Below are positions 1 through 64,000 of a stretch of 64,000 bases of DNA, piece after piece (position 1 is the stretch's first letter; each line of letters opens with the position of its first letter). The position numbers and the translations under genes are program-made. The DNA lies in the NCBI GenBank assembly GCA_900104565.1, contig LT629951.1:401501-465500 (forward strand). The letters run 5' to 3'. A model generated the notes under the pieces. That model ran no database searches, had not been told where the DNA came from, and saw nothing but the letters and a program-made list of their open reading frames with translations. Source of the stretch: Ruminococcaceae bacterium Marseille-P2935 (GTDB lineage Bacteria > Bacillota > Clostridia > Oscillospirales > Ruminococcaceae).

Positions 1-322
1 GCATAAAAAAGCATGGTTCAAGTTTCCAGTGGCGTCCATCTTCCCGAGTGGCTAAGGCAAGGTAAGAGCCTTGGCACTGAAATTCGGGGAAAAACCCCTG
101 AATTACTAAAAAATGGTCCTGGTCCAATTGGTGAAACATCTGCGCTCCGCCGTTGGAAGGGTTCCACTGTTGGAAGGAGCAGCCATCTCCCTCGAGAGGG
201 AACATAGCGCAGGCCCCGTCGCTTCCGCTAGCGCAGATTGCATACGGTTTTCCGGAACAATCAAAAAAGTCAATGGCATAGGGGTTTTCAATTTTTGCCC
301 GGTCAATTCGCGTTATTTTCAT
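1..322 (-). CDS. Unknown protein, 3' part outside the window
   Basis: The frame is open from an ATG at 322 (complement) down to base 1 with no stop, so only about 107 N-terminal residues are visible. A GGGAG ribosome site lies just upstream of the ATG. The protein starts MKITRIDRAK and looks soluble, with no signal peptide or membrane segment. It has several aromatic and Cys residues, and a segment QGFFPEFQ followed by WKLEPCFF near the window edge. I do not recognise the family with confidence. It lies in the same direction about 260 bases after the BMP-type permeases, so it may be a late gene of that transport operon and act on the imported compound. Confidence 0.7.
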   Translation of the reverse strand, partial: MKITRIDRAKIENPYAIDFFDCSGKPYAICASGSDGACAMFPLEGDGCSFQQWNPSNGGAQMFHQLDQDHFLVIQGFFPEFQCQGSYLALATREDGRHWKLEPCFFM

Positions 323-483
323 AAAACCGCTCCCTTCTGCTGCGCCAACCTGAAAACTCTACTAAAAAGCTTTGCGGGTAATGTTAGATCAATCCGCTGG
401 ATTTTGGGTGAACGCCAGAGTATGCCCTTAACACCCCTTTACGGCCTGTTTTTGTTAAAATACGTGGCCGATCTATTCCAAAT

Positions 484-509
484 CCTCGCCAGTTTGTACA
501 CTGGCGAGG
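484..509. repeat. Perfect 10-bp inverted repeat between permease and unknown gene
   Basis: CCTCGCCAGT and ACTGGCGAGG face each other across a 6-base loop. No T-run follows on the minus strand, so it is more likely an RNA-processing or stability hairpin, or a weak attenuator, than a classic terminator. It lies in the 260-base gap after the last permease gene. Confidence 0.5.
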
Positions 510-582
510 ACTTATGCCCTTCGGTACCAGTTGTTAACAAAATTACCATCTTCAGGCGGGCTTTCAAATACGCTTTGATTTT

Positions 583-1512
583 TTATTTTTTCAGTTCCCA
601 TTTTTTCTTGCGCTGGTAGTTAATAAAGCCTATTACAAATAGTGTAATAATGGTGATAAAATAGGGGAATCCGTTAATCAAATCAACCGACATCTGCAGC
701 GACTGCATCACGTTGGAGAACACATTGGCGAAGGCAAACAGGATAGAGGAGAGAAACGCCCCTACCGTGGTAGCTCCGCCCATATTACAGGCTGCGATGC
801 TCATAAAACCGATGCCTGCGGTCATGTCCCTGGTGAAGGAGGAAAAATACCCCATGGTAAGATATGCACCTCCCAGGCCTGCTATCGCCCCGGAGATTGC
901 AAATGCGGTATAGCGCACCTTGTGCACCCCGATCCCCACCGAGCTGGCGGAATTTGGGTTTAAGCCGACCGCCCGGATTTTCAGCCCCAGCGGTGTTTTT
1001 TTAATCATAATATAAACAAAAAGAATCACAAACAGCGACAGGTAGGTAAAGAAGCTGTAGTCGGTGAACAGCACCCCGAGTACCGGAATGTCGGACAGCA
1101 GCGGGATGGTAAACCTTGGCGCTACCTGATGCGGGATCGAAATAGAGGAGCCCTTCTGTCCGGTAAGCACCGACAGTAAAAATACTGTCCCGCCGGAGGC
1201 AAACATATTAATGGCCAGGCCGCACAGAATGTTGTTGGTTTTCAGCTCCATGACCAGGTATCCGAAAATTAAACTGATAGCAATGCCCCAAACCACCGCG
1301 CAGAGCATCCCTACAACCCAGCTCTGTGCCGCCCAACTGCCAATCACTGCAATCAAGGCGCTGGAGAGTAAAATACCCTCCAATCCTATGTTATTGACAC
1401 CGCTGGTCACATTGATCACCGCGGCCATCGAGCCGTAGGTCAGCAGCGTCAGCACACGGATGGTCGCCGATACGGTATTCGCTGAAAACAGCGTATCCAG
1501 AATCAGGTTCAT
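583..1512 (-). CDS. ABC transporter permease (BMP/nucleoside type), second subunit
   Basis: This is an integral membrane subunit of about 309 residues from the branched-chain/BPD_transp_2 superfamily (the YufQ/NupC and RnsD type). The N-terminal part has the family hallmark VTSGVNNIGLEGILL, and the middle has GLKIRAVGLNPNSASSVGI, the conserved cytoplasmic loop that contacts the ATPase. About eight to ten hydrophobic segments are visible. The start ATG overlaps the stop of the preceding permease by 4 bases (ATGA), which indicates translational coupling. With the neighbouring permease it would form the heterodimeric pore of a nucleoside- or sugar-derivative importer. The substrate cannot be read from the sequence. 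Confidence 0.9.
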   Translation of the reverse strand: MNLILDTLFSANTVSATIRVLTLLTYGSMAAVINVTSGVNNIGLEGILLSSALIAVIGSWAAQSWVVGMLCAVVWGIAISLIFGYLVMELKTNNILCGLAINMFASGGTVFLLSVLTGQKGSSISIPHQVAPRFTIPLLSDIPVLGVLFTDYSFFTYLSLFVILFVYIMIKKTPLGLKIRAVGLNPNSASSVGIGVHKVRYTAFAISGAIAGLGGAYLTMGYFSSFTRDMTAGIGFMSIAACNMGGATTVGAFLSSILFAFANVFSNVMQSLQMSVDLINGFPYFITIITLFVIGFINYQRKKKWELKK

Positions 1513-2582
1513 GAAGCGCTCGCCTCCTTTGTAATTCCCGCTTTCTTTACGGTCAGTTTATGGCGCCATTTGGACAGGAACGCCTCTGCGGCCACCAGTA
1601 CAATCATAATTGCCTGTACCACCGAGATTACCTCGAGCGCCACATCGGAGGTCCGGTTCATAATATCGGCTCCTGCGCGCAGGTAACCCATAAACAGTGC
1701 GGCTAAAATTGCAAACAGTGGGTTCTGCCGGGCGATAATCGCCACCACCATGCCATCAAAGCCGTAGCCAGTAGCGCCTTCCCACGAGAATGCTTTGTAG
1801 GAACCCAGCACCTCTACGCCGCCTCCAAGACCGGCTATGGCACAGCCGATCACCTGGGAAAGCACAATTACCTTTAAGGTTTTGATGCCGGAATAGGAGG
1901 CGAACAATCCGTTGGAGCCAGAGATTCGAATTTCGTATCCCAATTTGGAACGGTATAGAAAAACGTAGACAAAAATTGCCACAACCACTGCGATCACAAA
2001 TCCGAAGTGGGCAGTGCCAAAGATACGGGGGATTACCGCAGATTCGGGAAACGGCTTGGAGATTCGCGCCGAAACCGACATATCCCTTAAATAGTAGTTC
2101 AGGATGAACATACTGATGCTGATCATCACATAGTTCATCATAATCGAGACCACCAGCTCGTTAATATCATATTTTGCTCGCAGAAATGCTGGAATAATTC
2201 CTACCAGACCGCCAAAAACTGCTGCTGCAAGCAGGGCTGCTATTGTGTGTATGCCAGGAGCCATACTCATATTGACGGCGATACAGGTAGCTCCAATGCC
2301 GCCAAAGAAAAATGCACCCTCAGAACCCATGTTAAACAGGCCGGCCTTGAGCATGATGGTCACCGCCAAGCCGGTAAACATAATTGGCGTTGCCAGTTGG
2401 AAGATCTGGCTGAACCGGCGGAGTGTGGTGAACGGCCCGAGGTAAAACGCCGAGATAGCTTTCATTGGGTCCTTGCTGACTAACAGGATCAACAAAGTCA
2501 CGCAAACCAGCGAAATAAAAATCGTTAACAATACCTTGGTGAGGTCAACTAAAAGGTTGACCTTTCTCAGTTTATCTCCCAT
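1509..2582 (-). CDS. ABC transporter permease (BMP/nucleoside type), first subunit
   Basis: A 357-residue membrane protein of the YufP/NupB type. It has a hydrophobic N-terminal segment, the conserved GLFNMGSEGAFFFGGIGAT stretch, and a C-terminal region with several more membrane spans. The central loop ELVVSIMMNYV and the segment YEIRISGSNGLFASYSGI match the coupling loop seen in this family. The start is ATG at 2582 behind a strong GGAGGGGG. It sits 11 bases after the ATPase gene and overlaps the next permease by 4 bases, so all three are in one operon. It is about 50 residues longer than its partner, as is usual for the pair. Confidence 0.9.
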   Translation of the reverse strand: MGDKLRKVNLLVDLTKVLLTIFISLVCVTLLILLVSKDPMKAISAFYLGPFTTLRRFSQIFQLATPIMFTGLAVTIMLKAGLFNMGSEGAFFFGGIGATCIAVNMSMAPGIHTIAALLAAAVFGGLVGIIPAFLRAKYDINELVVSIMMNYVMISISMFILNYYLRDMSVSARISKPFPESAVIPRIFGTAHFGFVIAVVVAIFVYVFLYRSKLGYEIRISGSNGLFASYSGIKTLKVIVLSQVIGCAIAGLGGGVEVLGSYKAFSWEGATGYGFDGMVVAIIARQNPLFAILAALFMGYLRAGADIMNRTSDVALEVISVVQAIMIVLVAAEAFLSKWRHKLTVKKAGITKEASAS

Positions 2583-2593
2583 ATTTCCCCCTC

Positions 2594-4162
2594 CTATACC
2601 TGAAAGCTGACCTGCTCAGCGTTCATTTTTTTCAGTCCAAGCATGTACAGGCCCAACTCCTCCTCGGTCAGCGTTGAACTGTCCGGGAAATATGCAACGA
2701 TCTCCCCCTCGAACATAACAATAATGCTGTCGCTCAGCTCCAATATCTCATTGAGATCGGCTGAAATCAACAGTACCCCCGCCCCTGCGTCCCGCATCGA
2801 AACCAGTTCTGCACGGATAAATTCGGTAGCACCTACATCCACGCCGCGGGTGGGCTGATCGGCCACAATCACACTGGGGTTGGAGGAAAGCTCTCTGGCT
2901 ACCACTACCTTCTGGATATTGCCGCCTGACAGAGATCCGATTGGCTGCAGCGCACTGCTGCAAAATATTTTGAAATCCTGAATCAGCTTGTCTGATACCT
3001 CGGCGATTTTTTGCGGATGTATGAAGAATTTTCCACTGAATCCTTTTTTCTGATATCGGTCGGAAACTATATTATCCGCAATGGAACAGTTGGCGGCGAT
3101 GCCGCGCTTCATCCGATCCTGTGGGATATGAGACATCCCAAGATCCCGGATCTGCCGAATGGATTTATTTTTGATCTCCTGGTTATGTAAGATAACTTTG
3201 CCATAGTTGTATTTGGTCACACCGGTGATAATCTCTATCAGTTCGCTTTGTCCGTTGCCTTCTACGCCCGCAATACCCATAATCTGTCCGGCTCGGAGCT
3301 CAAAGTTTATGCCATTGAGGATTTTAACCCCTTCCGAGTTGGTATAATTGAGGGAATCCACCTCCAAAACCACATCCTTTGGATGGGCAGGGCCTTTTTC
3401 GGTTTTGAGGATTACGTCACGCCCTACCATCAGGCGGGAGATATCCTGCTCGGACACCTCATCGACGTTGTAAACCCCCATTACCTGGCCGGCCCGGATA
3501 ATGGTGATCCGGTCGCAGAGTTCTTTGACCTCCCTGAGTTTATGGGAGATAAAGATAATGGTGTGCCCCTGTTTTTTAAACTCTATCAACTCTTTAAAAA
3601 GCTCATCCGTCTCCTGCGGGGTTAATACTGCAGTCGGTTCGTCCAGGACTAAAATTTCCACGCCGCGGATCAAAGCTTTTAGAATTTCCAACTTTTGTTT
3701 GCTACCCACCGAAAGGTTACCCACCTTCTCGTATGGGTCGATATTCAGGTTATATTTTTGTGCGACCTCCTGGGTCATTTTTACCGCTTTTTTTAAATCG
3801 GTAAAAACACCAAATTTTCTAGGTTCGATGCCCAGTACAATATTTTCGGCTACAGTTAGTTTATCCACCAGCATAAAGTGCTGGTGTACCATGCCGATTC
3901 CATGTTTGATTGCATCCATGGGGGAATTAATGTTGTCCACCTTTTCCCCTTTTATATATACCTCTCCCTGGTCAATCTTTTCCAAGCCAAACAACATTTT
4001 CATCAGGGTTGTTTTGCCAGCGCCGTTTTCCCCGGAAAGGGCATGAATCTCCCCCTTGCGGACAGAAAAATTGATGTTTTTATTGGCCATAAACCCATTG
4101 GGATAGATCTTGGTAATATTCCTCATTTCCAGAATATTCTCATAAGCATTCTCTTCCGTCAC
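2594..4162 (-). CDS. ABC transporter ATPase, duplicated domain (BMP/nucleoside type)
   Basis: Cytoplasmic ATPase of 522 residues with two ABC domains in tandem, as in RbsA/MglA/NupA. The first domain has Walker A GENGAGKTTLMKM (about residue 45), signature LSVGSKQKLEI and Walker B LVLDEPTAVL. The second domain has a degenerate Walker A (GVEGNGQSELIEI), signature LSGGNIQKVVVAREL and VADQPTRGVDVGA. Asymmetric loss of the second Walker A is normal in this family. The start is GTG at 4162, 7 bases after GGAGGGGG. It follows the lipoprotein gene after a strong hairpin and precedes the two permeases. It powers import of the ligand bound by the lipoprotein. Confidence 0.93.
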   Translation of the reverse strand: MTEENAYENILEMRNITKIYPNGFMANKNINFSVRKGEIHALSGENGAGKTTLMKMLFGLEKIDQGEVYIKGEKVDNINSPMDAIKHGIGMVHQHFMLVDKLTVAENIVLGIEPRKFGVFTDLKKAVKMTQEVAQKYNLNIDPYEKVGNLSVGSKQKLEILKALIRGVEILVLDEPTAVLTPQETDELFKELIEFKKQGHTIIFISHKLREVKELCDRITIIRAGQVMGVYNVDEVSEQDISRLMVGRDVILKTEKGPAHPKDVVLEVDSLNYTNSEGVKILNGINFELRAGQIMGIAGVEGNGQSELIEIITGVTKYNYGKVILHNQEIKNKSIRQIRDLGMSHIPQDRMKRGIAANCSIADNIVSDRYQKKGFSGKFFIHPQKIAEVSDKLIQDFKIFCSSALQPIGSLSGGNIQKVVVARELSSNPSVIVADQPTRGVDVGATEFIRAELVSMRDAGAGVLLISADLNEILELSDSIIVMFEGEIVAYFPDSSTLTEEELGLYMLGLKKMNAEQVSFQV

Positions 4163-4186
4163 TTGAATACCCCCTCCTTCAGGACT

Positions 4187-4218
4187 AAGAGGGGTCGGAA
4201 TCTCTCCCGACCCCTCTT
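4187..4218 (-). terminator. 12-bp perfect hairpin between lipoprotein and ATPase genes
   Basis: The arms 4187-4198 and 4207-4218 pair perfectly (AAGAGGGGTCGG with CCGACCCCTCTT), with an 8-base loop. There is no long T-run on the minus strand. The hairpin follows the binding-protein stop by 12 bases. Such hairpins commonly protect the upstream lipoprotein mRNA and reduce expression of the downstream ATPase and permeases. I infer partial termination or 3'-end stabilisation. Confidence 0.7.
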
Positions 4219-4230
4219 CAAAATGGCAGT

Positions 4231-5418
4231 TTAGTTAGGTAAGAAGCTGTTTCTGTATTCGGTCACCTCTTCAGGTGTTTTGTCAGATGCACGCCAGATT
4301 TCAATCTCGCCGTTGCAAATTTTTTCGCGGATTTCTTCTACCTTATCCTGAATCTCTTTGGGAACGGTGTTCAGATAGTTGTCGTTGTAAGCCAATGCCA
4401 CAGCATTGTTTTTCAGTCCCATGGGAACGCCCTTTCCAAACTCAAGCTCACCTTTGGCATACGCTACTACAGAATCATAAATGGTGTTATCTACACGTTT
4501 GAGCATCGAAGTGATGGTCAGTGCAGAACCCTCGGGATCGCTGTCCTTAATCAAAGTGGATTGGTCGGAATCACAGCCAATCACATAGCCGCTGCTTTCT
4601 TTAGCCGCCTCGATAATTGACATGATGGTCTGGCCTGCCGGCGTGAACAGGAAGCTTGCGCCCTGAGAATACATCTGCAGCGCCAGCTCTTTGGCTTTTA
4701 CGGTATCCTGGCCGTTGCCGATATAGGCGGACAGAACCTTCATATCCGGGTCCGCATAGGCAACGCCCTGCAGATAACCGCAGACAAAGTTGTTGAGCAT
4801 TGGCTCATCAGCCGAACAGAGTACGCCTAGCGGGTCGCCCGCTTTTGCATTGGGAAAATTCGCCTGGTCTTTGGCAGCCTCGACCGCCAATACGCCTGCC
4901 AGGAAGGAACCTTCCTCAGCTGCGAAATCATAGGCGTACAGATTAGGAATATTATAGTTTTTAAAATCACCGATGTTATCGTACATAATAAATTTCTGAT
5001 CGGGATAATTTTGTGCGGTTTCCATCACAATGCTGCTCCAGCGGAAACCGCCCATAATAATCAAATCATACCCTGCCTCGGCGGCGTCGGCCAAGTTTGC
5101 TTCATAAACTGCAGAATCCTTACCCATTTCCACTACCTGCACCTGCACGCCCAGTTCGTCTCTTAAACGATAGGCGCCGGCAGCAGCGGAATCAAAATAC
5201 CCGTTGTCGCCCAAAAGCCCATGGATCAGTACGCACACCTTTAGCTTGCTGTAATCAATCTCATCGCCGCCGGTGGACGTATCGCCGCCGGCAGAGGTGG
5301 TTGCCCCAGGAGTAGAAGCAGGCGTTTGCGAGGATGTCGGCCCTGTTTGTGTACAGGCGCCAAGGGTAAACAGGATAGTCAGCGCTAGAACAAAAGCTAT
5401 AACCTTTTTCATTTTCAA
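4231..5418 (-). CDS. BMP family lipoprotein, ABC substrate-binding protein
   Basis: A 395-residue lipoprotein. It has a Lys-rich start, a hydrophobic core, the lipobox LGAC (Cys about residue 22) and a Ser/Thr/Gly linker. The mature domain starts near KLKVCVLIHGLLGDNGYFDSAA and resembles the basic-membrane-protein/PnrA (Med) family. Motifs such as DLIIMGGFRWSS, KFIMYDNI and AYDFAAEEGSFLAGVLA match PnrA's conserved stretches. PnrA-type proteins bind purine nucleosides and related ligands, but many homologues are uncharacterised. The start is ATG at 5418, 7 bases after GGAGGAG. It is the first gene of a minus-strand operon diverging from the SIS-kinase operon, so the ligand is probably the substrate of those enzymes. 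Confidence 0.93.
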   Translation of the reverse strand: MKMKKVIAFVLALTILFTLGACTQTGPTSSQTPASTPGATTSAGGDTSTGGDEIDYSKLKVCVLIHGLLGDNGYFDSAAAGAYRLRDELGVQVQVVEMGKDSAVYEANLADAAEAGYDLIIMGGFRWSSIVMETAQNYPDQKFIMYDNIGDFKNYNIPNLYAYDFAAEEGSFLAGVLAVEAAKDQANFPNAKAGDPLGVLCSADEPMLNNFVCGYLQGVAYADPDMKVLSAYIGNGQDTVKAKELALQMYSQGASFLFTPAGQTIMSIIEAAKESSGYVIGCDSDQSTLIKDSDPEGSALTITSMLKRVDNTIYDSVVAYAKGELEFGKGVPMGLKNNAVALAYNDNYLNTVPKEIQDKVEEIREKICNGEIEIWRASDKTPEEVTEYRNSFLPN

Positions 5419-5523
5419 ACTCCTCCATAAATTTTATTGACTAAACAATATTACGACTAAATTTATACAAAACAATTTTGGATTAAGGTTTTACCAACCA
5501 AAAATGTTTTGTCTTACAAGTTA

Positions 5524-5552
5524 ATTTAAACTAAAAAACTGATAAAAGTCAA
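5524..5552 (-). promoter_or_regulatory. Candidate promoter of the BMP transport operon
   Basis: On the minus strand TTGACT (5547-5552) is followed after 17 bases by TTAAAT (5524-5529). The -35 is good and the -10 matches TATAAT in four of six positions. It lies about 105 bases before the lipoprotein start, in an AT-rich divergent intergenic region. Confidence 0.4.
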
Positions 5553-5698
5553 TTGATTTTTGATATTTTTAATAAGTTTAGATGATTCACCATATTTTGA
5601 GTGGGTTTTTCGTGAGAATTAGAAAAAAATATATGTCAATTTGCCTCGTTTCAATCAAAATACGCTTTGTTTTTTGTTAATTTTTTGTTTTTTAGTAG

Positions 5699-5727
5699 TT
5701 GACTTACTGCTTGAAATTCATTATACT
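5699..5727 (+). promoter_or_regulatory. Sigma-A type promoter of the SIS-kinase operon
   Basis: TTGACT (5699-5704), a 17-base spacer and TATACT (5722-5727), about 50 bases before the SIS-gene ATG. The 360-base divergent region upstream is very AT-rich and is where a LacI-type repressor from this locus would be expected to act. I could not pick out a convincing palindromic operator. Confidence 0.75.
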
Positions 5728-5780
5728 TGCAATTAGAAAAAACGTATTACTATTATATTTATTGCTTGGAGGGACATTGA

Positions 5781-6890
5781 ATGAGCGATCTGCACATGAT
5801 GGATGAGATTCTAAGACAAGCTCAAATGGAGTATACCATTTCTGAGGTTGAAAAAACTGTCATTCCATGTTGCAAAACAGTTAAAGAAACGAAAAAGAAC
5901 AAACGCATTATTATTACAGGCAGCGGAGATTCTTATTATATTGGCGTTTCAGTGAAGCCGTTTTTCGAGAAGGTTTGTCCCAATTCTCAAATAGAAGTGA
6001 TCCGGTCGATGGAATTTGCAAAATATAACTTACATAAAGCGGACGCCTTTACGACCGTTATTGCTGTTTCTATGTCGGGGAATGTGATGCGCACCATTGA
6101 GTGCGTAAAAGAATCACAAAAGCAAGGAGCGTTTGTAATAGGAATTACCAACAACAACGACAGCCGTCTGGCCGAAGTGTCGGAACGGCCTATTTACCTG
6201 GCATTAAATACCGAGCCTACATGGACCTGTGGGACTTTAACCTATACAGGCAGTCTTTATGCCTTATACCGTATAGCGATTGAGCTTTCGGAAAAAACAC
6301 CGGAAGAAAAAGCCCGGCTTTTAAAGGAACTTGCCGATACAATGTCTAAAATTGGTGCGGTAATTGAACTGAGTGACTCCATCTGCAAGGCGGCCGCACG
6401 CAACATGCGCATTATTGGCAACAAGCCCCCGCACTATATTTTGGGGGCGGGGCCGAACCTGGGTACGGCTAAATACGGTGCAGCCAAGTTTTACGAAATA
6501 TGTTCAACGCTTGCCATAGCACAAGAATGTGAGGAGTTTTGCCACTGTGAATTCTGGATGGTGGACAGGGCTAATCTGGTTTTCTTTGCTGCCCCGACAG
6601 GCGCTGGATTCCAAAGGTGCGTCGAGGTTTCCACTGCTTTACGAACCTTTGGCTGTGATTTGTTTATGGTCAGCGACGATGCCCAATTATGTGAAATTGG
6701 AAAATTTTCGATCCGGATGCCGCATTGTGATGAACTGTTTTCGCCCCTTTTATACTCCATTCCTTTCCAATTGGTGGCCTATTATTATTCCTACGAGAAA
6801 GGGCTGAATCCGGATACCAGGGACCACACCGATCCATTTCGAAAACAATGCAGCCGCCTGCTGACCCGCGGGGTTGTAACCGAGCTTTAA
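5781..6890 (+). CDS. Double SIS-domain sugar isomerase/deglycase (FrlB/AgaS-like)
   Basis: A cytoplasmic protein of 369 residues with two SIS (phosphosugar-binding) domains. The first, about residues 30-170, has IIITGSGDSYYIG and a Ser-rich loop VSMSGNVMRTIE. The second, about 215-345, has YILGAGPNLGTAKYGAAKFYE and AQECEEFCHCEFWM, the Glu-containing segment expected at the active site of this family. Members isomerise amino-sugar phosphates or cleave glycated amines (FrlB). The start ATG follows GGAGGG by 7 bases. Its partners are a PfkB kinase, a LacI regulator and a BtpA protein. A SIS enzyme next to a PfkB kinase resembles the FrlB/FrlD arrangement for Amadori compounds, which is an inference from context. 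Confidence 0.85.
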   Translation: MSDLHMMDEILRQAQMEYTISEVEKTVIPCCKTVKETKKNKRIIITGSGDSYYIGVSVKPFFEKVCPNSQIEVIRSMEFAKYNLHKADAFTTVIAVSMSGNVMRTIECVKESQKQGAFVIGITNNNDSRLAEVSERPIYLALNTEPTWTCGTLTYTGSLYALYRIAIELSEKTPEEKARLLKELADTMSKIGAVIELSDSICKAAARNMRIIGNKPPHYILGAGPNLGTAKYGAAKFYEICSTLAIAQECEEFCHCEFWMVDRANLVFFAAPTGAGFQRCVEVSTALRTFGCDLFMVSDDAQLCEIGKFSIRMPHCDELFSPLLYSIPFQLVAYYYSYEKGLNPDTRDHTDPFRKQCSRLLTRGVVTEL

Positions 6891-7122
6891 AAACCAGTCC
6901 CCGTTTTAAGCAGGCAGCAGAATGCAGGTTTGGAGGGTTGCTTGAAAAAATCAACCCTGATTTTTCTGCAAGCAGCGGTACCACTTCGTTAAAAAACTCA
7001 AAATACAACCAGTATTTCTGTGGTTTTTGTTTTACGGTAAAATTCGTTGATTTCTCTATTTTCAAACAAGACCTATGTTGTAAATGTTAACGGACTATAT
7101 TTTTTGGAATAGGGGGAGGAGT

Positions 7123-8055
7123 ATGAAAGAGAATTTGTTAGTAGTCGGGCATATTAATATGGATACCATCCATACACAGCAGGCTGACGCAACCGAAAGC
7201 CCGGGTGGGGGAGCCATGTATATGGCGTTTGCAGCAAGCGTGTATGGAGAGCCGGTTGACCTGCTTTCTACCAGATGCAGTGATGTTTCCGAGTGGATTT
7301 TTGACCAGATGCATCAAAAAAAAATTAATACCGATAATGTTTTGCCTATTTTAGGAAAACAGCGCCGTTCCTCTATGTCTTACACCGCTGACTTTAAACG
7401 GACCAACCTGGCGCATGCTACGGGCAGCTGGCTGGAGGCTACCATAGAGCAGGTGCCGAGACACCTGCCCCTGAGGCAAAAAAAATACGATGTCGTTTAC
7501 CTTGCCCAAATGCTGGCCGCCAATCAGCTTTTGTATGCCAAATGGGCCAAAGCGCAGGGGGCCACTGTCGCGCTGGATATCTCTGAATATTATGCGAAGC
7601 AGAATCTCTCTGCCTTGCTGGAGTGCTTACAATTTGTGGACATTTTTATGCCCTCTACGGTGGAATTGGATCTAATGTTTCCGGAGTATTCCGGGGACAT
7701 TGACGCAATAGCAAAACAGATTAGAAAGAGTACCAGTGTAAATAAGCTGGTTGTAAAATGTGCATCCGAGGGAAGCCGTATTTACGATTTTTGTAATCGG
7801 CAGTTTGTTTCGGTTGGTATTCATCCAGTAGGGCGCATAGTCGACGCAACAGGCGCCGGAGACAGTTATAACGGAGGATTCCTATCCTATTGGATGGCCA
7901 CTGGGAACGCTGTGTTAAGCGCAAAATATGCCGCGGTGGTAGCGGGTGCATGCATTCAGGATTTTAGCTTTCGCAACCTGTTGAATAAAAACCGCAACGA
8001 GATAGAGGCTTTGGCTGACACCGTTCCTGCAATTCCTTTTGATTTTAGTGAATAA
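7123..8055 (+). CDS. PfkB family carbohydrate kinase
   Basis: A sugar or nucleoside kinase of 310 residues in the ribokinase fold. The N-terminal part has LVVGHINMDTI and the Gly-rich substrate motif ESPGGGAMYMAFAAS. The C-terminal ATP/anion-hole signature is DATGAGDSYNGGFL, with Asp as the expected catalytic base. The start chosen is ATG 7123, directly after GGGGGAGGA; an in-frame ATG at 7084 has no ribosome site. It lies 230 bases after the SIS gene, with a small A/T hairpin at 6946-6965 between. It probably phosphorylates the imported compound or the sugar released from it before the SIS enzyme acts. Confidence 0.9.
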   Translation: MKENLLVVGHINMDTIHTQQADATESPGGGAMYMAFAASVYGEPVDLLSTRCSDVSEWIFDQMHQKKINTDNVLPILGKQRRSSMSYTADFKRTNLAHATGSWLEATIEQVPRHLPLRQKKYDVVYLAQMLAANQLLYAKWAKAQGATVALDISEYYAKQNLSALLECLQFVDIFMPSTVELDLMFPEYSGDIDAIAKQIRKSTSVNKLVVKCASEGSRIYDFCNRQFVSVGIHPVGRIVDATGAGDSYNGGFLSYWMATGNAVLSAKYAAVVAGACIQDFSFRNLLNKNRNEIEALADTVPAIPFDFSE

Positions 8056-8097
8056 TTTCCTGTTAAAATTGACTTATTCACTGAAAAAATGTATCAT
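8047..8097 (+). promoter_or_regulatory. Promoter of the lacI gene with overlapping inverted repeat
   Basis: TTGACT (8069-8074), 17 bases, TATCAT (8092-8097), about 25 bases before the regulator start. An inverted repeat AGTGAATAA (8047-8055) / TTATTCACT (8074-8082) overlaps the end of the kinase gene and abuts the -35. It could be an autoregulatory operator or a readthrough hairpin; which one is a guess. Confidence 0.55.
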
Positions 8098-8121
8098 TTT
8101 CACGAGAGGGGATGTGCAGCT

Positions 8122-9153
8122 ATGAAGCCAACCATCAAGGATGTTGCGCGTTTGTGCAATGTTTCCGTAACTACTGTTTCGATGATACTAAATAACAAGC
8201 CGGTTCGCACAACCAGCGAAACCCGCGAGCGTGTATTGGCGACTGCAAAAGAGCTGGGTTATACTCCTAACCAGCTTGCTGTTGCGCTGCTTACAAAAAA
8301 AAGCCGGACGATTGGCCTTATTCTGCCCAATATTGGAAATTACTTTTTTTCTGAACTGTCTAAGAATGTAGAGCGTGAACTGGACCAGCGCAAATATTCC
8401 CTGTTATTTGGGAATACAATGGGGACATCGGAAAAGGATTTAAACTACCTTGAACTTTTTATCAACAAAGGGGTAGACGGCATTATTTTTGTACATTCGT
8501 CTCGTTCTAACAGTGAAAACTACGCTGCCAGATTTGAAGAAATTGTTCAAAACGCGCACATTCCTATTGTGCAAATGGACCGTGTCATCTTTCAGGGAAA
8601 CACTTGCTCGGTCAGTGTCGATCAGGAAATGGGCGGTTACCTGGCAACCAGGCATTTAATTTCGTTAGGGCATAAACGGATTGGATGCATTACCGCAGAG
8701 CCAACCTTGGATAATGTGAAGAAAAGGCTAAACGGATATAAAGCCGCATTGAGTGAAGCGGGGATTGAATTTGACCCATCTATTATTCGCAGTGGGAATT
8801 TTTCGATCCGTACAGGAGCAGAACAGATTCTGCCCCTGCTTGAATCCAATATAACAGCAGTTTTTGCCTTTAATGATTTAATTGGGGTAGGCGCCTATCA
8901 GGCCTGCCGGAAGCAGGGTGTTCGGGTACCTGAAGATATTTCCATTGTCGGGTATGACGATATTATTTTATCCGAAATACTGGATGCACCGTTAACCACC
9001 ATTCATCAGCCTATAGAGATTATTGCACGGGAAACTGTGAATTTGCTGTTTAGCCTTTTAGATACCGAAGAGCAATATGTCAAAAAAATTGTTTTGCAGC
9101 CTCAGCTGATTATTAGGGAAAGCACAGCAAGACATGAGGAGAAACAGGAATAG
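8122..9153 (+). CDS. LacI family transcriptional regulator
   Basis: A 343-residue repressor. The N-terminal helix-turn-helix is classic: TIKDVARLCNVSVTTVSMILN, followed by a hinge helix and a periplasmic-binding-protein-like effector domain (TIGLILPNIGNYFFSELSKNVE, then QMDR, GHKRIGCI, FAFNDLIGVGAYQA and DISIVGYDDI). The start is ATG 8122 after GAGAGGGGA; an upstream in-frame ATG at 8089 would add 11 residues without a ribosome site and overlap the -10. It has its own promoter inside the operon and is followed 31 bases later by btpA. It probably represses the surrounding SIS-kinase and transporter operons until a sugar ligand binds. Confidence 0.93.
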   Translation: MKPTIKDVARLCNVSVTTVSMILNNKPVRTTSETRERVLATAKELGYTPNQLAVALLTKKSRTIGLILPNIGNYFFSELSKNVERELDQRKYSLLFGNTMGTSEKDLNYLELFINKGVDGIIFVHSSRSNSENYAARFEEIVQNAHIPIVQMDRVIFQGNTCSVSVDQEMGGYLATRHLISLGHKRIGCITAEPTLDNVKKRLNGYKAALSEAGIEFDPSIIRSGNFSIRTGAEQILPLLESNITAVFAFNDLIGVGAYQACRKQGVRVPEDISIVGYDDIILSEILDAPLTTIHQPIEIIARETVNLLFSLLDTEEQYVKKIVLQPQLIIRESTARHEEKQE

Positions 9154-9184
9154 AGTAATTTTTAATATGATTAGGGGTGGCTTA

Positions 9185-9958
9185 ATGTTTGAATTTAAAA
9201 GAAATGACTCTGCCCCCAAGCTTTTAGGAGCTATTCATTTACCCCCTTTTTTGTATGGGAAAAAACAAGACCTGGCGCAAATAAAAGAATGGGTGATTCG
9301 GAATGTAGAGGCTCATGTGGAAGGCGGCTTTGACAGTGTAATGCTGCAGGATAATACGCCTGACTACCCGGGGCTTGAGACAAAATCTATTGTATATTTA
9401 TCGGCGCTTTGTTCTTTTGTAAAAGACCGCTTCCCCAAGTACCCGTTCGGGCTTATTATTGAAAGTAACGACGCAAAAGTATGTATGACAATAGCTGCGG
9501 CTGCCGGCTTTGATTATATTCGAAGCAAAGTGTTTGTGGGCGCTATGCAAAAGCCGGCTGGAATGGTTGAAGGCAACAGCAGGGAAACGGTTCATATGCG
9601 CCCATTATTAGATAAAGAAGTTTTGGTTTGTGCTGATATTTATGACCGCATGGGACAGCCCGTTTTTGAAAAGGATTATCGTCTTGCCGTTAGCCAGGCC
9701 AAAAAATATAAGGCTGATGCAGTGATTTTGACAGGGCAGGACGAGCAGGAAACCTGCCAGCTGCTGAGTCAAGTAAAAAGTCAGTTTCCAAATCTGCCTG
9801 TGTTGGCAGGGGGTGGGATTGATTTACAGAATATTACAAAAATTGCTTCATTTTGTGATGGTATGGTAGTTAGTTCCTGCCTTTTAAAAGACGGCAGCTT
9901 GGACGAATGGGATGTTAACAAAATAAAAGCAATTGCCAATCGGCTGAAGTGTTTGTAG
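9185..9958 (+). CDS. BtpA/SgcQ family TIM-barrel protein
   Basis: A protein of 257 residues. The start AIHLPP near residue 15 and the repeated beta-strand motifs (DSVMLQDN, GLIIESND, FDYIRSKVFVG, ADAVILTGQ, PVLAGGGID) match the BtpA family (PF03437), a TIM barrel. SgcQ of the enteric sgc operon is a member found with sugar genes; the reaction is not firmly established. The start is ATG 9185 after GGGGTGG; the longer open frame from 9134 overlaps lacI and lacks a ribosome site. It is the last gene of the cluster, and its company suggests a role in breaking down the imported glycoside or sugar phosphate. Confidence 0.87.
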   Translation: MFEFKRNDSAPKLLGAIHLPPFLYGKKQDLAQIKEWVIRNVEAHVEGGFDSVMLQDNTPDYPGLETKSIVYLSALCSFVKDRFPKYPFGLIIESNDAKVCMTIAAAAGFDYIRSKVFVGAMQKPAGMVEGNSRETVHMRPLLDKEVLVCADIYDRMGQPVFEKDYRLAVSQAKKYKADAVILTGQDEQETCQLLSQVKSQFPNLPVLAGGGIDLQNITKIASFCDGMVVSSCLLKDGSLDEWDVNKIKAIANRLKCL

Positions 9959-10164
9959 AACGGAAAAATTAATTTGGTCTTAATACAAATATCTGAAGTC
10001 ACCTGTCCGGTTGATACTTCAATTTGTTTATTTAAGCGGGTTGGGTGCACGGTAAGTACCCAAATGCCTGCCTATTGGGGAATATTAAATAAGGAAGTTT
10101 TACGGATATTTATTTGCGAGAATAAAGAGAAAACCTTATCTTGTTAGCATGAATGGAGATTTGG

Positions 10165-10200
10165 CAGCAGACAGTGAATTTTTACTGCCTGCTGTTTTTT
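10165..10200 (+). terminator. Rho-independent terminator after the btpA operon
   Basis: CAGCAG-A-CAGT (10165-10175) pairs with ACTG-C-CTGCTG (10184-10194) across an 8-base loop, with six Ts directly after. It lies about 200 bases after btpA. Nothing else is seen in the 9959-10330 gap. Confidence 0.75.
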
Positions 10201-10329
10201 GTATAAAACCGACAAGCTTTGGCGGCGGGGGTACCCCGTTGGCAGTTACATTATGCATTTAGAAAAATACCGATAAAATATTTTACTGTAAACGAAAAAC
10301 AACTGGGGTCAACTGTTTTAGCAGTTGTA

Positions 10330-10686
10330 GTGGGGGAAAAGCAATAAGCAAAAGTTCAGTATTTATGAAATGTAAGCCGGTATCGTGCTCTTCTAAGGCT
10401 TGTGCAATCCGCTGGCTGGGTCTGGCCAGGAAGAGCATTCAGACGCAGGAAAGCAGGGCTAGCGGAAGATTTCTGAACCGTTTTAATCAGCTCCAGATCA
10501 TCCATATCCGGAAACACCGGATTCAGCATGATTAAATCAGGGCGATGGGAAAAGAATATTGGTTTTCCCTGTGATCCTGTTTCGACCGTCAATACCTGGC
10601 AACCGTTTGTCTCCAGAATTGTCCCCATAAAACTGCGAATATTGGCCTTCTTTCATAACCAGGATTATATATTTATTATTGCTCAT
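10330..10686 (-). pseudogene. kdpE: Decayed response regulator gene (kdpE-like), N-terminal receiver part only
   Basis: From an ATG at 10686 (complement) the reading begins MSNNKYIILVM, where a KdpE would read ILVVEDE. A one-base frameshift then moves the receiver domain into another frame (MGTILETNG, PDLIMLNPVFPDMDDLELIKTV). A second shift near 10400 brings back RIAQALEEHDTGLHF, where ALEEGADDYVTKPF would be expected. The phospho-acceptor region DLIMLD has become NLIMLN-like and the DNA-binding domain is absent. At least two frameshifts and a truncation make this a dead gene. Confidence 0.75.
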
Positions 10687-10800
10687 AGCCCGCATCCTCC
10701 ATTATCAGTGTGAAGCGAAACACCGCGCCGCCCGAGTTACGGTTCTTTGCACCAATGTCCCCTTCGTGTGCCTTAATTATTGCAAAACAAGGCCATATAT
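10676..10800 (-). pseudogene. kdpD: Decayed sensor kinase C-terminus (kdpD-like)
   Basis: Just upstream of the kdpE remnant, in the same direction and overlapping its start, the minus strand reads AIIKAHEGDIGAKNRNSGG followed by AVFRFTLIMEDAG and a stop. This is the very end of a KdpD histidine kinase (G2-box/C-terminal strand). A one-base deletion breaks the GLGLAI segment before it, and no further kinase sequence is present. The potassium ATPase genes kdpABC are not in the window. Confidence 0.7.
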
Positions 10801-10941
10801 TATGCAGTATTTAACCCGGTTGACTGTTTTGCAAGATGTTGAAATGGTATTTTTACAGAAAAGAAGAATGAGCAGTAACCATTTGGTCTACTGCTCATTC
10901 TTAAGTTTTCCATGTATTTTGCCTGTTTACATAAGGTCATG

Positions 10942-11364
10942 TTAACAATGGCCCCATAGGCACCGTTTACCAAAAGGGGTGATTACCGCCCGCCCTTTTT
11001 TTATGTAGGGCGTGTCGAATAAAAATCCTGGCCGTTCTTTTCCATCTTCCACCAGTTGGCATAAACTGCTGTATACTCCACTATTATAGTAAAGCTCATA
11101 GTCAGATTTTACGGTAACTGCCAGGTTGTAATCTAAAGTAATCAGTTTTTGTTCGGCAAGCCGGGTGAGAAGTTGGCTGCGGTTTTTTATCTCTTCCATA
11201 GTATCATCCGCATTTTTCAGCAGAACATGGTTTAAAGCGGTCGAGATAAGCGATTTTTCTTTTGAACTTCTCAATTCCAGCCGTACGAGCGGAAGCTGGC
11301 GTACCAGGCTGATTTTTCGAAGAAGTTCAGTTTCTTGGGTGGTTAATTTCGGTAAATGACTCAT
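10942..11364 (-). CDS. Unknown protein, 140 residues
   Basis: An intact frame with ATG at 11364, 8 bases after AAAGGGG. The protein is soluble, mostly helical in appearance and rich in Leu, Lys and Glu (LTTQETELLRKISLVRQLPL), ending GKRCLWGHC. The C-terminal ITPFGKRC resembles the last strand of winged-helix proteins (ITPFGK), so a DNA-binding or helical accessory protein is possible, but I do not recognise a family. It stands alone between pseudogenes, with no partner gene. Codon use looks normal for the window. Confidence 0.65.
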   Translation of the reverse strand: MSHLPKLTTQETELLRKISLVRQLPLVRLELRSSKEKSLISTALNHVLLKNADDTMEEIKNRSQLLTRLAEQKLITLDYNLAVTVKSDYELYYNSGVYSSLCQLVEDGKERPGFLFDTPYIKKGRAVITPFGKRCLWGHC

Positions 11365-11602
11365 ATATCCAACCCCTTTTCTATTATACAGCTATCTTAC
11401 TATATTTTTCTCCATAAAGGAACATAAATACTGAAAAATTACTGACATTATGGCCCCTTTGTAGGCCCAGCCAAAAGAATGATACCTGCGAACCCATATC
11501 GTTTATGAACGGAAATTTTCCTCCCTTTACCCTTTGGACTGATTCAGGCTATAAATAACTTCCTTCCATCAAAATGACGGAAGGAGGCGCATTCACAGAT
11601 AG

Positions 11603-11989
11603 CACCTGTTTGATCAATGCAAATTTTATAACTTCCGGGGCAACGGGGCCTCTGCATCCTGGAACTGGTGCGCCTTTTTCTTTCCTGGTTATTGGTGCTG
11701 CTACCGAAAAATGTACGGTTGGGGAATTCTTTGCCTGGCGGCATCACTCATGAAAATGGTGATTCCGTTTATAGGCTTGGCGGTAGCTGTTGCTATGGGA
11801 ATATTGGGCAATAAGCTTTATTATAAAAAGGCGGAGAAATCGGTATTGAGTGCTGCGCGTTTGACCCCTAATGTGTGAAAAAATTATTTGCAGAATGTTG
11901 GGGGAAGAAGTGCGGCGGTTGTCATAGGAGCAATATTAATTATACTATTTTTATTTGCATATTTGGGTGGATTCTATTACTATTATTAA
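11603..11989 (+). pseudogene. Broken DUF2628-like small membrane protein
   Basis: One frame reads WNWCAFFFPGYWCCYRKMYG, then hydrophobic stretches (IPFIGLAVAVAMGILG), NKLYYKKAEKSVLSAARLTPNV, an in-frame TGA at 11876, and continues in the same frame with NYLQNVGGRSAAVVIGAILI to TAA at 11989. This pattern (Trp/Phe-rich start, YRKMYGWG, NKLYYKKAE) fits the DUF2628 family. The nonsense codon, and a TAG at 11600 that leaves no start codon or zinc-ribbon head, indicate a pseudogene. Confidence 0.65.
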
Positions 11990-12100
11990 GGGCTTGTTTG
12001 TAAATTTGCCATATTGGGCAAAGCGGAGGCATTCGTCCGCATGCGCTTACGGTTTGGTGGCTGCCTTGGACAGGCTCTAAAGCCGAAGGAAAGTAATATT

Positions 12101-12587
12101 GTGATACAACGTTTGGTGGGAGGGATACAGCCTTGGGATATTAGGTTATATCTTGATTTCGGTGCCTGGCAGAAGATACAGGAATATGGAGAAAGCCATC
12201 CTTCTTTGGAGTGCGGCGGTGTTCTTTTAGGGAATCAGCGAGTAGAAAATGGTACCATATTTGTAGAAATCCACCATTTTTTACCGGCAAAATATACCCA
12301 GTCAACTCCGGTCTCCCTCACCTTTACCCATGAAACATGGGCAGATATCATCAGGAGTCAGGAACAGGACTTCCCAAATGAAACGATTGTGGGATGGCAG
12401 CATACTCACCCTGGCTTAGGGGGGGATCCAAGTACGACCTGTTTATCCAGAAGAATTATTTTAATCTTCCTTTCCAGGTGGCATTGGTGGTTGATCCTAT
12501 AAAAAAGACAGCGTTTTTTTCCAGTGGAAGGATGGGGTTATCCAGCCTCTTGGAGGGTTTTACCCAGTAAAGGAAACTTTGAGCTAA
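12101..12587 (+). pseudogene. Frameshifted JAB/JAMM metalloprotease-domain protein
   Basis: The start is GTG 12101 after AAGGAAAG. The first frame has the JAB (MPN) fold start ECGGVLLG and the zinc motif HTHPG. After GGDPS at about 12435 the reading jumps one base to YDLFIQKNYFNLPFQVALVVDP, and near 12515 jumps again to FQWKDGVIQPLGG and a stop at 12587. The S-x-x-D part of the JAMM site is split by the first shift, which lies at a run of seven Gs. Two shifts make a functional product unlikely unless they are sequencing errors in G and T runs. Confidence 0.7.
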
Positions 12588-12607
12588 TCAAAAGATAGGA
12601 GAACAGT

Positions 12608-12817
12608 ATGGAAAAAGAAAAGATCGATCGAATTAGCGAGCTGGCCCGCCAGTCGCGGGAAAGGGAGCTGACAGCAGAGGAGAAAGCAGAGCAGGCGGCT
12701 TTACGTCTGGAATATATTGATGCAATGAAAAAAAGCCTGAAGACTGCGCTTGATCATACAGTAGTGATTGACGCCGAGGGGAAACGGACCCGGTTAAGTG
12801 ATAAAAAGCCATCCTAG
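12608..12817 (+). CDS. DUF896 (YnzC-like) small protein
   Basis: A 69-residue cytoplasmic protein beginning MEKEKIDRISELARQSRER, followed by LTAEEKAEQAALRLEYIDA and a C-terminal VVIDAEGKRTRL. This is the full-length pattern of the DUF896/YnzC family of Firmicutes, a short two-helix protein with a flexible tail and no established biochemical role. The start ATG follows AGGAG by 8 bases. It lies 20 bases after the JAMM remnant and could share its transcript. Confidence 0.88.
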   Translation: MEKEKIDRISELARQSRERELTAEEKAEQAALRLEYIDAMKKSLKTALDHTVVIDAEGKRTRLSDKKPS

Positions 12818-12938
12818 ATTTCATGGCTTATTTCCTGCTGGCCTGCCCACAGTGATGAATTCCGTTTAAGGCAGGATATTGGAAAAAGCATTTTAAACAA
12901 AATTTTTCCGATGAAAATCGGTAGATTGGAGTATAATC

Positions 12939-13403
12939 ATGCGAGAAATGCGGCGTAAACAGAGCCAGCTTCCACAGGAGGAGGCCTGGCGTATACTAAA
13001 AGAGTGCAGCTACATGACACTTGCCACCATCAACGAAGATGGGAGCCCCTACTGTGTACCGCTTTCGCCGGTGCTGATTGAGCACAATATCTATTTCCAT
13101 TGTGCAAAGGAAGGGCAGAAGCTGGAAGGTATTCTTCGGCAACCAAAAGTTTGTATCAGTGCAGTGGGGTTTATGCAGCCTGTGGCAGGCAAACATACCA
13201 TCACCTATGAATCGGTTATTGCGGCCGGCTGGGCCGAGCCGGTAGAAGATTTGGAAGAAAAATTGAATGTGTTGATAGAATTATGTCTACGTTATTCTCC
13301 CGGAATGACCCGGGAAGAAGTAATCGATGATTGCCGCAAAGGCGCAGATGCTACGCAGATTATAAAAATTCGGGTGGAAGAATTAACTGCGAAAAAGAAA
13401 TAA
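12939..13403 (+). CDS. Pyridoxamine 5'-phosphate oxidase-fold protein (flavin-binding, NimA-like)
   Basis: A 154-residue protein of the split-barrel FMN-binding superfamily. The motifs are MTLATINEDGSPYCVPLSPV near residue 26, IYFHCAKEGQKLEGI, VCISAVGF and a central YESVIAAGWAEPV. These match the small pyridoxamine-oxidase-like/5-nitroimidazole reductase (NimA) group common in gut anaerobes. The start ATG lies 7 bases after GGAG. It is a single-gene unit closed by a hairpin. It probably binds FMN or a related cofactor; the substrate is unknown. Confidence 0.87.
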   Translation: MREMRRKQSQLPQEEAWRILKECSYMTLATINEDGSPYCVPLSPVLIEHNIYFHCAKEGQKLEGILRQPKVCISAVGFMQPVAGKHTITYESVIAAGWAEPVEDLEEKLNVLIELCLRYSPGMTREEVIDDCRKGADATQIIKIRVEELTAKKK

Positions 13404-13413
13404 AATGATAATA

Positions 13414-13451
13414 AAAGCCTGGGCTGTTAATATCTCTACGGCCCAGGCTTT
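13414..13451 (+). terminator. Terminator after the PNPOx-like gene
   Basis: AAAGCCTGGGC (13414-13424) pairs with GCCCAGGCTTT (13441-13451), an 11-bp stem with a 16-base loop. It begins 10 bases after the stop codon. The T-tract is short. Confidence 0.65.
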
Positions 13452-13619
13452 ATTATGTAACTTTAGTAGAATGAATTTACCGGGATGTTGGTGAGATTCG
13501 CTTTCAATACCGAACCAAGCAAACTGACTACAAAATGGAACCCCGGTACAATCGGAGTAAAAAAACGCCTATTAAGCAGTAGCAGTGCAGTGCCCATGGC
13601 TGGTAGACTTCCTTGTATT

Positions 13620-14147
13620 TTAAGCAAGAGTTACCTTAGGCCGGAGCTTTAGTACCAGGAATGCAGCACCTGCAATTTTAAGGGCATCCCCCAGCAAAAA
13701 CGGAAAAACACAAGCTGTAAGGGCAGCTAAAAAACCTGTGTTGGAAAGAACCATAAACCAGGCGGTGCCAAAGGTGTAGCAGGCAATTAAACCAGCCACC
13801 ATGGCAAGAATCAGCTTGGAATAGGAATACCCGATTTTGGAAAGCAGAAAACCCACTAACCAAGCGGCAGCCACATAACCAATTAAATATCCGCCGGTGG
13901 GCCCGGCCAAAATTGCCAATCCTCCTCTAAACTTTGAGAAAACAGGAATTCCAACTGCACCGATGAAAAGATAAACCCCCATGCTTATAGCACCGCCAGC
14001 AGCTCCCAACATTCCTCCAGCAACAAAAACGGAAAATGTTGCCAAATTAATAGGAACAGGTTCTAAGGGGATTGCTATTTGCGAGAGAATTGCAGTCAAT
14101 GCCGCAAACAAAGCACACAAGACAAGCTTTTTAGTTTTTATTTTCAT
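13620..14147 (-). CDS. bioY: Biotin transporter BioY (ECF S component)
   Basis: An integral membrane protein of 175 residues with about six hydrophobic segments. It carries the BioY hallmarks LEPVPINLATFSVFVAGGMLG and LAILAGPTGGYLIGY, plus the C-terminal PFLLGDALKIAGAA. It binds biotin and works with a shared ECF energising module (EcfA, EcfA', EcfT), which is not in this window. The start is ATG 14147 after GAGGTGG. It is a single gene with a perfect promoter and an overlapping BirA-type operator, so it should be induced when biotin is scarce. Confidence 0.95.
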   Translation of the reverse strand: MKIKTKKLVLCALFAALTAILSQIAIPLEPVPINLATFSVFVAGGMLGAAGGAISMGVYLFIGAVGIPVFSKFRGGLAILAGPTGGYLIGYVAAAWLVGFLLSKIGYSYSKLILAMVAGLIACYTFGTAWFMVLSNTGFLAALTACVFPFLLGDALKIAGAAFLVLKLRPKVTLA

Positions 14148-14160
14148 TCTGCCACCTCAA

Positions 14161-14223
14161 TTGTAAACTTATTTAATTAATAATGTTTACAATGATTGTA
14201 GCAAAATAGCGTTTTGCTGTCAA
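14161..14223 (-). promoter_or_regulatory. bioY promoter with BirA-type biotin operator
   Basis: On the minus strand TTGACA (14218-14223), 17 bases, TACAAT (14195-14200). Directly downstream lies TTGTAAAC (14185-14192) - 16 bases - GTTTACAA (14161-14168), a perfect inverted repeat matching the BirA operator TTGTAAAC/GTTTACAA. It covers the transcription start, so holo-BirA binding would block bioY when biotin is plentiful. Confidence 0.88.
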
Positions 14224-14591
14224 CACAAGTGTTTTCATCCATTGAAAAAATTTGGTCTAGATGGCCGCTTTGCGCTTTACTTCTGCCCAAATTGCTGTTC
14301 CAATATATAAAAACTCAATCAATTTTATGAGAACCAGAATCATTAACCAGTAATTATAGATAGTGCTTGAAAAAAATTTCTTTCATAATACTTTCTGTTT
14401 TTACGCCCACCCTCGGGAAATTATAGCGAAGGTTCACTAAACAGAGCCAAAACCATCTAATCAGTGGTTAGGAAGCTTTTTGTTTTCCAAGTAAATGTTC
14501 TTTTGAAAAAATTTATAAAATGAGCCTTTCACTGGTTTCCAATAAAAGGAATTCACACAATTAAAGTTATGTAAAAAAATTACTGAAATAT
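14224..14591. other. Gap without recognisable genes
   Basis: About 370 AT-rich bases between the bioY promoter and the terminator of the small peptide gene. No frame with a ribosome site, no hairpin and no family resemblance were seen. Confidence 0.5.
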
Positions 14592-14617
14592 AAAAAAGCC
14601 GCCCCCGAAGGAGCGGC
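14592..14617 (-). terminator. Rho-independent terminator of the small peptide gene
   Basis: On the minus strand GCCGCTCC pairs with GGGGCGGC (one G-U pair) around a TTCG tetraloop, followed by six Ts. It begins 9 bases after the peptide stop. Confidence 0.85.
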
Positions 14618-14626
14618 GGTATCTGC

Positions 14627-14698
14627 CTAGCAACCGTATCCAAACAGCTTACAAATGAGCTGCCACATAGAGCTGCAATCAAAGTTGAAGTTACACAT
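14627..14698 (-). CDS. 23-residue Cys-rich peptide, own transcription unit
   Basis: ATG at 14698 follows GGAGG with an 8-base spacer and opens a 23-codon frame ending in TAG. The peptide begins MCNFNFDC and ends FGYGC, with Cys at positions 2, 8, 16 and 23 and a Trp/Leu/Ile-rich middle. It is too short for normal gene finders. A consensus promoter, a palindrome in the leader and a strong terminator 9 bases after the stop bracket it, so it is transcribed alone. Possible roles are a metal-binding, redox or signalling peptide, a membrane-associated peptide, or a leader peptide. No family is recognised. Confidence 0.65.
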   Translation of the reverse strand: MCNFNFDCSSMWQLICKLFGYGC

Positions 14699-14720
14699 TG
14701 AATTGACCTCCATTCAGTAT

Positions 14721-14770
14721 TTGTCTCGCGAGGACAACTTTATTGTAATCGTTTTGCGAGTATTTTTCAA
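14721..14770 (-). promoter_or_regulatory. Promoter and leader palindrome of the small peptide gene
   Basis: On the minus strand TTGAAA (14765-14770), 17 bases, TACAAT (14742-14747). Just downstream, at the expected transcript start, TTGTC (14721-14725) and GACAA (14733-14737) flank a CTCGCGAG core, a likely operator or leader hairpin. Confidence 0.75.
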
Positions 14771-14949
14771 ATGCAATTTATACCAAAAGCACAAATAGCA
14801 TCAAATTTATAATTTTTATTTAGTAATTTTTCAAAATTAGAAGTGCTCATAGGCTTGTAAAGAAGATAACCCTGTACAAATTTACAGCCTACCTGGCACA
14901 GAAAATTGGCCTGTTCCATTTGGTCTTCAATTTTCTGGTTTTGCAACAA
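14767..14949 (-). pseudogene. C-terminal remnant of an EAL (cyclic-di-GMP phosphodiesterase) domain
   Basis: The minus strand reads EQANFLCQVGCKFVQGYLLY followed by KPMSTSNFEKLL. This is the last part of an EAL domain (usually QA..L..IGCD..QGY...KP.....FE..L). The conserved DDFG, EVL and AEGVE segments that should precede it are absent, and no start codon with a ribosome site exists. It is a fragment of a lost signalling protein. The small-peptide promoter overlaps its end. Confidence 0.7.
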
Positions 14950-14995
14950 GAGGTTATGAAAGGGCTCATTGTAAAAGACATATGAGAGGCTGGTG

Positions 14996-15029
14996 CTGCG
15001 CTATGCGGGACTTGTCCCGCATAGCGCAG
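14996..15029. repeat. 16-bp perfect inverted repeat in a gene-free gap
   Basis: Arms 14996-15011 and 15014-15029 (CTGCGCTATGCGGGAC and its complement) are separated by only two bases. There is no T-run. The surrounding gap 14950-15489 (about 540 bases) shows no credible coding frame. The element could be a processing hairpin or part of a decayed mobile element. Confidence 0.6.
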
Positions 15030-15489
15030 TACGCAGTTGAATTGTGTTGTTATAGGCAACCTCCTTTAGACCTTCTTCTGGTGAAGAAATCAGCTCATGT
15101 TTCGCAAACCGGGTTAGCCGTCCTTTGGGGGAATTCAGTTAGAGGGCATAAAAGCCGGTCTTTTCTAAAATGAATTGGGATTCTTAACAGAATGTGGTAT
15201 GATAAATCAGCAGGAAAACAGATTGTTTTGCTAATAAGCAGCATGCCTTACGGGCACAAAAACACCTGTCCAAATTGCGTAACCAGTCCCCATGCCCCAC
15301 AGAACGCAAGTGCGGGAAAAGTGCGTATCCAACACAAAGCCGGAAAAATAGTCTCTGCCTGCCCAAGGGGAGACGAGTACAGTTTTTTACATGCAGGCTA
15401 TGCCAGCTTTTAACAGTATGATATTAATTCCATAAAACAACAAATATTGACAGGCAATATTGCAAATCCTTTTGTAAGGAGCTCTGATT

Positions 15490-16173
15490 ATGAAAAAAAT
15501 CCCTTATCAATTAACGCGTTCCCGCCGTCGTACGATTGCGATTTACATTTGTCCAGACGGGCAGGTACAGGTGAAAGCACCTTATCACTGCCCTGTAAAA
15601 CTGCTTGAGGCCTTTTTGGAAGAAAAACAGGATTGGGTCAAAAAAAACCGGGAGAGACGACTGCAAGAAATGAAAGACAAAGCTTTATTTTCGGTTCAGG
15701 CAGGGGACAAATTGCGTTATTTGGGAAAAGAGTATACGGTATTGCCTGGTGAGGGGCAGGAAGTGGTTTTTACTGGCGAGGCTTTTCTTACCCCTCAATA
15801 CAGCTGGGAAGACTTAAAGCCGCTAATTGTGAAGCAATACATTGTGTTGGCAGAGCAGTTTATACCTCCTCTGGTGGAATATTATGCCAGGCAAATGAAA
15901 GTTGCACCGGCTAAAGTACGCATTGGAACTGCAAAAACCCGCTGGGGTTCCTGTTCGGCAAAGGGCAGTTTGAATTTTACTTGGAGGCTGATAATGGCCC
16001 CGGCAGAAGCAGTGGAATATGTCGTAGTTCATGAACTGGCCCATCTGCGTCAGCTGAACCATTCCCGTAATTTTTGGCAGATTGTAGCTGAGATACTGCC
16101 CAACTATAAGCAGAGAGAAAAACAACTGAAAAGCTTGCAAAAATATTTGGAAAAAGAAAATTGGGAAAATTGA
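15490..16173 (+). CDS. YgjP-like (DUF45) zinc metallopeptidase
   Basis: A 227-residue cytoplasmic protein. The N-terminal half has KIPYQLTRSRRRTIAIYICPDG and an LEEKQDWVKK helix. The C-terminal catalytic part has TRWGSCSAKGSLNFTWRL and the zinc motif HELAHLRQLNHS, with a following acidic/aromatic FWQIV segment. This is the standard length and order for the YgjP/DUF45 family (PF01863). Its substrates are not established; some members sit near restriction systems, but none is here. The ATG follows AAGGAG. It is monocistronic and upstream of the liv operon. Confidence 0.92.
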   Translation: MKKIPYQLTRSRRRTIAIYICPDGQVQVKAPYHCPVKLLEAFLEEKQDWVKKNRERRLQEMKDKALFSVQAGDKLRYLGKEYTVLPGEGQEVVFTGEAFLTPQYSWEDLKPLIVKQYIVLAEQFIPPLVEYYARQMKVAPAKVRIGTAKTRWGSCSAKGSLNFTWRLIMAPAEAVEYVVVHELAHLRQLNHSRNFWQIVAEILPNYKQREKQLKSLQKYLEKENWEN

Positions 16174-16318
16174 AGTGCAGGATTTTGAATGGGAAATGTC
16201 AAATTGTTTGAAGAAGGAAAGCGAAGAATTTGTAAAAAATCATGAACATTTATTATATTTTATGTAAATGCAATCAAAAACCTTATAAAACACAAGATAT
16301 GATTAGTCAAATATCCAA

Positions 16319-16347
16319 TTGTAATTTTGTGCAAATAACACTATAAT
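16319..16347 (+). promoter_or_regulatory. Promoter of the liv operon
   Basis: TTGTAA (16319-16324), 17 bases, TATAAT (16342-16347), about 105 bases before the livJ start. Confidence 0.65.
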
Positions 16348-16451
16348 TACAATAAATTGCAAGTACTTTATTCCTTTACAGCTTTTAAGTATTAAAAATG
16401 GAAAGATTGAATAAGTTATTTGCAATAACCACAAAAACTGGAGGGAAAGAA

Positions 16452-17582
16452 ATGAAAAAGATCCTCGCAGCCGCTATGGCAATGGTGATGGCTCTTTCGC
16501 TGTTCACCGCCTGCTCGAAAAATGAAGACACAGTTAAAATTGGTATTTTAGCCCCGCTTACCGGCAACGTCTCGGTCTATGGCATTGCTTCCAAAAACGG
16601 CACGGTCATGGGGATTGATGAGATAAATGCAAAGGGTGGAATCCTTGGCAAACAGATTACCACCGCCATTCAGGATGAGAAAGGTGATGTCGCAGAGGCA
16701 GTTACCGCTTATGACAAGCTGGTCAGCGATAAAATCGTTGCCCTGATCGGCGATGTAACCTCTAACCCCAGCGTTGCTGTTGCAGAGCGCGCCGCCAAAG
16801 ACGGCATGCCTATGCTGACCCCAACCGGGACTACCGCTGATATTACCAAAAAGGGTCCAAACGTATTCCGCACTTGTTTTATGGACCCGTTCCAGGGGCA
16901 GGTAATGGCTACCTTTGCCGCCGATAACCTGAAGGTTAAAACCGCGGCGATTATTGTTAACAACTCTGACGACTATTCCAAAGGCTTGGCAAAATCCTTT
17001 AAAGAGACCTGTGAAGCCAAAGGGATTCAGGTCGTTATTGAGGAAGCCTACGGCGCTACCGACAAAATGTTTGAGACCCAGCTAACCAAAATTAATGCAC
17101 TGAACCCAGATGTCCTGTACGTTCCCGACTACTATAACACGATTGCACTGATTGCCACCCAGGCTCGCCAAATCGGTTTCACCGGGCCAATGCTGGGCGG
17201 CGACGGCTGGGACGGCGTACTCGGCGTTCTGACTGAAGACAATAAATCAGTTGTAGACAACTGCTACTTCTCAAACCACTATTCTCCCGAGAACACTGAC
17301 GAGCGTCTTGCCAACTTCCGTAAGAGCTATCAGGAGAAATACGGTGAGGAACCTAACGCATTTGCAGCTTTAGGTTATGATTCTGCTTATATTATGGCTA
17401 TGGCAATTGAGAAAGCTGGTTCCACTGATAAAGCCGCTATTGTAGAGGCTTTAAAAGGGCTGGAGTATGACGGAATTACCGGTCACATCACCTTTGATGA
17501 TAACGGTGACCCCATTAAGGAAGCATTTATTACCAAGCTGGAAAATGGCGGTGCTACTCTGGCTGCCAAAGTATCCCTGTAA
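16452..17582 (+). CDS. livJ: Branched-chain amino-acid ABC transporter, binding lipoprotein
   Basis: A 376-residue lipoprotein: MKKILAAAMAMVMALSL then lipobox FTAC (Cys about residue 21). The mature domain is a type I periplasmic-binding fold with KIGILAPLTGNVSVYG, GGILGKQITT, the DVTSNPSVAVAERA ligand loop, TPTGTT and LGYDSAYIMA. These are typical of LivJ/BraC proteins for Leu, Ile and Val. The start is ATG 16452 after GGAGGGAAAG; the longer frame from 16398 lacks a ribosome site. It heads the operon livJHMGF, and a hairpin 105 bases after the stop probably sets a higher level of this subunit. Confidence 0.93.
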   Translation: MKKILAAAMAMVMALSLFTACSKNEDTVKIGILAPLTGNVSVYGIASKNGTVMGIDEINAKGGILGKQITTAIQDEKGDVAEAVTAYDKLVSDKIVALIGDVTSNPSVAVAERAAKDGMPMLTPTGTTADITKKGPNVFRTCFMDPFQGQVMATFAADNLKVKTAAIIVNNSDDYSKGLAKSFKETCEAKGIQVVIEEAYGATDKMFETQLTKINALNPDVLYVPDYYNTIALIATQARQIGFTGPMLGGDGWDGVLGVLTEDNKSVVDNCYFSNHYSPENTDERLANFRKSYQEKYGEEPNAFAALGYDSAYIMAMAIEKAGSTDKAAIVEALKGLEYDGITGHITFDDNGDPIKEAFITKLENGGATLAAKVSL

Positions 17583-17688
17583 GAGGGAAAGCCTTTTGCC
17601 CGGGGCCTCCCGTAGGTTTGGCATAGGCAGAGATTCTGTTGAAAAGACGGCGAGCCTGTATTTCAAATAGTTTGGTTTTATCTAACGA

Positions 17689-17712
17689 GAGGTAGGGCGC
17701 AAGCTCTGCCTC
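17689..17712 (+). terminator. Attenuator-type hairpin after livJ
   Basis: GAGGTAGGGC (17689-17698) pairs with GCTCTGCCTC (17703-17712), with two G-U pairs and a GCAA loop, followed by a moderately T-rich stretch. It separates the binding-protein gene from livH and probably allows partial readthrough. Confidence 0.55.
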
Positions 17713-17877
17713 TTGTTGGTTATTTTGGAGTTTAGGATTTATATACGAAAAAAGTCATAAAAACGGAAAAAGCATTTGAAAAGTGTACTGAAAAATGCTA
17801 TCCTTATACATGCTGGATGCCCTGTACATACAACTGTACGGCAGGCATCGACAATATGGCGAAAGGTAAGGTGCTTA

Positions 17878-18774
17878 ATGGACCAACTGATTCTATTTGT
17901 AAAACAGCTTATTAACGGTATTCAGGTTGGCAGCATCTATGCCCTGGTGGCGCTTGGTTACACCATGGTATATGGCATTGTTAAACTGATAAACTTCGCC
18001 CATGGCGATTTTATTATGGTAGGGGCGTATGTAACACTGGCAACCGTCCCGTTTTTAATTACCTGCGGGCTACCTGCCTGGGCCTGTATTTTGGTGGCAG
18101 TAGTAATTTGCGCACTGCTGGGCGTCACCACTGAACGGGTGGCCTATAAACCACTGCGGAATTCACCGCGTATTTCAGCGCTGATTACCGCAATCGGGGT
18201 TAGCCTGTTTTTACAGAATGCATTTGCATTGGCTTTTTCCCCCGAACCACAGGCAATTCAGACTATTTTTCGTCTGAATGCGGTAAACATTGGCGAAATT
18301 CAGGTTGCAGGCGTTACCTTGTTAACCATTGTGCTGTCGGTAGTGATTATGCTGCTGTTACAGCTGTTTGTGAAAAAGACCAAGATGGGTAAGGCTATGC
18401 GGGCAGTGTCTGAAGATTCTGCCGCTGCCCAGCTGATGGGAATTAATGTAAACACTACCATCTCGGTAACCTTTGCAATTGGCTCTGCTTTGGCAGCGGT
18501 TGCAGCGGTTATGTATTGTGCGATTTACCCGCAGGTTGACCCGTATATGGGTTCGCTGCTCGGGCTTAAGGCCTTTATAGCAGCGGTGTTGGGAGGAATC
18601 GGGGTGATTCCTGGTGCCATGCTGGGCGGCTTTGTAATCGGCATTGCCGAAAGTATGACCAAAGCGTACATATCTTCACAGCTCGCCGACGCAGTGGTGT
18701 TCGGTATTCTGATTATCGTTCTTTTAGTAAAACCGACCGGCATTCTGGGCAAGAATGTCGGTGAGAAAGTGTAG
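17878..18774 (+). CDS. livH: Branched-chain amino-acid ABC permease LivH
   Basis: A 298-residue membrane protein with about eight spans. The hallmark GIQVGSIYALVALGYTMVYGI and KLINFAHGDFIMVGAY near the N-terminus are those of LivH/BraD. The coupling loop MRAVSEDSAAAQLMGINV is near residue 175 and GVIPGAMLGGFVIGIAESM near the end. The start chosen is ATG 17878 (MDQLILFVK), preceded by AAGGTAAGGTG; the open frame extends upstream to 17776 but has no ribosome site there. It forms the membrane pore with LivM. Confidence 0.94.
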   Translation: MDQLILFVKQLINGIQVGSIYALVALGYTMVYGIVKLINFAHGDFIMVGAYVTLATVPFLITCGLPAWACILVAVVICALLGVTTERVAYKPLRNSPRISALITAIGVSLFLQNAFALAFSPEPQAIQTIFRLNAVNIGEIQVAGVTLLTIVLSVVIMLLLQLFVKKTKMGKAMRAVSEDSAAAQLMGINVNTTISVTFAIGSALAAVAAVMYCAIYPQVDPYMGSLLGLKAFIAAVLGGIGVIPGAMLGGFVIGIAESMTKAYISSQLADAVVFGILIIVLLVKPTGILGKNVGEKV

Positions 18775-18784
18775 GTGAACAACG

Positions 18785-19810
18785 GTGAAACTTTCTGCAA
18801 CAACCAAACGAAGCAACCTTGTGAACCTGATCGGTTCCGCCGTTCTGTTCGCTGTTATTATGGCCCTTTCTGCAGCCGGCATCATCGACCGCTATCTGCA
18901 GGGTGTACTGATTATTATTTGCATTAACATTATATTGGCCGTTTCCTTAAACTTGACGGCGGGCTGCTTAGGCCAGCTGGCACTGGGTCATGCAGGCTTT
19001 ATGTCAATCGGCGCATATGCGGGGGCAATCTTTGCAATTTATTCCCCGCTGCCGGGAGAAATCACACTGATCCTTTCCATGCTTATTGGCGGTGCGGTAG
19101 CGGCTGTTTTCGGCTTGCTTGTCGGTATTCCCGTACTGCGGCTGAAAGGCGACTACCTGGCGATTATTACGCTGGGCTTTGGCGAAATTATTCGTGTTAT
19201 TATGGAAAACCTGGAGATTACCGGCGGCGCTTCGGGCCTGCGCGGTATTCCAAACAATACAAACTTTACCACCGCCTATTGGGTGATGGTGATTGTTATT
19301 GCGGTACATTTTACCCTAATGTGGTCCCGCCATGGGCGTTCCATCAAAGCAATCTGTGCGGATGACATTGCTGCTGAGGCGGCTGGCGTGCGCACCACCT
19401 ATTATAAGGTGTTTACCTTTACCATTTCTGCATTTTTTGCTGGGATTGCCGGCGCACTTTATTCCCAGCATATCGGCCTGCTCAGTGCGAAAGCCTTCGA
19501 TTTTAACCGTTCTATCGAGATTCTGGTGCTGGTAGTTCTGGGCGGCTTGGGGTCTTTTACCGGTTCTATCGTAGCGGCTACCGGGCTCACCACCCTTACC
19601 GAGCTTCTGCGGGAATTTTCTGACTGGAGAATGCTCGTCTATGCGCTGGCGCTGATTTTAGTAATGTTGTTTAAACCGTCCGGCTTGTTTGGACGGTACG
19701 AATTTTCGTTAACCCGGCTGATCGACCGCATCTTTAAAAAAGAGAAAGGGTCAAAGCCCTCTCGTGGGCCCGAGAAAAAACTTCCGAAAAAGGAGGATGC
19801 AAAGGTATGA
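18785..19810 (+). CDS. livM: Branched-chain amino-acid ABC permease LivM
   Basis: A 341-residue membrane subunit. It has SLNLTAGCLGQLALGHAGFMSIGAYAGA-like family text (key pieces LGQLALGHAGF), PVLRLKGDYLAIITLGFGEI, the coupling loop GRSIKAICADDIAAEAAGV and a C-terminal MLFKPSGLFGR. A charged Lys/Glu tail of about 30 residues follows the last span. The start is GTG 18785 with AGGTGA just upstream, 10 bases after livH. The stop overlaps the livG start by 4 bases. It pairs with LivH. Confidence 0.94.
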   Translation: MKLSATTKRSNLVNLIGSAVLFAVIMALSAAGIIDRYLQGVLIIICINIILAVSLNLTAGCLGQLALGHAGFMSIGAYAGAIFAIYSPLPGEITLILSMLIGGAVAAVFGLLVGIPVLRLKGDYLAIITLGFGEIIRVIMENLEITGGASGLRGIPNNTNFTTAYWVMVIVIAVHFTLMWSRHGRSIKAICADDIAAEAAGVRTTYYKVFTFTISAFFAGIAGALYSQHIGLLSAKAFDFNRSIEILVLVVLGGLGSFTGSIVAATGLTTLTELLREFSDWRMLVYALALILVMLFKPSGLFGRYEFSLTRLIDRIFKKEKGSKPSRGPEKKLPKKEDAKV

Positions 19811-20574
19811 GTGATAAAATAATTCTGAAAACCGAAAACCTGGGCATCACCTTTGGCGGATTAAAAGCAGTTGGCGACTTTAACATGGAATTGCGGGAAA
19901 AAGAACTGGTTGGCCTGATTGGGCCAAACGGCGCAGGAAAAACCACCATCTTTAATCTGCTGACCGGCGTTTACCAGCCAACTGAAGGTGCCATCATTCT
20001 GGACGGCCAGACCATGAATGGCAAAAAGCCCCATCAAATGGCAAAAGCCGGAATTTGCCGTACCTTTCAGAACATTCGACTATTTAAGGGCATGAGTGTA
20101 CTGGAAAATGTAAAGGTAGCATTTGGGCAAAACATGAAATACAATGTTGCTCAGGGCATCTTTCGGACTAAATCCTACTGGCAGGAAGAAAAAGAAATTG
20201 ATGAAAAAGCCAGAGAGCTTTTGAAGATGTTCCATTTGGAAGAGTTTGCCGGCAATTTGGCTGAAAACCTGCCCTATGGCCAGCAGCGAAAACTGGAAAT
20301 TGCACGTGCATTGGCAGGCAGCCCCAGGGTGCTGCTATTGGACGAACCGGCGGCGGGTATGAACCCAACCGAAACCGCTGAGCTAATGGAATCGATTGAA
20401 AATATCCGCCGGTCATTCGACCTTTCTATTTTGCTGATTGAGCATGATATGAGCCTGGTTATGGGAATTTGCGAAAGAATTATTGTAATTGACTACGGTA
20501 TGATCATTGCATCTGGTACCCCATACGAGGTTGCCAACAATCCAAAAGTAATCGGCGCATATTTGGGTGAATAG
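19807..20574 (+). CDS. livG: Branched-chain amino-acid ABC ATPase LivG
   Basis: A 255-residue ATPase. Walker A is GPNGAGKTTIFNLL, the Q-loop region is GICRTFQNIRLF, the signature YGQQRKLEIARAL, and Walker B LLLDEPAAGMNPTE. The C-terminal IDYGMIIASGTPYEV is typical of LivG. The start overlaps the livM stop (ATGA). Together with LivF it drives import at the inner face of the membrane. Confidence 0.95.
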   Translation: MSDKIILKTENLGITFGGLKAVGDFNMELREKELVGLIGPNGAGKTTIFNLLTGVYQPTEGAIILDGQTMNGKKPHQMAKAGICRTFQNIRLFKGMSVLENVKVAFGQNMKYNVAQGIFRTKSYWQEEKEIDEKARELLKMFHLEEFAGNLAENLPYGQQRKLEIARALAGSPRVLLLDEPAAGMNPTETAELMESIENIRRSFDLSILLIEHDMSLVMGICERIIVIDYGMIIASGTPYEVANNPKVIGAYLGE

Positions 20575-20588
20575 GAGGGAGAGAGCGT

Positions 20589-21293
20589 ATGCTGAAGGTG
20601 AATGATTTAAAAGTGTGCTATGGTGCAATCCAAGCAATCAAGGGAATCAGCCTGGAGGTCAACGAAGGGGAAATAGTTTCTTTGATTGGAGCCAACGGTG
20701 CTGGAAAAACTACCATACTGCACACCATCACTGGCTTAAAGAAAGCCGAAAGCGGCTCGGTAACCCTGTTTGATCACAACCTGCTTGCTACACAGCCCCA
20801 TAAAATTGTAAGCCTGGGAATGGCACACGTTCCGGAAGGCAGACATATTTTTGCCCAGCTGACAGTGGAAGAAAACTTGGAGATGGGCTCTTATATTCGC
20901 AAAGACAAAGCGGAAATCGAGGCAGATAAGCAGCAGGTGTTTCAGCGGTTCCCTCGTTTGAAGGAACGCCGCAAACAGCTGGCGGGAACCCTTTCAGGCG
21001 GTGAACAGCAGATGCTGGCGATTGGCCGTGCACTGATGTCCAACCCCAAGATACTGCTGCTGGATGAACCTTCCATGGGCCTTTCGCCCCTTTTGGTAAA
21101 AGAGATTTTTGAGATTATCAAAGAGGTGAATCAAAGCGGTATGACCGTTCTGCTGGTAGAGCAGAATGCAAAGATGGCCCTTTCGGTTGCCAGCCGTGCC
21201 TATGTGCTGGAAACTGGAAAGGTTGTTATGCAGGGGAATGCGCAAGAGATGCTGCAGAACGACCAGGTGCGCAAAGCCTATTTGGGGGCATAA
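20589..21293 (+). CDS. livF: Branched-chain amino-acid ABC ATPase LivF
   Basis: A 234-residue ATPase with Walker A GANGAGKTTILHTI, the LivF-typical MAHVPEGRHIFAQLTVEENL, signature LSGGEQQMLAIGRAL, Walker B LLLDEPSMGLSPLL and VEQNAKMALSVASRAYVLETG. The ATG follows GGAGGGAGAG, 14 bases after livG. It is the last gene of the operon and is followed by a hairpin. Confidence 0.95.
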   Translation: MLKVNDLKVCYGAIQAIKGISLEVNEGEIVSLIGANGAGKTTILHTITGLKKAESGSVTLFDHNLLATQPHKIVSLGMAHVPEGRHIFAQLTVEENLEMGSYIRKDKAEIEADKQQVFQRFPRLKERRKQLAGTLSGGEQQMLAIGRALMSNPKILLLDEPSMGLSPLLVKEIFEIIKEVNQSGMTVLLVEQNAKMALSVASRAYVLETGKVVMQGNAQEMLQNDQVRKAYLGA

Positions 21294-21319
21294 ATTATTA
21301 TATTTTCAGAATGATTCGT

Positions 21320-21354
21320 AAGCAGCCTCGTGGATATATGCCTCGGGGCTGCTT
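21320..21354 (+). terminator. Terminator after livF
   Basis: AAGCAGCC (21320-21327) pairs with GGCTGCTT (21347-21354), extended inside by imperfect CTCG pairing, then CATTTTGTTTT. It lies 27 bases after the livF stop. Confidence 0.65.
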
Positions 21355-21607
21355 CATTTTGTTTTGGAGATCGAGGGTATATTAGAAAGTAAGCTGTTAA
21401 TAAAAGTAAGAGGGCTGCTGTTGGCTTCCCGCATTGCCTGTTTATAGGCTGTGAGTTGAGCTATATAAGCAAAATTACTTCTGGGTATGCACGAGGAAAA
21501 GGACCCTGAAAGGACAATTAGCTGCCGATTTAAATTGGCAGTTTTGACTATATTGGCGGCTGTTTACTACTGCCGGGCGCCAGGCCTTTTCCTGCAAGTT
21601 TTGTACA

Positions 21608-21653
21608 TTAAAATCCGCTGCAATGGGAAACACCCCATTGCAGCGGATTTTAA
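21608..21653. terminator. 20-bp perfect inverted repeat, probable bidirectional terminator
   Basis: Arms 21608-21627 and 21634-21653 are exact complements around a 6-base loop (AAACAC). The outer ends are A/T-rich (TTAAAATCC / GGATTTTAA), so the hairpin could stop transcription from livF on the plus strand and from the siroheme protein gene on the minus strand. Confidence 0.7.
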
Positions 21654-21697
21654 CTTATGATATTCGCTGGATTTAGAGAGAAAAAGCCATTTGTTTT

Positions 21698-22612
21698 TTA
21701 AGCCTTTTCTAAAATCTGTTGTTTTCGCTGCAGCAAATCTCCTTCTAAAAGCTCCTGTTCCACCTTATCTAATCCAATCCGGTCGATCATAGAGCCAAAA
21801 CGTTCGTGAGGCTGGCCTTTTTCCTTAAAAAGCAGGATCGATTTTTCCAGAATATCCAAAGCCTCTTCCACCGAGAAGATGCCTTTTAGCATAGACCCAT
21901 GGCGTATTTGTTTCCCCCAGCGTCCGCCAATATAAATGCGGCAGCCCGAGGTATGGGTTTCAATAGCGCCAAAGGGGCATTTTCGCTGGCAGATACCGCA
22001 GTTATTGCAAAGTTCGCGGTTAATTTGGCAAGTACCTTCCTCAAAATGGGCAGCCTGCATTGGGCAGCTGCTTTCTACCAGGCACTTTTTACAGCCCCGG
22101 CAGGCCTCGGTATTTAAAACAGGACGGTTTTGACCGGTAATACCAAAATCGTTCAGATCAGGCTTTACACAATTATTGGGGCAGCCGCCTACTGCGATTT
22201 TAAACTTGTGCGGTAAAGTGACATTACCATAGCCTTCAAAAAAACGTTTATGAATTTGAGTGGCAATGGCTTGCGTATCAAGCAGACCAAAGGTGCATAC
22301 AGAGCCTTTGCAGGACACAACAGGCCGAACTTTGGCACCGGTGCCGCCCGTTACCATACCGTCTTTTGCAACATATTCCTTTACGGCTTCAATATTTTCA
22401 AAACTAATCCCAGGCAGCTCTAATGTCATACGGGAGGTAAAAGAAATATTTCCGTTGCCAAAGCGCTCCGCCACCTCACTCAGGTTTTTCAGCTGACTGG
22501 CACTAAGTACCCCGTTTTCGGTAATAATACGAACAGAAAAATGTTCTCCGTCTCGGTTGGATAAAAAACCCTGGCTTTTTACTCGTTTACGGTCTGCTGC
22601 AGAAATAGCCAT
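21698..22612 (-). CDS. Siroheme/4Fe-4S protein of the nitrite/sulfite reductase family
   Basis: A 304-residue redox protein. The N-terminal ferredoxin-like half has FSVRIITENGVLSASQL and ISFTSRMTLELPGI. Next comes the siroheme/cluster region with CKGSVCTFG and GGCPNNC, the paired Cys motifs that hold the siroheme-coupled 4Fe-4S centre. An inserted two-cluster ferredoxin follows (CRGCKKCLVESSCP, CNNCGICQRKCP), then GGRWGKQIRHG. The layout resembles AsrC-type anaerobic sulfite reductases. The start is ATG 22612 after AAAGGAAG; the open frame runs about 47 residues further without a ribosome site. It diverges from a LysR gene, its probable regulator. No AsrA/AsrB partners are present, so the electron donor is unknown. 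Confidence 0.85.
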   Translation of the reverse strand: MAISAADRKRVKSQGFLSNRDGEHFSVRIITENGVLSASQLKNLSEVAERFGNGNISFTSRMTLELPGISFENIEAVKEYVAKDGMVTGGTGAKVRPVVSCKGSVCTFGLLDTQAIATQIHKRFFEGYGNVTLPHKFKIAVGGCPNNCVKPDLNDFGITGQNRPVLNTEACRGCKKCLVESSCPMQAAHFEEGTCQINRELCNNCGICQRKCPFGAIETHTSGCRIYIGGRWGKQIRHGSMLKGIFSVEEALDILEKSILLFKEKGQPHERFGSMIDRIGLDKVEQELLEGDLLQRKQQILEKA

Positions 22613-22776
22613 TCTCAGCTTCCTTTCTAATGATTTTACTTCAGTTTTTTGTGCAAAACATAAGTTTTTATCTTTTTTCATAACAAAAACAGAATAACAC
22701 TTGAAAATACATTTGTAAAATATTATAATCAATATATTAGCATAAGCGAACACTTATGGTTTTGGGAGGCAGAGCA

Positions 22777-23673
22777 ATGACCATTCGACACATGCGCATT
22801 TTTATTGCGGTGGCAGATCATGGAAAAATGAGCACCGCAGCCCAGGCTTTATATATGACCCAACCGTCAATTAGCCAAGCGATAGGTGAAATTGAACGGG
22901 AATATGATGTAAAAGTTTTTGAGCGGTTGGCCAGGAGGTTGTATATTACCGAAGCCGGAAGTCATTTACTGGATTACGCCCGCCATATTGTCTCTTTATA
23001 TGATGAGATGGAGGCGTCTGTACGTAACCTGGGGCAGGGCCTTCAGCTGCGAATTGGTGCGACGGTAACGGTGGGTACCTGTGTCATTGGTGACATAATT
23101 GATGCGTTTGAAAAAAAATTTCCAAAAAATAAACCACAGGTCTTAATTGACAATACCGATTCGATTGAACGCAAAATTTTAGAAAGCAGTTTGGACGTTG
23201 CGTTAGTAGAAGGTTTGGTGAAGAGCCCAGAGCTGATCTGTCAGCCTGTCATGGAGGACGAACTTGTGCTGGTCTGCGGCAGAAATCACCCATTTTGGGG
23301 GAGAAAGAACCTGGATTCTGCCGACCTGCAGGGGGTTCCATTCATTCTGCGTGAAAAGGGAAGCGGTACCCGGGAACTGTTTGAAAACAGGCTGCGGGAA
23401 AAAAACATTGTCGTAGAAGAAGGCTGGGTAAGCAATAATTCTGAGGCAATAAAAAATGCAGCAATACGGGGGTATGGCCCCACTGTTATTTCAAAACGCC
23501 TGGTAGAAAAAGAACTGGAAGGTCAAAGCCTTAGAATAATTCCAATCCGTGATATGTCCATGAAACGGCAGTTCCGGCTGATTTATCATAAAAACAAATA
23601 TATTTCAGCCTCTATGCAGGAATTTATCAACCTGTGCATCAAAATACAGCATGCCGGAAAGGCGGAGAGATAA
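22777..23673 (+). CDS. LysR family transcriptional regulator
   Basis: A 298-residue regulator. The N-terminal winged helix has MRIFIAVADHGKMSTAAQALYMTQPSISQAI-type sequence (key parts MSTAAQALYMTQPSIS and LARRLYITEAG). The effector domain starts near LQLRIGATVTVGTCVIGD, with FILREKGSGTRELFE as the ligand pocket region; the latter resembles CysB/CysL-like proteins. The start is ATG 22777 after GGGAGG. It diverges from the siroheme protein and overlaps the thioesterase start by one base. Control of a sulfur- or nitrogen-reduction gene is plausible from context. Confidence 0.92.
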   Translation: MTIRHMRIFIAVADHGKMSTAAQALYMTQPSISQAIGEIEREYDVKVFERLARRLYITEAGSHLLDYARHIVSLYDEMEASVRNLGQGLQLRIGATVTVGTCVIGDIIDAFEKKFPKNKPQVLIDNTDSIERKILESSLDVALVEGLVKSPELICQPVMEDELVLVCGRNHPFWGRKNLDSADLQGVPFILREKGSGTRELFENRLREKNIVVEEGWVSNNSEAIKNAAIRGYGPTVISKRLVEKELEGQSLRIIPIRDMSMKRQFRLIYHKNKYISASMQEFINLCIKIQHAGKAER

Positions 23674-24119
23674 TGGTTTCGGAAAGCAAAGTAACTGTAC
23701 GATATGCCGAGACCGACCAAATGGGCATCACCCATCATTCAGTTTACCCCATCTGGTATGAATTGGCGCGTACCGACCTAATAAAAAAGCTGGGTATTAC
23801 CTATACTCAAATGGAACAGTCCGGGGTTATAACGCCTCTTGTTGACCTGCACTGCCGGTATATTGGAGTTTCCAGGTATGAGGATGAATTGATTGTAAAA
23901 GCCTGGGTACAGGGGTTAACCGCAGCACGAATTGAGTTTGGGTACGAGGTATGCCGCGCCGGAGAAAGTAAACCGATCAATACTGGTTCGACAATGCATG
24001 CCTGGGTTGACGCCAAAACGTTCCGGCCGATGAATATGAAAAAGCGGTTTCCCCAGTGGTTTGAGGGGATTCGGCAGATGATGGAGGAAAACAGCAAGCC
24101 ATGCCCAAAAACATACTGA
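23673..24119 (+). CDS. Acyl-CoA thioesterase, 4HBT hot-dog fold (YbgC/FadM-like)
   Basis: A 148-residue enzyme. The signature VRYAETDQMGITHHSVYPIWYELARTDL-like start (key residues ETDQMG..HH..Y..W) holds the catalytic Asp of the 4-hydroxybenzoyl-CoA thioesterase family. RIEFGYEVCR and STMHAWVD are the later strands. The start ATG overlaps the LysR stop (TAATG); an upstream in-frame start at 23634 lies inside lysR. It overlaps the following reductase by 19 bases, so LysR, thioesterase and SDR are one operon. The substrate is probably a small acyl-CoA. Confidence 0.9.
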   Translation: MVSESKVTVRYAETDQMGITHHSVYPIWYELARTDLIKKLGITYTQMEQSGVITPLVDLHCRYIGVSRYEDELIVKAWVQGLTAARIEFGYEVCRAGESKPINTGSTMHAWVDAKTFRPMNMKKRFPQWFEGIRQMMEENSKPCPKTY

Positions 24120-24835
24120 TTACCGGGGCCTCCCGGGGAATTGGGCGAGAAACAGCCCGGTTATTTGCCCAGCAGGGCAATCGCGTAGCCATTAACTACA
24201 ACAAAAGTAAAGAGAAAGCTGAAAGCCTGGCAAGGGTTCTGACGCAGAATGGTTGTGAAGCAATTGCAGTCCAGGCCGATATTAGCAGCCGCACAGAAGT
24301 TGGGCAGATGGTTGAAAAAATAGTCCAAAAATGGGGCGGAATTGACGTGCTGGTAAACAATGCGGGAATTGCCCAGCAGAAACTGCTGCAAGATATTACC
24401 GAAGAAGATTGGCAAAGAATGTTTAATATTAATGTAACGGGGGCCTTTTTTTGCACACAGGCTGTGTTGCCGTTTATGTTAAAGAAGCAGGCTGGCTGTA
24501 TCATCAATGTTTCTTCCATTTGGGGTATAGCCGGGGCGTCGATGGAATGTCATTATTCTGCCTCAAAGGCAGCGCTGATTGGGTTGACCAAAGCCTTGGC
24601 AAAGGAATTGGGCCCCTCTGGTATTCGGGTAAATTGTGTAGCGCCAGGGGTGATTGATACCCAAATGAACGCGGCACTCTCAAAAGAGACCCTTGAGTGG
24701 CTGAAGGAAGAAACGCCGCTTGGAATTTTGGGCAGGCCGGAGGATATTGCACAAACAATCTGTTTTTTAGCTTCCCCTAAAGCGGGTTTTATTACCGGCC
24801 AGGTGCTTAGCCCAAACGGTGGTTTTGTCATTTAA
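24101..24835 (+). CDS. Short-chain dehydrogenase/reductase (FabG-like)
   Basis: A 244-residue NAD(P)H-dependent enzyme. It has the nucleotide motif TGASRGIG at residues 8-15, VLVNNAG, a catalytic Ser in INVSSIWG, YSASK (Tyr-Lys pair) and IRVNCVAPGVIDT, and ends TGQVLSPNGGFVI. This is a complete classical SDR similar to 3-oxoacyl-ACP reductase. It overlaps the thioesterase gene. Whether it serves fatty-acid synthesis is doubtful, since no fab genes are nearby; an acyl-CoA-linked reduction is an alternative. Confidence 0.92.
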   Translation: MPKNILITGASRGIGRETARLFAQQGNRVAINYNKSKEKAESLARVLTQNGCEAIAVQADISSRTEVGQMVEKIVQKWGGIDVLVNNAGIAQQKLLQDITEEDWQRMFNINVTGAFFCTQAVLPFMLKKQAGCIINVSSIWGIAGASMECHYSASKAALIGLTKALAKELGPSGIRVNCVAPGVIDTQMNAALSKETLEWLKEETPLGILGRPEDIAQTICFLASPKAGFITGQVLSPNGGFVI

Positions 24836-25355
24836 TTGCAATTTCCATTTTATTAAAATGATGCGAAGAAAACACCAAAAGGGTACGCGGTACCAGCTCC
24901 CTCGCTCATATCTGCACATCGGTAACAGGGCTTGCTTGGATCCCTGCCTGAATGTGCAGCTTTGCTGTAGGTATTATAAAACAGCCCTTGTCTATTCTTA
25001 AAAACCTGTTGCGAAGGGATAAGATAACATAGCATAAGCCGAATAATACAATTTGCAGTTTCCACATACAATGCTGCTCCAGCCCTTGCCTGGTTCAAAG
25101 GATTCTGCTTTTTAAAACATTATCAACCATATTAGAGGGCAGTATTTTTCCACCATCGGCCGCCTAGGCTGTGGAATATGATGGGAATTTGCCGGCATAC
25201 CTGAAAAACAGTCCACAAAACGACACAGCCGGTAAATGAAAGCGTGTATTTCTTTCAATAAAATCTGTCAAATACTGCCGGGTGCCGAGACCGCATCAGT
25301 TCGGTGGTTATCAGGTATTCGACCCTTATTTAATTGGTATTTTTATTTCAGCATG
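24836..25355. other. Gap without recognisable genes
   Basis: About 520 bases between the SDR gene and the terminator shared with rubrerythrin. Frames on both strands lack ribosome sites and family features. Confidence 0.5.
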
Positions 25356-25390
25356 AAAAAACAGCGCCTGTTTAATAGGCGCTGTTTTTT
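25356..25390 (-). terminator. Terminator after the rubrerythrin gene (bidirectional form)
   Basis: AAAAAACAGCGCCT (25356-25369) pairs with AGGCGCTGTTTTTT (25377-25390), a 14-bp perfect stem with a 7-base loop and a T-run on either strand. Confidence 0.88.
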
Positions 25391-25422
25391 CATGGAAAAT
25401 ATCGCAAACTAGGAGTTATCGA

Positions 25423-25962
25423 TTAATAATTTTCGGCTTTAATTTGGAAGTAAGCTTTAGGATGATCACATACCGGGCAGATTTCGGGTGCTTTTTTACC
25501 AATTACAATATGCCCGCAGTTCGAGCACTGCCAAATGGTATCGCCATCTCTAGAGAATACCAAACCATCTTTTACATTGGTGAGCAGTGCACGGTATCTG
25601 GCCTCATGTTCTTTTTCGATTTTGGCTACCGATTCAAAAAGGAAGGCAATTTTGTCAAAACCTTCTTCTTTTGCCTCTTTGGCAAAGGTGGCATACATGT
25701 CGGTCCACTCGTAATTTTCACCCTCTGCGGCATCCAGCAGGTTGGCAGCGGTATCGCCTATGCCATCGTGCAGCAGTTTAAACCAAATTTTGGCATGTTC
25801 TTTTTCGTTGTTAGCGGTCTCTAAAAAGAGTGCGGCAATCTGCTCATAACCCTCTTTTTTGGCCTTGGATGCATAGTAAGTGTATTTGTTTCTTGCTTGG
25901 GATTCTCCTGCAAAAGCAGCTGCCAGGTTAGCTTCCGTTTTAGTTCCTTTTAAATTGTTCAT
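25423..25962 (-). CDS. rbr: Rubrerythrin
   Basis: A 179-residue cytoplasmic peroxidase. The N-terminal four-helix ferritin-like domain carries di-iron ligands in [28 protein letters not shown] and [10 protein letters not shown]. The C-terminal rubredoxin domain has CSNCG and CPVCDHP Cys pairs. It reduces hydrogen peroxide to water in anaerobes. The ATG follows AGGAAAGAGG. It lies 29 bases after the perR stop in the same direction, so both are induced together from the PerR-box promoter. Confidence 0.96.
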
Positions 25963-25991
25963 CGTTTAAACCTCTTTCCTTATGTTAAAAT

Positions 25992-26384
25992 TTAATGTTG
26001 CAAATTTTTTTGACAGTCGGGGCATACTCCCCGAAAGAAGATATCGTGATTTTCCACTTGAAAACCAGTGGATGCTGAAACCTCTTCATCAATATTTTGA
26101 CTGTAACCATAATCAACATCATAGAACCTGCCGCATTTAATACAGCTGATATGGTAATGTGGGCGGCAGGTGTGGTCAAACCGGTCAGCCCCGTTGGGGT
26201 TGCATACACGAAGCAGTTCACCGTCTTCCACCAGTGAATTTAAATTGCGGTAAACGGTACCTTTGCTGATATCGGGGTAGGTTTTGACAACCTGCTCAAA
26301 TACCTGATCAGCAGTAGGGTGGTTCCGCAAAAAACATACAGCACTCATAACAAGTTGTCGCTGAATAGTATTACGTTTTTTCAT
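25992..26384 (-). CDS. perR: Fur/PerR family metal-dependent repressor
   Basis: A 130-residue regulator. The winged helix lies in HPTADQVFEQVVKTYPDISKGTVYRNLNSL-type sequence (key part ISKGTVYRNLN). Next come the metal-binding HYHISCIKCGRFYDVD and the second Cys pair VCPDCQKN, the structural zinc site. His-rich DHTCRPHYH provides the regulatory site. The start chosen is ATG 26384 after AAGGGTG; a GTG at 26393 is the alternative. It is followed by rubrerythrin and preceded by a perfect Per-box-like palindrome, which supports PerR rather than Fur or Zur. Confidence 0.9.
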   Translation of the reverse strand: MKKRNTIQRQLVMSAVCFLRNHPTADQVFEQVVKTYPDISKGTVYRNLNSLVEDGELLRVCNPNGADRFDHTCRPHYHISCIKCGRFYDVDYGYSQNIDEEVSASTGFQVENHDIFFRGVCPDCQKNLQH

Positions 26385-26398
26385 GGTTATCACCCTTG

Positions 26399-26448
26399 TT
26401 AGTAATTATTACTAATTAAGATTATATATTAAATTTCAAAAATGTCAA
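26399..26448 (-). promoter_or_regulatory. perR-rbr promoter with Per-box-like palindrome
   Basis: On the minus strand TTGACA (26443-26448), 16 bases, TATAAT (26421-26426). Just downstream is the exact palindrome TTAGTAAT-T-ATTACTAA (26399-26415), close to the Per/Fur box TTATAAT-N-ATTATAA. It sits 15 bases before the perR ATG, so perR should repress itself and rbr. Confidence 0.85.
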
Positions 26449-26515
26449 CCCCCATTTTATCTTTTTCATTTTTTTATTATGCCCAGAAATTTAAAAAAGA
26501 CAAAAAAAACTTTTC

Positions 26516-26544
26516 TTGACATGCTATTGGTTTTTCAGTAGAAT
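26516..26544 (+). promoter_or_regulatory. Promoter of the first feoAB operon
   Basis: TTGACA (26516-26521), 17 bases, TAGAAT (26539-26544). A small hairpin GTTAGC-AAAG-GCTAAC (26586-26601) lies in the leader before feoA. Confidence 0.75.
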
Positions 26545-26625
26545 TGAAGAGGTTTAAAAGAGAAAAAGGGTTTTTATCATGCGGCGTTAGCAAAGGCTAA
26601 CACTGCGGAATGAGGGGATGTATGA

Positions 26626-26859
26626 ATGACCTTAGATAAGATTAAAACAGGCAATGGTGGAGTAATTACCGCAGTGGGAGGCACTGGGGCGCTGCGCCGG
26701 AGGCTTTTGGATATGGGCCTTACCCCGAAAACAAGGGTGCATGTACGTAAAGTTGCCCCAATGGGCGACCCGATCGAAATTTCCCTGCGAGGGTATGAAC
26801 TCACTTTGCGCCGGGAGGATGCTGGAAAAATTGAAGTTGAGGAAGAGGTGCAGGTATGA
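26626..26859 (+). CDS. feoA: FeoA, iron(II) transport accessory protein (first copy)
   Basis: A 77-residue SH3-like protein beginning MTLDKIKTGNGGVIT, with the FeoA core ALRRRLLDMGLTPKTRVHV, GDPIEISLRGYELTLRR and an acidic end. It binds the cytoplasmic side of FeoB. The start ATG follows GAGGGG by 8 bases. The stop overlaps the feoB start by 4 bases. Confidence 0.94.
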   Translation: MTLDKIKTGNGGVITAVGGTGALRRRLLDMGLTPKTRVHVRKVAPMGDPIEISLRGYELTLRREDAGKIEVEEEVQV

Positions 26860-28865
26860 TTTTTGCACTGATTGGCAACCAAAATTGCGGTAAAACCACC
26901 CTGTTTAACCAGCTTACGGGCAGTAATCAGCATGTGGGTAATTTTCCGGGTGTAACAGTAGAAAAAAAGGAAGGGATCATTCGCAAGCGAAAGGATGTAC
27001 GGGTGGTTGACCTGCCGGGAATTTACTCCCTTTCTCCCTATACGGCGGAAGAGGTAGTAACCCGGGATTTTTTGTTAAAAGAAAAGCCGGATGGGATTAT
27101 TAACATTGTAGATGCAACCAACATTGAGCGAAACCTTTATTTGACTCTGCAGCTGATGGAACTGAATATTCCCATGGTGTTAGCACTAAATATGATGGAC
27201 GAGGTTCGTTCTTGTGGTAACTCAATTGATATTCAAAAGCTGAAACAAATGCTGGGTATTCCCATTATTCCCATTTCGGCCAGTAAAAATGAAGGCGTTG
27301 ATGAACTGGCTAACCGGGCAATTAGGGCAGCACAGGAGCACTCGGTGCCTCAGAAGCTGGACTTCTGCAAAGGGGAAGTCCACAGGGCAATCCATTCCAT
27401 TGCACATATTGTGGAAGACCAGGCTGAGCAGATAGGAGTTCCCGTGCGGTTTGCAGCCACCAAACTGGTGGAGGGTGACGAACCCATGATGGAGCAGCTT
27501 GGCCTGAGCGAAAATGAGCGGGACATTATTGGCCATGTAACGGATGAGATGGAAAAGACCCTGGGAACAGACCGGGAAGCTGCTTTGGCCGATATGCGTT
27601 ATACTTTTATTGAAATGCTTTGCAAGCAATGCGTACATAAGCATGGTGATACCAAGGAGCAGCAGAGGTCGATTAAAATTGATGAGGTTTTAACCCACAA
27701 ATACTTTGCAATTCCTATTTTTATTGTGATTATGAGTTTGGTATTCTGGCTTACCTTCGGCGTTATCGGAGCAGCGCTAAGCAATCTGCTTTCCCTTGGA
27801 ATTGACTGGCTGACCAGCGTTGTAGATACCGGACTCGCTAACTTTGGTGTAAACGCCATGATACACTCCTTAATTATTGACGGCGTTTTTGCCGGCGTTG
27901 GCAGTGTGTTATCCTTTTTGCCGATTATTGTAGTTTTGTTTTTCTTTTTGTCTCTGCTGGAAGACAGCGGGTATATGGCTAGGGTAGCGTTTGTTATGGA
28001 CAAGCTGCTGCGTAAAATAGGCCTATCCGGCCGTTCCTTTGTGCCAATGCTCATTGGGTTTGGCTGTTCGGTACCGGCCATTATGGCAACCAGGACCCTT
28101 TCCAGCGAGCGGGACAGGCGCATGACCATTCTGCTTACTCCCTTTATGTCCTGCAGTGCAAAGCTGCCAATTTATGCGGTGTTTAGCGCGGCGTTTTTTC
28201 CAGGGTACGAGGCGCTGGTTATGATCAGTCTGTATGTATTGGGAATGATAATGGCAGTTCTGAGCGGCCTTTTATTAAAGAACACAATCTTTAGGGGGAA
28301 TCCGGTTCCCTTTGTCATGGAGCTTCCCGCCTACCGTCTGCCGTCTGCTAAAAGCCTGATGCTTCATATGTGGGACAAGGCAAAAGATTTTCTGCACAAA
28401 GCATTTACAGTCATTTTTGTGGCAACTATTGTGATATGGGCACTGCAGAGCTTTGATTTTAGATTAAATATGGTGCAAAACAGCGCCGACAGTATGCTGG
28501 CGGCAATAGGAACCCTGATTGCCCCTATTTTTAAACCCCTTGGCTTTGGCAACTGGATGGCGTCCACGGCACTGATTACTGGCCTTACTGCAAAAGAAGC
28601 GGTAGTAAGCACGTTAGCGATCTTAACCGGTGCAGGGGATTTATCGACGCTGCCGGGAATGCTTTCGGGGTTGTTCACCCCATTAACCGCAGTATCGTTT
28701 CTTTGCTTCACCCTGCTTTATATGCCCTGTGTCGCGGCTATGGCGGCAGTACGAAAAGAGACTTCGTGGAAGGGCGCCTTGGCTTCTATGGGATTCCAAA
28801 CAGCGATAGCATGGGTTGTGGCTTTCCTGGTATTCCAGGTGGGAAGCTTACTGGGACTTCATTAG
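26856..28865 (+). CDS. feoB: FeoB, iron(II) transporter (first copy)
   Basis: A 669-residue membrane GTPase. The N-terminal G domain has G1 GNQNCGKTTLFNQ, switch-region NFPGVTVE, G3 VDLPGIYSL, G4 NMMDE and a helical regulatory domain to about residue 270. Then come the Gate motifs in the membrane part: GFGCSVPAIMATRTL and MSCSAKLPIYAVFSAAFF, plus the FTPLTAVSFLCFTLLYMPC end. The length is normal for a short-form FeoB. It imports Fe2+. It is translationally coupled to feoA and followed by a Cys-rich accessory gene. Confidence 0.96.
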   Translation: MIFALIGNQNCGKTTLFNQLTGSNQHVGNFPGVTVEKKEGIIRKRKDVRVVDLPGIYSLSPYTAEEVVTRDFLLKEKPDGIINIVDATNIERNLYLTLQLMELNIPMVLALNMMDEVRSCGNSIDIQKLKQMLGIPIIPISASKNEGVDELANRAIRAAQEHSVPQKLDFCKGEVHRAIHSIAHIVEDQAEQIGVPVRFAATKLVEGDEPMMEQLGLSENERDIIGHVTDEMEKTLGTDREAALADMRYTFIEMLCKQCVHKHGDTKEQQRSIKIDEVLTHKYFAIPIFIVIMSLVFWLTFGVIGAALSNLLSLGIDWLTSVVDTGLANFGVNAMIHSLIIDGVFAGVGSVLSFLPIIVVLFFFLSLLEDSGYMARVAFVMDKLLRKIGLSGRSFVPMLIGFGCSVPAIMATRTLSSERDRRMTILLTPFMSCSAKLPIYAVFSAAFFPGYEALVMISLYVLGMIMAVLSGLLLKNTIFRGNPVPFVMELPAYRLPSAKSLMLHMWDKAKDFLHKAFTVIFVATIVIWALQSFDFRLNMVQNSADSMLAAIGTLIAPIFKPLGFGNWMASTALITGLTAKEAVVSTLAILTGAGDLSTLPGMLSGLFTPLTAVSFLCFTLLYMPCVAAMAAVRKETSWKGALASMGFQTAIAWVVAFLVFQVGSLLGLH

Positions 28866-29034
28866 GGTTCTGAAAGAAATCCCCGGTTTTTTGAGCACAG
28901 GTAAAGGCGAGGCCGGAAATAAGGGGCTTTTTATCGGATTCTGAGTATTTTTAAACAGTAGCCGTTTGCTCCTTAAAGCAAAAACAGCATGTTATTTTAC
29001 AAACAATACATTAAAATAATAAGGAGGCCTTGCT

Positions 29035-29220
29035 ATGAAACCAATTGATTATATTCTGATTGGCGCTTTGATTTTGCTGGTTATTTTTGCAGTGATTAGT
29101 GTACGAAAACGGAAAAATAATTGCGGATGCTCGGGCTGCAGCGGTTGTTCTGCACATGACCATTCTGAAGAGGGAGGAAGCGGTGATTCCTGCTCTGGGT
29201 GTGGGCATTCGGAGGAATAA
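29035..29220 (+). CDS. FeoB-associated Cys-rich membrane protein
   Basis: A 61-residue protein with one N-terminal membrane segment (IDYILIGALILLVIFAVI), a basic stop-transfer RKRKNN and a Cys/Gly/His tail (CGCSGCSGC, HDH, CSGCGHSEE). It matches the small FeoB-associated Cys-rich family (PF12669), thought to help FeoB in Firmicutes. The ATG follows AAGGAGG. It lies 170 bases after feoB, probably on the same transcript. Confidence 0.9.
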   Translation: MKPIDYILIGALILLVIFAVISVRKRKNNCGCSGCSGCSAHDHSEEGGSGDSCSGCGHSEE

Positions 29221-29369
29221 GGGAAAGCACTTCAACCAGGCCTGTGAATAGTGCTGAGGTTTTGGAATGTTTCTAATGCGCTGCCTAAAAAGACAGTCCG
29301 CTGTCTTTTGGGGCGGCGGCAGAACAGGCTGGTACAGGTTTTATGATAAGTTGTCACCATAAAAAGAAA

Positions 29370-29400
29370 GAGGCGGTACCGATTACCGCCTCTCATTTTT
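29370..29400 (+). terminator. Terminator of the first feo operon
   Basis: GAGGCGGTA (29370-29378) and TACCGCCTC (29384-29392) form a perfect 9-bp stem with a 5-base loop, then TCATTTTT. The rest of 29221-29646 shows nothing else. Confidence 0.8.
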
Positions 29401-29646
29401 ATTGTTTTTAAATAACGTAAAAACTGCCTGCGTAAGGCCGCTTTTGGTTTTGTTGGAGTATGCAGGGGTTTCAGGTTTCCTTCAGTGTGGTGTCAAAAAT
29501 GCCTGCTTTCACGCAAAATTATTTGGAACAATTCCGTTTTCATGCAAGTTTTATCATTTTACTGTGGGAATAAATGAAGTTGTAGTTTAAATAGCAAACA
29601 TGATTGATAAAGCTGTTGTATGAAGCTTTTCTGATGAAATATTCTT

Positions 29647-30531
29647 TTAAATATCAATTCCTAAAAATTGTTTTACCAACAGCCCCACAACAAATGAAAG
29701 AGCAGCTACCCCCAGGCTGATGAAGGCCATTTCGCTAAAGCGGCGCTTAAAACTTAAACCTTTGGCTACCGACACATAGTAGGTGAACACAAAGATGATT
29801 AATACCACGGTAATCAGCATGGTAATCAGCGCCATCAGGTAATGTGCTTCGGGAAAGAGAAGGTAAGGAAGCACCAGCAAAGCTACAGTAATACAATAGG
29901 CAATCCCTGTATAAACACAGGATTTTAATGCATCTGAACGACCTTCGCTTCTGGCAGAAAGAAATTCTGATGAAGCCATAGACAATGTGGCAGAAACACC
30001 GGTAATTAGCCCCGACAGTGCAATTAACCGGGTATTTTGCAAAGCAAAGGTTAACCCGGCCAAGGTGCCGGTTAATTCTACCAATGCATCGTTAAGCCCT
30101 AGTACCATGGAACCAACGTATTGTAAACGTTCCTCGTCCAGAAGGTCGATCAGCTGTTCCTCGTGGCGTTTTTCATCTTCCGCAATTTTAGCCGCTTCGG
30201 GCACTTCATCTATAATGCTGTCATAAGTGGCAGCGGCGTTGTCTTCACCGTTTTCCATTAACTTAATCGCGAAGGTATAGCCAAACAGCCGCGCCAGCAG
30301 GGTATACCAAAATACCTTTCCTTTTTGGGGTTTTAGCTTTTTTTCAGTATATTTTTCCCATATTTTGCAATGAGCCTGTTCCTCATCGGCAATGTTTGTT
30401 AGTATGGAACGGTTTTTTGTATCTTTTACGCGGGATGCAATCTTTAAATAAATTGCATGCTCTGTAATTTCCCCCTGCTGCATCCGAAGGATAATTCCCA
30501 ACGTTTTTGCAGAAAGTTTTCCCTGTTGCAT
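29647..30531 (-). CDS. MbfA-like Er-VIT iron/manganese exporter (ferritin-like + VIT domain)
   Basis: A 294-residue membrane protein. The N-terminal cytoplasmic ferritin/erythrin-like domain has metal-binding Glu/His residues (EITEHAIY, ADEEQAHCKIW, AEDEKRHEEQL). The C-terminal VIT/CCC1 domain begins near GSMVLGLNDALVELTGTLAGLTFAL and has MASSEFLSARSEG and four to five membrane spans. This is the MbfA/Er-VIT1 layout, which exports iron and aids peroxide resistance. The start is ATG 30531 after GGGGGG. It lies between the two iron-uptake loci, consistent with iron homeostasis. Confidence 0.88.
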   Translation of the reverse strand: MQQGKLSAKTLGIILRMQQGEITEHAIYLKIASRVKDTKNRSILTNIADEEQAHCKIWEKYTEKKLKPQKGKVFWYTLLARLFGYTFAIKLMENGEDNAAATYDSIIDEVPEAAKIAEDEKRHEEQLIDLLDEERLQYVGSMVLGLNDALVELTGTLAGLTFALQNTRLIALSGLITGVSATLSMASSEFLSARSEGRSDALKSCVYTGIAYCITVALLVLPYLLFPEAHYLMALITMLITVVLIIFVFTYYVSVAKGLSFKRRFSEMAFISLGVAALSFVVGLLVKQFLGIDI

Positions 30532-30872
30532 TTAGTAGCCCCCCATCTTTTTTTTCGTAATTAATTGTAGCAAACTGGAAGGTTTTGTCAAGAAAGGTTG
30601 AAAACAGCCCGTATAAAACAACTGATTATCTTTTCATATGGAAAAGGTTTTTTTGAGAACAATGGAAAATGTGGGGAAGCTGATACAGCAGTTGCCTGTT
30701 TACAACAAAATTAACTTATTTTCCAATCAACAGGGGTGGAGGAAGAAGAGGCAATATGGGCAGCCCATACAGATATTCGGCACAGGCTGGAACAATTGAC
30801 GTAGGCAGTATTGCCCTGTTGACAGTAAAAATGGAATCTATTTAAATTTGTAGCATTCACGGAGTTGTTTTT

Positions 30873-31017
30873 ATGGTATAATAACCACAAAGCGCTTATT
30901 ATACTTATTCCCATGGCCTGCCATACGGCAATGGCCAATTATACCATTCACACTTTGTGTTCATGGTATAATAACCTCACCCACTAACAAAATCAAAGAT
31001 TTTGAGTGGGGCCCGAG
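30873..31017. repeat. Degenerate leading part of the intergenic repeat element
   Basis: The 14-mer ATGGTATAATAACC occurs at 30873-30886 and again exactly 90 bases later at 30963-30976. It is followed by the first copy of a short motif (30981-31017): AAAATC-AAA-GATTTT hairpin, GAGTGGGGC, CCGAGAACACC. The same short motif recurs at 31059, 31419 and 31777. The block 30532-30872 before it holds no gene. Confidence 0.6.
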
Positions 31018-31058
31018 AACACCCCCACCTTCGGCATGAATAACCTTATGGCACTTGC

Positions 31059-31418
31059 TAAATCAAAGGTTTTAAACGGGTACCCGAGAACATTGATACA
31101 CGTTGTGTATGAATCACCTCACCCGCTACCAATTTTTCAATTACTGCTTTGCACCTGCCGACGGGTAGCCGGATGTTTTTTGCCATGCCAACACGGGAAG
31201 CCCTGAGGGTACGGCCGCAGGCCGCTGCACTGCGACGCGCTGTCGGTTAGCTAGGGCGCTTGGAGCGGTGCAGCCGAGGGCGACTGTGCAGGGCATGAAA
31301 CCAGGCGTCAGCCGTTTCAGGTGCAACGAGAAAAGCCCTGCGGCGAGCAGCGTGTTTTGGGTACTTTTACACGAGTAAAAGTACCTGCCCCCGCATAGGG
31401 GATAACCGCACTCACTAA
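31059..31418. repeat. Tandem structured repeat, copy 1 (about 360 bp)
   Basis: A GC-rich unit unlike the flanking AT-rich DNA. It begins with the short motif (AAATC..GGTTTT, CCCGAGAACA), then a core with paired segments: CTGCAC/GTGCAG, GCAGGGC (31288-31294) with GCCCTGC (31335-31341), GAAAC/GTTTC inside that, and an 11-bp perfect hairpin GGTACTTTTAC-ACGA-GTAAAAGTACC (31360-31385). CCCC-CGCATA-GGGG follows. Short frames through it are accidental. It may be a structured RNA or a small mobile repeat. Confidence 0.75.
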
Positions 31419-31776
31419 ATAAAATCAAAGATTTTGAGTGGGTCCCGAGAACACCCTACATGCTGTGTATGAATAGCCTCACCCGTTGCCAATTTTTCAC
31501 TTACTGCCCTGCACCTGCCAGCGGGTAGCCGAATATCTTTTGCAAAACTCATATGGAAAACCCCGAGGGTCTGGCCGCGGGCCGCTGCACTGCGACGCGC
31601 TGTCGGTTAGCTAGGGCGCTTGGAGCGGTGCAGCCGAGGGCGACTGTGCAGGGCACGAAGCCAGGTGTCAGCCGTTTCAGGTGCAACGAGAAAAGCCCTG
31701 CGCGGGCAGCGTGTTTTGGGTACTTTTACACGAGTAAAAGTACCTGCCCCCGCATAGGGGAAATCTCACTCACTCA
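31419..31776. repeat. Tandem structured repeat, copy 2 (about 358 bp)
   Basis: The same order of elements as copy 1, shifted by 360 bases in the core: GCAGGGC 31648-31654, GCCCTGC 31695-31701, hairpin 31719-31744. The core from about 31579 to 31654 is nearly identical, while the first 110 bases differ more. GAAAC of copy 1 is GAAGC here, still able to pair with GTTTC through a G-U pair. Confidence 0.75.
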
Positions 31777-31833
31777 TTAAATTGAAGATTTTAAACAGGT
31801 CCCGAGAACACCCTACGCTTCGCGTAGAGGGTC
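31777..31833. repeat. Terminal short motif of the repeat element
   Basis: A third full copy of the short motif (AAATTGAAGATTTT, GGTCCCGAGAACACCC), then a small hairpin CTACGC-TTC-GCGTAG, ending the array about 70 bases before mscL. Confidence 0.6.
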
Positions 31834-31903
31834 TACCCAATACGTAATTTGTGTGCTTTGGTAAAACCTTAATTAATTTCAGAAAAAACAAGGAGTGGTT
31901 GCA

Positions 31904-32344
31904 ATGGCAAAAAGTAAGTTTATTGATGAGTTTAAAAAGTTTATATCCAGAGGAAACGTAGTGGATATGGCAGTTGGTGTTGTTGTAGGTACTGCGTTTA
32001 CAGCAATTGTAAATTCACTGGTAAAAGACATCATTATGCCGTTTGTAGGCTGGATGATCGGTGGAATTAATTTTTCAGACTATAAAATTGTGCTGGCCCC
32101 AGCGGTTGGAGAAACTCCGGAGGTGGCGATTCTTTATGGAACCTTTATCAATCAGATCATTAACTTTTTAATACTGGCGTTTGTTGTTTTTGTCATGGTA
32201 AAGGTATTGAATAAACTTCATAAGAAAAAAGAGGAAGAACCAGTCGCCCCGGCGGCACCCCCGGCTGATATTCTTTTGTTAACTGAGATCCGCGATCTTT
32301 TGAAAGAAAGACCTGTGGTAGCAGACGGGGCGAAGAAGGAATAA
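31904..32344 (+). CDS. mscL: Large-conductance mechanosensitive channel MscL
   Basis: A 146-residue membrane protein. It has the amphipathic start KSKFIDEFKKFISRGNVVDMAVGVVVGTAFTAIVNSLV (TM1 with the Gly/Ala/Val packing face), a periplasmic loop, TM2 INFLILAFVVFVMV, then a Lys/Glu/Pro-rich linker and a C-terminal helix TEIRDLLKE. It is a homopentamer that opens on hypo-osmotic shock. The start is ATG 31904, 8 bases after AAGGAG; GTG 31895 lies within the ribosome site. It is followed 6 bases later by a GNAT gene. Confidence 0.96.
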   Translation: MAKSKFIDEFKKFISRGNVVDMAVGVVVGTAFTAIVNSLVKDIIMPFVGWMIGGINFSDYKIVLAPAVGETPEVAILYGTFINQIINFLILAFVVFVMVKVLNKLHKKKEEEPVAPAAPPADILLLTEIRDLLKERPVVADGAKKE

Positions 32345-32350
32345 GTTGGA

Positions 32351-32944
32351 ATGAAAACAGAAATAAGATTAGCCAAGCCGCAGGATGCAGCAGAATTATT
32401 AGAAATTTATGCATTTTATGTTCAGGAAACTGCCGTATCGTTTGAATACCAGGTGCCGGAATTAGAAGAGTTCAGGTCCAGGGTTGAGCAGGTATTACAG
32501 CAGTACCCTTACCTGGTATACCTGGCAGATGAAAAGATTGTTGGGTTTGCTTATGCCCATAAACAGCTTGAGCGGGCTGCCTACCAGTGGAATGTGGAAC
32601 TTTCGGTGTATGTACACCATAACTTCCTTCGGCGCGGAATAGGCAGGGCGCTATACGGCGCACTGTTAGAACTGCTTACCCTTCAGGGGGTACGCAATGC
32701 GTATGGATTAGTCACCTCTCCCAATCGCAGCAGTGAAAAACTGCATAAATCGTTTGGTTTTCAGCTTTTGGCAATTCATCGCCGTACCGGGTATAAAATG
32801 GGCCAGTGGCATGATGTAAGCTGGTTTGAAAAAAGCCTGAATTCTCACGGGAAAGAGCCTGAGGCGCTTATTCCTGTAAGTGGGTTGGATGCGAACCGGG
32901 TACAGTTCATTTTAAACCAATATGGCAATACGCCAATCAAATAG
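32351..32944 (+). CDS. GNAT family N-acetyltransferase (phosphinothricin acetyltransferase-like)
   Basis: A 197-residue enzyme. The start IRLAKPQDAAELLEIYAFYVQETAVSFEYQ is that of Pat/YwnH-like acetyltransferases (key pieces ETAVSFEY). The acetyl-CoA site is LRRGIGRALYGALLE, preceded by VELSVYVHHNF, with ERAAYQWNVE before it and HKSFGFQLLAIHRRTGYKMGQWHDVSWFEK near the end. It probably acetylates a small amine or amino acid. It carries about 30 extra C-terminal residues (GLDANRVQFILNQYG). It sits 6 bases after mscL and 10 before the PEBP gene, forming one operon. Confidence 0.9.
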   Translation: MKTEIRLAKPQDAAELLEIYAFYVQETAVSFEYQVPELEEFRSRVEQVLQQYPYLVYLADEKIVGFAYAHKQLERAAYQWNVELSVYVHHNFLRRGIGRALYGALLELLTLQGVRNAYGLVTSPNRSSEKLHKSFGFQLLAIHRRTGYKMGQWHDVSWFEKSLNSHGKEPEALIPVSGLDANRVQFILNQYGNTPIK

Positions 32945-32954
32945 GAGGAATATT

Positions 32955-33455
32955 ATGAAGGTCACTAGCAGCGGCATTGTAGATGGTATTATTCAGGACC
33001 GCTTTGGAAAAAGGGGAAACCAGTTTAATGATGTTGGTATGTGCACCTACTCTCTTCCATTAAAGATTCTTGAAACACCTGCAGGTACCGTTTCCTATGC
33101 ACTTTATATGGAAGATAGAGATGCGATTCCTGTCTGTGGTTATTCCTGGATTCATTGGGTTGCCTGCAATATCAAAAAGAACGAACTGAAAGAGAACGAA
33201 TGCATTGAGGCTGATTTTATTCACGGCACTACCAGCTGGTCGGGAAAAATCAAAGGCTGTGACCGTATGAAATCCAGCATTTATGGGGGCCCAGGGCCAA
33301 GCAATGCCCCTCATTTATATGAGATTAAGGTATTTGCGCTGGACACTATGTTGGACCTTCAGCCGGGTTTTTACCTGAATGAAATGTTAAACGCCATGGA
33401 AGGGCATGTGTTGGATACTGCTTTGCTAAAGGGCATCTATATCCATTCCAATTAA
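32955..33455 (+). CDS. PEBP family protein (YbhB/YbcL type)
   Basis: A 166-residue cytoplasmic protein. The conserved blocks of the phosphatidylethanolamine-binding/RKIP family are visible: ALYMEDRDAIP, WIHWVACNI, TTSWSGKIKGCDRM, GPGPSNAPHLYEIKVFALDTML. No signal peptide is present. The role of bacterial members is unclear; small-molecule or phosphate-ligand binding is inferred from the fold. The start is ATG 32955 after AGGAGG; the longer frame overlaps the GNAT gene. Confidence 0.92.
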   Translation: MKVTSSGIVDGIIQDRFGKRGNQFNDVGMCTYSLPLKILETPAGTVSYALYMEDRDAIPVCGYSWIHWVACNIKKNELKENECIEADFIHGTTSWSGKIKGCDRMKSSIYGGPGPSNAPHLYEIKVFALDTMLDLQPGFYLNEMLNAMEGHVLDTALLKGIYIHSN

Positions 33456-33502
33456 AACAGCAGATGTAAACAATTGGTACGGCAGCAAAAGCAAGGAAAA
33501 AT

Positions 33503-33542
33503 AAAAAGGGTGCGAAAGGAAATTTCCTTCCGCACCCTTTTT
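33503..33542 (+). terminator. Terminator after the mscL-GNAT-PEBP operon
   Basis: AAAAAGGGTGCG (33503-33514) pairs with CGCACCCTTTTT (33531-33542); the loop itself holds the palindrome AGGAAATTTCCT. The T-run is at the end. Confidence 0.88.
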
Positions 33543-33715
33543 ATTTTTGATAAAACGGTTCAGAAAGATCAGGCCGTTTCATTTGAGGGTAAGCAGGTCA
33601 AAACTACCATAGGGTACAGGCATAAAATATTTACGCAGTATCTTTGAGTAGTTTATAGAAATAACTGTGTGATTGTGAAGGGGCCGGGGCCTGTGCAGGC
33701 GTTCCGGCATACGGT

Positions 33716-34144
33716 TTACAGCCGCCCCAACAATTTTTCCAGATTTTCTACCGTTTCGCGGGTAATAAAATGTTCTATCTGCTCCACCTGCTGCAATTCG
33801 TTTTCAGAATGATTTAGCTTGCAGAAAAAGCGCAGCAGCACATCATGCCGCCATAACAGGTAAGACCCAATCTCCCAGCCTTTTTGGGTGGGAGTGATCA
33901 GACCATATCGTTCAAAGTTAACCAACCCCAGCTGCTTGAGTTTAGAGACCATTTTGGAGGAAGAGGACGGCTGTACATTAAGCTTAGAGGCGAGCAGATT
34001 AATGCGCATATAATCGTTTTTTTGGCAGTAACGGCAGATCATTTCTAAATAATCTTCCATCGATTCGGTAATGCCAAACTGTTTTTTTAATTGGTACCCT
34101 TTTAAGGTATGAAATTCGCTGTGTACCGAACGATTTTGCTCCAT
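33716..34144 (-). CDS. MntR/DtxR family metal-dependent regulator
   Basis: A 142-residue regulator. It has SMEDYLEMI (with the metal ligand Asp), the helix-turn-helix INLLASKLNVQPSSSSKMVSKL, GLITPTQKGWEIG and the dimer/metal part LLWRHDVLLRFF and QVEQIEHF. These keep the His, Glu and Glu-His ligands of Bacillus MntR. There is no SH3 domain, as in MntR. The start chosen is ATG 34144, 7 bases after GGAG; the frame runs to 34207 but has no ribosome site there. It diverges from the second feoA, so it may control that iron(II)/manganese uptake system. Confidence 0.9.
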   Translation of the reverse strand: MEQNRSVHSEFHTLKGYQLKKQFGITESMEDYLEMICRYCQKNDYMRINLLASKLNVQPSSSSKMVSKLKQLGLVNFERYGLITPTQKGWEIGSYLLWRHDVLLRFFCKLNHSENELQQVEQIEHFITRETVENLEKLLGRL

Positions 34145-34501
34145 AAAAATGCTCCATTCTGCAGCTCTGCGATTATTCAATTTAGAAACAAGTTGGTTCT
34201 TATTCATTAGAGCAGAAGAAAAATAAGAGCGTTAGCGCATGGGGCATAAGTGGGAAGGAGAGCAGACCACTCCTGCGCATAAGGAAAGTCTAACATTTTA
34301 AACCTTGCTCTATTCTGCAGCTTCGGACATATTTTATGAAATGACCTAACCATTTTGGGTATGGTGCAGTCATTTAGCCGAAGGAAACTTTTTTGCTGTA
34401 TCCCTGCGAAAATCAGTCACCCAACCTGAACCTCATGCATAAGTTGCTACTAGGAAACATTATTTCCACTATCTAATACTTATTTTGAGGAGAACCCAAT
34501 T
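34145..34501. other. Divergent control region between mntR-like gene and feoA2
   Basis: About 357 bases with no gene. I expect the promoters of both flanking genes and a metal-regulator site here, but no clear -35/-10 pair or palindrome stood out. Confidence 0.4.
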
Positions 34502-34735
34502 ATGAATGAAAATATACTAACATTGAACCATGTTTTGGAGGGAAATACCGTGAGAGTGAAAAAACTGGCTACCAGCGGATCAATGCGCCGCCGCTTACTG
34601 GATATGGGGTTAATTGAAGGAACCAAAGTGGAATGTGTTCAAAAAAGCCCGGCTGGTGACCCAATCGCCTATCTGATCCGGGGTGCAGTCATTGCACTGC
34701 GTTCGGAGGATTCGTCCCGTATTTTTGTAGAATAA
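34502..34735 (+). CDS. feoA: FeoA, iron(II) transport accessory protein (second copy)
   Basis: A 77-residue protein: MNENILTLNHVLEGNTVRVKKL, then SMRRRLLDMGLIEGTKVECVQKS, GDPIAYLIRGAVIALRSEDSSRI. It is the SH3-like FeoA fold, with RRRLLDMG shared with the first copy but otherwise clearly diverged. The ATG follows GAGGAGAA. Unlike the first system it does not overlap feoB: 440 bases with a hairpin lie between. Confidence 0.93.
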   Translation: MNENILTLNHVLEGNTVRVKKLATSGSMRRRLLDMGLIEGTKVECVQKSPAGDPIAYLIRGAVIALRSEDSSRIFVE

Positions 34736-35111
34736 TAACAATAAAGTAAGTTTACTCTGCACGAAGCCATCGCGCCATGGCAGATCGGTGCGCTGAAACG
34801 ATAAGTTTTGGCCTGCTCCCCGGTGAGATTAGTCCAAGCGGAACTTGTTTTGCCGGTAGATTGTTTTAACATTTGCAGCAACTGCAGCAGTTTTGGTACG
34901 CAAATCCAGAAATCCAGTGAATAAGGTGACAAGTAACTGTGTTGTTGTACGCTTTCAGCGCCATCCTTTTATTCTGCTTTCTGTAAGATATTGATCTGTG
35001 TACCAGAGCTAACGAACAATCCGGAAACCGGCAAGGGTTTCTGTGGTTTTTCTTAAGGCAGTTCACTTTCAGCAAATTTTTCTGGTATCAATTCAGAAAT
35101 GCTCTGATTTC

Positions 35112-35137
35112 GTCCGCCTCCCTTCAGGGCGGCGGAC
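35112..35137 (+). terminator. Hairpin between feoA2 and feoB2
   Basis: GTCCGCC (35112-35118) pairs with GGCGGAC (35131-35137), with an inner CCC/GGG pair, followed by TTTGT. It could be an attenuator, given that feoB2 starts 41 bases later. The rest of 34736-35178 shows no gene. Confidence 0.5.
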
Positions 35138-35178
35138 TTTGTAAAACCTAAATTAGAAAGAAAGATTAGGTGATGAAT

Positions 35179-37329
35179 ATGGGGTTAACAGCAAATTCCA
35201 CAGGAGCAGGCGCCGTAGACCACGGGCTACTGATTGAAAAATTAACACCGTATGATAAGGTGGTAGCTTTGGCCGGCAACCCAAATGTTGGCAAGAGCAC
35301 AGTATTTAATGGGTTGACCGGGCTCAACCAGCATACAGGCAACTGGCCGGGAAAGACAGTAACCAATGCCCAGGGGCGCTGCCGCCATGGCGAAATGAAT
35401 TTCATCATGGTTGATATTCCAGGCACCTATTCCCTGATGGCTCATTCGGCCGAAGAAGAGGTGGCCCGGGACTTTGTTTGCTTTGGCGAACCTGATGCAG
35501 TGGTTGTAGTTTGTGATGCGACCTGCCTGGAGCGCAATTTGAACCTGGTGCTTCAAACAACCGAAATAACCCCCAACGTGGTGGTTTGCATCAACTTAAT
35601 GGACGAAGCAAAGAAAAAACATATTCAAATAGACTTAAACCAGCTTTCAAAAAATTTAGGTGTCCCGGTTGTAGGGGCAAGTGCCCGTAGCGGAAAAGGA
35701 CTGCCAGAATTAATGGATCAGGTATCCGGCATGGTTACATATCAAACCAAAGCAGCCCCTCCTCCTATTCGGTATATTAAACCGGTGGAGGATGCGGTTG
35801 CACATATTCAGCCGGTTATTCAGGCAAAACTGTCCGGAAAGCTGAACAGCCGCTGGGTTGCGCTGCGGTTGTTGGAAGGGGACGAAAAACTGGAGCGCAG
35901 TTTAGATGAATATTTGGGGTTTCCTCTTACGCAGGATGAACAGGTGTCGGCTTTGGTAAAAGAGGAAAAGGATGTTTTGCTGGAACAGGAAATTGATGAA
36001 GATAAGCTGCGGGATATTTTGGTTTCCTGTATTGTGCTGCGGGCAGAGGAAGTATGCTATGATGCGATTTGTTTTGAACGGAAAGAATACCTTCAGCGGG
36101 ACAGAAAGATCGATCAATACCTCACCAGCAAATGGACGGGAATCCCTATTATGCTGCTGCTTCTTGCAGGGGTGTTTTGGCTTACGATTACCGGGGCAAA
36201 TTACCCGTCAGCCTTGCTCTCAAACGCTATGTTTGCCATAGAGGATTGGTTGAAATCGGCTTTTCAATACTTTCATGCGCCGCTCTGGCTGGAGGGTGCC
36301 CTGGTAGAAGGCGTATTCCGCGTGTTGGGGTGGGTCGTATCAGTTATGTTGCCCCCTATGGCAATCTTTTTCCCGCTTTTTACCCTGCTGGAGGATTTGG
36401 GATACCTGCCCAGGGTAGCGTTTAACTTAGATAAATACTTTAAAAAGGCCTGCGCCTGCGGAAAACAGGCCTTAACAATGGCTATGGGGTTTGGGTGCAA
36501 TGCGGCCGGCATTGTAGGCTGCCGGATTATCGATTCCCCCCGGGAACGGCTGATTGCAATTATCACCAATAACTTTGTACCCTGTAATGGGCGTTTTCCC
36601 ACACTGATTGCAATTATTACCATGTTTTTTGCAGGTACTGCACTGGGCGGTTTTCAGTCAGTAGCGTCCACATTGCTGCTTACGGGAGTTGTCGTATTTG
36701 GGGTGCTAATGACCTTTTTTATCTCTAAACTACTTTCTCTTACCATCCTAAAGGGGGTACCATCTTCCTTTACGCTGGAGCTGCCCCCCTACCGAAAGCC
36801 GCAGATTGGAAAAACCATTGTGCGTTCCGTTTTTGACCGTACCCTTTTTGTGCTGGGCCGTGCGGTAGCAGTCGCTGCTCCGGCGGGACTTGTAATTTGG
36901 ATTATGGCAAATATAACGGTAGGCAGTTCCAGCCTGTTGGCGGTCTGTGCGGGTTTTCTGGACCCGTTTGCCCGGCTTATCGGGTTGGATGGTGTTATAT
37001 TAATGGCATTTGTTTTGGGTTTCCCGGCCAATGAAATTGTGATACCGATTATTATTATGGCGTATCTTTCTACAGGCAGCATATCCGACATGGAAAACCT
37101 TACTCAATTAAAAGACCTGCTGGTAAACAATGGCTGGACCTGGCTGACAGCGGTGTGCACCATGCTTTTTTCACTGATGCACTGGCCCTGCTCCACCACC
37201 TGTATGACCATAAAAAAGGAAACTCAAAGTTTTAAATGGACGGCTGTTTCCTTTTTGGTTCCCACCGTTACCGGTATTATCATCTGTTTTGTGGTTGCCA
37301 GCGCAGCAAGGCTTTTACATTTGGCATAA
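35179..37329 (+). CDS. feoB: FeoB, iron(II) transporter (second copy)
   Basis: A membrane GTPase of about 716 residues with a roughly 30-residue N-terminal extension before the G domain. Motifs are G1 GNPNVGKSTVFNGL, NWPGKTVTNA, G3 VDIPGTYSL, G4 NLMDE, then an insert rich in Glu before the membrane part (EEKDVLLEQEIDEDKL). Gate regions are GFGCNAAGIVGCRII and NNFVPCNGRFPTLIAII, ending SLMHWPCSTTCMTIKKET. It is a different FeoB subtype from copy one (Pro-Cys in place of Ser-Cys). ATG 35179 has AGGTG 6 bases before; ATG 35173 is an alternative. Confidence 0.95.
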   Translation: MGLTANSTGAGAVDHGLLIEKLTPYDKVVALAGNPNVGKSTVFNGLTGLNQHTGNWPGKTVTNAQGRCRHGEMNFIMVDIPGTYSLMAHSAEEEVARDFVCFGEPDAVVVVCDATCLERNLNLVLQTTEITPNVVVCINLMDEAKKKHIQIDLNQLSKNLGVPVVGASARSGKGLPELMDQVSGMVTYQTKAAPPPIRYIKPVEDAVAHIQPVIQAKLSGKLNSRWVALRLLEGDEKLERSLDEYLGFPLTQDEQVSALVKEEKDVLLEQEIDEDKLRDILVSCIVLRAEEVCYDAICFERKEYLQRDRKIDQYLTSKWTGIPIMLLLLAGVFWLTITGANYPSALLSNAMFAIEDWLKSAFQYFHAPLWLEGALVEGVFRVLGWVVSVMLPPMAIFFPLFTLLEDLGYLPRVAFNLDKYFKKACACGKQALTMAMGFGCNAAGIVGCRIIDSPRERLIAIITNNFVPCNGRFPTLIAIITMFFAGTALGGFQSVASTLLLTGVVVFGVLMTFFISKLLSLTILKGVPSSFTLELPPYRKPQIGKTIVRSVFDRTLFVLGRAVAVAAPAGLVIWIMANITVGSSSLLAVCAGFLDPFARLIGLDGVILMAFVLGFPANEIVIPIIIMAYLSTGSISDMENLTQLKDLLVNNGWTWLTAVCTMLFSLMHWPCSTTCMTIKKETQSFKWTAVSFLVPTVTGIIICFVVASAARLLHLA

Positions 37330-37567
37330 CAGCAGCAAGATGAGAGGTGTCTGCATCCCAAGCCTTGCCAGCTAAGAGGCTGCGGTATCACAATACCAGC
37401 CGCTTATGCAAGAATATTTGAGCATTTTAAAGTAGCGCAACGGTTTAACAGGCGGTTGACCCAACAAGATGCCGGGAAATAGATAGAAAAATTATACCTG
37501 TTATGTTAAAATTAAAAAAGAAAGATTAATAAAATTTACTGATGCAGATAAAAGAGGGGGTTGAGGA

Positions 37568-37771
37568 ATGTATTTGCTTGTTGGTGTTTTATTCCTTGCC
37601 GTTGGGGCATTGATGCTTATAAAGCCGCATGTTATTTTTACCATTGCAGAGAACTGGAAAAGCAACGATTCGGTAGAACCTTCCAATTTATATATTTTTA
37701 GTACGAGGTTTGGAGGAGCAATTCTCTTATTGGTAGGGGCTTTGGGTGTAATAGCACAATTTATATTGTAA
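37568..37771 (+). CDS. Small membrane protein, two spans (DUF6199-like)
   Basis: A 67-residue protein: hydrophobic LLVGVLFLAVGALMLI, a loop ENWKSNDSVEPSNLYIFSTRFGG, then ILLLVGALGVIAQFIL. The WKSND.EPS..Y..STR.GG loop resembles small Clostridial DUF6199-type proteins, but I am not certain of the family. The ATG follows a GGGGGTTGAGGA stretch. It is a lone gene with no clear partner. Confidence 0.75.
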   Translation: MYLLVGVLFLAVGALMLIKPHVIFTIAENWKSNDSVEPSNLYIFSTRFGGAILLLVGALGVIAQFIL

Positions 37772-38052
37772 GCATTGGTAAACAAAGGGGAATGGTGTCT
37801 AAACAGGTGTAACAGGTATGTGTTGCCCCGCGGTCCTACCATCCCTCGAAGGTGGCTTTGCTGGGTTAGCTGCGGTTACGGGCTGACCAGCAAGGCAGGC
37901 TGTTTTTCGCCCATCAACGAGGATAACACGGCCCAAGGGACGGACTTAGTAAAACAGTTCTTGTAAAAAGGCGGTTTGCAGTGAATTTTTTCAATCTTGA
38001 AAAGCAGGTGGCTGCGTGTTAGAATATAGGGCGAGTGTCAAACAGGCATAAG

Positions 38053-38083
38053 GTTCATGCGCTGGGAAAACCAGCGCATGAAC
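38053..38083. repeat. 13-bp perfect inverted repeat upstream of the MATE gene
   Basis: GTTCATGCGCTGG (38053-38065) and CCAGCGCATGAAC (38071-38083) around a GAAAA loop, about 100 bases before the MATE start. There is no T-run. The gap 37772-38180 shows no gene; this hairpin may be a regulatory leader element. Confidence 0.6.
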
Positions 38084-38180
38084 TATGTTATAACCAAATT
38101 CGCCTTGGCGGAACAGCCGCTCTGCATCGCGTGTTATGTCATACAGGCATTCGAATAAAACGGTTAAAGGGTTGTATGTT

Positions 38181-39542
38181 GTGGCAAACAAAAGCTTAGC
38201 AAAAAAACTGGACAAAACCTTCTACCAAATGCTGGTTTCTATTACTCTGCCTATTGCATTGCAGAACATCATTTCTTACAGTGTTAATTTAATGGACACC
38301 GTTATGCTGGGGGCGCTTGGAGAGGTAGCGCTGTCTGCTGCGGCGCTGGCAAACCAGATGTTCTTTATTTTTACGGTGGTATGTTTTGGCGTGGCGGGCG
38401 GAGCCATTGTATTGGCCAGTCAATATTGGGGAAAACAGGATACGCAGTCTATCTGCAAAGTAATGAGCATTGCTTTGAAGGTGACCACAGGGTTTGGCGT
38501 TGTGTTTACTCTGTTTATTCTGGTATTTCCGGCACAAATCATGGGGGTATTTACTCCCGAACAGGCGGTTATTGAAGCCGGGGTAGATTACTTAAGAATG
38601 GTTTCCCTCTCGTACATATTTTATGGAATCACCTCCACTTTTCTGGTGATGCTGCGCAGTGTAGAGACGGTAAATATCTCCCTGTTAATTTACTCCGTTT
38701 CGTTTGTAGTCAATGTGTTTTTCAATTATGTATTTATTTTCGGCAAGTTTGGAGCGCCAGCACTGGGGGTTACCGGTGCGGCAGTAGGTACGGTAATCGC
38801 CCGTATTACCGAGTTTATCATCATGCTGGTTTACCTGCTTAAGTTCGAAAAAAAGCTGAAATACCGTCCTTATATGCTAAAATGGAAGGACAAGGAGCTG
38901 CTGGGGGATATTGTCCGTTATGGTTTGCCGGTGTTGATTAACGAATCTTTCTGGGCAGTAGGGACCTCGGTGCACTCCATTATTTTAGGGCATATGGGTT
39001 ACATGGTGGTAGCCGCCAATAGCATCTGCAGTGTAGTGTTTCAGATGGCGTCCTCCTTTATTATGGGGGTAGGCAATGCTTCGGCAGTTATAGTGGGCAA
39101 AGTGGTGGGCCAAAACGATGTGGAGTATGCCAAGCTGGTGGCAAAAAAGCTTAAAATGATTTATTTTTGGATGGGGATCGTTTCTGCAGGAATTTTACTT
39201 CTCATTAAAAATCCCATTATTGCTATTTATGATATCGAACCCGCCACAGTAGTCATCGCCAACCAGCTGATGATTGCCTATGCGGGAGCGGTGTTCTTTA
39301 TGGCGTTTACCTGTCCGCTGATTATGGGCGTATTCCGGGGCAGCGGCGACACCAAATTTGCCATGGTGGTAGATGTGGGCTGCCTGTGGCTGTGTATTCC
39401 TATTGGTGCGGCCGCCGCTTTTCTCTTTCACTTGCCGCCGGTGGCAGTGTTTTGCTGCCTGCGTTTCGAAATGGTGCTGAAAACTGTTATTTGCCTGTGG
39501 CGGCTGCGGGGAGACAGCTGGATTCGCAATGTTACCCGGTAA
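38181..39542 (+). CDS. MATE family efflux transporter
   Basis: A membrane antiporter of about 453 residues with twelve expected spans. It begins VANKSLAKKLDKTFYQMLVSITLPIALQN, then SVNLMDTVMLGALGEVALSAAALANQ and ASQYWGKQDTQSI, the conserved N-lobe loop. The C-lobe starts at LPVLINESFWAVGTSVHSIILGHMG. It exports drugs or metabolites using Na+ or H+. The start chosen is GTG 38181 with AAAGGG 9 bases before; ATG 38136 has no ribosome site. It ends in an own terminator. Confidence 0.93.
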   Translation: MANKSLAKKLDKTFYQMLVSITLPIALQNIISYSVNLMDTVMLGALGEVALSAAALANQMFFIFTVVCFGVAGGAIVLASQYWGKQDTQSICKVMSIALKVTTGFGVVFTLFILVFPAQIMGVFTPEQAVIEAGVDYLRMVSLSYIFYGITSTFLVMLRSVETVNISLLIYSVSFVVNVFFNYVFIFGKFGAPALGVTGAAVGTVIARITEFIIMLVYLLKFEKKLKYRPYMLKWKDKELLGDIVRYGLPVLINESFWAVGTSVHSIILGHMGYMVVAANSICSVVFQMASSFIMGVGNASAVIVGKVVGQNDVEYAKLVAKKLKMIYFWMGIVSAGILLLIKNPIIAIYDIEPATVVIANQLMIAYAGAVFFMAFTCPLIMGVFRGSGDTKFAMVVDVGCLWLCIPIGAAAAFLFHLPPVAVFCCLRFEMVLKTVICLWRLRGDSWIRNVTR

Positions 39543-39585
39543 ACGCGGGTATATTTTTAAAATGAAAAAATTAATACCTTTTGGT

Positions 39586-39625
39586 AAAACCAGTGCCCGG
39601 CATGTTTGCAGGCGCTGGTTTTTTA
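39586..39625 (+). terminator. Terminator after the MATE gene
   Basis: AAAACCAGTGCC (39586-39597) pairs with GGCGCTGGTTTT (39611-39622) with one G-U pair, followed by TTTT. Confidence 0.8.
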
Positions 39626-39731
39626 GCATTTGCATTATAATACCTTTGCCTATTCCGCGGTTTGCGCCCTTGACAGGAAGAAAACACCTGCCTTATAGTT
39701 AAACCAAAACAACGGAAAAGGCGGTGGATAT

Positions 39732-40466
39732 ATGGAAATTTTTCCTGCAGAGGATTATGGGCAGATGAGCGGTATGGCTGCCCAATTGGTGATTGAGCAG
39801 GTAAAGGCCAAACCCGGCAGTGTGATTGGTCTGGTAACCGGGGGTACAACCGAGGGAATGTACAGGCAGCTGGTGGAAAGTTACCGGCAGGGTCAGGTGA
39901 GCTTTGGGCAGGTAAAGACGGTCAACACCGATGAATACTACAAGATTGCTCCCGATAATGATCAAAGCTATCAATATTATATGCAGCAGAGGTTTTTTTC
40001 CCAGGTAGATATTAAGGCCGAAAATACCCTGTTGGTAGACGGGCTGGCGGCAGACCCGGCTGAGGAATGCGCACGGTATGACCGGGCTTTGGTGGAAACA
40101 GGGCCTATGGACCTACTGATTTTGGGTATGGGTGGAAACGGCCACATAGCGTTTAATGAGCCGCAGCCGGATTGCTTTGAACGAAATACCCATCTGGTCA
40201 AACTAACCGACAGCACAATTCATGCAAATTCCCGTTTTTTTGAGCGGTGGGAAGATATTCCCAAATATGCAATTACTATGGGGATTGGCCCCATGATGGC
40301 GGCAAAGAAAATTGTTTTTTTGGTAAGCGGAGAAGGTAAAAGCGATATGCTGCAGCAAGCACTTCACGGCCCGGTAACGCCAATGGTACCGGCCTCAATT
40401 TTACAGTTCCATCAAAATTTAACAGTAATTGCCGACAAAGCGGCGTTAACAAAGGTTGTGTTGTAA
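39732..40466 (+). CDS. nagB: Glucosamine-6-phosphate deaminase/isomerase
   Basis: A 244-residue cytoplasmic enzyme turning glucosamine-6-phosphate into fructose-6-phosphate and ammonia. GLVTGGTTEGMYRQL is the phosphate-binding loop, NTDEYYKI carries the catalytic Asp, and GMGGNGHIAFNEP the catalytic His region; MGIGPMMAAKKIVFLVSG is the C-terminal conserved block. The length is typical of Gram-positive NagB. The ATG follows GGCGGTGG. It is monocistronic, with nagA not in the window. It could link amino sugars from the neighbouring sugar loci to glycolysis, but this is only positional. Confidence 0.93.
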   Translation: MEIFPAEDYGQMSGMAAQLVIEQVKAKPGSVIGLVTGGTTEGMYRQLVESYRQGQVSFGQVKTVNTDEYYKIAPDNDQSYQYYMQQRFFSQVDIKAENTLLVDGLAADPAEECARYDRALVETGPMDLLILGMGGNGHIAFNEPQPDCFERNTHLVKLTDSTIHANSRFFERWEDIPKYAITMGIGPMMAAKKIVFLVSGEGKSDMLQQALHGPVTPMVPASILQFHQNLTVIADKAALTKVVL

Positions 40467-40498
40467 CAAGTATTTGCCAAGACGTAAGCCCATAGCAG

Positions 40499-40535
40499 GC
40501 AAGGGTGACGGAAAATCTGTCACCCTTGCTTTTTT
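40499..40535 (+). terminator. Terminator of nagB
   Basis: GCAAGGGTGAC (40499-40509) pairs with GTCACCCTTGC (40519-40529), followed by six Ts. It begins 33 bases after the nagB stop. Confidence 0.9.
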
Positions 40536-40762
40536 GTTGTAAAACAACGCCAGATGAGCCGATTAAGCAAAAAAAGCTTTTGGTGTTAATAACCACTGTA
40601 AATTTACTTGAGGCTTATTCCGGCCGTCATTTCGGTAAAATCAACTTTTTTCTTTCTCATAGTGTTAGTTTGTTTGGCAGCGCCGCTGGATATTTGTTCG
40701 ATAATAGATTAACAAATTTTTACTAAATTGTAATAACTGAAAAATTCCTGGATAAATTTCAG

Positions 40763-41065
40763 AATGTATCATCAAATGTATTAAAAATGTATCAACAAGC
40801 AAAGTCTGAAAGTTGTTTTTTTAAACATTTAAATGTTATATCAATACAACATATAACCGTTTCGTTTTTAATGAAGTAAGAGGTTCTTCACCAATTGCAA
40901 AAGTGAGGGACATCGTGTTTTTCCGGCAGCAGCTATAGGGCTTAGGTGAAAAAATTTAATTTTAGCGAAATGATAAGAGAAAATGCAAATGTATAATAAT
41001 TCGGTTTTTTAATATAATTGGATCAGATTATGAGCAAATGTATTAGTTTTTACCTTTAAATGTAC
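40763..41065 (+). promoter_or_regulatory. Cluster of AATGTAT repeats in a 690-base control region
   Basis: The heptamer AATGTAT occurs at 40763, 40775, 40786 (11-12 base spacing), 40988 and 41037, with the near copies AATGTTA (about 40831) and AATGTAC (41059). The region 40536-41226 has no gene and is strongly AT-rich. The first three are in helical phase. They may be binding sites for the GntR regulator encoded just downstream or for another factor. Confidence 0.45.
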
Positions 41066-41142
41066 TAATATTGATACGAATAAATTAACCAAAAAATATT
41101 AACTATATATGTAATTTGTTATAATAATTGTTCAAAAAGTGC

Positions 41143-41170
41143 TTGAAAATCCTGCTGATTATGATATGAT
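41143..41170 (+). promoter_or_regulatory. Promoter of the gntR-sugar transport operon
   Basis: TTGAAA (41143-41148), 16 bases, TATGAT (41165-41170), about 55 bases before the regulator start. Confidence 0.65.
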
Positions 41171-41226
41171 TTGAAATACAACAGAGATTTTTATAAAAAA
41201 CATTTACATACAAATGAGGTATAAAT

Positions 41227-41964
41227 ATGAAGAATCCTCCCAGTAAGCCGTTGTACTACCAGCTGAAGCAAAACATTCTCAAATGGATTGAGGACGAAAA
41301 ATACATGCCGGGAGACCTTCTTCCTTCAGAAAAGCAGCTGCAGGAGGAATTTAATCTGAGCCGGACTACCGTGCGCTTAGCAATGAAGGAATTGGAGCTG
41401 GAAGGCGTTGTGGTGCGAAGCCCTGGGAAAGGAACCTTTGTAGCCTGCCTTAAAACCGAAACCGGACCCCGCAGACTGCTAAGCTTTACCAAAGAGATGC
41501 AAAAATGTAATCTCACCCCCAGCAGTGAGATTTTATCCTTCGAAAAAGAACTTCCGCCGGCCAAAATTGCAAAAGGCCTTGAAATCAGTGAGGATCAGAC
41601 TGTTTGGCGGATGGAGCGGATCCGACTGGCAGATGGGGTGCCAATGGCTACCGAAATAAACTATATTCCCTCTACGCTGCTGCCGGGCCTTGAAGCTATT
41701 AATAAATCCCTTTCCTTTTACCAGTATATTGAACAGGCCCACAATATTGTGGCGGCCTACGCCAATGAACGGGTAGAGGCTCGAATTGCCAATTTTCGCG
41801 AGAGCAAACAGCTGGGGATTGCCAAAGGTGCACCGGTATTGTATGTAGAACGCTTAACCTATGGCTATGTGCGTAACCGGCCAATGGTACATATTCCGAT
41901 CGAAATGGTTAAAATCGTATACAACGCCGAAAAATATGCTGTAAACCTGCATATTGAGCGGTAA
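41227..41964 (+). CDS. GntR family regulator, HutC/UTRA type
   Basis: A 245-residue regulator. The N-terminal winged helix reads PLYYQLKQNILKWIE, GDLLPSEKQLQEEFNLSRTTVRLAMKEL and VVRSPGKGTFVA. The UTRA effector domain (about residues 85-240) has LSFTKEMQKCNLTPSSEILS, TVWRMERIRLADGVPMATE and YVERLTYGYVRNRPMV. Such domains bind sugar phosphates, amino sugars or other small ligands. The ATG follows GAGGT. It lies 68 bases before a sugar-binding lipoprotein and probably regulates that operon. Confidence 0.94.
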   Translation: MKNPPSKPLYYQLKQNILKWIEDEKYMPGDLLPSEKQLQEEFNLSRTTVRLAMKELELEGVVVRSPGKGTFVACLKTETGPRRLLSFTKEMQKCNLTPSSEILSFEKELPPAKIAKGLEISEDQTVWRMERIRLADGVPMATEINYIPSTLLPGLEAINKSLSFYQYIEQAHNIVAAYANERVEARIANFRESKQLGIAKGAPVLYVERLTYGYVRNRPMVHIPIEMVKIVYNAEKYAVNLHIER

Positions 41965-42032
41965 TGAAAGCGCCTTAATAAGCAGAAGAAGACCGCTTAT
42001 TTGCAATAATTACAAAACTAGGAGGAAGAAAA

Positions 42033-43220
42033 ATGAAAGCGAAAAAACTACTGGCATTATTTCTTGCAGTAATGATGGTGGCCGCTGTTGCGGGATGTAC
42101 ACCGTCCTCAACCTCGACCAGCGCACCGGTATCAGGGCCAGCATCCACCGGCACAGATGCCTCTAAAGCTGAAGTGCCCACCGAGGGACTGACCTTCAAA
42201 GACCCCGTTCCAAAGCCGGACGTAATTACCACAAAAGGCCCTGATGGAAACACCGCCGCTTGGTATACCGACCTGGAGCTCACACCGGAGGAATTGGCCG
42301 AGGTTCGGGGAATGAACCTGACCGCTTGCTTTGAGCTGATTAACTCCAGCGAATGGGATGCCGCCAATCTGATTGGGTTTACCGATGCCTGCAATGCCAT
42401 GAATATTAAAATTGTTGGCCAGGCAGTGTGCGATTTGGACCCCATCAAGCAAAAAGCCAATATGGAACAGTTCCAGGCCATGAACCCCAACATCGTTTCC
42501 TGCCAGCCTCAGGATCTGGACGTTTGTGCACCTACCTTTGACCCTTTGTGGCAGGCCGGCGTAAAACTAACCTTTATGAGCAATGTTCCCACCGGCTATA
42601 CTGCAGGCAAGGAGTACGTAGGCGCTATTACCGACTCGCTGTACGATATGGGTGTTGACAGTGCCGAGATGCTGGCCGACGCTATTGGCGGCGAAGGCGA
42701 AATTGTTGCAATTACCGTTTCTGGCGTTAACTATGTATGCAATACCCGTGACCAGGCTTTCCTTGACACCATTAAAGAAAAATACCCCAATATCAAGGTT
42801 GTTGAAGTTGGCGGATTCCAGGAGGCCAGCGAAGCCGGCCAGGTAACCTCCGCTCTGCTTACCAAATACCCCAATGTTAAAGGTATTTTTGTATCCTATT
42901 CCACTCCTGCAATCGACGTACTGCAGACTGTTAAATCCTTAGGCCGCAAAGATGTTAAGATCGTAACCATGGACCTCGATAGCACTTGCGCTTTGGATAT
43001 GGCTGAAAACGGCAACATCGTTGGCATCGCCTGTGACATGCCTTACGCTATGGGCTTTGGCCGTGCTTTGATGGGCGCTTATGGCGTTCTGGGCAAAGAG
43101 TGCCCGGGTTATGTTACCTCTCCTTCTTTTAAAGTAACTCGCGATAACCTTGTGGACGGTTATAAGACCTCCCTGGGCATCGAGCCGCCGGCAGAAGTTC
43201 TGAAAGCACTGGGCAAATAA
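42033..43220 (+). CDS. Sugar ABC transporter binding lipoprotein (first CUT2-type system)
   Basis: A 395-residue lipoprotein: MKAKKLLALFLAVMMVAAV then lipobox VAGC (Cys about residue 22) and a Ser/Thr/Pro linker. The mature fold is a ribose-type binding protein, with ELINSSEWDAANLIGFTDACNAMNIKIVG, VGAITDSLYDMG, GEIVAITV, VKGIFVSYSTPAIDVL and ITTMDLD-type strand (VKIVTMDLDS). An unusual insert of about 55 residues (VPKPDVITTKGPDGNTAAW, LTPEELAEVRGM) precedes the core. The ATG follows AGGAGGAAG. A strong hairpin after the gene indicates higher expression than the ATPase. Confidence 0.9.
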   Translation: MKAKKLLALFLAVMMVAAVAGCTPSSTSTSAPVSGPASTGTDASKAEVPTEGLTFKDPVPKPDVITTKGPDGNTAAWYTDLELTPEELAEVRGMNLTACFELINSSEWDAANLIGFTDACNAMNIKIVGQAVCDLDPIKQKANMEQFQAMNPNIVSCQPQDLDVCAPTFDPLWQAGVKLTFMSNVPTGYTAGKEYVGAITDSLYDMGVDSAEMLADAIGGEGEIVAITVSGVNYVCNTRDQAFLDTIKEKYPNIKVVEVGGFQEASEAGQVTSALLTKYPNVKGIFVSYSTPAIDVLQTVKSLGRKDVKIVTMDLDSTCALDMAENGNIVGIACDMPYAMGFGRALMGAYGVLGKECPGYVTSPSFKVTRDNLVDGYKTSLGIEPPAEVLKALGK

Positions 43221-43235
43221 TAACGGATTCAAATT

Positions 43236-43277
43236 GTGAGCCAGAGCCCTGCTGGGCTCTCGCTCACACTGTTTTTT
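43236..43277 (+). terminator. Strong hairpin after the first sugar-binding gene
   Basis: GTGAGC-C-AGAGCCC (43236-43249) pairs with GGGCTCT-C-GCTCAC (43254-43267) around TGCT, and six Ts follow at 43272-43277. It is probably a partial terminator that lowers readthrough to the ATPase. Confidence 0.85.
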
Positions 43278-43768
43278 CAATCCAAGATAAGACGTTTGGG
43301 GTAGGGCGGTAAGCTTTGGGTCCAACACCTATCGCTGCACCAGGCCTTTCTCTTTATCCACAAAGGCACAAACGGCAAAAAGGTGCAGGAGGGCGGTATA
43401 ACCTTAGTTTGGGGATTGTACCTGGACCATTACAGGCTATATAAGAGCTTGCGGTGGTTTGTACCCTTTACCGAGAAAAATAAAAGGAACCCGCGGTATA
43501 AAGGGTCAGCAGCTTCCGGCTTTTGTGATAAGGCTGCCGCAGGCAAAGCTGAAATAAAGTGGTTACAGGGCTGTTTCAGCCTGGCCATAATACAGCCGGT
43601 TTCGGAGAGGCTGGAACATAAAAATCCTCCTCCAATTAGTATAACGCTTATGCAGGAATCAGGCACGTCAGTGCAGATTTGCCTGCATAAAACCAAAATA
43701 GCTGTCCTAAGTTTTACCCAAAATAGAAAACAGCTACCTTTTAAACGGACCGCCATTTTATTGACGAC
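43278..43768. other. Long gap inside the transport operon, no gene seen
   Basis: About 490 bases between the hairpin and the ATPase ribosome site. A 130-codon open frame exists but has no ribosome site, an unlikely composition and no family features. A second promoter or an RNA could be here, but I see none clearly. Confidence 0.45.
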
Positions 43769-43780
43769 GAGGTGAGTGGA

Positions 43781-45280
43781 ATGAATGAATGCCCAATTGA
43801 GATGCAAGATATTATCATGGAGTTCAGCGGAGTGCGCGCCCTGGACGGCATCGATTTTAAGCTGGAAAAAGGCGAAATCAGAGGTCTGGTTGGCAAAAAT
43901 GGCGCCGGAAAAAGCACCCTGATGAAAATTATTAACGGCGTTTATACCCAAACCAGCGGAACGGTAAAATTTTTTGGTAAGGAAATCAGCAAAAATACCT
44001 CGGTAAAAGAACGCGAAGAGACGGTGAGTATGATCTACCAGGATTACAGCCTGGTGGGTGAAATGCCGGTGTTTCAAAATATTTTTATCAATTCTGAACC
44101 GGTAAAAACAGGGCTGATTGACGACAAAGGCTGCGTAGCGCAGGTGCAGGAATTTTTTGATTCGATGGGGATTAAAATTGACCCTCTGGAGAAGGTGAAA
44201 AATTTAAGTACCGGGGACATGCAGCTGGTGGAAATTGCAAAGGCAATTATAAAAAAGACAAGTATTATTTTAATGGATGAGCCTACTGCGGCATTGGATG
44301 CAGAGGCCACCGTTAAATTTTTTGAAATAATCTATAAACTGAAGGAACAGGGATATACCATTGTAATCAGTACCCATCATCTAAAACAGATTATGGAGAT
44401 TTGCGACAGTGTAACTGTTATTCGGGACGGCAAGGTGGCAATGAACCGGCAGATTAGTGAGACCTCGTTGGAAGAGATCATCAGCGCCATGCTGGGGGAC
44501 ACCAGCTACCATGGCCGAAAACTGCGGGCCCACCGGGAAGAAAACACCGGTAAGCCGCTTCTGGAACTGAAAAACATTACTTCCAAGGTAATCAAGGAAC
44601 CACTTTCCCTGCAGGTGTACCCGGGAGAGGTTGTGGGGCTGGCAGGGCTGAAAGGCGCGGGCCGCACCGAAATTTTTAACTGTATTTATGGAATAGACCC
44701 CATTAAGAGCGGAGAGATTTTAATAGAAGGTAAGCCAGTTCATGTAAAGTTGCCTGGAGATGCCATTAAAAATGGAATCTTTTTAGTGCCTGAAAACCGC
44801 CATACTCAGGGCTTAAGTCTGATGCATTCCCTATATGACAATGCACTGTTGCCCATTTTACCTTCTCTTGTAAAGAAAAAGGCGCTGATTGACGATAAAA
44901 AAGGTGCCGAAATTGTAGATGATATCATCCAGGTCATGAAGGTGAAAACCCCCGACCGCAAGGTAACCATCAGCAAGCTTTCTGGCGGCAACCAGCAAAA
45001 GGTGGTTGTAGGAAAAGCACTGAAAAGCAACCCGAAAATCATGATGATGGATGACCCAACCTATGGTGTGGATATCCATGCAAAGGTCGATATCTCCAAC
45101 TCCATTGACCAGTTTACCGATCAAAATTATGGTGTGCTTTACGTTTCCTCCGAGCTAGGAGAAATGATCGAAAACTGCGATAGGATTTTAATCGTAAAGT
45201 ATAACCAGATTGTGGGCGAAATCAAAGACGTCCCCAACGCAAATCTTACCGAAGACAGCTTAATGGCTGCCATTCAATAA
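43781..45280 (+). CDS. Sugar ABC transporter ATPase, duplicated domain (RbsA/MglA-like)
   Basis: A 499-residue ATPase. Domain 1 has Walker A GKNGAGKSTLMKIING, YQDYSLVGEM, signature LSTGDMQLVEIAKAI and Walker B ILMDEPTAALD. Domain 2 has a degenerate Walker A (GLKGAGRTEIFNC), signature LSGGNQQKVVVGKAL and Walker B MMMDDPTYGVDIHAK, where the usual catalytic Glu is Asp. The start chosen is ATG 43781, 8 bases after GAGG; the frame runs back to GTG 43772 inside the ribosome site. With the homodimeric permease downstream it imports a pentose- or hexose-like compound. Confidence 0.93.
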   Translation: MNECPIEMQDIIMEFSGVRALDGIDFKLEKGEIRGLVGKNGAGKSTLMKIINGVYTQTSGTVKFFGKEISKNTSVKEREETVSMIYQDYSLVGEMPVFQNIFINSEPVKTGLIDDKGCVAQVQEFFDSMGIKIDPLEKVKNLSTGDMQLVEIAKAIIKKTSIILMDEPTAALDAEATVKFFEIIYKLKEQGYTIVISTHHLKQIMEICDSVTVIRDGKVAMNRQISETSLEEIISAMLGDTSYHGRKLRAHREENTGKPLLELKNITSKVIKEPLSLQVYPGEVVGLAGLKGAGRTEIFNCIYGIDPIKSGEILIEGKPVHVKLPGDAIKNGIFLVPENRHTQGLSLMHSLYDNALLPILPSLVKKKALIDDKKGAEIVDDIIQVMKVKTPDRKVTISKLSGGNQQKVVVGKALKSNPKIMMMDDPTYGVDIHAKVDISNSIDQFTDQNYGVLYVSSELGEMIENCDRILIVKYNQIVGEIKDVPNANLTEDSLMAAIQ

Positions 45281-45297
45281 CATTAGGAGGCGGAGTT

Positions 45298-46257
45298 ATG
45301 CAAGCAAAAAAAACAGCAAAAAAATTTAACTTCTCTAATTATATGATCTACATAGCCTTTGTGGCGCTGCTGATTATTTTTTCGGTTACTTTAAAAGATA
45401 TGGGCAACGGCTTTTTAAGCCCGGGCAACGTCTGGAATATTATACGCCAAACCTCGCTCATTGCCATTCTCAGCGTAGGCATGACCTTCGCCTTGGGCGC
45501 CGGCCAGATCGATTTGTCGGTGGGTTCTATTGTAGCGGTAACCTCCCTTACCAGCGCACTGGTGGTGCAAAGCTATGGCCTGGTACCCGGCCTGCTGGCT
45601 GGCCTGGGGGTTGGCGTTGTGATCGGCGCAATTAACGGCGTGTTAATTGCCTGGGTAAAAATTCCACCCTTTATTGCAACGCTGGGTACGCAAATTTTAT
45701 TTGCCGGTGTTGCCAGAACCATGACTGGGCTGAAGTCGATTCCCATTACCAATAATGCTTATAAGTTCTGGTTTGGCGGCGGCGATATTTTCGGGCAGGT
45801 TCCGCTGCTGTTAGTCTGGATGGCAGTTATTGTTGCTTTAGGGCATATTTATCTGCGTAAACGTCCTTTTGGCCGCCAGGTAATTGCAGTGGGCGGAAAC
45901 CCAAAAGCGGCGCTGTATTCTGGCATAAATGTAAAATTTACCATCTTCAAGGTGATGCTGCTCAGCGGCGTCTTAGCCGCTATTGCCGGAATTTTATGGG
46001 CCGGGCGTTTTGGCGGCGGGCGTTACTCTTTGGGCGATGCGGAAGAAACCTCGGCAATTGCGGCAGCGGTGCTGGGCGGTACCAGCATCGCCGGAGGTAA
46101 GGCCTCGGTACTGGGGGCTTGCGTAGGCGCCATTATGATGGGGATGATCAACAATGCATTGGTTATGTACGGCTTGGATGTATATCAGCAGATGATTATA
46201 CGCGGCCTGATTATTATTGTGGCGGTAGCAGTTACCATTAACGCCGAAGAAAAATAA
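45298..46257 (+). CDS. Sugar ABC transporter permease (RbsC-like)
   Basis: A 319-residue membrane protein with eight to ten spans. The CUT2 permease hallmarks are GAGQIDLSVGSIVAVTSLTSA, GAINGVLIAWVKIPPFIATLGT, the coupling loop KRPFGRQVIAVGGNPKAALYSGI and GTSIAGGKASVLGACVGAIMMGMI. Only one permease gene is present, so it probably acts as a homodimer as RbsC does. The ATG follows AGGAGGCGG, 17 bases after the ATPase. It is followed 15 bases later by a PfkB kinase. Confidence 0.94.
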   Translation: MQAKKTAKKFNFSNYMIYIAFVALLIIFSVTLKDMGNGFLSPGNVWNIIRQTSLIAILSVGMTFALGAGQIDLSVGSIVAVTSLTSALVVQSYGLVPGLLAGLGVGVVIGAINGVLIAWVKIPPFIATLGTQILFAGVARTMTGLKSIPITNNAYKFWFGGGDIFGQVPLLLVWMAVIVALGHIYLRKRPFGRQVIAVGGNPKAALYSGINVKFTIFKVMLLSGVLAAIAGILWAGRFGGGRYSLGDAEETSAIAAAVLGGTSIAGGKASVLGACVGAIMMGMINNALVMYGLDVYQQMIIRGLIIIVAVAVTINAEEK

Positions 46258-46272
46258 CCCGGGAGGAACCAT

Positions 46273-47202
46273 ATGCTGGACATCATTGGAATCGGCGATG
46301 CCGATGTGGATATTATGATCCATGTGGATCATATCCCCTCTCATGACGAGAAGGTACGGGGCAGTCTGATGGGGCTGTTTCCCGGGGGGATCATTGCAAA
46401 TTTCTGCTGTGCTGCTTCTACTTTTGGGGCGAAGGCAGGTGCGGTGTGCAAGGTCGGGCAGGACTCCTATGGCCAGATTGCACTGCAGGACCTGAAGAAT
46501 CGCGGGGTGGATACTGCGGGCATGGTGGTTGAACCAGGTGCTCAAACCTATTTTTCGGTGGTCCATTTGGATAATACAGGGGAAAAAGCGCTTACGGTGG
46601 TGGTTACCTCGGGCTTTTTACCCAAAAAAGAAGATCTGGATTTTGAGTATATCCGTTCGGCAAAACGGGTACATATGACTACATTGGACTTGGACCTGGT
46701 TGATTTTGTGGGCCAAGCATTAAAGGGAAGCGACGTCAAGCTTTCGCTGGATATTGAGGGCACGGCCTCAAAGGCGGACTGGGAAACCTGGAAGAGGGTG
46801 CTCGGCTGCATCGATACTGCATTCCCCAACGAGGCGGGCCTGGCCGCACTGTGCAAGACTACGGATATTCAAAAAGGCGCCCAAATGCTTTTGAACTGCG
46901 GGGTTAAAACGGTAGTGGTAACCTGCGGAGCCAAAGGGGTGAAAATTTTTGAAAAGGGCGTTTCCTTTGAACACCCAATTTTCCCCGTAGAAGTCAAGGA
47001 CACGACAGGCGCCGGAGACTGCTTTAATGCGGTGTACTTATCCTGCCTCACCAAGGGCTGGCCTATGGAAAAGGCTGCAAAATATGCTTCAGCCGCTGCG
47101 GCTATTTCAGTATCCGCGGTAGGCTCCCGTACGGCCCAGCCCACCTTGCAGCAGGTGGAAACCTTTATTGCAGAAAGGGAGTTAGGAAGCCATGCGAATT
47201 GA
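46273..47202 (+). CDS. PfkB family carbohydrate kinase (second in window)
   Basis: A 309-residue ribokinase-fold enzyme. It has IIGIGDADVDIMIHVDHIP, the GGIIANFCCAASTFGAKAG substrate segment (FPGGI rather than the usual double-Gly plus Asn-Ala), TVVVTCGAKGVKIFE and the ATP/anion-hole motif DTTGAGDCFNAVYL with the catalytic Asp. The ATG follows GGGAGGAAC. It overlaps the deacetylase-like gene by 11 bases. It is the probable first cytoplasmic step: phosphorylation of the imported sugar or of ribose-like product. Confidence 0.92.
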   Translation: MLDIIGIGDADVDIMIHVDHIPSHDEKVRGSLMGLFPGGIIANFCCAASTFGAKAGAVCKVGQDSYGQIALQDLKNRGVDTAGMVVEPGAQTYFSVVHLDNTGEKALTVVVTSGFLPKKEDLDFEYIRSAKRVHMTTLDLDLVDFVGQALKGSDVKLSLDIEGTASKADWETWKRVLGCIDTAFPNEAGLAALCKTTDIQKGAQMLLNCGVKTVVVTCGAKGVKIFEKGVSFEHPIFPVEVKDTTGAGDCFNAVYLSCLTKGWPMEKAAKYASAAAAISVSAVGSRTAQPTLQQVETFIAERELGSHAN

Positions 47203-48649
47203 AACGGGTATTTACATTGGAAAGGAGCAGTCGGCAGCAGACGGGTGGAAGATTTTACTGGAGCAGGAAAAGACGCCGTTCCGGATTACAACAAAGCCCG
47301 ATTGCCCGGTCATTGTTTGTGAAAGAGATACCCCACCCTGGATGGAAGAATACTTAAAGGCTGGCGGCGTTATGATTGTTACAGGTGCACAGCCTGCCAG
47401 CCTGTGCTTTCCCGTCCAGTATGTGGGGGATGCTTCACTGGAAGAGGTTGATTTAGCAGATTTTGACCGGGGAAAAGCCAGAGTCCAGTCTATCTGCTCA
47501 ATCTTTGACGGTAAAGGCAGGGGAAAGCTTACCCTGCACGAAAAACGCCTGCCTAAGTTCGACATGCATCCGGATGAATTCCCGGTTGTGCTATTTGAAA
47601 AAATTGGTGACGGGGGGTGCTGGTACACCGGTGTTCCCATGTCGGCGCTTATTTCGGTGCTGGGTGATACTTTGCGGCAGACGGACTCCTTTTCTGATTT
47701 TAGTGAGCGGGTGGTTTCGGTCGACAAACATCATCTGCTGCATGTAATGCGCTGTTTGCTGGTAGACGCATTTACCAGGCAAGGGCTTCCTTATGTTCAT
47801 TTAGGTTACTATCCCGACCAGTATCAATCCCTTTTTGCTTTCCGGGTGGATGTGGATGGCATTTATGGCGAAAACCTGGAGCTGCTGAGCAAAGCAGGCA
47901 AAGAGAATGGGATACCCATCAGTTTTTATGTAAACCAGAAAATGTGTGAGCCTGAAGCAGAATGGCTCAATAAAATAGATCCGTTCCACGATATTGGCAA
48001 CCATGGGGTGCTGCACAATCTTTATACGTCGCTGGAAGATAACCGGCGCAACGTGGGGCAGTGCCGGGATTGGATGAACACAAAGGGTATAGAAAACGGC
48101 CCCTGGTATGTTGCTCCCAGGGGGATGTGGAACTTTAATCTTCACCGGGCATTGGCCGAAGAAGGGTATGAATTTACTTCTGATTTTGGCTTTTGCATCT
48201 TCGGGCTGCCCTTTTACCCTTATTTTAACGGGGAGAGGATGCAGGCTCTGCAAATTCCAATCAATCCGTTTTCAACCGAGCGGGCTTATGCCAAGGCAGA
48301 GGAAGAAAACGGCCAACTGCCCACAGCCCCATTTGTAGCGGATTATTTTATAAAGTCAGTGGAGGAGCAGTATACCCAGGGAATGCCAATTATTCTGTAC
48401 AGCCATCCCCAACGGTTTGGGCCGCTGTCCAGCCAGGTTTTCCCACAATTAAAAGCCAGGGTTGACTCGCTGAATATTTGGCAAACCACATTGCCGGAGA
48501 TTTACACCTGGTGGAGCCAGCGTGACGCAGTGCAATATTCCGCCGAATGGACAAGGGATAAACTTCAAATTCAGGGGGATATTCCTGAACATATGCAGGT
48601 TAAAACGATATTAGGCGTAGGCAGTGCGGCAAGGGGGTGCGCAGGGTGA
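47192..48649 (+). CDS. Polysaccharide deacetylase-fold (NodB-like) protein
   Basis: A 485-residue protein with an N-terminal part of about 200 residues of unknown fold (amidotransferase-like strand VMIVTGAQPASLC). A carbohydrate-esterase-4-like barrel follows: FRVDVDG (metal Asp), HDIGNHGVLHN (His-x3-His type metal pair), WYVAPRGMWN and IILYSHPQRFG. There is no signal peptide, so it works inside the cell. It may remove an acyl group or act on another C-N bond in the imported glycoside; the exact reaction is not predictable. It overlaps the kinase and the next gene (GTGA). Confidence 0.82.
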   Translation: MRIETGIYIGKEQSAADGWKILLEQEKTPFRITTKPDCPVIVCERDTPPWMEEYLKAGGVMIVTGAQPASLCFPVQYVGDASLEEVDLADFDRGKARVQSICSIFDGKGRGKLTLHEKRLPKFDMHPDEFPVVLFEKIGDGGCWYTGVPMSALISVLGDTLRQTDSFSDFSERVVSVDKHHLLHVMRCLLVDAFTRQGLPYVHLGYYPDQYQSLFAFRVDVDGIYGENLELLSKAGKENGIPISFYVNQKMCEPEAEWLNKIDPFHDIGNHGVLHNLYTSLEDNRRNVGQCRDWMNTKGIENGPWYVAPRGMWNFNLHRALAEEGYEFTSDFGFCIFGLPFYPYFNGERMQALQIPINPFSTERAYAKAEEENGQLPTAPFVADYFIKSVEEQYTQGMPIILYSHPQRFGPLSSQVFPQLKARVDSLNIWQTTLPEIYTWWSQRDAVQYSAEWTRDKLQIQGDIPEHMQVKTILGVGSAARGCAG

Positions 48650-49602
48650 ATGGGCCAAACCGGCAGGTGAAGCAGGCGCTTTCTGCTAAAGCGCAGGAAT
48701 GGTTTGAGGATGTTGCGACCCAGCGCGTTCTGGGGGCCACTGCACATATTAAGCTGATTTCGGATATGTTTTTAGACCTTTGCAACCGGGCGGATGCTAT
48801 GACAGGTGCCGAGCTGACGGATGGCATAATGGGTGTTGCAGAATATTTTATTTCAACCCGTGGAGAAGCCAGCCAGGCCATTACCAACGCGATTCGACTG
48901 ATGCTGGGAAAAATAGACAATTACAGGGAAGGCACAGGGATGCAGGCAGCGGAGTACCTGAGGGGAAGCATTGCGGGGTATCTGCAGCAGTCTGCCGGAA
49001 ATCTGCAAAAAATTAAAGAATATACCGGTAAAGTGATTGCAAAAATGAATACTGTGATGCTGTTTGATTATTCCAGCACGGTAAATTATATTGCAGACAT
49101 TGCCCACAGCCAAAACCAGGTGCTGAAGGTGCTGGTACCGCAAAGTATTGCCCTGGACGGCGGCAAGCCATACATCAAGCCATTCCGTGAAGCGGGGCAC
49201 AAAGTGCATTTTATTCCCGATGGGTCCCTTTATTATTACATACAACAATGCCAAGCGGCCTTTATAGGGTCAGAAACCTTTTACCCCAATGGAGACTGCT
49301 TTAATACGGTTGGAGCCGAAATGCTAGCTTTTCTTTGCACCCATTTTGAGGTTCCGTTTTATGTGATAACCCCGCTCATTAAGCTGGACCGGCGCGCACA
49401 ATATGGGTACCAAAAACCTCCCATTATGATTAATAATAAAGCCCGTATGGCCCGGGGGTTGGAGGAAGATATGATAGATGGGGTGGATTTTACCTGCCCG
49501 GAGCTGGTTCGTATTCCTGCGCGGGATATTACCGCCTATATCACCGAGAAGGGAATCATCCCCCCTGGGGGGATTTACGCAGAAAGCCTGAATTTTATTT
49601 AA
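48646..49602 (+). CDS. eIF2B-alpha-like protein (aldose-phosphate isomerase fold)
   Basis: A 318-residue protein of the IF-2B/MtnA/ribose-1,5-bisphosphate isomerase superfamily. Features are a helical N-terminal half, then TVMLFDYSSTVNYI, VLVPQSIALDGGKPY, CQAAFIGSETFYPNGDCFNTVGAEMLAFLCTHFEVPFYVIT (the conserved D/N-x-x-x-N-K-x-G-like segment) and the C-terminal AYITEKGIIPPGGIY, which matches iTE.G.i.P. The start is GTG 48646 with AAGGGG upstream, overlapping the previous stop by 4 bases. A bacterial sugar operon with PfkB plus an eIF2B-like enzyme recalls the ribose-1,5-bisphosphate route, but whether this one isomerises a sugar phosphate is an inference. Confidence 0.8.
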   Translation: MNGPNRQVKQALSAKAQEWFEDVATQRVLGATAHIKLISDMFLDLCNRADAMTGAELTDGIMGVAEYFISTRGEASQAITNAIRLMLGKIDNYREGTGMQAAEYLRGSIAGYLQQSAGNLQKIKEYTGKVIAKMNTVMLFDYSSTVNYIADIAHSQNQVLKVLVPQSIALDGGKPYIKPFREAGHKVHFIPDGSLYYYIQQCQAAFIGSETFYPNGDCFNTVGAEMLAFLCTHFEVPFYVITPLIKLDRRAQYGYQKPPIMINNKARMARGLEEDMIDGVDFTCPELVRIPARDITAYITEKGIIPPGGIYAESLNFI

Positions 49603-49863
49603 GCAGTTTTTAACGGAGGTTCGCGCCCTATGCACCCAGTGCCTGGGCTGAGACTGGATGGTGCTATGGGGTACCTGCTTTGCACCGAGCGCCAATACCT
49701 AAGCCCAATGGAAAGGTGTTTGCCTCTTCACCCCTTCGAAGAATTGGCAGATGCAGTTGCCAGCTAATCATTCCCCAAAAGGGTAGGTTGCGCTGTAAAA
49801 TTCCCGCTGGGAAAACAAGTGACATTTTTAGCACGATACTTTGAAAATAATGTTCCTTTTTGG

Positions 49864-49902
49864 AAAAACCTCTTTGGTATATTTGGCGCCAAAGAGGTTT
49901 TT
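49864..49902 (+). terminator. Terminator of the first sugar operon
   Basis: AAAAACCTCTTTGG (49864-49877) pairs with CCAAAGAGGTTTTT (49889-49902), a 14-bp perfect stem with an 11-base loop and a T-rich end, 262 bases after the eIF2B-like gene. The rest of 49603-50153 holds no gene. Confidence 0.88.
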
Positions 49903-50153
49903 CTTTGTCCTTCTTTATTGTACCGGAGGAAAGGAGTCCTTGTATGGCACGCAGCCTGTGTAAGAACCTTTCCCATCCAAAATGATTGATGCATAACAAT
50001 TTGCGGCTTTTATAATATGGGATTTTCATTTTATAGAACAATAACATGAAAAATGAATAGTTTTGGCTCCGTTAACAATACAAATACCGAATAGAATCCG
50101 TTGTGAATCCTGCTCTTTTAATTGCTTGTCCTTATAAAAAATATAAAAATATA

Positions 50154-50182
50154 TTGACTTGATTCGTAGATATAAATAGAAT
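50154..50182 (+). promoter_or_regulatory. Promoter of the amidotransferase-like gene
   Basis: TTGACT (50154-50159), 17 bases, TAGAAT (50177-50182), about 90 bases before the GTG start. Confidence 0.75.
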
Positions 50183-50271
50183 GAGACAAATCTTTGCAAC
50201 ACTGGCAAAGAAAAAAACATTTATGAGGACTGACACATAGTACATTTCATTATTTGAAGGAGGAAACAATT

Positions 50272-51015
50272 GTGGGAAAGAAAGTTTTGATTGCTGGGGA
50301 ATCATGGATGAGTTATACCACACATGTAAAAGGATTTGACAGCTTTTATACATCTGTTTATGAAGAGGGCGTCGAATACCTGCGCAATGCTTTAAAACTG
50401 GCTGGCTATGAGGTTACCTTTATTCCAAACCACTTAGCACCTGTAAACTTCCCTTTTACCATGGAGGAACTGGCAGAGTATAGCTGCGTAATTCTTTCCG
50501 ACATTGGTTCCAACACCCTGCTGCTGCCTCCGGAAACCTTTGCAAAAAGTATAAAACGCCCCAACCGCTGTCAGTTAATACGGGACTATGTGTTACAGGG
50601 CGGTGCATTTTTAATGGTTGGCGGATATATGTCCTTTACTGGTATTGATGCAAAGTCAAGATATGGCCAAACCGCTATACAAGATATTTTACCGGTACGC
50701 TGTATTGCAGTAGATGACAGAATGGAGCACCCAGAAGGGGTGGTGCCTGTAACAATAGCAGATCACGATGCATTAAGAGGCTTGCCTCAACAATGGCCAG
50801 CCTTTTTAGGCTACAATAAAACCGAGGTGATTCCGCAGGGCCAAGTATTGGCCACTATTGATGGTGATCCGTTTATTGCAGTGGGTGAATTTGGCAAAGG
50901 AAAGGCTGCTGCCTTTACATCAGACTGCGCACCACACTGGGGACCACAGGAATTTGTGGAGTGGGAGTATTATAATACCCTTTGGAAGGGGTTATTGGAT
51001 TTTTTAACGAAGTAA
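50272..51015 (+). CDS. Glutamine amidotransferase-like protein (DUF1355 family), probably non-catalytic
   Basis: A 247-residue cytoplasmic protein in the class-I amidotransferase/ThuA-like fold (DUF1355, PF07090). It starts KKVLIAGESWMSYTTHVKGFDSF, has AEYSCVILSDIGSNTLLL, then GGAFLMVGGYMSFTG at the place of the nucleophile elbow, and ends GEFGKGKAAAFTSDCAPHWGP. The elbow reads GGYMS, so the catalytic Cys of true amidotransferases is absent; the family is thought to bind or modify sugars instead. The start is GTG 50272 with AAGGAGG 8 bases before. It has its own promoter and precedes the GntR-ADP-ribosylglycohydrolase operon. Confidence 0.85.
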   Translation: MGKKVLIAGESWMSYTTHVKGFDSFYTSVYEEGVEYLRNALKLAGYEVTFIPNHLAPVNFPFTMEELAEYSCVILSDIGSNTLLLPPETFAKSIKRPNRCQLIRDYVLQGGAFLMVGGYMSFTGIDAKSRYGQTAIQDILPVRCIAVDDRMEHPEGVVPVTIADHDALRGLPQQWPAFLGYNKTEVIPQGQVLATIDGDPFIAVGEFGKGKAAAFTSDCAPHWGPQEFVEWEYYNTLWKGLLDFLTK

Positions 51016-51061
51016 AAGAATAAATATGACCCTTTTAAACAATATTATAGCCCTTTTAAAA

Positions 51062-51151
51062 CAATGCTGTTTAATGGAAGAATGTAATAACAGTGATGCA
51101 TATGCATAACAATAGTTATATTTTTCAACGGTTAAACAGCATTGCTTTTTT
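51062..51151 (+). terminator. Long-loop hairpin after the amidotransferase-like gene
   Basis: CAATGCTGTTTAA (51062-51074) pairs exactly with TTAAACAGCATTG (51132-51144), then CTTTTTTG. The 57-base loop holds one copy of the palindrome ATGCATATGCAT. A 15-mer similar to CCCTTTTAAACAAT is directly repeated just before it. Confidence 0.65.
51096..51107. promoter_or_regulatory. Palindrome ATGCATATGCAT, distal copy
   Basis: An exact 12-bp palindrome preceded by G. The identical G plus palindrome occurs 231 bases downstream at 51327-51338. It is a candidate operator for the GntR-type fusion regulator. Confidence 0.55.
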
Positions 51152-51255
51152 GTTTATAAATATACGGTTTTTAACTGCTATAAGTTTACGTGAAAAATTG
51201 AAATGCAAAGTTTGTTTATAGTTTTTTCTCATAAATTATTTAACATAAACTTTCT

Positions 51256-51338
51256 TTTTTGACAAATTTGTCAAAAAGTTGTTGACTTTGTGACTGAAGA
51301 GACGGTAGTATTAATTTGTGATAAAGATGCATATGCAT
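51256..51338 (+). promoter_or_regulatory. Promoter and operators of the GntR-glycohydrolase fusion gene
   Basis: A 22-bp perfect palindrome (51256-51277, centre GACAAATTTGTC) lies directly before TTGACT (51282-51287), an 18-base spacer and TAGTAT (51306-51311). The second ATGCATATGCAT (51327-51338) falls just after the expected transcript start, about 50 bases before the ATG. This is a typical layout for an autoregulated repressor gene. Confidence 0.65.
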
Positions 51339-51388
51339 TTGGCTTATTTCTAACTTATACCAATTTGTTTACCAGATAGGAGTACGAA

Positions 51389-53167
51389 ATGACCAAGTCT
51401 ACAGGTTCTCGCCCAGTCTATATGGAGATATATTATAAAATTATTGACGATATTATGAACGGGGTTTACAACATTGGTGATTTGATTCCTACTCAAAACG
51501 AACTGGCTGTTCAGTTTAATGTCAGCCGGGTCACGGTGCGTGAGGCTATTAAGGAGCTCATGCACCGCGGGGTTTTGCAGACAATAAAAGGCAAGGGAAC
51601 CTTTGTAACCACCAAGCCGGGTGAAATCGGCAACTATGAGCGCACAGGGGGATTTTCTAAAAACAGGGTTAGCAGCCTGGGGCGCAGGGTGCGTTCACGT
51701 ATTGTAGATATTGAAGTTGTTCCGGCAGATAAGCGTTTAAGCGCCAAGCTTAGGGTGCCGCCCTTCACATTGCTTACCCATATTTGCCGTGTGCGCATGG
51801 TAAACGACAAGCCAATGTGCCGGGATAATGTATACATAGTAAACCGCTACGTGAAAAACATAGATTTCTACAAGGAAGATTTAGTGAATGGGTCGCTTTA
51901 CTCTTTACTCAAAGAGAAAGCCGGAATCATCTTTGATTTTGTAGAAGAAAAAATTCGTGCTGTGGATTGTCCCGAAGATGTAGCGAAAAACCTGGAGATT
52001 AACCCAGGGGAGCCGGTGCTGAATATTAAACGAACTTCCTATGACGAGTTTGGAAAGCCCATCGAATATTGTGAAAATTATGAGCGGTCAGACCTTTACT
52101 ATATGGTGATTCAATCGCGCAGAAGCGGAAAGAAGGAAATATCACCCCAAAAATACGATAAAATTTTTGGAAGTATTTTAGGCGCTGCAGTCGGCGACGC
52201 TATGGGGGCCGTAACCGAAACCAAAACAACGGCTTTGATTAGGAAAAAATTTGGAGGTCTGGTGGAAGACCTTTTACCCCCGCCGGATGATTGTTATGTT
52301 CGCGGAAGAGAAACCGGCAGTGTGACGGATGATTTTAGCTTAGCTTATTTTACGGCGATTGAACTGAACAAGTGTAAGGGCAATGTAACCGAACAGGTAG
52401 CGGTTAACTCGGTGCTTACCTGGTCCGAGTACCCGGAGTTTTTCCGGCTGGCGGGCAGTACCACACAAGAAGCAGTGCTGAAGCTGAAAGGAGAACCGAT
52501 ACCAAGCAAAAATGAGTACCTGGCATGCAATAATGCCAAAGCTACCAACGGCGCAGCCATGAAAATCTTCCCCGTAGGTTTAATTAATCCAGGCAATATT
52601 GAAAAGACCGTACAGGATACTGTGACCATATGTAAACCCACTCATCCCTATAATATTACCATTTCGGCGGGAGCTGCAATTGCAGCTGCTGTTGCTACAG
52701 CGGTGGAGGATGGTGCAACTTTAGACCAGGTACTTCAGGCAGGGATTGAGGGCGCAAAACTTGGATTCCTGGAAGGGACCAAACAATGCAAAAGACTGGC
52801 AGGCCCGTCTGTAGAAAAACGAATTAGACTGGCGATAGAGATTGCGGAGCGGCGGCTTGGATGGGAAGATACTATGAAAGAGCTGTCTGACATTATTGGT
52901 ACCGGGCATTCGGTTGCAGAAGCTGTTCCGTGTGCATTTGGAATTTTGGCTGCAAACCCGGATAACGCAATGGGGGCAGTTAAAATGGGGGTAAACATTG
53001 GTGGGGACACCGATACTGTAGCTACAATGGTTGGGGCAATGGCTGGTGCACTTTATGGGGCAAGGTCGTTTCCGCCGCATTTTCTGGAAATTATTAATCG
53101 AGCCAACGGCTTTGATTTGGAGCGGATCGCCCATGATATTGCTACGGAATATTACGGAAACGCTTAG
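51389..53167 (+). CDS. GntR/UTRA regulator fused to an ADP-ribosylglycohydrolase-fold domain
   Basis: One unbroken frame of 592 codons. Residues 1-75 are a GntR winged helix (PVYMEIYYKIIDDIMNGVY, NELAVQFNVSRVTVREAIKELM, IKGKGTFVTT). Residues about 90-245 are a UTRA ligand-binding domain (THICRVRMVNDKPMCRDNVY, NIKRTSYDEFGKPIEYCENY). Residues about 255-590 form a complete ADP-ribosylglycohydrolase fold: KIFGSILGAAVGDAMGA, the metal motif TDDFSLAYF and GGDTDTVATMVGA, so the two-metal site is intact. The ATG follows ATAGGAG. The following gene is a close paralogue of the C-terminal half. It may bind DNA, sense a ribosylated ligand and hydrolyse it. Such a fusion is unusual; whether the domain is active is unknown. 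Confidence 0.93.
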   Translation: MTKSTGSRPVYMEIYYKIIDDIMNGVYNIGDLIPTQNELAVQFNVSRVTVREAIKELMHRGVLQTIKGKGTFVTTKPGEIGNYERTGGFSKNRVSSLGRRVRSRIVDIEVVPADKRLSAKLRVPPFTLLTHICRVRMVNDKPMCRDNVYIVNRYVKNIDFYKEDLVNGSLYSLLKEKAGIIFDFVEEKIRAVDCPEDVAKNLEINPGEPVLNIKRTSYDEFGKPIEYCENYERSDLYYMVIQSRRSGKKEISPQKYDKIFGSILGAAVGDAMGAVTETKTTALIRKKFGGLVEDLLPPPDDCYVRGRETGSVTDDFSLAYFTAIELNKCKGNVTEQVAVNSVLTWSEYPEFFRLAGSTTQEAVLKLKGEPIPSKNEYLACNNAKATNGAAMKIFPVGLINPGNIEKTVQDTVTICKPTHPYNITISAGAAIAAAVATAVEDGATLDQVLQAGIEGAKLGFLEGTKQCKRLAGPSVEKRIRLAIEIAERRLGWEDTMKELSDIIGTGHSVAEAVPCAFGILAANPDNAMGAVKMGVNIGGDTDTVATMVGAMAGALYGARSFPPHFLEIINRANGFDLERIAHDIATEYYGNA

Positions 53168-53206
53168 CAAATTTAAAAGGATATCAATGTTTTAGGAGGA
53201 CAACTA

Positions 53207-54223
53207 ATGGAAAAGTATGACAAGGTATTTGGCAGTATTTTAGGCGCTGCAGTCGGCGACGCTATGGGAGGTATTACCGAAACAAGAAGTGCTGAAATGA
53301 TTAAGGATTTCTTTCATGGCTATGTGGATGATTTAATCACTCCTCCAGATGATTGTTTTATTCGTGGCTGCCAGCCCGGTAATGTGACAGACGATTTTAG
53401 CCTGGCATATTTTACGGCAATTGAGCTGTCGAGGTGCGCCGGAAAAGTGGACAACAACCTGGCTAAAAAAGCAGTGCTGACCTGGTCTGAATACCCGGAG
53501 TTTTTCCGGTTTGCCGGCCCCACTACACAAGCTGCAGTTATGAGAATGAAAGGCATCGACGTTCCGTATAAAAACGCATACCTTGCCTGTGATAATATGA
53601 AGGCTACCAATGGTTCCGGTATGAAAATTTTTGGCGTTGGCCTGATTAATCCGGGTAACCTGGACAAAGCGGTAGAGGATGCGGTAACCATCTGTATGCC
53701 GACTCATCCCAACAATGTGGCAATTTCGGGTGCTTGCGCAATAGCGGCGGCAGTGGCAAAGGCTATGGAGGATGATGCCACTCTGGATGATGTGATCGAT
53801 GCCGGTCTGTATGGAGCGCATAAGGGGTTTATTATTGGATCCAAAAAAGGTTTTTCCCTGGCTACCCCATCAGTAGAAAAGAGAATGCGCCTTGCTGTTG
53901 AAATTGGTAAACGCGGCATGGGATGGGAAGAGACCATGCTGGAATTAAGAGATATTATTGGAGCAGGCCTGGCAGCAGCCGAAGCAATTCCTTGTGTGTT
54001 TGGTATTCTGGCTGCCAACCCGAATGATGCATTTGGAGCAATTAAGATGGGTGTCAACATTGGCGACGATACCGATACGGTTGCAACCATGGTAGGCGCA
54101 ATTGTGGGCGCTTTATATGGTACCAGCAACATTCCTCTTAAATTCTTAAAGCCAATTAACGAGGTAAATAAATTCGACTTAGAGCGGCTAGCTCATGATA
54201 TTACAGGAGCATATTACGCATGA
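53207..54223 (+). CDS. ADP-ribosylglycohydrolase family protein, free-standing
   Basis: A 338-residue all-helical hydrolase of the ARH/DraG/crystallin-J1 family. Metal-binding motifs are GAAVGDAMG (residues about 11-19), VTDDFSLAYF (about 63) and GDDTDTVATMVGA (about 285). It also carries TWSEYPEFFRFAG and MPTHPNNVAISGACA. Family members break N- or O-ribosyl bonds; bacterial homologues in sugar loci probably act on small ribosides, not on proteins. It is very similar along its whole length to the C-terminal part of the preceding fusion protein. The ATG follows AGGAGGA. It overlaps the next kinase by 4 bases. Confidence 0.93.
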   Translation: MEKYDKVFGSILGAAVGDAMGGITETRSAEMIKDFFHGYVDDLITPPDDCFIRGCQPGNVTDDFSLAYFTAIELSRCAGKVDNNLAKKAVLTWSEYPEFFRFAGPTTQAAVMRMKGIDVPYKNAYLACDNMKATNGSGMKIFGVGLINPGNLDKAVEDAVTICMPTHPNNVAISGACAIAAAVAKAMEDDATLDDVIDAGLYGAHKGFIIGSKKGFSLATPSVEKRMRLAVEIGKRGMGWEETMLELRDIIGAGLAAAEAIPCVFGILAANPNDAFGAIKMGVNIGDDTDTVATMVGAIVGALYGTSNIPLKFLKPINEVNKFDLERLAHDITGAYYA

Positions 54224-55140
54224 AAAAAGAAAAATATGTTGTTGCAGTTGGCCCGGTTTGCATTGATGAATATTACAGTGCGGATGCTTGGGTAGCAGAA
54301 GGAGACAAAGGGGTTGTACGCCCCGAAACCAATACCGTTGGCGGAATGATTCCCAATGCGGCTTGTGTATTTGCAGGATATGGGGTAAAAACATATTTTT
54401 TTGATGTGATGAATGACGGCCCGCTTTCCCAGCAGATGCTGCAAAATTTGCGGGAATATCACCTGGATGTTTCCCCCGTGTATTTTGACAATACCATGTC
54501 CGATTCCAAATGTATTATTGTGCTTACGCCTGGGGACCGGACGATTCTGGTTGCCAACAGCAATAAACCCAGTGTAAAGCTGTCTGGAGAAAGGTTGGAA
54601 CTGTTCCGTGGGGCGTCGTATATCTACACTACCGTAGGGGATTTTGCGGGTTTTCAGGATGCTGTGGAATTAGCCGATGACCTAAAAGCCCATGGCGTAC
54701 AGTTGGTTTTTGATATTGAACGATCAAATTTTGATAAAACCGGCGAAGAACTGTTTAAAAGAGCGGATGTCCTCTTCTTTAACCAGTACGGTTTTGAAAA
54801 ATACTGTGATGGAGAGAATGCTCAAGCGGTTTATCAGCGTCTGTTCGACTGGGGGGTTAAAATTATTACCGTTACATTGGGTAAAGACGGCAGCTATACA
54901 AAAACCCCAACGGATGAAGCAAGAGCTTATGCTATTGACCTGCCGGTTGTGGACCCCACTGGAGCAGGTGATACCTTTAACAGCTCGTTTGTACGCTGCA
55001 TTTTAGAAGGAATGGATATTCATAAGGCGGCGGAATTCGCCAACATGGCCGCCAGCTATTCGGTAACTCAGATGGGACCTAAAGGTGGGGTCAGCAGCGT
55101 AGAACATATTGAAGAAATGCTAAAACAGCATTGTAAGTAA
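54220..55140 (+). CDS. PfkB family carbohydrate kinase (third in window)
   Basis: A 306-residue ribokinase-like enzyme: VVAVGPVCIDEYYSAD, the NTVGGMIPNAACVFAGYG substrate motif, TVTLGKDGSYTKTP and the catalytic DPTGAGDTFNSSF. The N-terminal Gly-Gly-x-x-x-N pattern is that of ribokinase and nucleoside kinases. The start overlaps the stop of the glycohydrolase gene (ATGA), tying the two in expression; phosphorylation of the released sugar, perhaps ribose, is the natural guess. It lies 73 bases before the transporter ATPase. Confidence 0.93.
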   Translation: MKKEKYVVAVGPVCIDEYYSADAWVAEGDKGVVRPETNTVGGMIPNAACVFAGYGVKTYFFDVMNDGPLSQQMLQNLREYHLDVSPVYFDNTMSDSKCIIVLTPGDRTILVANSNKPSVKLSGERLELFRGASYIYTTVGDFAGFQDAVELADDLKAHGVQLVFDIERSNFDKTGEELFKRADVLFFNQYGFEKYCDGENAQAVYQRLFDWGVKIITVTLGKDGSYTKTPTDEARAYAIDLPVVDPTGAGDTFNSSFVRCILEGMDIHKAAEFANMAASYSVTQMGPKGGVSSVEHIEEMLKQHCK

Positions 55141-55212
55141 TTTGGTAGTAACAATACACCCTTTTATCTAACATGAAATGAACGGCAAATTGTAAATTAG
55201 GGGGGAACAGCA

Positions 55213-56724
55213 ATGTCAGCAGAACCGATTTTAAGGACCAGCAAAATCACCAAAGGCTTTTTTGGGGTTCAGGTGCTTAAGGGGATCGATTTTGAGGTTT
55301 GTCCGGGCGAAATTATGGGCTTGGTTGGTGAAAATGGCGCCGGAAAATCTACCCTGATGAAAATTATTACCGGCCTCTATACCAATGATGGGGGCGAGAT
55401 TATTTTTAAAGGGGCGCCGGTGTTCTTCAGTGATCCGGGTAAGGCAAGAGATATTGGAATTTCGATTATCCATCAGGAATTCAACTTGTTTTCCAATCTT
55501 TCGGTCGCTGAAAATATCTTTTTGGACCGTAAGGAGTTCCGCAACAGGCTGGGGCAGGTAAACTGGAAAAAAATGAACGAGGAAGCCCGTAAGGTATTGA
55601 GTGAACTGGGCGCCAGTTTTGACGTTACCATGCCGGTGCGGATGCTTTCGGTACGGGAACAGCAGCTGGTGGAAATTGCAAAGGCAGTTTCGACCAATGC
55701 GCAGGTTCTGATTATGGATGAACCGTCCGCGGCGCTTCCGGATAACGAAGTGCAGAATATGTTTGATGTAGTGCGCATGCTGAAACAAAAAGGCGTTGCA
55801 ATCATTTATATTTCTCACAGAATGGGGGAGATTGAACAGATTTGTGACCGTGTAACTGTGCTGCGAGATGGTATCAACGTTGATGTGCTGGATATGAAGA
55901 CCAGAAAGATTGACGATGTAATCGCGCAGATGGTAGGACGTGAAATTAAGGATTATTACCCCCATACCAGTCGTGAACCGGGTGACGAGATTTTAAAAGT
56001 GGAAGAGATGTCCGGGGATGGGCTCAAGAATATCAGTTTCACGGTGAATCGCAAAGAGGTTGTAGGTTTATATGGTTTAGCCGGTGCGGGATCAACAGAA
56101 GTGGCTGAAATGATTATGGGCCTGCGGCTGATGCCAAGCGGTACCGTATTGATGAATGGTGAACCGGTTAAGAAAAATGCAATAGAGGCTTCCATGGCTG
56201 CCGGTATTGGCTATGTGCCGCCCGACCGGCGTCAGGAGGGTATTGTTGTAAACATGCCCATTGCGGACAACATCATTATGGCCAATCTTCCCAAGTACAT
56301 AAAAAAGGGCTTGCTGGACTTTAAAAAGATTGCTGCCAGCACGGCAGAGCATATTAAGGAGCTCGCACTAAAATGCAACGGGGCAGATCAAACGGTTCTT
56401 AGCCTGTCGGGAGGCAACCAGCAAAAGGTGGTTTTGTCCAAATGGTTGGACCGTAACCCCAGCATGCTGATATTAAACGAGCCGACCCGTGGTGTAGACG
56501 TAGGTGCAAAAAGTGAAATCTACCGTTTAATTGATGAACTGGCAAACTCCGGACTTGCTATTTTACTTATTTCCTCCGAGGTACCCGAGGTGTTAGGCAT
56601 CAGCGACCGTGTTCTGGTTATGTGTCGCGGCCGAATTACAGGCGAATATAAAAACGAAAACCTAGGGCAGGATGTTCTGCTGAAGGCGGCGTCTGGTACT
56701 ACAGGGGGTGACGGCAATGAATAA
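55213..56724 (+). CDS. Sugar ABC transporter ATPase, duplicated domain (second CUT2-type system)
   Basis: A 503-residue ATPase. Domain 1 has Walker A GENGAGKSTLMKIITG, IHQEFNLFSNLSVAENIFL, signature LSVREQQLVEIAKAV and Walker B LIMDEPSAALPDNE. Domain 2 has a degenerate Walker A (GLAGAGSTEVAEM), LSGGNQQKVVLSKWL and LILNEPTRGVDVGAK. This is the standard RbsA/MglA pattern. The ATG follows TAGGGGGGAA. It overlaps the first permease by 8 bases. It is clearly distinct from the ATPase at 43781. Confidence 0.94.
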   Translation: MSAEPILRTSKITKGFFGVQVLKGIDFEVCPGEIMGLVGENGAGKSTLMKIITGLYTNDGGEIIFKGAPVFFSDPGKARDIGISIIHQEFNLFSNLSVAENIFLDRKEFRNRLGQVNWKKMNEEARKVLSELGASFDVTMPVRMLSVREQQLVEIAKAVSTNAQVLIMDEPSAALPDNEVQNMFDVVRMLKQKGVAIIYISHRMGEIEQICDRVTVLRDGINVDVLDMKTRKIDDVIAQMVGREIKDYYPHTSREPGDEILKVEEMSGDGLKNISFTVNRKEVVGLYGLAGAGSTEVAEMIMGLRLMPSGTVLMNGEPVKKNAIEASMAAGIGYVPPDRRQEGIVVNMPIADNIIMANLPKYIKKGLLDFKKIAASTAEHIKELALKCNGADQTVLSLSGGNQQKVVLSKWLDRNPSMLILNEPTRGVDVGAKSEIYRLIDELANSGLAILLISSEVPEVLGISDRVLVMCRGRITGEYKNENLGQDVLLKAASGTTGGDGNE

Positions 56725-57682
56725 ACTTTCTGTTCAAAAATTCTTAAAACGACAGGAAACGATTATTTCAGTTTTTACCTTATTGGTCTTTTTTGCCTTT
56801 TGTATGCTTTCTCAAAATTTTGGAACAGACTCTAACTTTCAGTTGATTTTACAACAGGTTGCGGTCAACGGCATCTGTGTGGTTGGCGTTGGCGTGGTAG
56901 TCATTTTAGGCGGTATTGACCTGTCTGCCGGTGCTGTGCTTGCTTTGTCGGGCGTAGTTGGCGGCATGTTTATCAAACAGGGAATGCCTGTACTGGTTGC
57001 AATACTTGCCAGTATTGGAATTGGTATGCTGTGTGGGGCCTTTAACGCCCTGCTCATTACGCAGCTAAGCCTTCCCCCGATTATTACCACCCTGGCAACC
57101 AACTACCTGTTCCGTGGGGTAGCCATTATTATTACCGGAGGTTCCTGGGTAAATAATTTCCCAAGAGAATTTACCAAATACGGCACAGGGCGGATATTTG
57201 GTACCTCGAATGTATTTTGGATGTTTCTGATCATTCTCGCCATAGTTTCTTACATGATGAAGTACATGAATATTGGACGTAAGATTTATGCGGTAGGAAC
57301 CAATAATGATGCGGCAGACAAAAGCGGCATTAGCTGCACAAAGGTTAAGTTTTTTGGATATACATTGTGCGGCGGAATTATTGGGTTTGCGGGTATTATG
57401 TATGCAGCGCAGATCGGTGCGGTCGCATCCACCTCTACCGGCCTTACTTTGGGTACGCAGGTGCTGGCGGCAGCATTGGCCGGCGGTATCTCTATTGCAG
57501 GGGGCAGGGGTACCCTGTTTGGTGCTTCGGTTGGTATTTTAATGATTGGAATTATTAAAAACGGCCTGATCCTCACCAAGGTTTCAGAGTTCTGGATTGA
57601 TGCGATCACCGGAGCCATTATTTTGCTGGCGCTGGCACTGAACGTTCTCAACTCCCGTGAAAAGAGAAGGGAGGAAGCATAA
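56717..57682 (+). CDS. Sugar ABC transporter permease (second system, first subunit)
   Basis: A 321-residue membrane protein with CUT2 permease marks: GVVVILGGIDLSAGAVLALSGVVGG, CGAFNALLITQLSLPPIITTLATNYLFRG, GRKIYAVGTNNDAADKSGI and GGISIAGGRGTLFGASVGILMIGII. The start chosen is ATG 56717, 8 bases after GGGGG; an in-frame GTG at 56708 lies within that ribosome site. It overlaps the ATPase gene by 8 bases and the next permease by one base (TAATG). Confidence 0.93.
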   Translation: MNKLSVQKFLKRQETIISVFTLLVFFAFCMLSQNFGTDSNFQLILQQVAVNGICVVGVGVVVILGGIDLSAGAVLALSGVVGGMFIKQGMPVLVAILASIGIGMLCGAFNALLITQLSLPPIITTLATNYLFRGVAIIITGGSWVNNFPREFTKYGTGRIFGTSNVFWMFLIILAIVSYMMKYMNIGRKIYAVGTNNDAADKSGISCTKVKFFGYTLCGGIIGFAGIMYAAQIGAVASTSTGLTLGTQVLAAALAGGISIAGGRGTLFGASVGILMIGIIKNGLILTKVSEFWIDAITGAIILLALALNVLNSREKRREEA

Positions 57683-58641
57683 TGAGCAAGGTTAAAAACT
57701 GTATTTCATCCTACATGAAAAGGGATGGAAACCGTAATGTAGTATTGCTAATTGCCTTTATGGCCGTGCAGATCCTGTTTTTTTCGCAGGTCACCGAATA
57801 TTTCCTTGGCATTTCTAATTTTGTCAACCTGATGCGCCAGACGGCAGAGTTGGGTATGGTCACCATTCCGCTGGCAATGCTGATTCTTACCGGAAACATT
57901 GACCTCTCGGTAGGTGCAGTAATGGGAGTATGCGCTATCTCCCTGGCCAGAATGCTCCGTGCAGGCATGAATATAGGGTTGTCTATTTTAATTACCCTGT
58001 GTATTGGCGCTTTAATGGGCTGCATCAACGGCTTTTTTGTAGCAAAGCTTCACCTGGCAGGTATTGTAGCGACAATTGGTACCCAGGTAATGCTGCGCGG
58101 CGCATGTTTCATTTTGACAGGCGGGCGTCCAGTCAGCGGATTACCAAAAGAGTTTTTAGATGTAGCAAAATGGAACTTGTTTGGCATTCCGTTTACCTTT
58201 ATTTTAATGATAGCAGCATTTGTAATTGCAATTTTTATTATGCAGCGTACCAGCTTTGGGATTAAACTGCATGCAATAGGCTACAACGCCAAGGCCAGTA
58301 AATTTTCGGGAATTCAATCCGATAAATTGAAATTTTGGCTTTATGTTTTAAGCGGTACAGTAGCGGCAATTGCCGCCACGTTTATGCTTACCCGCTTTGC
58401 AAGTGCAGAATCGGCATTTGGAACCGGATACGATACCGACGTACTGACTTCGGTACTGATTGGCGGTATGAGTATTGCAGGCGGCTCGGGCAACCTACTG
58501 GGGGCCCTGTTGGGAGTACTGACCATTGGTACCCTGAGAAACGGCATGAACCATTTGGAAATTTCCGCCCTGTATCAGCAGATGGTGCTTGGCGCACTGA
58601 TTGTAATTTCCGCAGCAAAATGGAGAAAATACAAGGCATAA
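57682..58641 (+). CDS. Sugar ABC transporter permease (second system, second subunit)
   Basis: A 319-residue membrane protein with LTGNIDLSVGAVMGVCAISLARM, GCINGFFVAKLHLAGIVATIGTQVMLRG, FGIKLHAIGYNAKASKFSGI and GGMSIAGGSGNLLGALLGVLTIGTLRN. It pairs with the preceding permease as a heterodimer, like the AI-2 importer LsrC/LsrD or rhamnose RhaP/RhaQ type. The start overlaps the previous stop by one base. It is followed 40 bases later by the binding protein. Confidence 0.93.
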   Translation: MSKVKNCISSYMKRDGNRNVVLLIAFMAVQILFFSQVTEYFLGISNFVNLMRQTAELGMVTIPLAMLILTGNIDLSVGAVMGVCAISLARMLRAGMNIGLSILITLCIGALMGCINGFFVAKLHLAGIVATIGTQVMLRGACFILTGGRPVSGLPKEFLDVAKWNLFGIPFTFILMIAAFVIAIFIMQRTSFGIKLHAIGYNAKASKFSGIQSDKLKFWLYVLSGTVAAIAATFMLTRFASAESAFGTGYDTDVLTSVLIGGMSIAGGSGNLLGALLGVLTIGTLRNGMNHLEISALYQQMVLGALIVISAAKWRKYKA

Positions 58642-58681
58642 CGTATACAATCGCGGAAGCGAAAAATAAAGGAGGATTCAT

Positions 58682-59746
58682 ATGAAGTTAAAAAAGGTAT
58701 TAGCACTCGTTCTTGCACTGACAATGATCATGGCGTTTGCGGGCTGCAGCGGCAATACGCCTTCCAGCACCCCTGCGTCTACTGCTGGTGGGGGTACTGA
58801 ATCAAAAGGCGAAACGCCTACTCCGGCAGGTGGAAAATCGTTATTCATCTGCCCGAAATCGGTTGGATTTGACTATTGGACTGCCTGTGAAAAAGGCGTA
58901 AAAGATGCAGCTGCAGCGTTGGGTTACACCGCAGTTTTCAATGGACCTTCTGAGGTTGATTCTGCCAAACAAATCAATATGATCGAAGACATGCTGACCA
59001 AGAAAATCTCTGGCCTGGCTGCCGCCCCTAATGATGCAGCGGCAGTTGGCCCCGTGTTTGACCGTGCCATTGAGCAGGGCGTAAACACCATTACATTTGA
59101 TACTGACGCGCCTACTACCAACCGTTCCTGGTATGTTGGACCGGATTCCGACTACTCCATGGGCCAGCAGATTGCTGAAATGATTGCAGAGGAAATGGGC
59201 GGCGAAGGTGAACTGGCATTCATGGTAGCTTCTTTGGGCGCCGAGAACCAGGTAGCTAAAGTTGAGGGTGCAAAAGCCGTATTGGAGTCCAAATACCCGA
59301 AAATTTCTATCGTTACCACTGTTGTTTCTGACGACGACAACCAGAAAGCTTTTGCAAACGCACAGAACCTGCTGTCTACCTACCCGAACCTGAAAGGCAT
59401 TCTGGGCTTTGCAGGCGCCGAGGCCCCGCAGGCTGCCGAGGCGGTTACCCAGGCAATTGCCAATGGTGATGTAAAAGAAGGCCAGATTAAAATTACTGGA
59501 ATCGGCTTCCCATCCCAGTGCAGGCCTTATGTGAAGAGCGGTATTTTGAAACAGGTCCTCAGCTGGAATCCGGAGGTTATGGGTATTGTAACAGTACACG
59601 TGCTGGCCGCAATGGAAGAAGGCAGACCGATTGATTCTACCTTTAAGATTGACGGCGTAGAAGGCCTGAAGATTGAAGATAAGAACGTTTACTCCGGCTG
59701 CCTGGTATTAGATATTAATAACATCGACCAGTACAATTATTCCTGA
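58682..59746 (+). CDS. Sugar ABC transporter binding lipoprotein (second system)
   Basis: A 354-residue lipoprotein: MKLKKVLALVLALTMIMAF then lipobox FAGC (Cys about residue 22) and a Ser/Thr/Pro/Gly linker. The mature domain is of the RhaS/LsrB/ribose-binding type: FICPKSVGFDYWTACEKGVKDAA, ISGLAAAPNDAAAVGPVFDRAIEQGVNTITFDTDAP, SWYVGPDSDYSMGQQIAEM, IGFPSQCRPYVKSGIL and EVMGIVTVHVLAAMEEG. The resemblance to LsrB suggests a branched or deoxy sugar ligand, but the true substrate is unknown. The ATG follows AAGGAGG. It is the last transporter gene. Confidence 0.93.
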   Translation: MKLKKVLALVLALTMIMAFAGCSGNTPSSTPASTAGGGTESKGETPTPAGGKSLFICPKSVGFDYWTACEKGVKDAAAALGYTAVFNGPSEVDSAKQINMIEDMLTKKISGLAAAPNDAAAVGPVFDRAIEQGVNTITFDTDAPTTNRSWYVGPDSDYSMGQQIAEMIAEEMGGEGELAFMVASLGAENQVAKVEGAKAVLESKYPKISIVTTVVSDDDNQKAFANAQNLLSTYPNLKGILGFAGAEAPQAAEAVTQAIANGDVKEGQIKITGIGFPSQCRPYVKSGILKQVLSWNPEVMGIVTVHVLAAMEEGRPIDSTFKIDGVEGLKIEDKNVYSGCLVLDINNIDQYNYS

Positions 59747-59906
59747 TCATAATTTCCTCCTGATATTCAGGAAACAGACCTAGAGACCAACAGCGGCGTG
59801 CGGATTGCAATTTTGATTGACGGGCTTTACAGACCGGCTAGGAAGGGTAGTCTGTTGCGCCGCCATTGGTTTTCTTACATCATCACGAAGAAAGAGGTGC
59901 TTCAGT

Positions 59907-60389
59907 ATGAGACAAATTAAGGCAGTACCCATCACAAAAGAAGGCTTTGCTCCGTTTGGAAGATATTATAATCTTTATGAGGGGCGTAGTACAAAAACCG
60001 AAGACTTTGAGGCTTATATGCTGAATGAGCTGCATGTGGATGAGCCTATGAATTTTGGCATTACCATCTGTAAGGCTGGGGATTTTGACAGTGTTAGCAT
60101 GGAGCGTCACTTTTTGACCGAAGAGCCGCAGTTCTGCGGGGACGGCACCATGGTGCTTACCGTAGCAAATACCGACCCGGAACATTACCCTGCCGCTGAG
60201 GATGTACAGGCATTCATTTTAAAGCCAGGCGATTTGGCGGTGCTGGCTAAAGGAATCTGGCATGACGCCAATCATGGCATAGAGAAAGACACTATGTATT
60301 ATTTTATGGCTACCAATAAAGCTCCAGATTCCCGCGAGACCGAATGGATCGAGATTAAGCCAGAACCAGTAAGAGTTTTAGTAAAATAA
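59907..60389 (+). CDS. Ureidoglycolate lyase-like cupin (AllA family), first copy
   Basis: A 160-residue cupin beginning MRQIKAVPITKEGFAPFGRYYNLYEG. It has FGITICKAGDFDSVSMERHFLTEEPQFC, where the metal-binding His/Glu are expected, and FILKPGDLAVLAKGIWHDANHG. This is the full length of the ureidoglycolate lyase family (PF04115), which in purine breakdown frees urea from ureidoglycolate. No other allantoin genes are near, so a related ureido or sugar-acid substrate is more likely. The start is ATG 59907 after AAAGAGGTG; the longer frame from 59817 lacks a site. A second copy follows 28 bases later. Confidence 0.85.
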   Translation: MRQIKAVPITKEGFAPFGRYYNLYEGRSTKTEDFEAYMLNELHVDEPMNFGITICKAGDFDSVSMERHFLTEEPQFCGDGTMVLTVANTDPEHYPAAEDVQAFILKPGDLAVLAKGIWHDANHGIEKDTMYYFMATNKAPDSRETEWIEIKPEPVRVLVK

Positions 60390-60417
60390 CGGCGAAGCGG
60401 CAGAAAGGATGAACGAA

Positions 60418-60894
60418 ATGACAATAAAAGCTATGCCTGTAACAGAGGAAAACTTCAAACGCTTTGGCGTTTATACCAAAGTAATCAAAGGCGAAGGCCG
60501 CACCGGAGCAGGTGGTTGGCGTGCCTGGATGACCCCGGATGTAGCGATGGACCAGGTTGCTCATTTTGGTATGACAAAGGTAGCGGGAATGCCCTTTGAA
60601 GTAGATAAAATGGAACGGCATACCAAGACCAAAGAACTGCTGATTTGCGGAGATAAACCCATGGTATTGGCGCTGGCTGATACGGACCCCATGTCCAGCG
60701 GCGCAAAGGCTGAGGATATTGCGGCGTTTTTGATTCAGCCCGGAGAATTTGTGGTGATTGACAAAGGTATTTGGCATGACGCCTGCCGCAGTGCACAAGG
60801 GGATGGATGCTACTATTACTTCCTCTCTTTAGAGACCGATGAAAAGGCAGTATTTACCGATATTATCGGAGAGCCGGTTCGGGTTGAGCTATAA
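60418..60894 (+). CDS. Ureidoglycolate lyase-like cupin (AllA family), second copy
   Basis: A 158-residue paralogue beginning MTIKAMPVTEENFKRFGVYTKV, with FGMTKVAGMPFEVDKMERHTKTKELLIC and FLIQPGEFVVIDKGIWHDACRS. Aligned by eye, both MERH and GIWHD motifs match copy one. The start ATG 60418 has AAAGGA 8 bases upstream and matches the length of copy one; ATG 60409 lies within the site. Two different paralogues in a row suggest a heteromer or two substrates of one pathway. Confidence 0.85.
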   Translation: MTIKAMPVTEENFKRFGVYTKVIKGEGRTGAGGWRAWMTPDVAMDQVAHFGMTKVAGMPFEVDKMERHTKTKELLICGDKPMVLALADTDPMSSGAKAEDIAAFLIQPGEFVVIDKGIWHDACRSAQGDGCYYYFLSLETDEKAVFTDIIGEPVRVEL

Positions 60895-60948
60895 TTTAAA
60901 GGACGTGCAGTTTTTTTAAATTGGTGGACAATAGGGGAGGTGTAGAAA

Positions 60949-62262
60949 CTGGCGGACAATTTAAACCGGGTGAATCAGTGGATTGACCAGAATCGCTCAG
61001 ACATCATCCGTTTTTTGGCGGATATGGTGAGAATTCCAAGCGTTAATCCGTGGTTTAGCAATTATGACCCTTATACGACTGAAAAAGAGGTTCAGGAGTT
61101 TATTGCAGGTTCGTTAAAAGAAATGAACTTTGATGTAGATATATGGGAAGTGGATGCAGAAAAATTAAAAGAGTTTAAAGGCATGCCCGGGTATTACGAG
61201 AGCAGGCCAATGAAAGACCGCCCTATCCTGTGCGGCCGGCTCAAAGGCTCGGGCGGCGGGCATTCCCTGCTGCTTACCGGCCATGCTGATGTGGTAACCC
61301 AGGGGGATGGCTGGACAAAAAGGGCTTTTTCTGCAGAAATTGAAGATGGGAAAATGTACGGTCGGGGTACTGTGGATATGAAGGGCGGAATTGCAGCCAT
61401 GATTATGGCAGTAAAAGCGATTCAGCAATGTAATATTCAATTAAAAGGAGATGTACTGGTAGGTACCGTACCAGACGAAGAAGCCGGAGGCATGGGCACT
61501 CTGGATTTTGTTCATCAGAGATGCTGTAAGGCAGATGGAGCAATTATGACCGAGCCAACCTCTTTAGAGATTGGCCCAATGTGCCGGGGCATTTTGTGGG
61601 GTAAAATTGTCATTCCAGCACGTGCCGGCCATATTGAAATGTATCAGGGGCATTTTCATGAAGGCGGGGCGGTGGACGCGGTCAAGCTGACCCAGCTGTT
61701 CCTGGCCCAAATTGATCAATTTAACCGTAACTGGTCCAGTAAAAAAGTACATCCTTTACTGCCTATGCCCTGCCAGATTTTAGTTGCCCAGATTAAGGCT
61801 GGTGAATATCCGTCTGCGTTTGCGGGCAGCGCTGAAATTTATTTTGACGCACAGTACCTGCCTGCGGACCTAGATGAAAAGCACCGCGGCAGTAAAATTA
61901 AAAAAGAAATTGAAGAGTTTGTTGCCGCGGTGGCACAGACCGATGAATGGATGCGTGAAAACCCGCCCTATGTGGAGTGGCTGTTAGACGCCGATTGCGC
62001 CGAAACGCCGGTGGATTCTTCTTTTGTTACTACTTTGATTGATGCAGCGAAGAAAGTATCGGACCAGATTAAAGTTTCGGGGGTAGGGTCTCATACTGAC
62101 ATGGGCTGGTATGTACACAGCGGAATTCCTACCGTTAATTTTGGACCCGGTAACCCAAAAATTGCACACCAGGCCAATGAGTATATTGAGCTGGATGAAT
62201 ACATACAAGGCGTAAAATTAATGGCGTCCATGATTATGGACTGGTGTGAAGTTACAAAATAA
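60949..62262 (+). CDS. M20 family amidohydrolase/peptidase (ArgE/DapE-like)
   Basis: A zinc hydrolase of about 437 residues. Metal and catalytic motifs are LLTGHADVV, YGRGTVDMKGGIAAMIMAVKA, VPDEEAGGMGT and MTEPT in order, and GVGSHTDMGWYVHSGIPTVNFGPGNPKIAHQANEYI at the end. Between them lies the lid/dimer domain. The family removes acyl groups from amino acids or hydrolyses ureido and carbamoyl compounds. The start chosen is CTG 60949, with GGGAGG 8 bases before and the peptide beginning LADNLNRVNQW; an in-frame GTG at 60970 has no site. It closes the operon and probably processes the freed aglycone. Confidence 0.88.
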   Translation: MADNLNRVNQWIDQNRSDIIRFLADMVRIPSVNPWFSNYDPYTTEKEVQEFIAGSLKEMNFDVDIWEVDAEKLKEFKGMPGYYESRPMKDRPILCGRLKGSGGGHSLLLTGHADVVTQGDGWTKRAFSAEIEDGKMYGRGTVDMKGGIAAMIMAVKAIQQCNIQLKGDVLVGTVPDEEAGGMGTLDFVHQRCCKADGAIMTEPTSLEIGPMCRGILWGKIVIPARAGHIEMYQGHFHEGGAVDAVKLTQLFLAQIDQFNRNWSSKKVHPLLPMPCQILVAQIKAGEYPSAFAGSAEIYFDAQYLPADLDEKHRGSKIKKEIEEFVAAVAQTDEWMRENPPYVEWLLDADCAETPVDSSFVTTLIDAAKKVSDQIKVSGVGSHTDMGWYVHSGIPTVNFGPGNPKIAHQANEYIELDEYIQGVKLMASMIMDWCEVTK

Positions 62263-62299
62263 ATACTCAAAAGTTTGTCCAATTTGGTGCATTCCATTT

Positions 62300-62341
62300 A
62301 GAACAGCGATAACCACAGCTGCTTGCGGTTATCGCTGTTCT
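62300..62341 (+). terminator. Terminator of the second sugar operon
   Basis: AGAACAGCGATAACC (62300-62314) pairs with GGTTATCGCTGTTCT (62327-62341), a 15-bp perfect stem with a 12-base loop, 37 bases after the M20 stop. The T-run is weak (GATTTATTT). Confidence 0.85.
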
Positions 62342-62539
62342 GATTTATTTAAGCAAACCAGCAGCCATGCGGGCGGAAAGGAATTAGCTTTAGCTTGCAG
62401 AAAAAGTGGGTTCTCTGTTGGAGCAACCGAGCGGCAGCTCTGTGCCACTTTAAAACAGTTGTGGGCTTCAGGTTTCTTGAGTATAATAATGGTGTAAATT
62501 TGCGGCAGAACATGAAATAGGATTGGAAGAGGTGATACC

Positions 62540-63070
62540 ATGAAACACCTTGCCAATATCATTACATCTTTACGCTTCGTTTTTGCAGCGTTCATATTGT
62601 TTGCAGCACCGTTTTCCTGTTTTTTCTGGGGGATGTACCTGTGTGGCGGTATGAGTGATTTGCTTGACGGAATGGTTGCCAGAGGAATGAAGCAGCAAAA
62701 CAATGTGGGAGCAAAACTTGACAGTATTGCAGATGTAGCCTTTCTTCTGGCAATCCTGACAGTAGGGGTAAAAAATGTAAATTTTCCTACTTGGGTTTGG
62801 GCTTGTGCGGCTGGCATCATGCTGATTCGGCTAATAGCATATGGCATCGGTTATCACAAATATCGAACATTTTCATCCCTGCACACCAATATGAATAAAA
62901 TTACTGGGGTACTGTTATTTGCATTTCCTGTTTTTTATGTGATATTTGGGAGGAATGGGGCAGGTGCCATACTGTGTTTTATCTCGTTTACATCTTCTGT
63001 AGAAGAATTGCTGATTACTGTAAAATCTAAAATGCTGAACCGTGATTGCAAAAGTATATTTAAATGCTGA
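62540..63070 (+). CDS. CDP-alcohol phosphatidyltransferase family membrane enzyme
   Basis: A 176-residue membrane protein with about five spans. The catalytic signature D-x2-D-G-x2-A-R-x8-G-x3-D-x3-D is complete (SDLLDGMVARGMKQ, then GAKLDSIADVA). It transfers an alcohol such as glycerol phosphate, serine or inositol phosphate to CDP-diacylglycerol. It resembles PgsA in size, but the acceptor cannot be told. The C-terminus is basic and Cys-ended. The ATG follows GAGGTG. It is a single gene. Confidence 0.9.
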   Translation: MKHLANIITSLRFVFAAFILFAAPFSCFFWGMYLCGGMSDLLDGMVARGMKQQNNVGAKLDSIADVAFLLAILTVGVKNVNFPTWVWACAAGIMLIRLIAYGIGYHKYRTFSSLHTNMNKITGVLLFAFPVFYVIFGRNGAGAILCFISFTSSVEELLITVKSKMLNRDCKSIFKC

Positions 63071-63104
63071 GGTTCAGTTTGATTAATAGTTTTCCATACA
63101 AAAG

Positions 63105-63130
63105 GCGTCATCGCATTGAAACGATGACGC
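63105..63130. repeat. 9-bp perfect hairpin after the phosphatidyltransferase gene
   Basis: GCGTCATCG (63105-63113) and CGATGACGC (63122-63130) around an 8-base loop. The CTTTT on the minus-strand side suggests a weak terminator for minus-strand transcripts. No gene lies in 63071-63390. Confidence 0.55.
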
Positions 63131-63390
63131 AATAAAACGCTTGTTTCCCCGTTGGGTATTATAATTCCCAATAGGCTTATTACGCTTATAAACTTTATTG
63201 TACAGCTGTTTACAGCAGGGGCATTTTCAGCACAGCTTTGTTTGGTACCTTTACTTTTCCCAAGAAAATGAGGTATGATAGGTGGGAAACAGTTCATATT
63301 AAAAATATGTGAATACTCAGGTTTTGTGCAGTGAATTTTTTAATGAAAAACAGGCCTTATGAAATTTATTACCAGCAAAGGAGAAGGCTA

Positions 63391-63609
63391 GTGGAACAAC
63401 GAATCCGATTAGGGCGTTACCGGCATTTTAAAGGGAAGGAATACAGGGTGCTTTACCTTGCCAAACACAGCGAAACATTGGAAGAGATGGTAGTATACCA
63501 GGCTTTATACGGCGAATACGGCATCTGGGTACGGCCGGCCAATATGTGGAATGAACAGGTGGAACGGGATGGCCATACTTACTCCAGGTTTACTTATTTG
63601 GGGGAGTAA
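63391..63609 (+). CDS. DUF1653 family small protein
   Basis: A 72-residue protein: VEQRIRLGRYRHFKGKEYRVL, LAKHSETLEEMVVYQALYGEYGIWVRPANMWNEQVERDG. This is the whole DUF1653 domain (a small beta-rich fold of unknown function, common in Firmicutes). The start chosen is GTG 63391 with AAAGGAG just upstream; the frame opens at 63331 but without a ribosome site. The 3' end overlaps the convergent gene by 20 bases. Confidence 0.85.
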   Translation: MEQRIRLGRYRHFKGKEYRVLYLAKHSETLEEMVVYQALYGEYGIWVRPANMWNEQVERDGHTYSRFTYLGE

Positions 63610-64000
63610 TCCCCCATTTTTGGTGCAGCAGCTTTTGATACTTTATAAAAACGTCATCATACGAATAATCGGGGCTCTTGCAGTAATATGGCTGGTAAGG
63701 TTCACTGGTAAAATAAGGGGCCAGGCGTTTTTCCAAATCCTGAATGTTACGGATGAATTCTGCCGACCGCCTGTAGCCAAGGCAGATCCATTCCCGGTTG
63801 AGGGCATATAAATAAGGGAATAGGTTATAAGGCCTGCCATCGTGGTAGATATGCAGCACCATGGGATGGCGGCAATAACCATGCGGCTGCCCCAGAATTA
63901 GCGCGTAAACCGCACGGTATATCTGATAAAGCTCGACAGCCTGCTTGTTTAAGCGCTTCGGGTCTTTGGCTAGGTAACGGGCGCAATCATCCCATTGTTC
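63590..64000 (-). CDS. Unknown protein, 5' part outside the window
   Basis: The frame is open from base 64000 (complement) to a TAA at 63590, giving 136 C-terminal residues. It includes EQWDDCARYLAKDPKRLNKQ at the edge, a helical LYQIYRAVYALILGQP, then HPMVLHIYHDGRPYNLFPYL, LNREWICLGYRRSAEFIRN and a C-terminal QKLLHQKWGITPP. It is rich in Tyr, Arg and Trp and looks soluble. I do not recognise the family. It converges on the DUF1653 gene. Confidence 0.7.
   Translation of the reverse strand, partial: EQWDDCARYLAKDPKRLNKQAVELYQIYRAVYALILGQPHGYCRHPMVLHIYHDGRPYNLFPYLYALNREWICLGYRRSAEFIRNIQDLEKRLAPYFTSEPYQPYYCKSPDYSYDDVFIKYQKLLHQKWGITPPNK

Follow-up and report, generated by a model that had tools for sequence, protein, structure and literature searches.

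The fusion gene and its neighbourhood

The window analysed here is a 64,000-nucleotide stretch of contig LT629951.1 of Ruminococcaceae bacterium Marseille-P2935. It carries a gene in which a GntR/UTRA transcription regulator continues, in the same frame, into an ADP-ribosylglycohydrolase (ARH) domain (Table 1). The frame opens with the ATG at 51389, closes with the stop codon at 53165–53167, and holds no internal stop or shift in its 592 codons. The Pfam match of the ARH part is full length, covering positions 1–287 of 287 of the PF03747 profile (residues 261–564, E 2e-53). The original prediction had described one 592-codon frame joining GntR, UTRA and a complete ARH, with neither stop nor shift in the linker. 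Both points hold: the frame and the Pfam matches agree with the first, and the second is backed by the open frame and by the same architecture in four orthologues from other genomes, which also rules out a chance read-through. That a stop codon was removed by an assembly error is extremely unlikely; we found no point in its favor, and the four other genomes include the complete one of [Clostridium] asparagiforme DSM 15981.

In the structure model both halves of the protein are confident, residues 237–247 of the linker are disordered, and a pTM of 0.64 leaves the relative orientation of the domains loose. The UTRA half matches the effector domains of DasR, YvoA and PhnF (Z 20–22). The ARH half is matched over its whole length, at Z 37.9 to MJ1187 (1t5j) and ∼35 to ARH3 and DraG. 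The winged helix and UTRA are common to YvoA (NagR), DasR and the window protein (∼28% identity), but YvoA and DasR are proteins of ∼240 aa that end after UTRA, without an enzyme domain. The two-domain HutC/UTRA plan likewise ends there (∼240 aa), whereas the window protein adds a domain of 340 residues; its membership of the HutC/UTRA subfamily therefore holds for the N-terminal half only. DraG, ARH1, ARH3 and MJ1187 share the full fold and metal ligands with the window ARH, but we found no GntR/UTRA regulator on any solved member. A PADLOC search returned no defence-system match.

Seven residues of the ARH were checked, all either ligands of the two metals or part of the Glu flap, as assigned by alignment to ARH3. 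All seven are kept in the window protein (E277, T313, D314, D315, D540, D542 and T543). The GDAMG, TDDF and GGDTDT motifs are also present, as the original prediction had stated.

Table 1. Features of the fusion locus, in window coordinates
Feature	Position	Strand	Remarks
Operator-like palindrome ATGCATATGCAT, copy 1	51096..51107		predicted
Perfect 22-bp palindrome TTTTTGACAAATTTGTCAAAAA	51256..51277		just 5' of promoter-like site
Promoter-like TTGACT-18-TAGTAT	51282..51311	+	9/12 consensus positions
Operator-like palindrome ATGCATATGCAT, copy 2	51327..51338		predicted; between promoter-like site and start codon
GntR-UTRA-ARH fusion gene	51389..53167	+	592 aa; AlphaFold model mean pLDDT 88.6
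GntR winged-helix domain	51419..51607	+	residues 11–73; Pfam PF00392, E 1.1e-19, above cut-off
UTRA effector domain	51677..52099	+	residues 97–237; PF07702 positions 2–140 of 141, E 2e-34
Flexible linker	52097..52147	+	residues 237–253; pLDDT <50 at 237–247
ARH domain	52148..53155	+	residues 254–589
E277	52217..52219	+	counterpart of ARH3 Glu-flap residue E41
T313-D314-D315 metal ligands	52325..52333	+	by alignment
D540-T-D542-T543 metal ligands	53006..53017	+	by alignment
Stand-alone ARH paralogue (ARH2)	53207..54223	+	338 aa; catalytic residues intact
PfkB-family sugar kinase	54220..55140	+	Pfam; 4-base overlap with ARH2 end
RbsA-like sugar ABC transporter ATPase	55213..56724	+	
Ribose-type ABC permease 1	56708..57682	+	
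Ribose-type ABC permease 2	57682..58641	+	
Sugar-binding protein	58682..59746	+	Peripla_BP_4; nearest RhaS/LsrB types
Ureidoglycolate-lyase-like protein 1	59817..60389	+	below NCBIfam cut-offs
Ureidoglycolate-lyase-like protein 2	60409..60894	+	below NCBIfam cut-offs
M20 ArgE/DapE-family deacylase	60970..62262	+	

The genes from the fusion through the M20 deacylase all run on the plus strand and are closely spaced, and the fusion gene looks like the head of a single operon that imports and degrades a glycoside. The original prediction covered neither ARH2 nor the operon nor the candidate operators. The gene that follows it encodes ARH2, which is 65% identical to the fused ARH and starts 39 bases 3' of the fusion gene. 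The ARH would release a sugar and the PfkB kinase would phosphorylate it. Ureidoglycolate-lyase-like genes accompany ARH and PfkB not only here (59817–60894) but elsewhere too (L095, 5769–6951; L096), and these companions may point to a ureido- or amide-linked riboside as the substrate. Directly 5' of the fusion locus is a second sugar operon (41227–51015), with its own GntR/UTRA-like regulator, a sugar-binding protein, an ABC transporter, a PfkB kinase, a polysaccharide-deacetylase-like protein, an IF-2B/ribose-1,5-bisphosphate-isomerase-like protein and a PF07090 protein.

The closest parallel in gene content that we considered is E. coli YegW (GgaR), which represses only yegTUV (transporter, ARH and kinase) from two nearby sites and whose effector is reported as ADP-glucose (PMC10819704). 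The window likewise has a GntR-family regulator, a transporter, an ARH and a PfkB kinase (53207–58641), and two close sites are predicted (see below). The two systems differ in that regulator and ARH are separate proteins in E. coli and one chain here, and in that YegT is a single-gene transporter in place of the ABC transporter found here. Identity to the corresponding halves of the window protein is 24% for YegW and 27% for YegU. In the GntR tree YegW sits on a long branch, weakly placed, with no firm grouping with the fused clade described next.

Fused relatives and origin of the fusion

Among ∼1,640 sampled genomes (36 of the same family, with order, class and phylum samples and 397 genomes of family f52), the fusion was absent from all but the window's own. 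A scan of GTDB r220 contigs gave no match with a single-protein query, but an ARH alignment query gave 80 listed loci, of 387 related contigs. Four of these 80 are fused single frames: in an uncultured organism (L087, 598 aa), Bacterium 1XD8-76 (L088, 598 aa), a Lachnospiraceae MAG (L089, 593 aa) and C. asparagiforme DSM 15981, whose genome is complete (L094, 517 aa). The domain order that the original prediction sought in related genomes is thus missing from the 36 same-family genomes and the order sample, yet present in four Lachnospiraceae-type Clostridia, and its absence from close relatives does not count against the fusion as had been supposed. A search of the open-access literature found no description of a GntR-ARH fusion. 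Its components, and the general principle of an enzyme domain serving as sensor, are already known, and the fusion is a variant. An apparent ARH-PfkB fusion at another locus (L097) was ruled out, as PfkB alone was recognised in that ORF.

In L087–L089 the fusion gene is followed by ARH2, PfkB and an RbsA-like ATPase; in C. asparagiforme an ORF similar to the ureidoglycolate-lyase-like proteins is placed between the fusion and ARH2. An intact ARH lies downstream of the fused gene in all five fused genomes, two of which are near-identical.

In the GntR tree the regulator parts of all five fusions group together as one clade (support 100/100), adjoining Bacillota GntR genes that are located directly 5' of ARH genes. 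The fused ARH domains also form one group, adjoining the ARH2 clade, although its long branches make this grouping weaker (SH-aLRT 83), and another sequence is nearer to the fused domain of C. asparagiforme than its own ARH2 is. A simple history would comprise neighbouring GntR and ARH genes, a tandem duplication of the ARH gene, and joining of the upstream copy to the regulator. Several unfused GntR and ARH neighbours are in the same frame and separated by one stop codon, with 24-base gaps in Angelakisella (L090, TGA) and Diplocloster (L091, TAA) and 3-base gaps in L067 (TAG) and in Burkholderia and Mesorhizobium (L044/L045, TGA), so that loss of a single stop would suffice for fusion. The linker in the window contains AAGGAA ∼7 bases 5' of the position of the lost ARH start, possibly a relic of its ribosome-binding site, though this is suggestive only.

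A GntR gene directly 5' of an ARH gene was noted in several GntR lineages (L044, L045, L067, L120 and L201) spanning alpha-, beta- and gammaproteobacteria and Bacillota; some of these pairs are in-frame and 3 bases apart.

Fate of the fused enzyme domain

Stand-alone ARHs mostly keep the seven catalytic residues (7/7 in 109 of 130). By contrast, all four fused relatives have lost six of these residues and retain just one apiece. L087–L089 have TEAF for TDDF and ETNI or ETSV for DTDT, with the flap glutamate changed to K and a conserved histidine to C. The C. asparagiforme domain has an SGE motif and lacks ∼80 residues. We infer that the fused ARH is catalytically dead in all four. Judging from the title of entry 6d3a, metal and ADP-ribose can stay bound in human ARH3 despite a single D-to-E change.

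The dead domain is nonetheless under purifying selection, with dN/dS ∼0.09, as measured in L087–L089. Between L088 and L089, where dS is near saturation, dN/dS was 0.087 for the dead ARH, close to the values of active ARH2 (0.069) and PfkB (0.092), and lower in the regulator half (0.026); for the dead domain in the close pair L087–L088 it was 0.118. The domain stays open over 333 codons, as none of 2000 base shuffles did, and its predicted structure is still an ARH fold (Z ∼36 to ARH3). Taken together, the residues lost in four relatives, the intact ARH downstream and the purifying selection indicate that catalysis is not what retains the domain. Its likeliest role is ligand sensing, or else a structural one tied to the regulator. 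In C. asparagiforme it may be merely structural, given the ∼80 ARH residues lost there.

These data also bear on the possibility of a neutral fusion, in which loss of one stop merged two neighbouring genes of the same frame and each half goes on working on its own. The frequency of unfused in-frame neighbours with one intervening stop comports with this, as do two complete domains on a flexible linker. But a dead enzyme that worked independently of the regulator should decay or vanish, and the relatives' ARH, dead by motif in 4 of 4, is conserved where that could be measured (L087–L089). We regard neutral fusion as quite unlikely.

Close in principle are NrtR and BtAraR, in which a catalytically impaired Nudix hydrolase domain joined to a DNA-binding domain is the sensor (PMC4666351). 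They share with the fused proteins a DNA-binding domain and a hydrolase-derived domain, and the impaired catalytic motif has its like in the four fused relatives. The enzyme fold and DNA-binding family are different, however, and the proteins described here have a complete UTRA in addition. No Nudix domain was matched in the window protein by Pfam; an ARH is in that place, and its catalytic motif is intact, unlike that of NrtR and BtAraR. By analogy, the conserved role of the fused ARH would probably be that of a sensor, in the manner of those Nudix domains.

The window protein is the sole one of the five fused members that is catalytically competent by motif. Relative-rate tests found the fused domains of L088 and L094 strongly accelerated (P <1e-4), but no significant rate difference between the window ARH and ARH2 (P 0.10–0.90 over six outgroups). 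By residues and rate, then, this appears to be the one sampled fused member whose ARH both looks and evolves enzyme-like. The original prediction offered two roles for the domain, an extra ligand sensor or a sensor degrading its own inducer. As the conserved role the former gains, with catalytic residues lost in 4 of 5 fused proteins and the domain under selection, and the latter loses; inducer destruction is still viable for the window protein itself, because its residues are intact and it has not accelerated relative to ARH2.

The window ARH could accordingly be active and the protein a trigger enzyme, with inducer turnover resetting repression, or with DNA binding governed by active-site occupancy, for which PutA and BirA are models. 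Besides its seven kept residues and its ARH2-like rate, unlike the accelerated L088 and L094 domains, there is precedent in E. coli enzymes with acquired DNA-binding domains (BirA, NadR, PepA, PutA and PyrH; PMC8249747). PutA, BirA and NadR likewise combine enzyme and DNA-binding domains in one chain (PMC8249747), the activity in our case being predicted from residues, but their enzymes are unrelated to ARH, and 4 of 5 fused proteins here have lost the catalytic residues. The sampled sister lineages lost those residues yet kept the fusion. Self-catalysis is not needed either, since an intact hydrolase is encoded next door. Single-target regulators can moreover be scarce (∼20 molecules per cell for GgaR; PMC10819704), too few to clear much inducer. 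We consider a trigger enzyme possible but doubtful.

Alternatively, the fused ARH might pair with ARH2, or with product-bound ARH2, so that what the regulator senses is how much enzyme there is, or its state, and not the small molecule. This is conceivable because catalytically deficient ARHs recur beside intact ones, and an intact ARH is downstream of every fused gene. However, a compact, globular shape is described for ARH proteins (PMC7050489), and a co-evolving pair is made less plausible by C. asparagiforme, whose ARH2 is not nearest to its fused domain. Such partner sensing seems unlikely.

Candidate operators and a proposed mechanism

The 2,674,277-base genome contains exactly two copies of the palindrome ATGCATATGCAT, both intergenic and directly 5' of the fusion gene. 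A reversed control pattern has no copy in the same genome, and with one mismatch allowed 0.34 matches are expected per window. In C. asparagiforme (6.4 Mb) the sole exact copy is ∼60 bp 5' of the fused gene, inside a 12-of-12 promoter match, in the spacer that separates the –35 from the –10 hexamer, and a copy with one mismatch follows 34 bp further on. The motif was not found 5' of the fused genes of L087, L088 and L089. The recognition helix of these three differs (SRTTIREA vs SRVTVREA), which could explain the missing motif.

From these near-unique sites in front of the gene we predict an autoregulated repressor with a single target. The promoter-like site between the two copies is weak evidence, because such sites are no more numerous than chance. 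The 22-bp palindrome TTTTTGACAAATTTGTCAAAAA, whose 18-base core TTTGACAAATTTGTCAAA has exactly one copy in the genome, was our first operator candidate; it was dropped for ATGCATATGCAT, as it had no match 5' of the relatives' fused genes. The two ATGCATATGCAT sites in the window are 231 bp apart, or 22.0 turns at 10.5 bp, a spacing that would be compatible with DNA looping.

The best reading, to which we give a probability of about 0.5, is an autorepressor of a single target with a second, enzyme-derived sensor domain. The window protein would be a HutC-type GntR one-component regulator and would repress the operon it belongs to through the ATGCATATGCAT sites 5' of the regulator gene. This operon would take up and degrade a compound that is ribose-linked or has a similar glycosidic bond. 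Its C-terminal ARH would bind ligand as a second sensing domain. The pocket would be the pathway hydrolase's own, acquired when the neighbouring ARH gene was duplicated and a copy fused to the regulator, and would report substrate to the DNA-binding domain. In the relatives, catalysis would have been lost and the pocket kept, which fits a sensing role; the window ARH, looking catalytically competent, may consume the ligand as well. Several points run counter to this reading: UTRA alone may do all the sensing; the window member, with all catalytic residues kept, does not itself show the loss of catalysis; the palindrome is missing in front of the L087–L089 fusions; the C. asparagiforme domain may have a structural role alone; and the fused genomes number five, with two of them near-identical.

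We propose tentatively, at odds a little short of even, that these proteins represent a new class of one-component repressor, in which a pathway ARH was captured as sensor behind a complete GntR/UTRA regulator and the present-day family still displays the steps. These steps would be adjacent in-frame genes, fusion with an intact site (the window protein), a dead site under selection, and a shrunken dead domain. How an enzyme turns into a sensor usually has to be pieced together from end points far apart; in this one small clade the fused enzyme domain exists in intact, inactivated and eroded forms, and a working enzyme accompanies each. The near-unique candidate operator makes the regulator testable, and the fusion would offer a way in to the substrate of the ARH-PfkB-transporter operons, which are widespread and include yegTUV of E. 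coli.

Metal-deficient ARHs were also noted among the stand-alone proteins. All 16 are in tandem ARH pairs, and 15 of the 16 are the downstream copy (locus and position L127:5066, L128:5004, L133:2203, L135:4912, L142:4833, L147:1691, L148:4016, L149:5067, L152:4953, L153:5035, L155:3873, L159:5042, L161:5014, L163:4356, L165:5100 and L166:4969). Their changes are recurrent, often TDA and ExSA, and the tandem arrangement of deficient with intact ARHs looks like a recurring active/inactive pair. In an Erysipelotrichaceae MAG (L144:3914–9233), five ARH genes stand in tandem, with a PfkB kinase gene after them.
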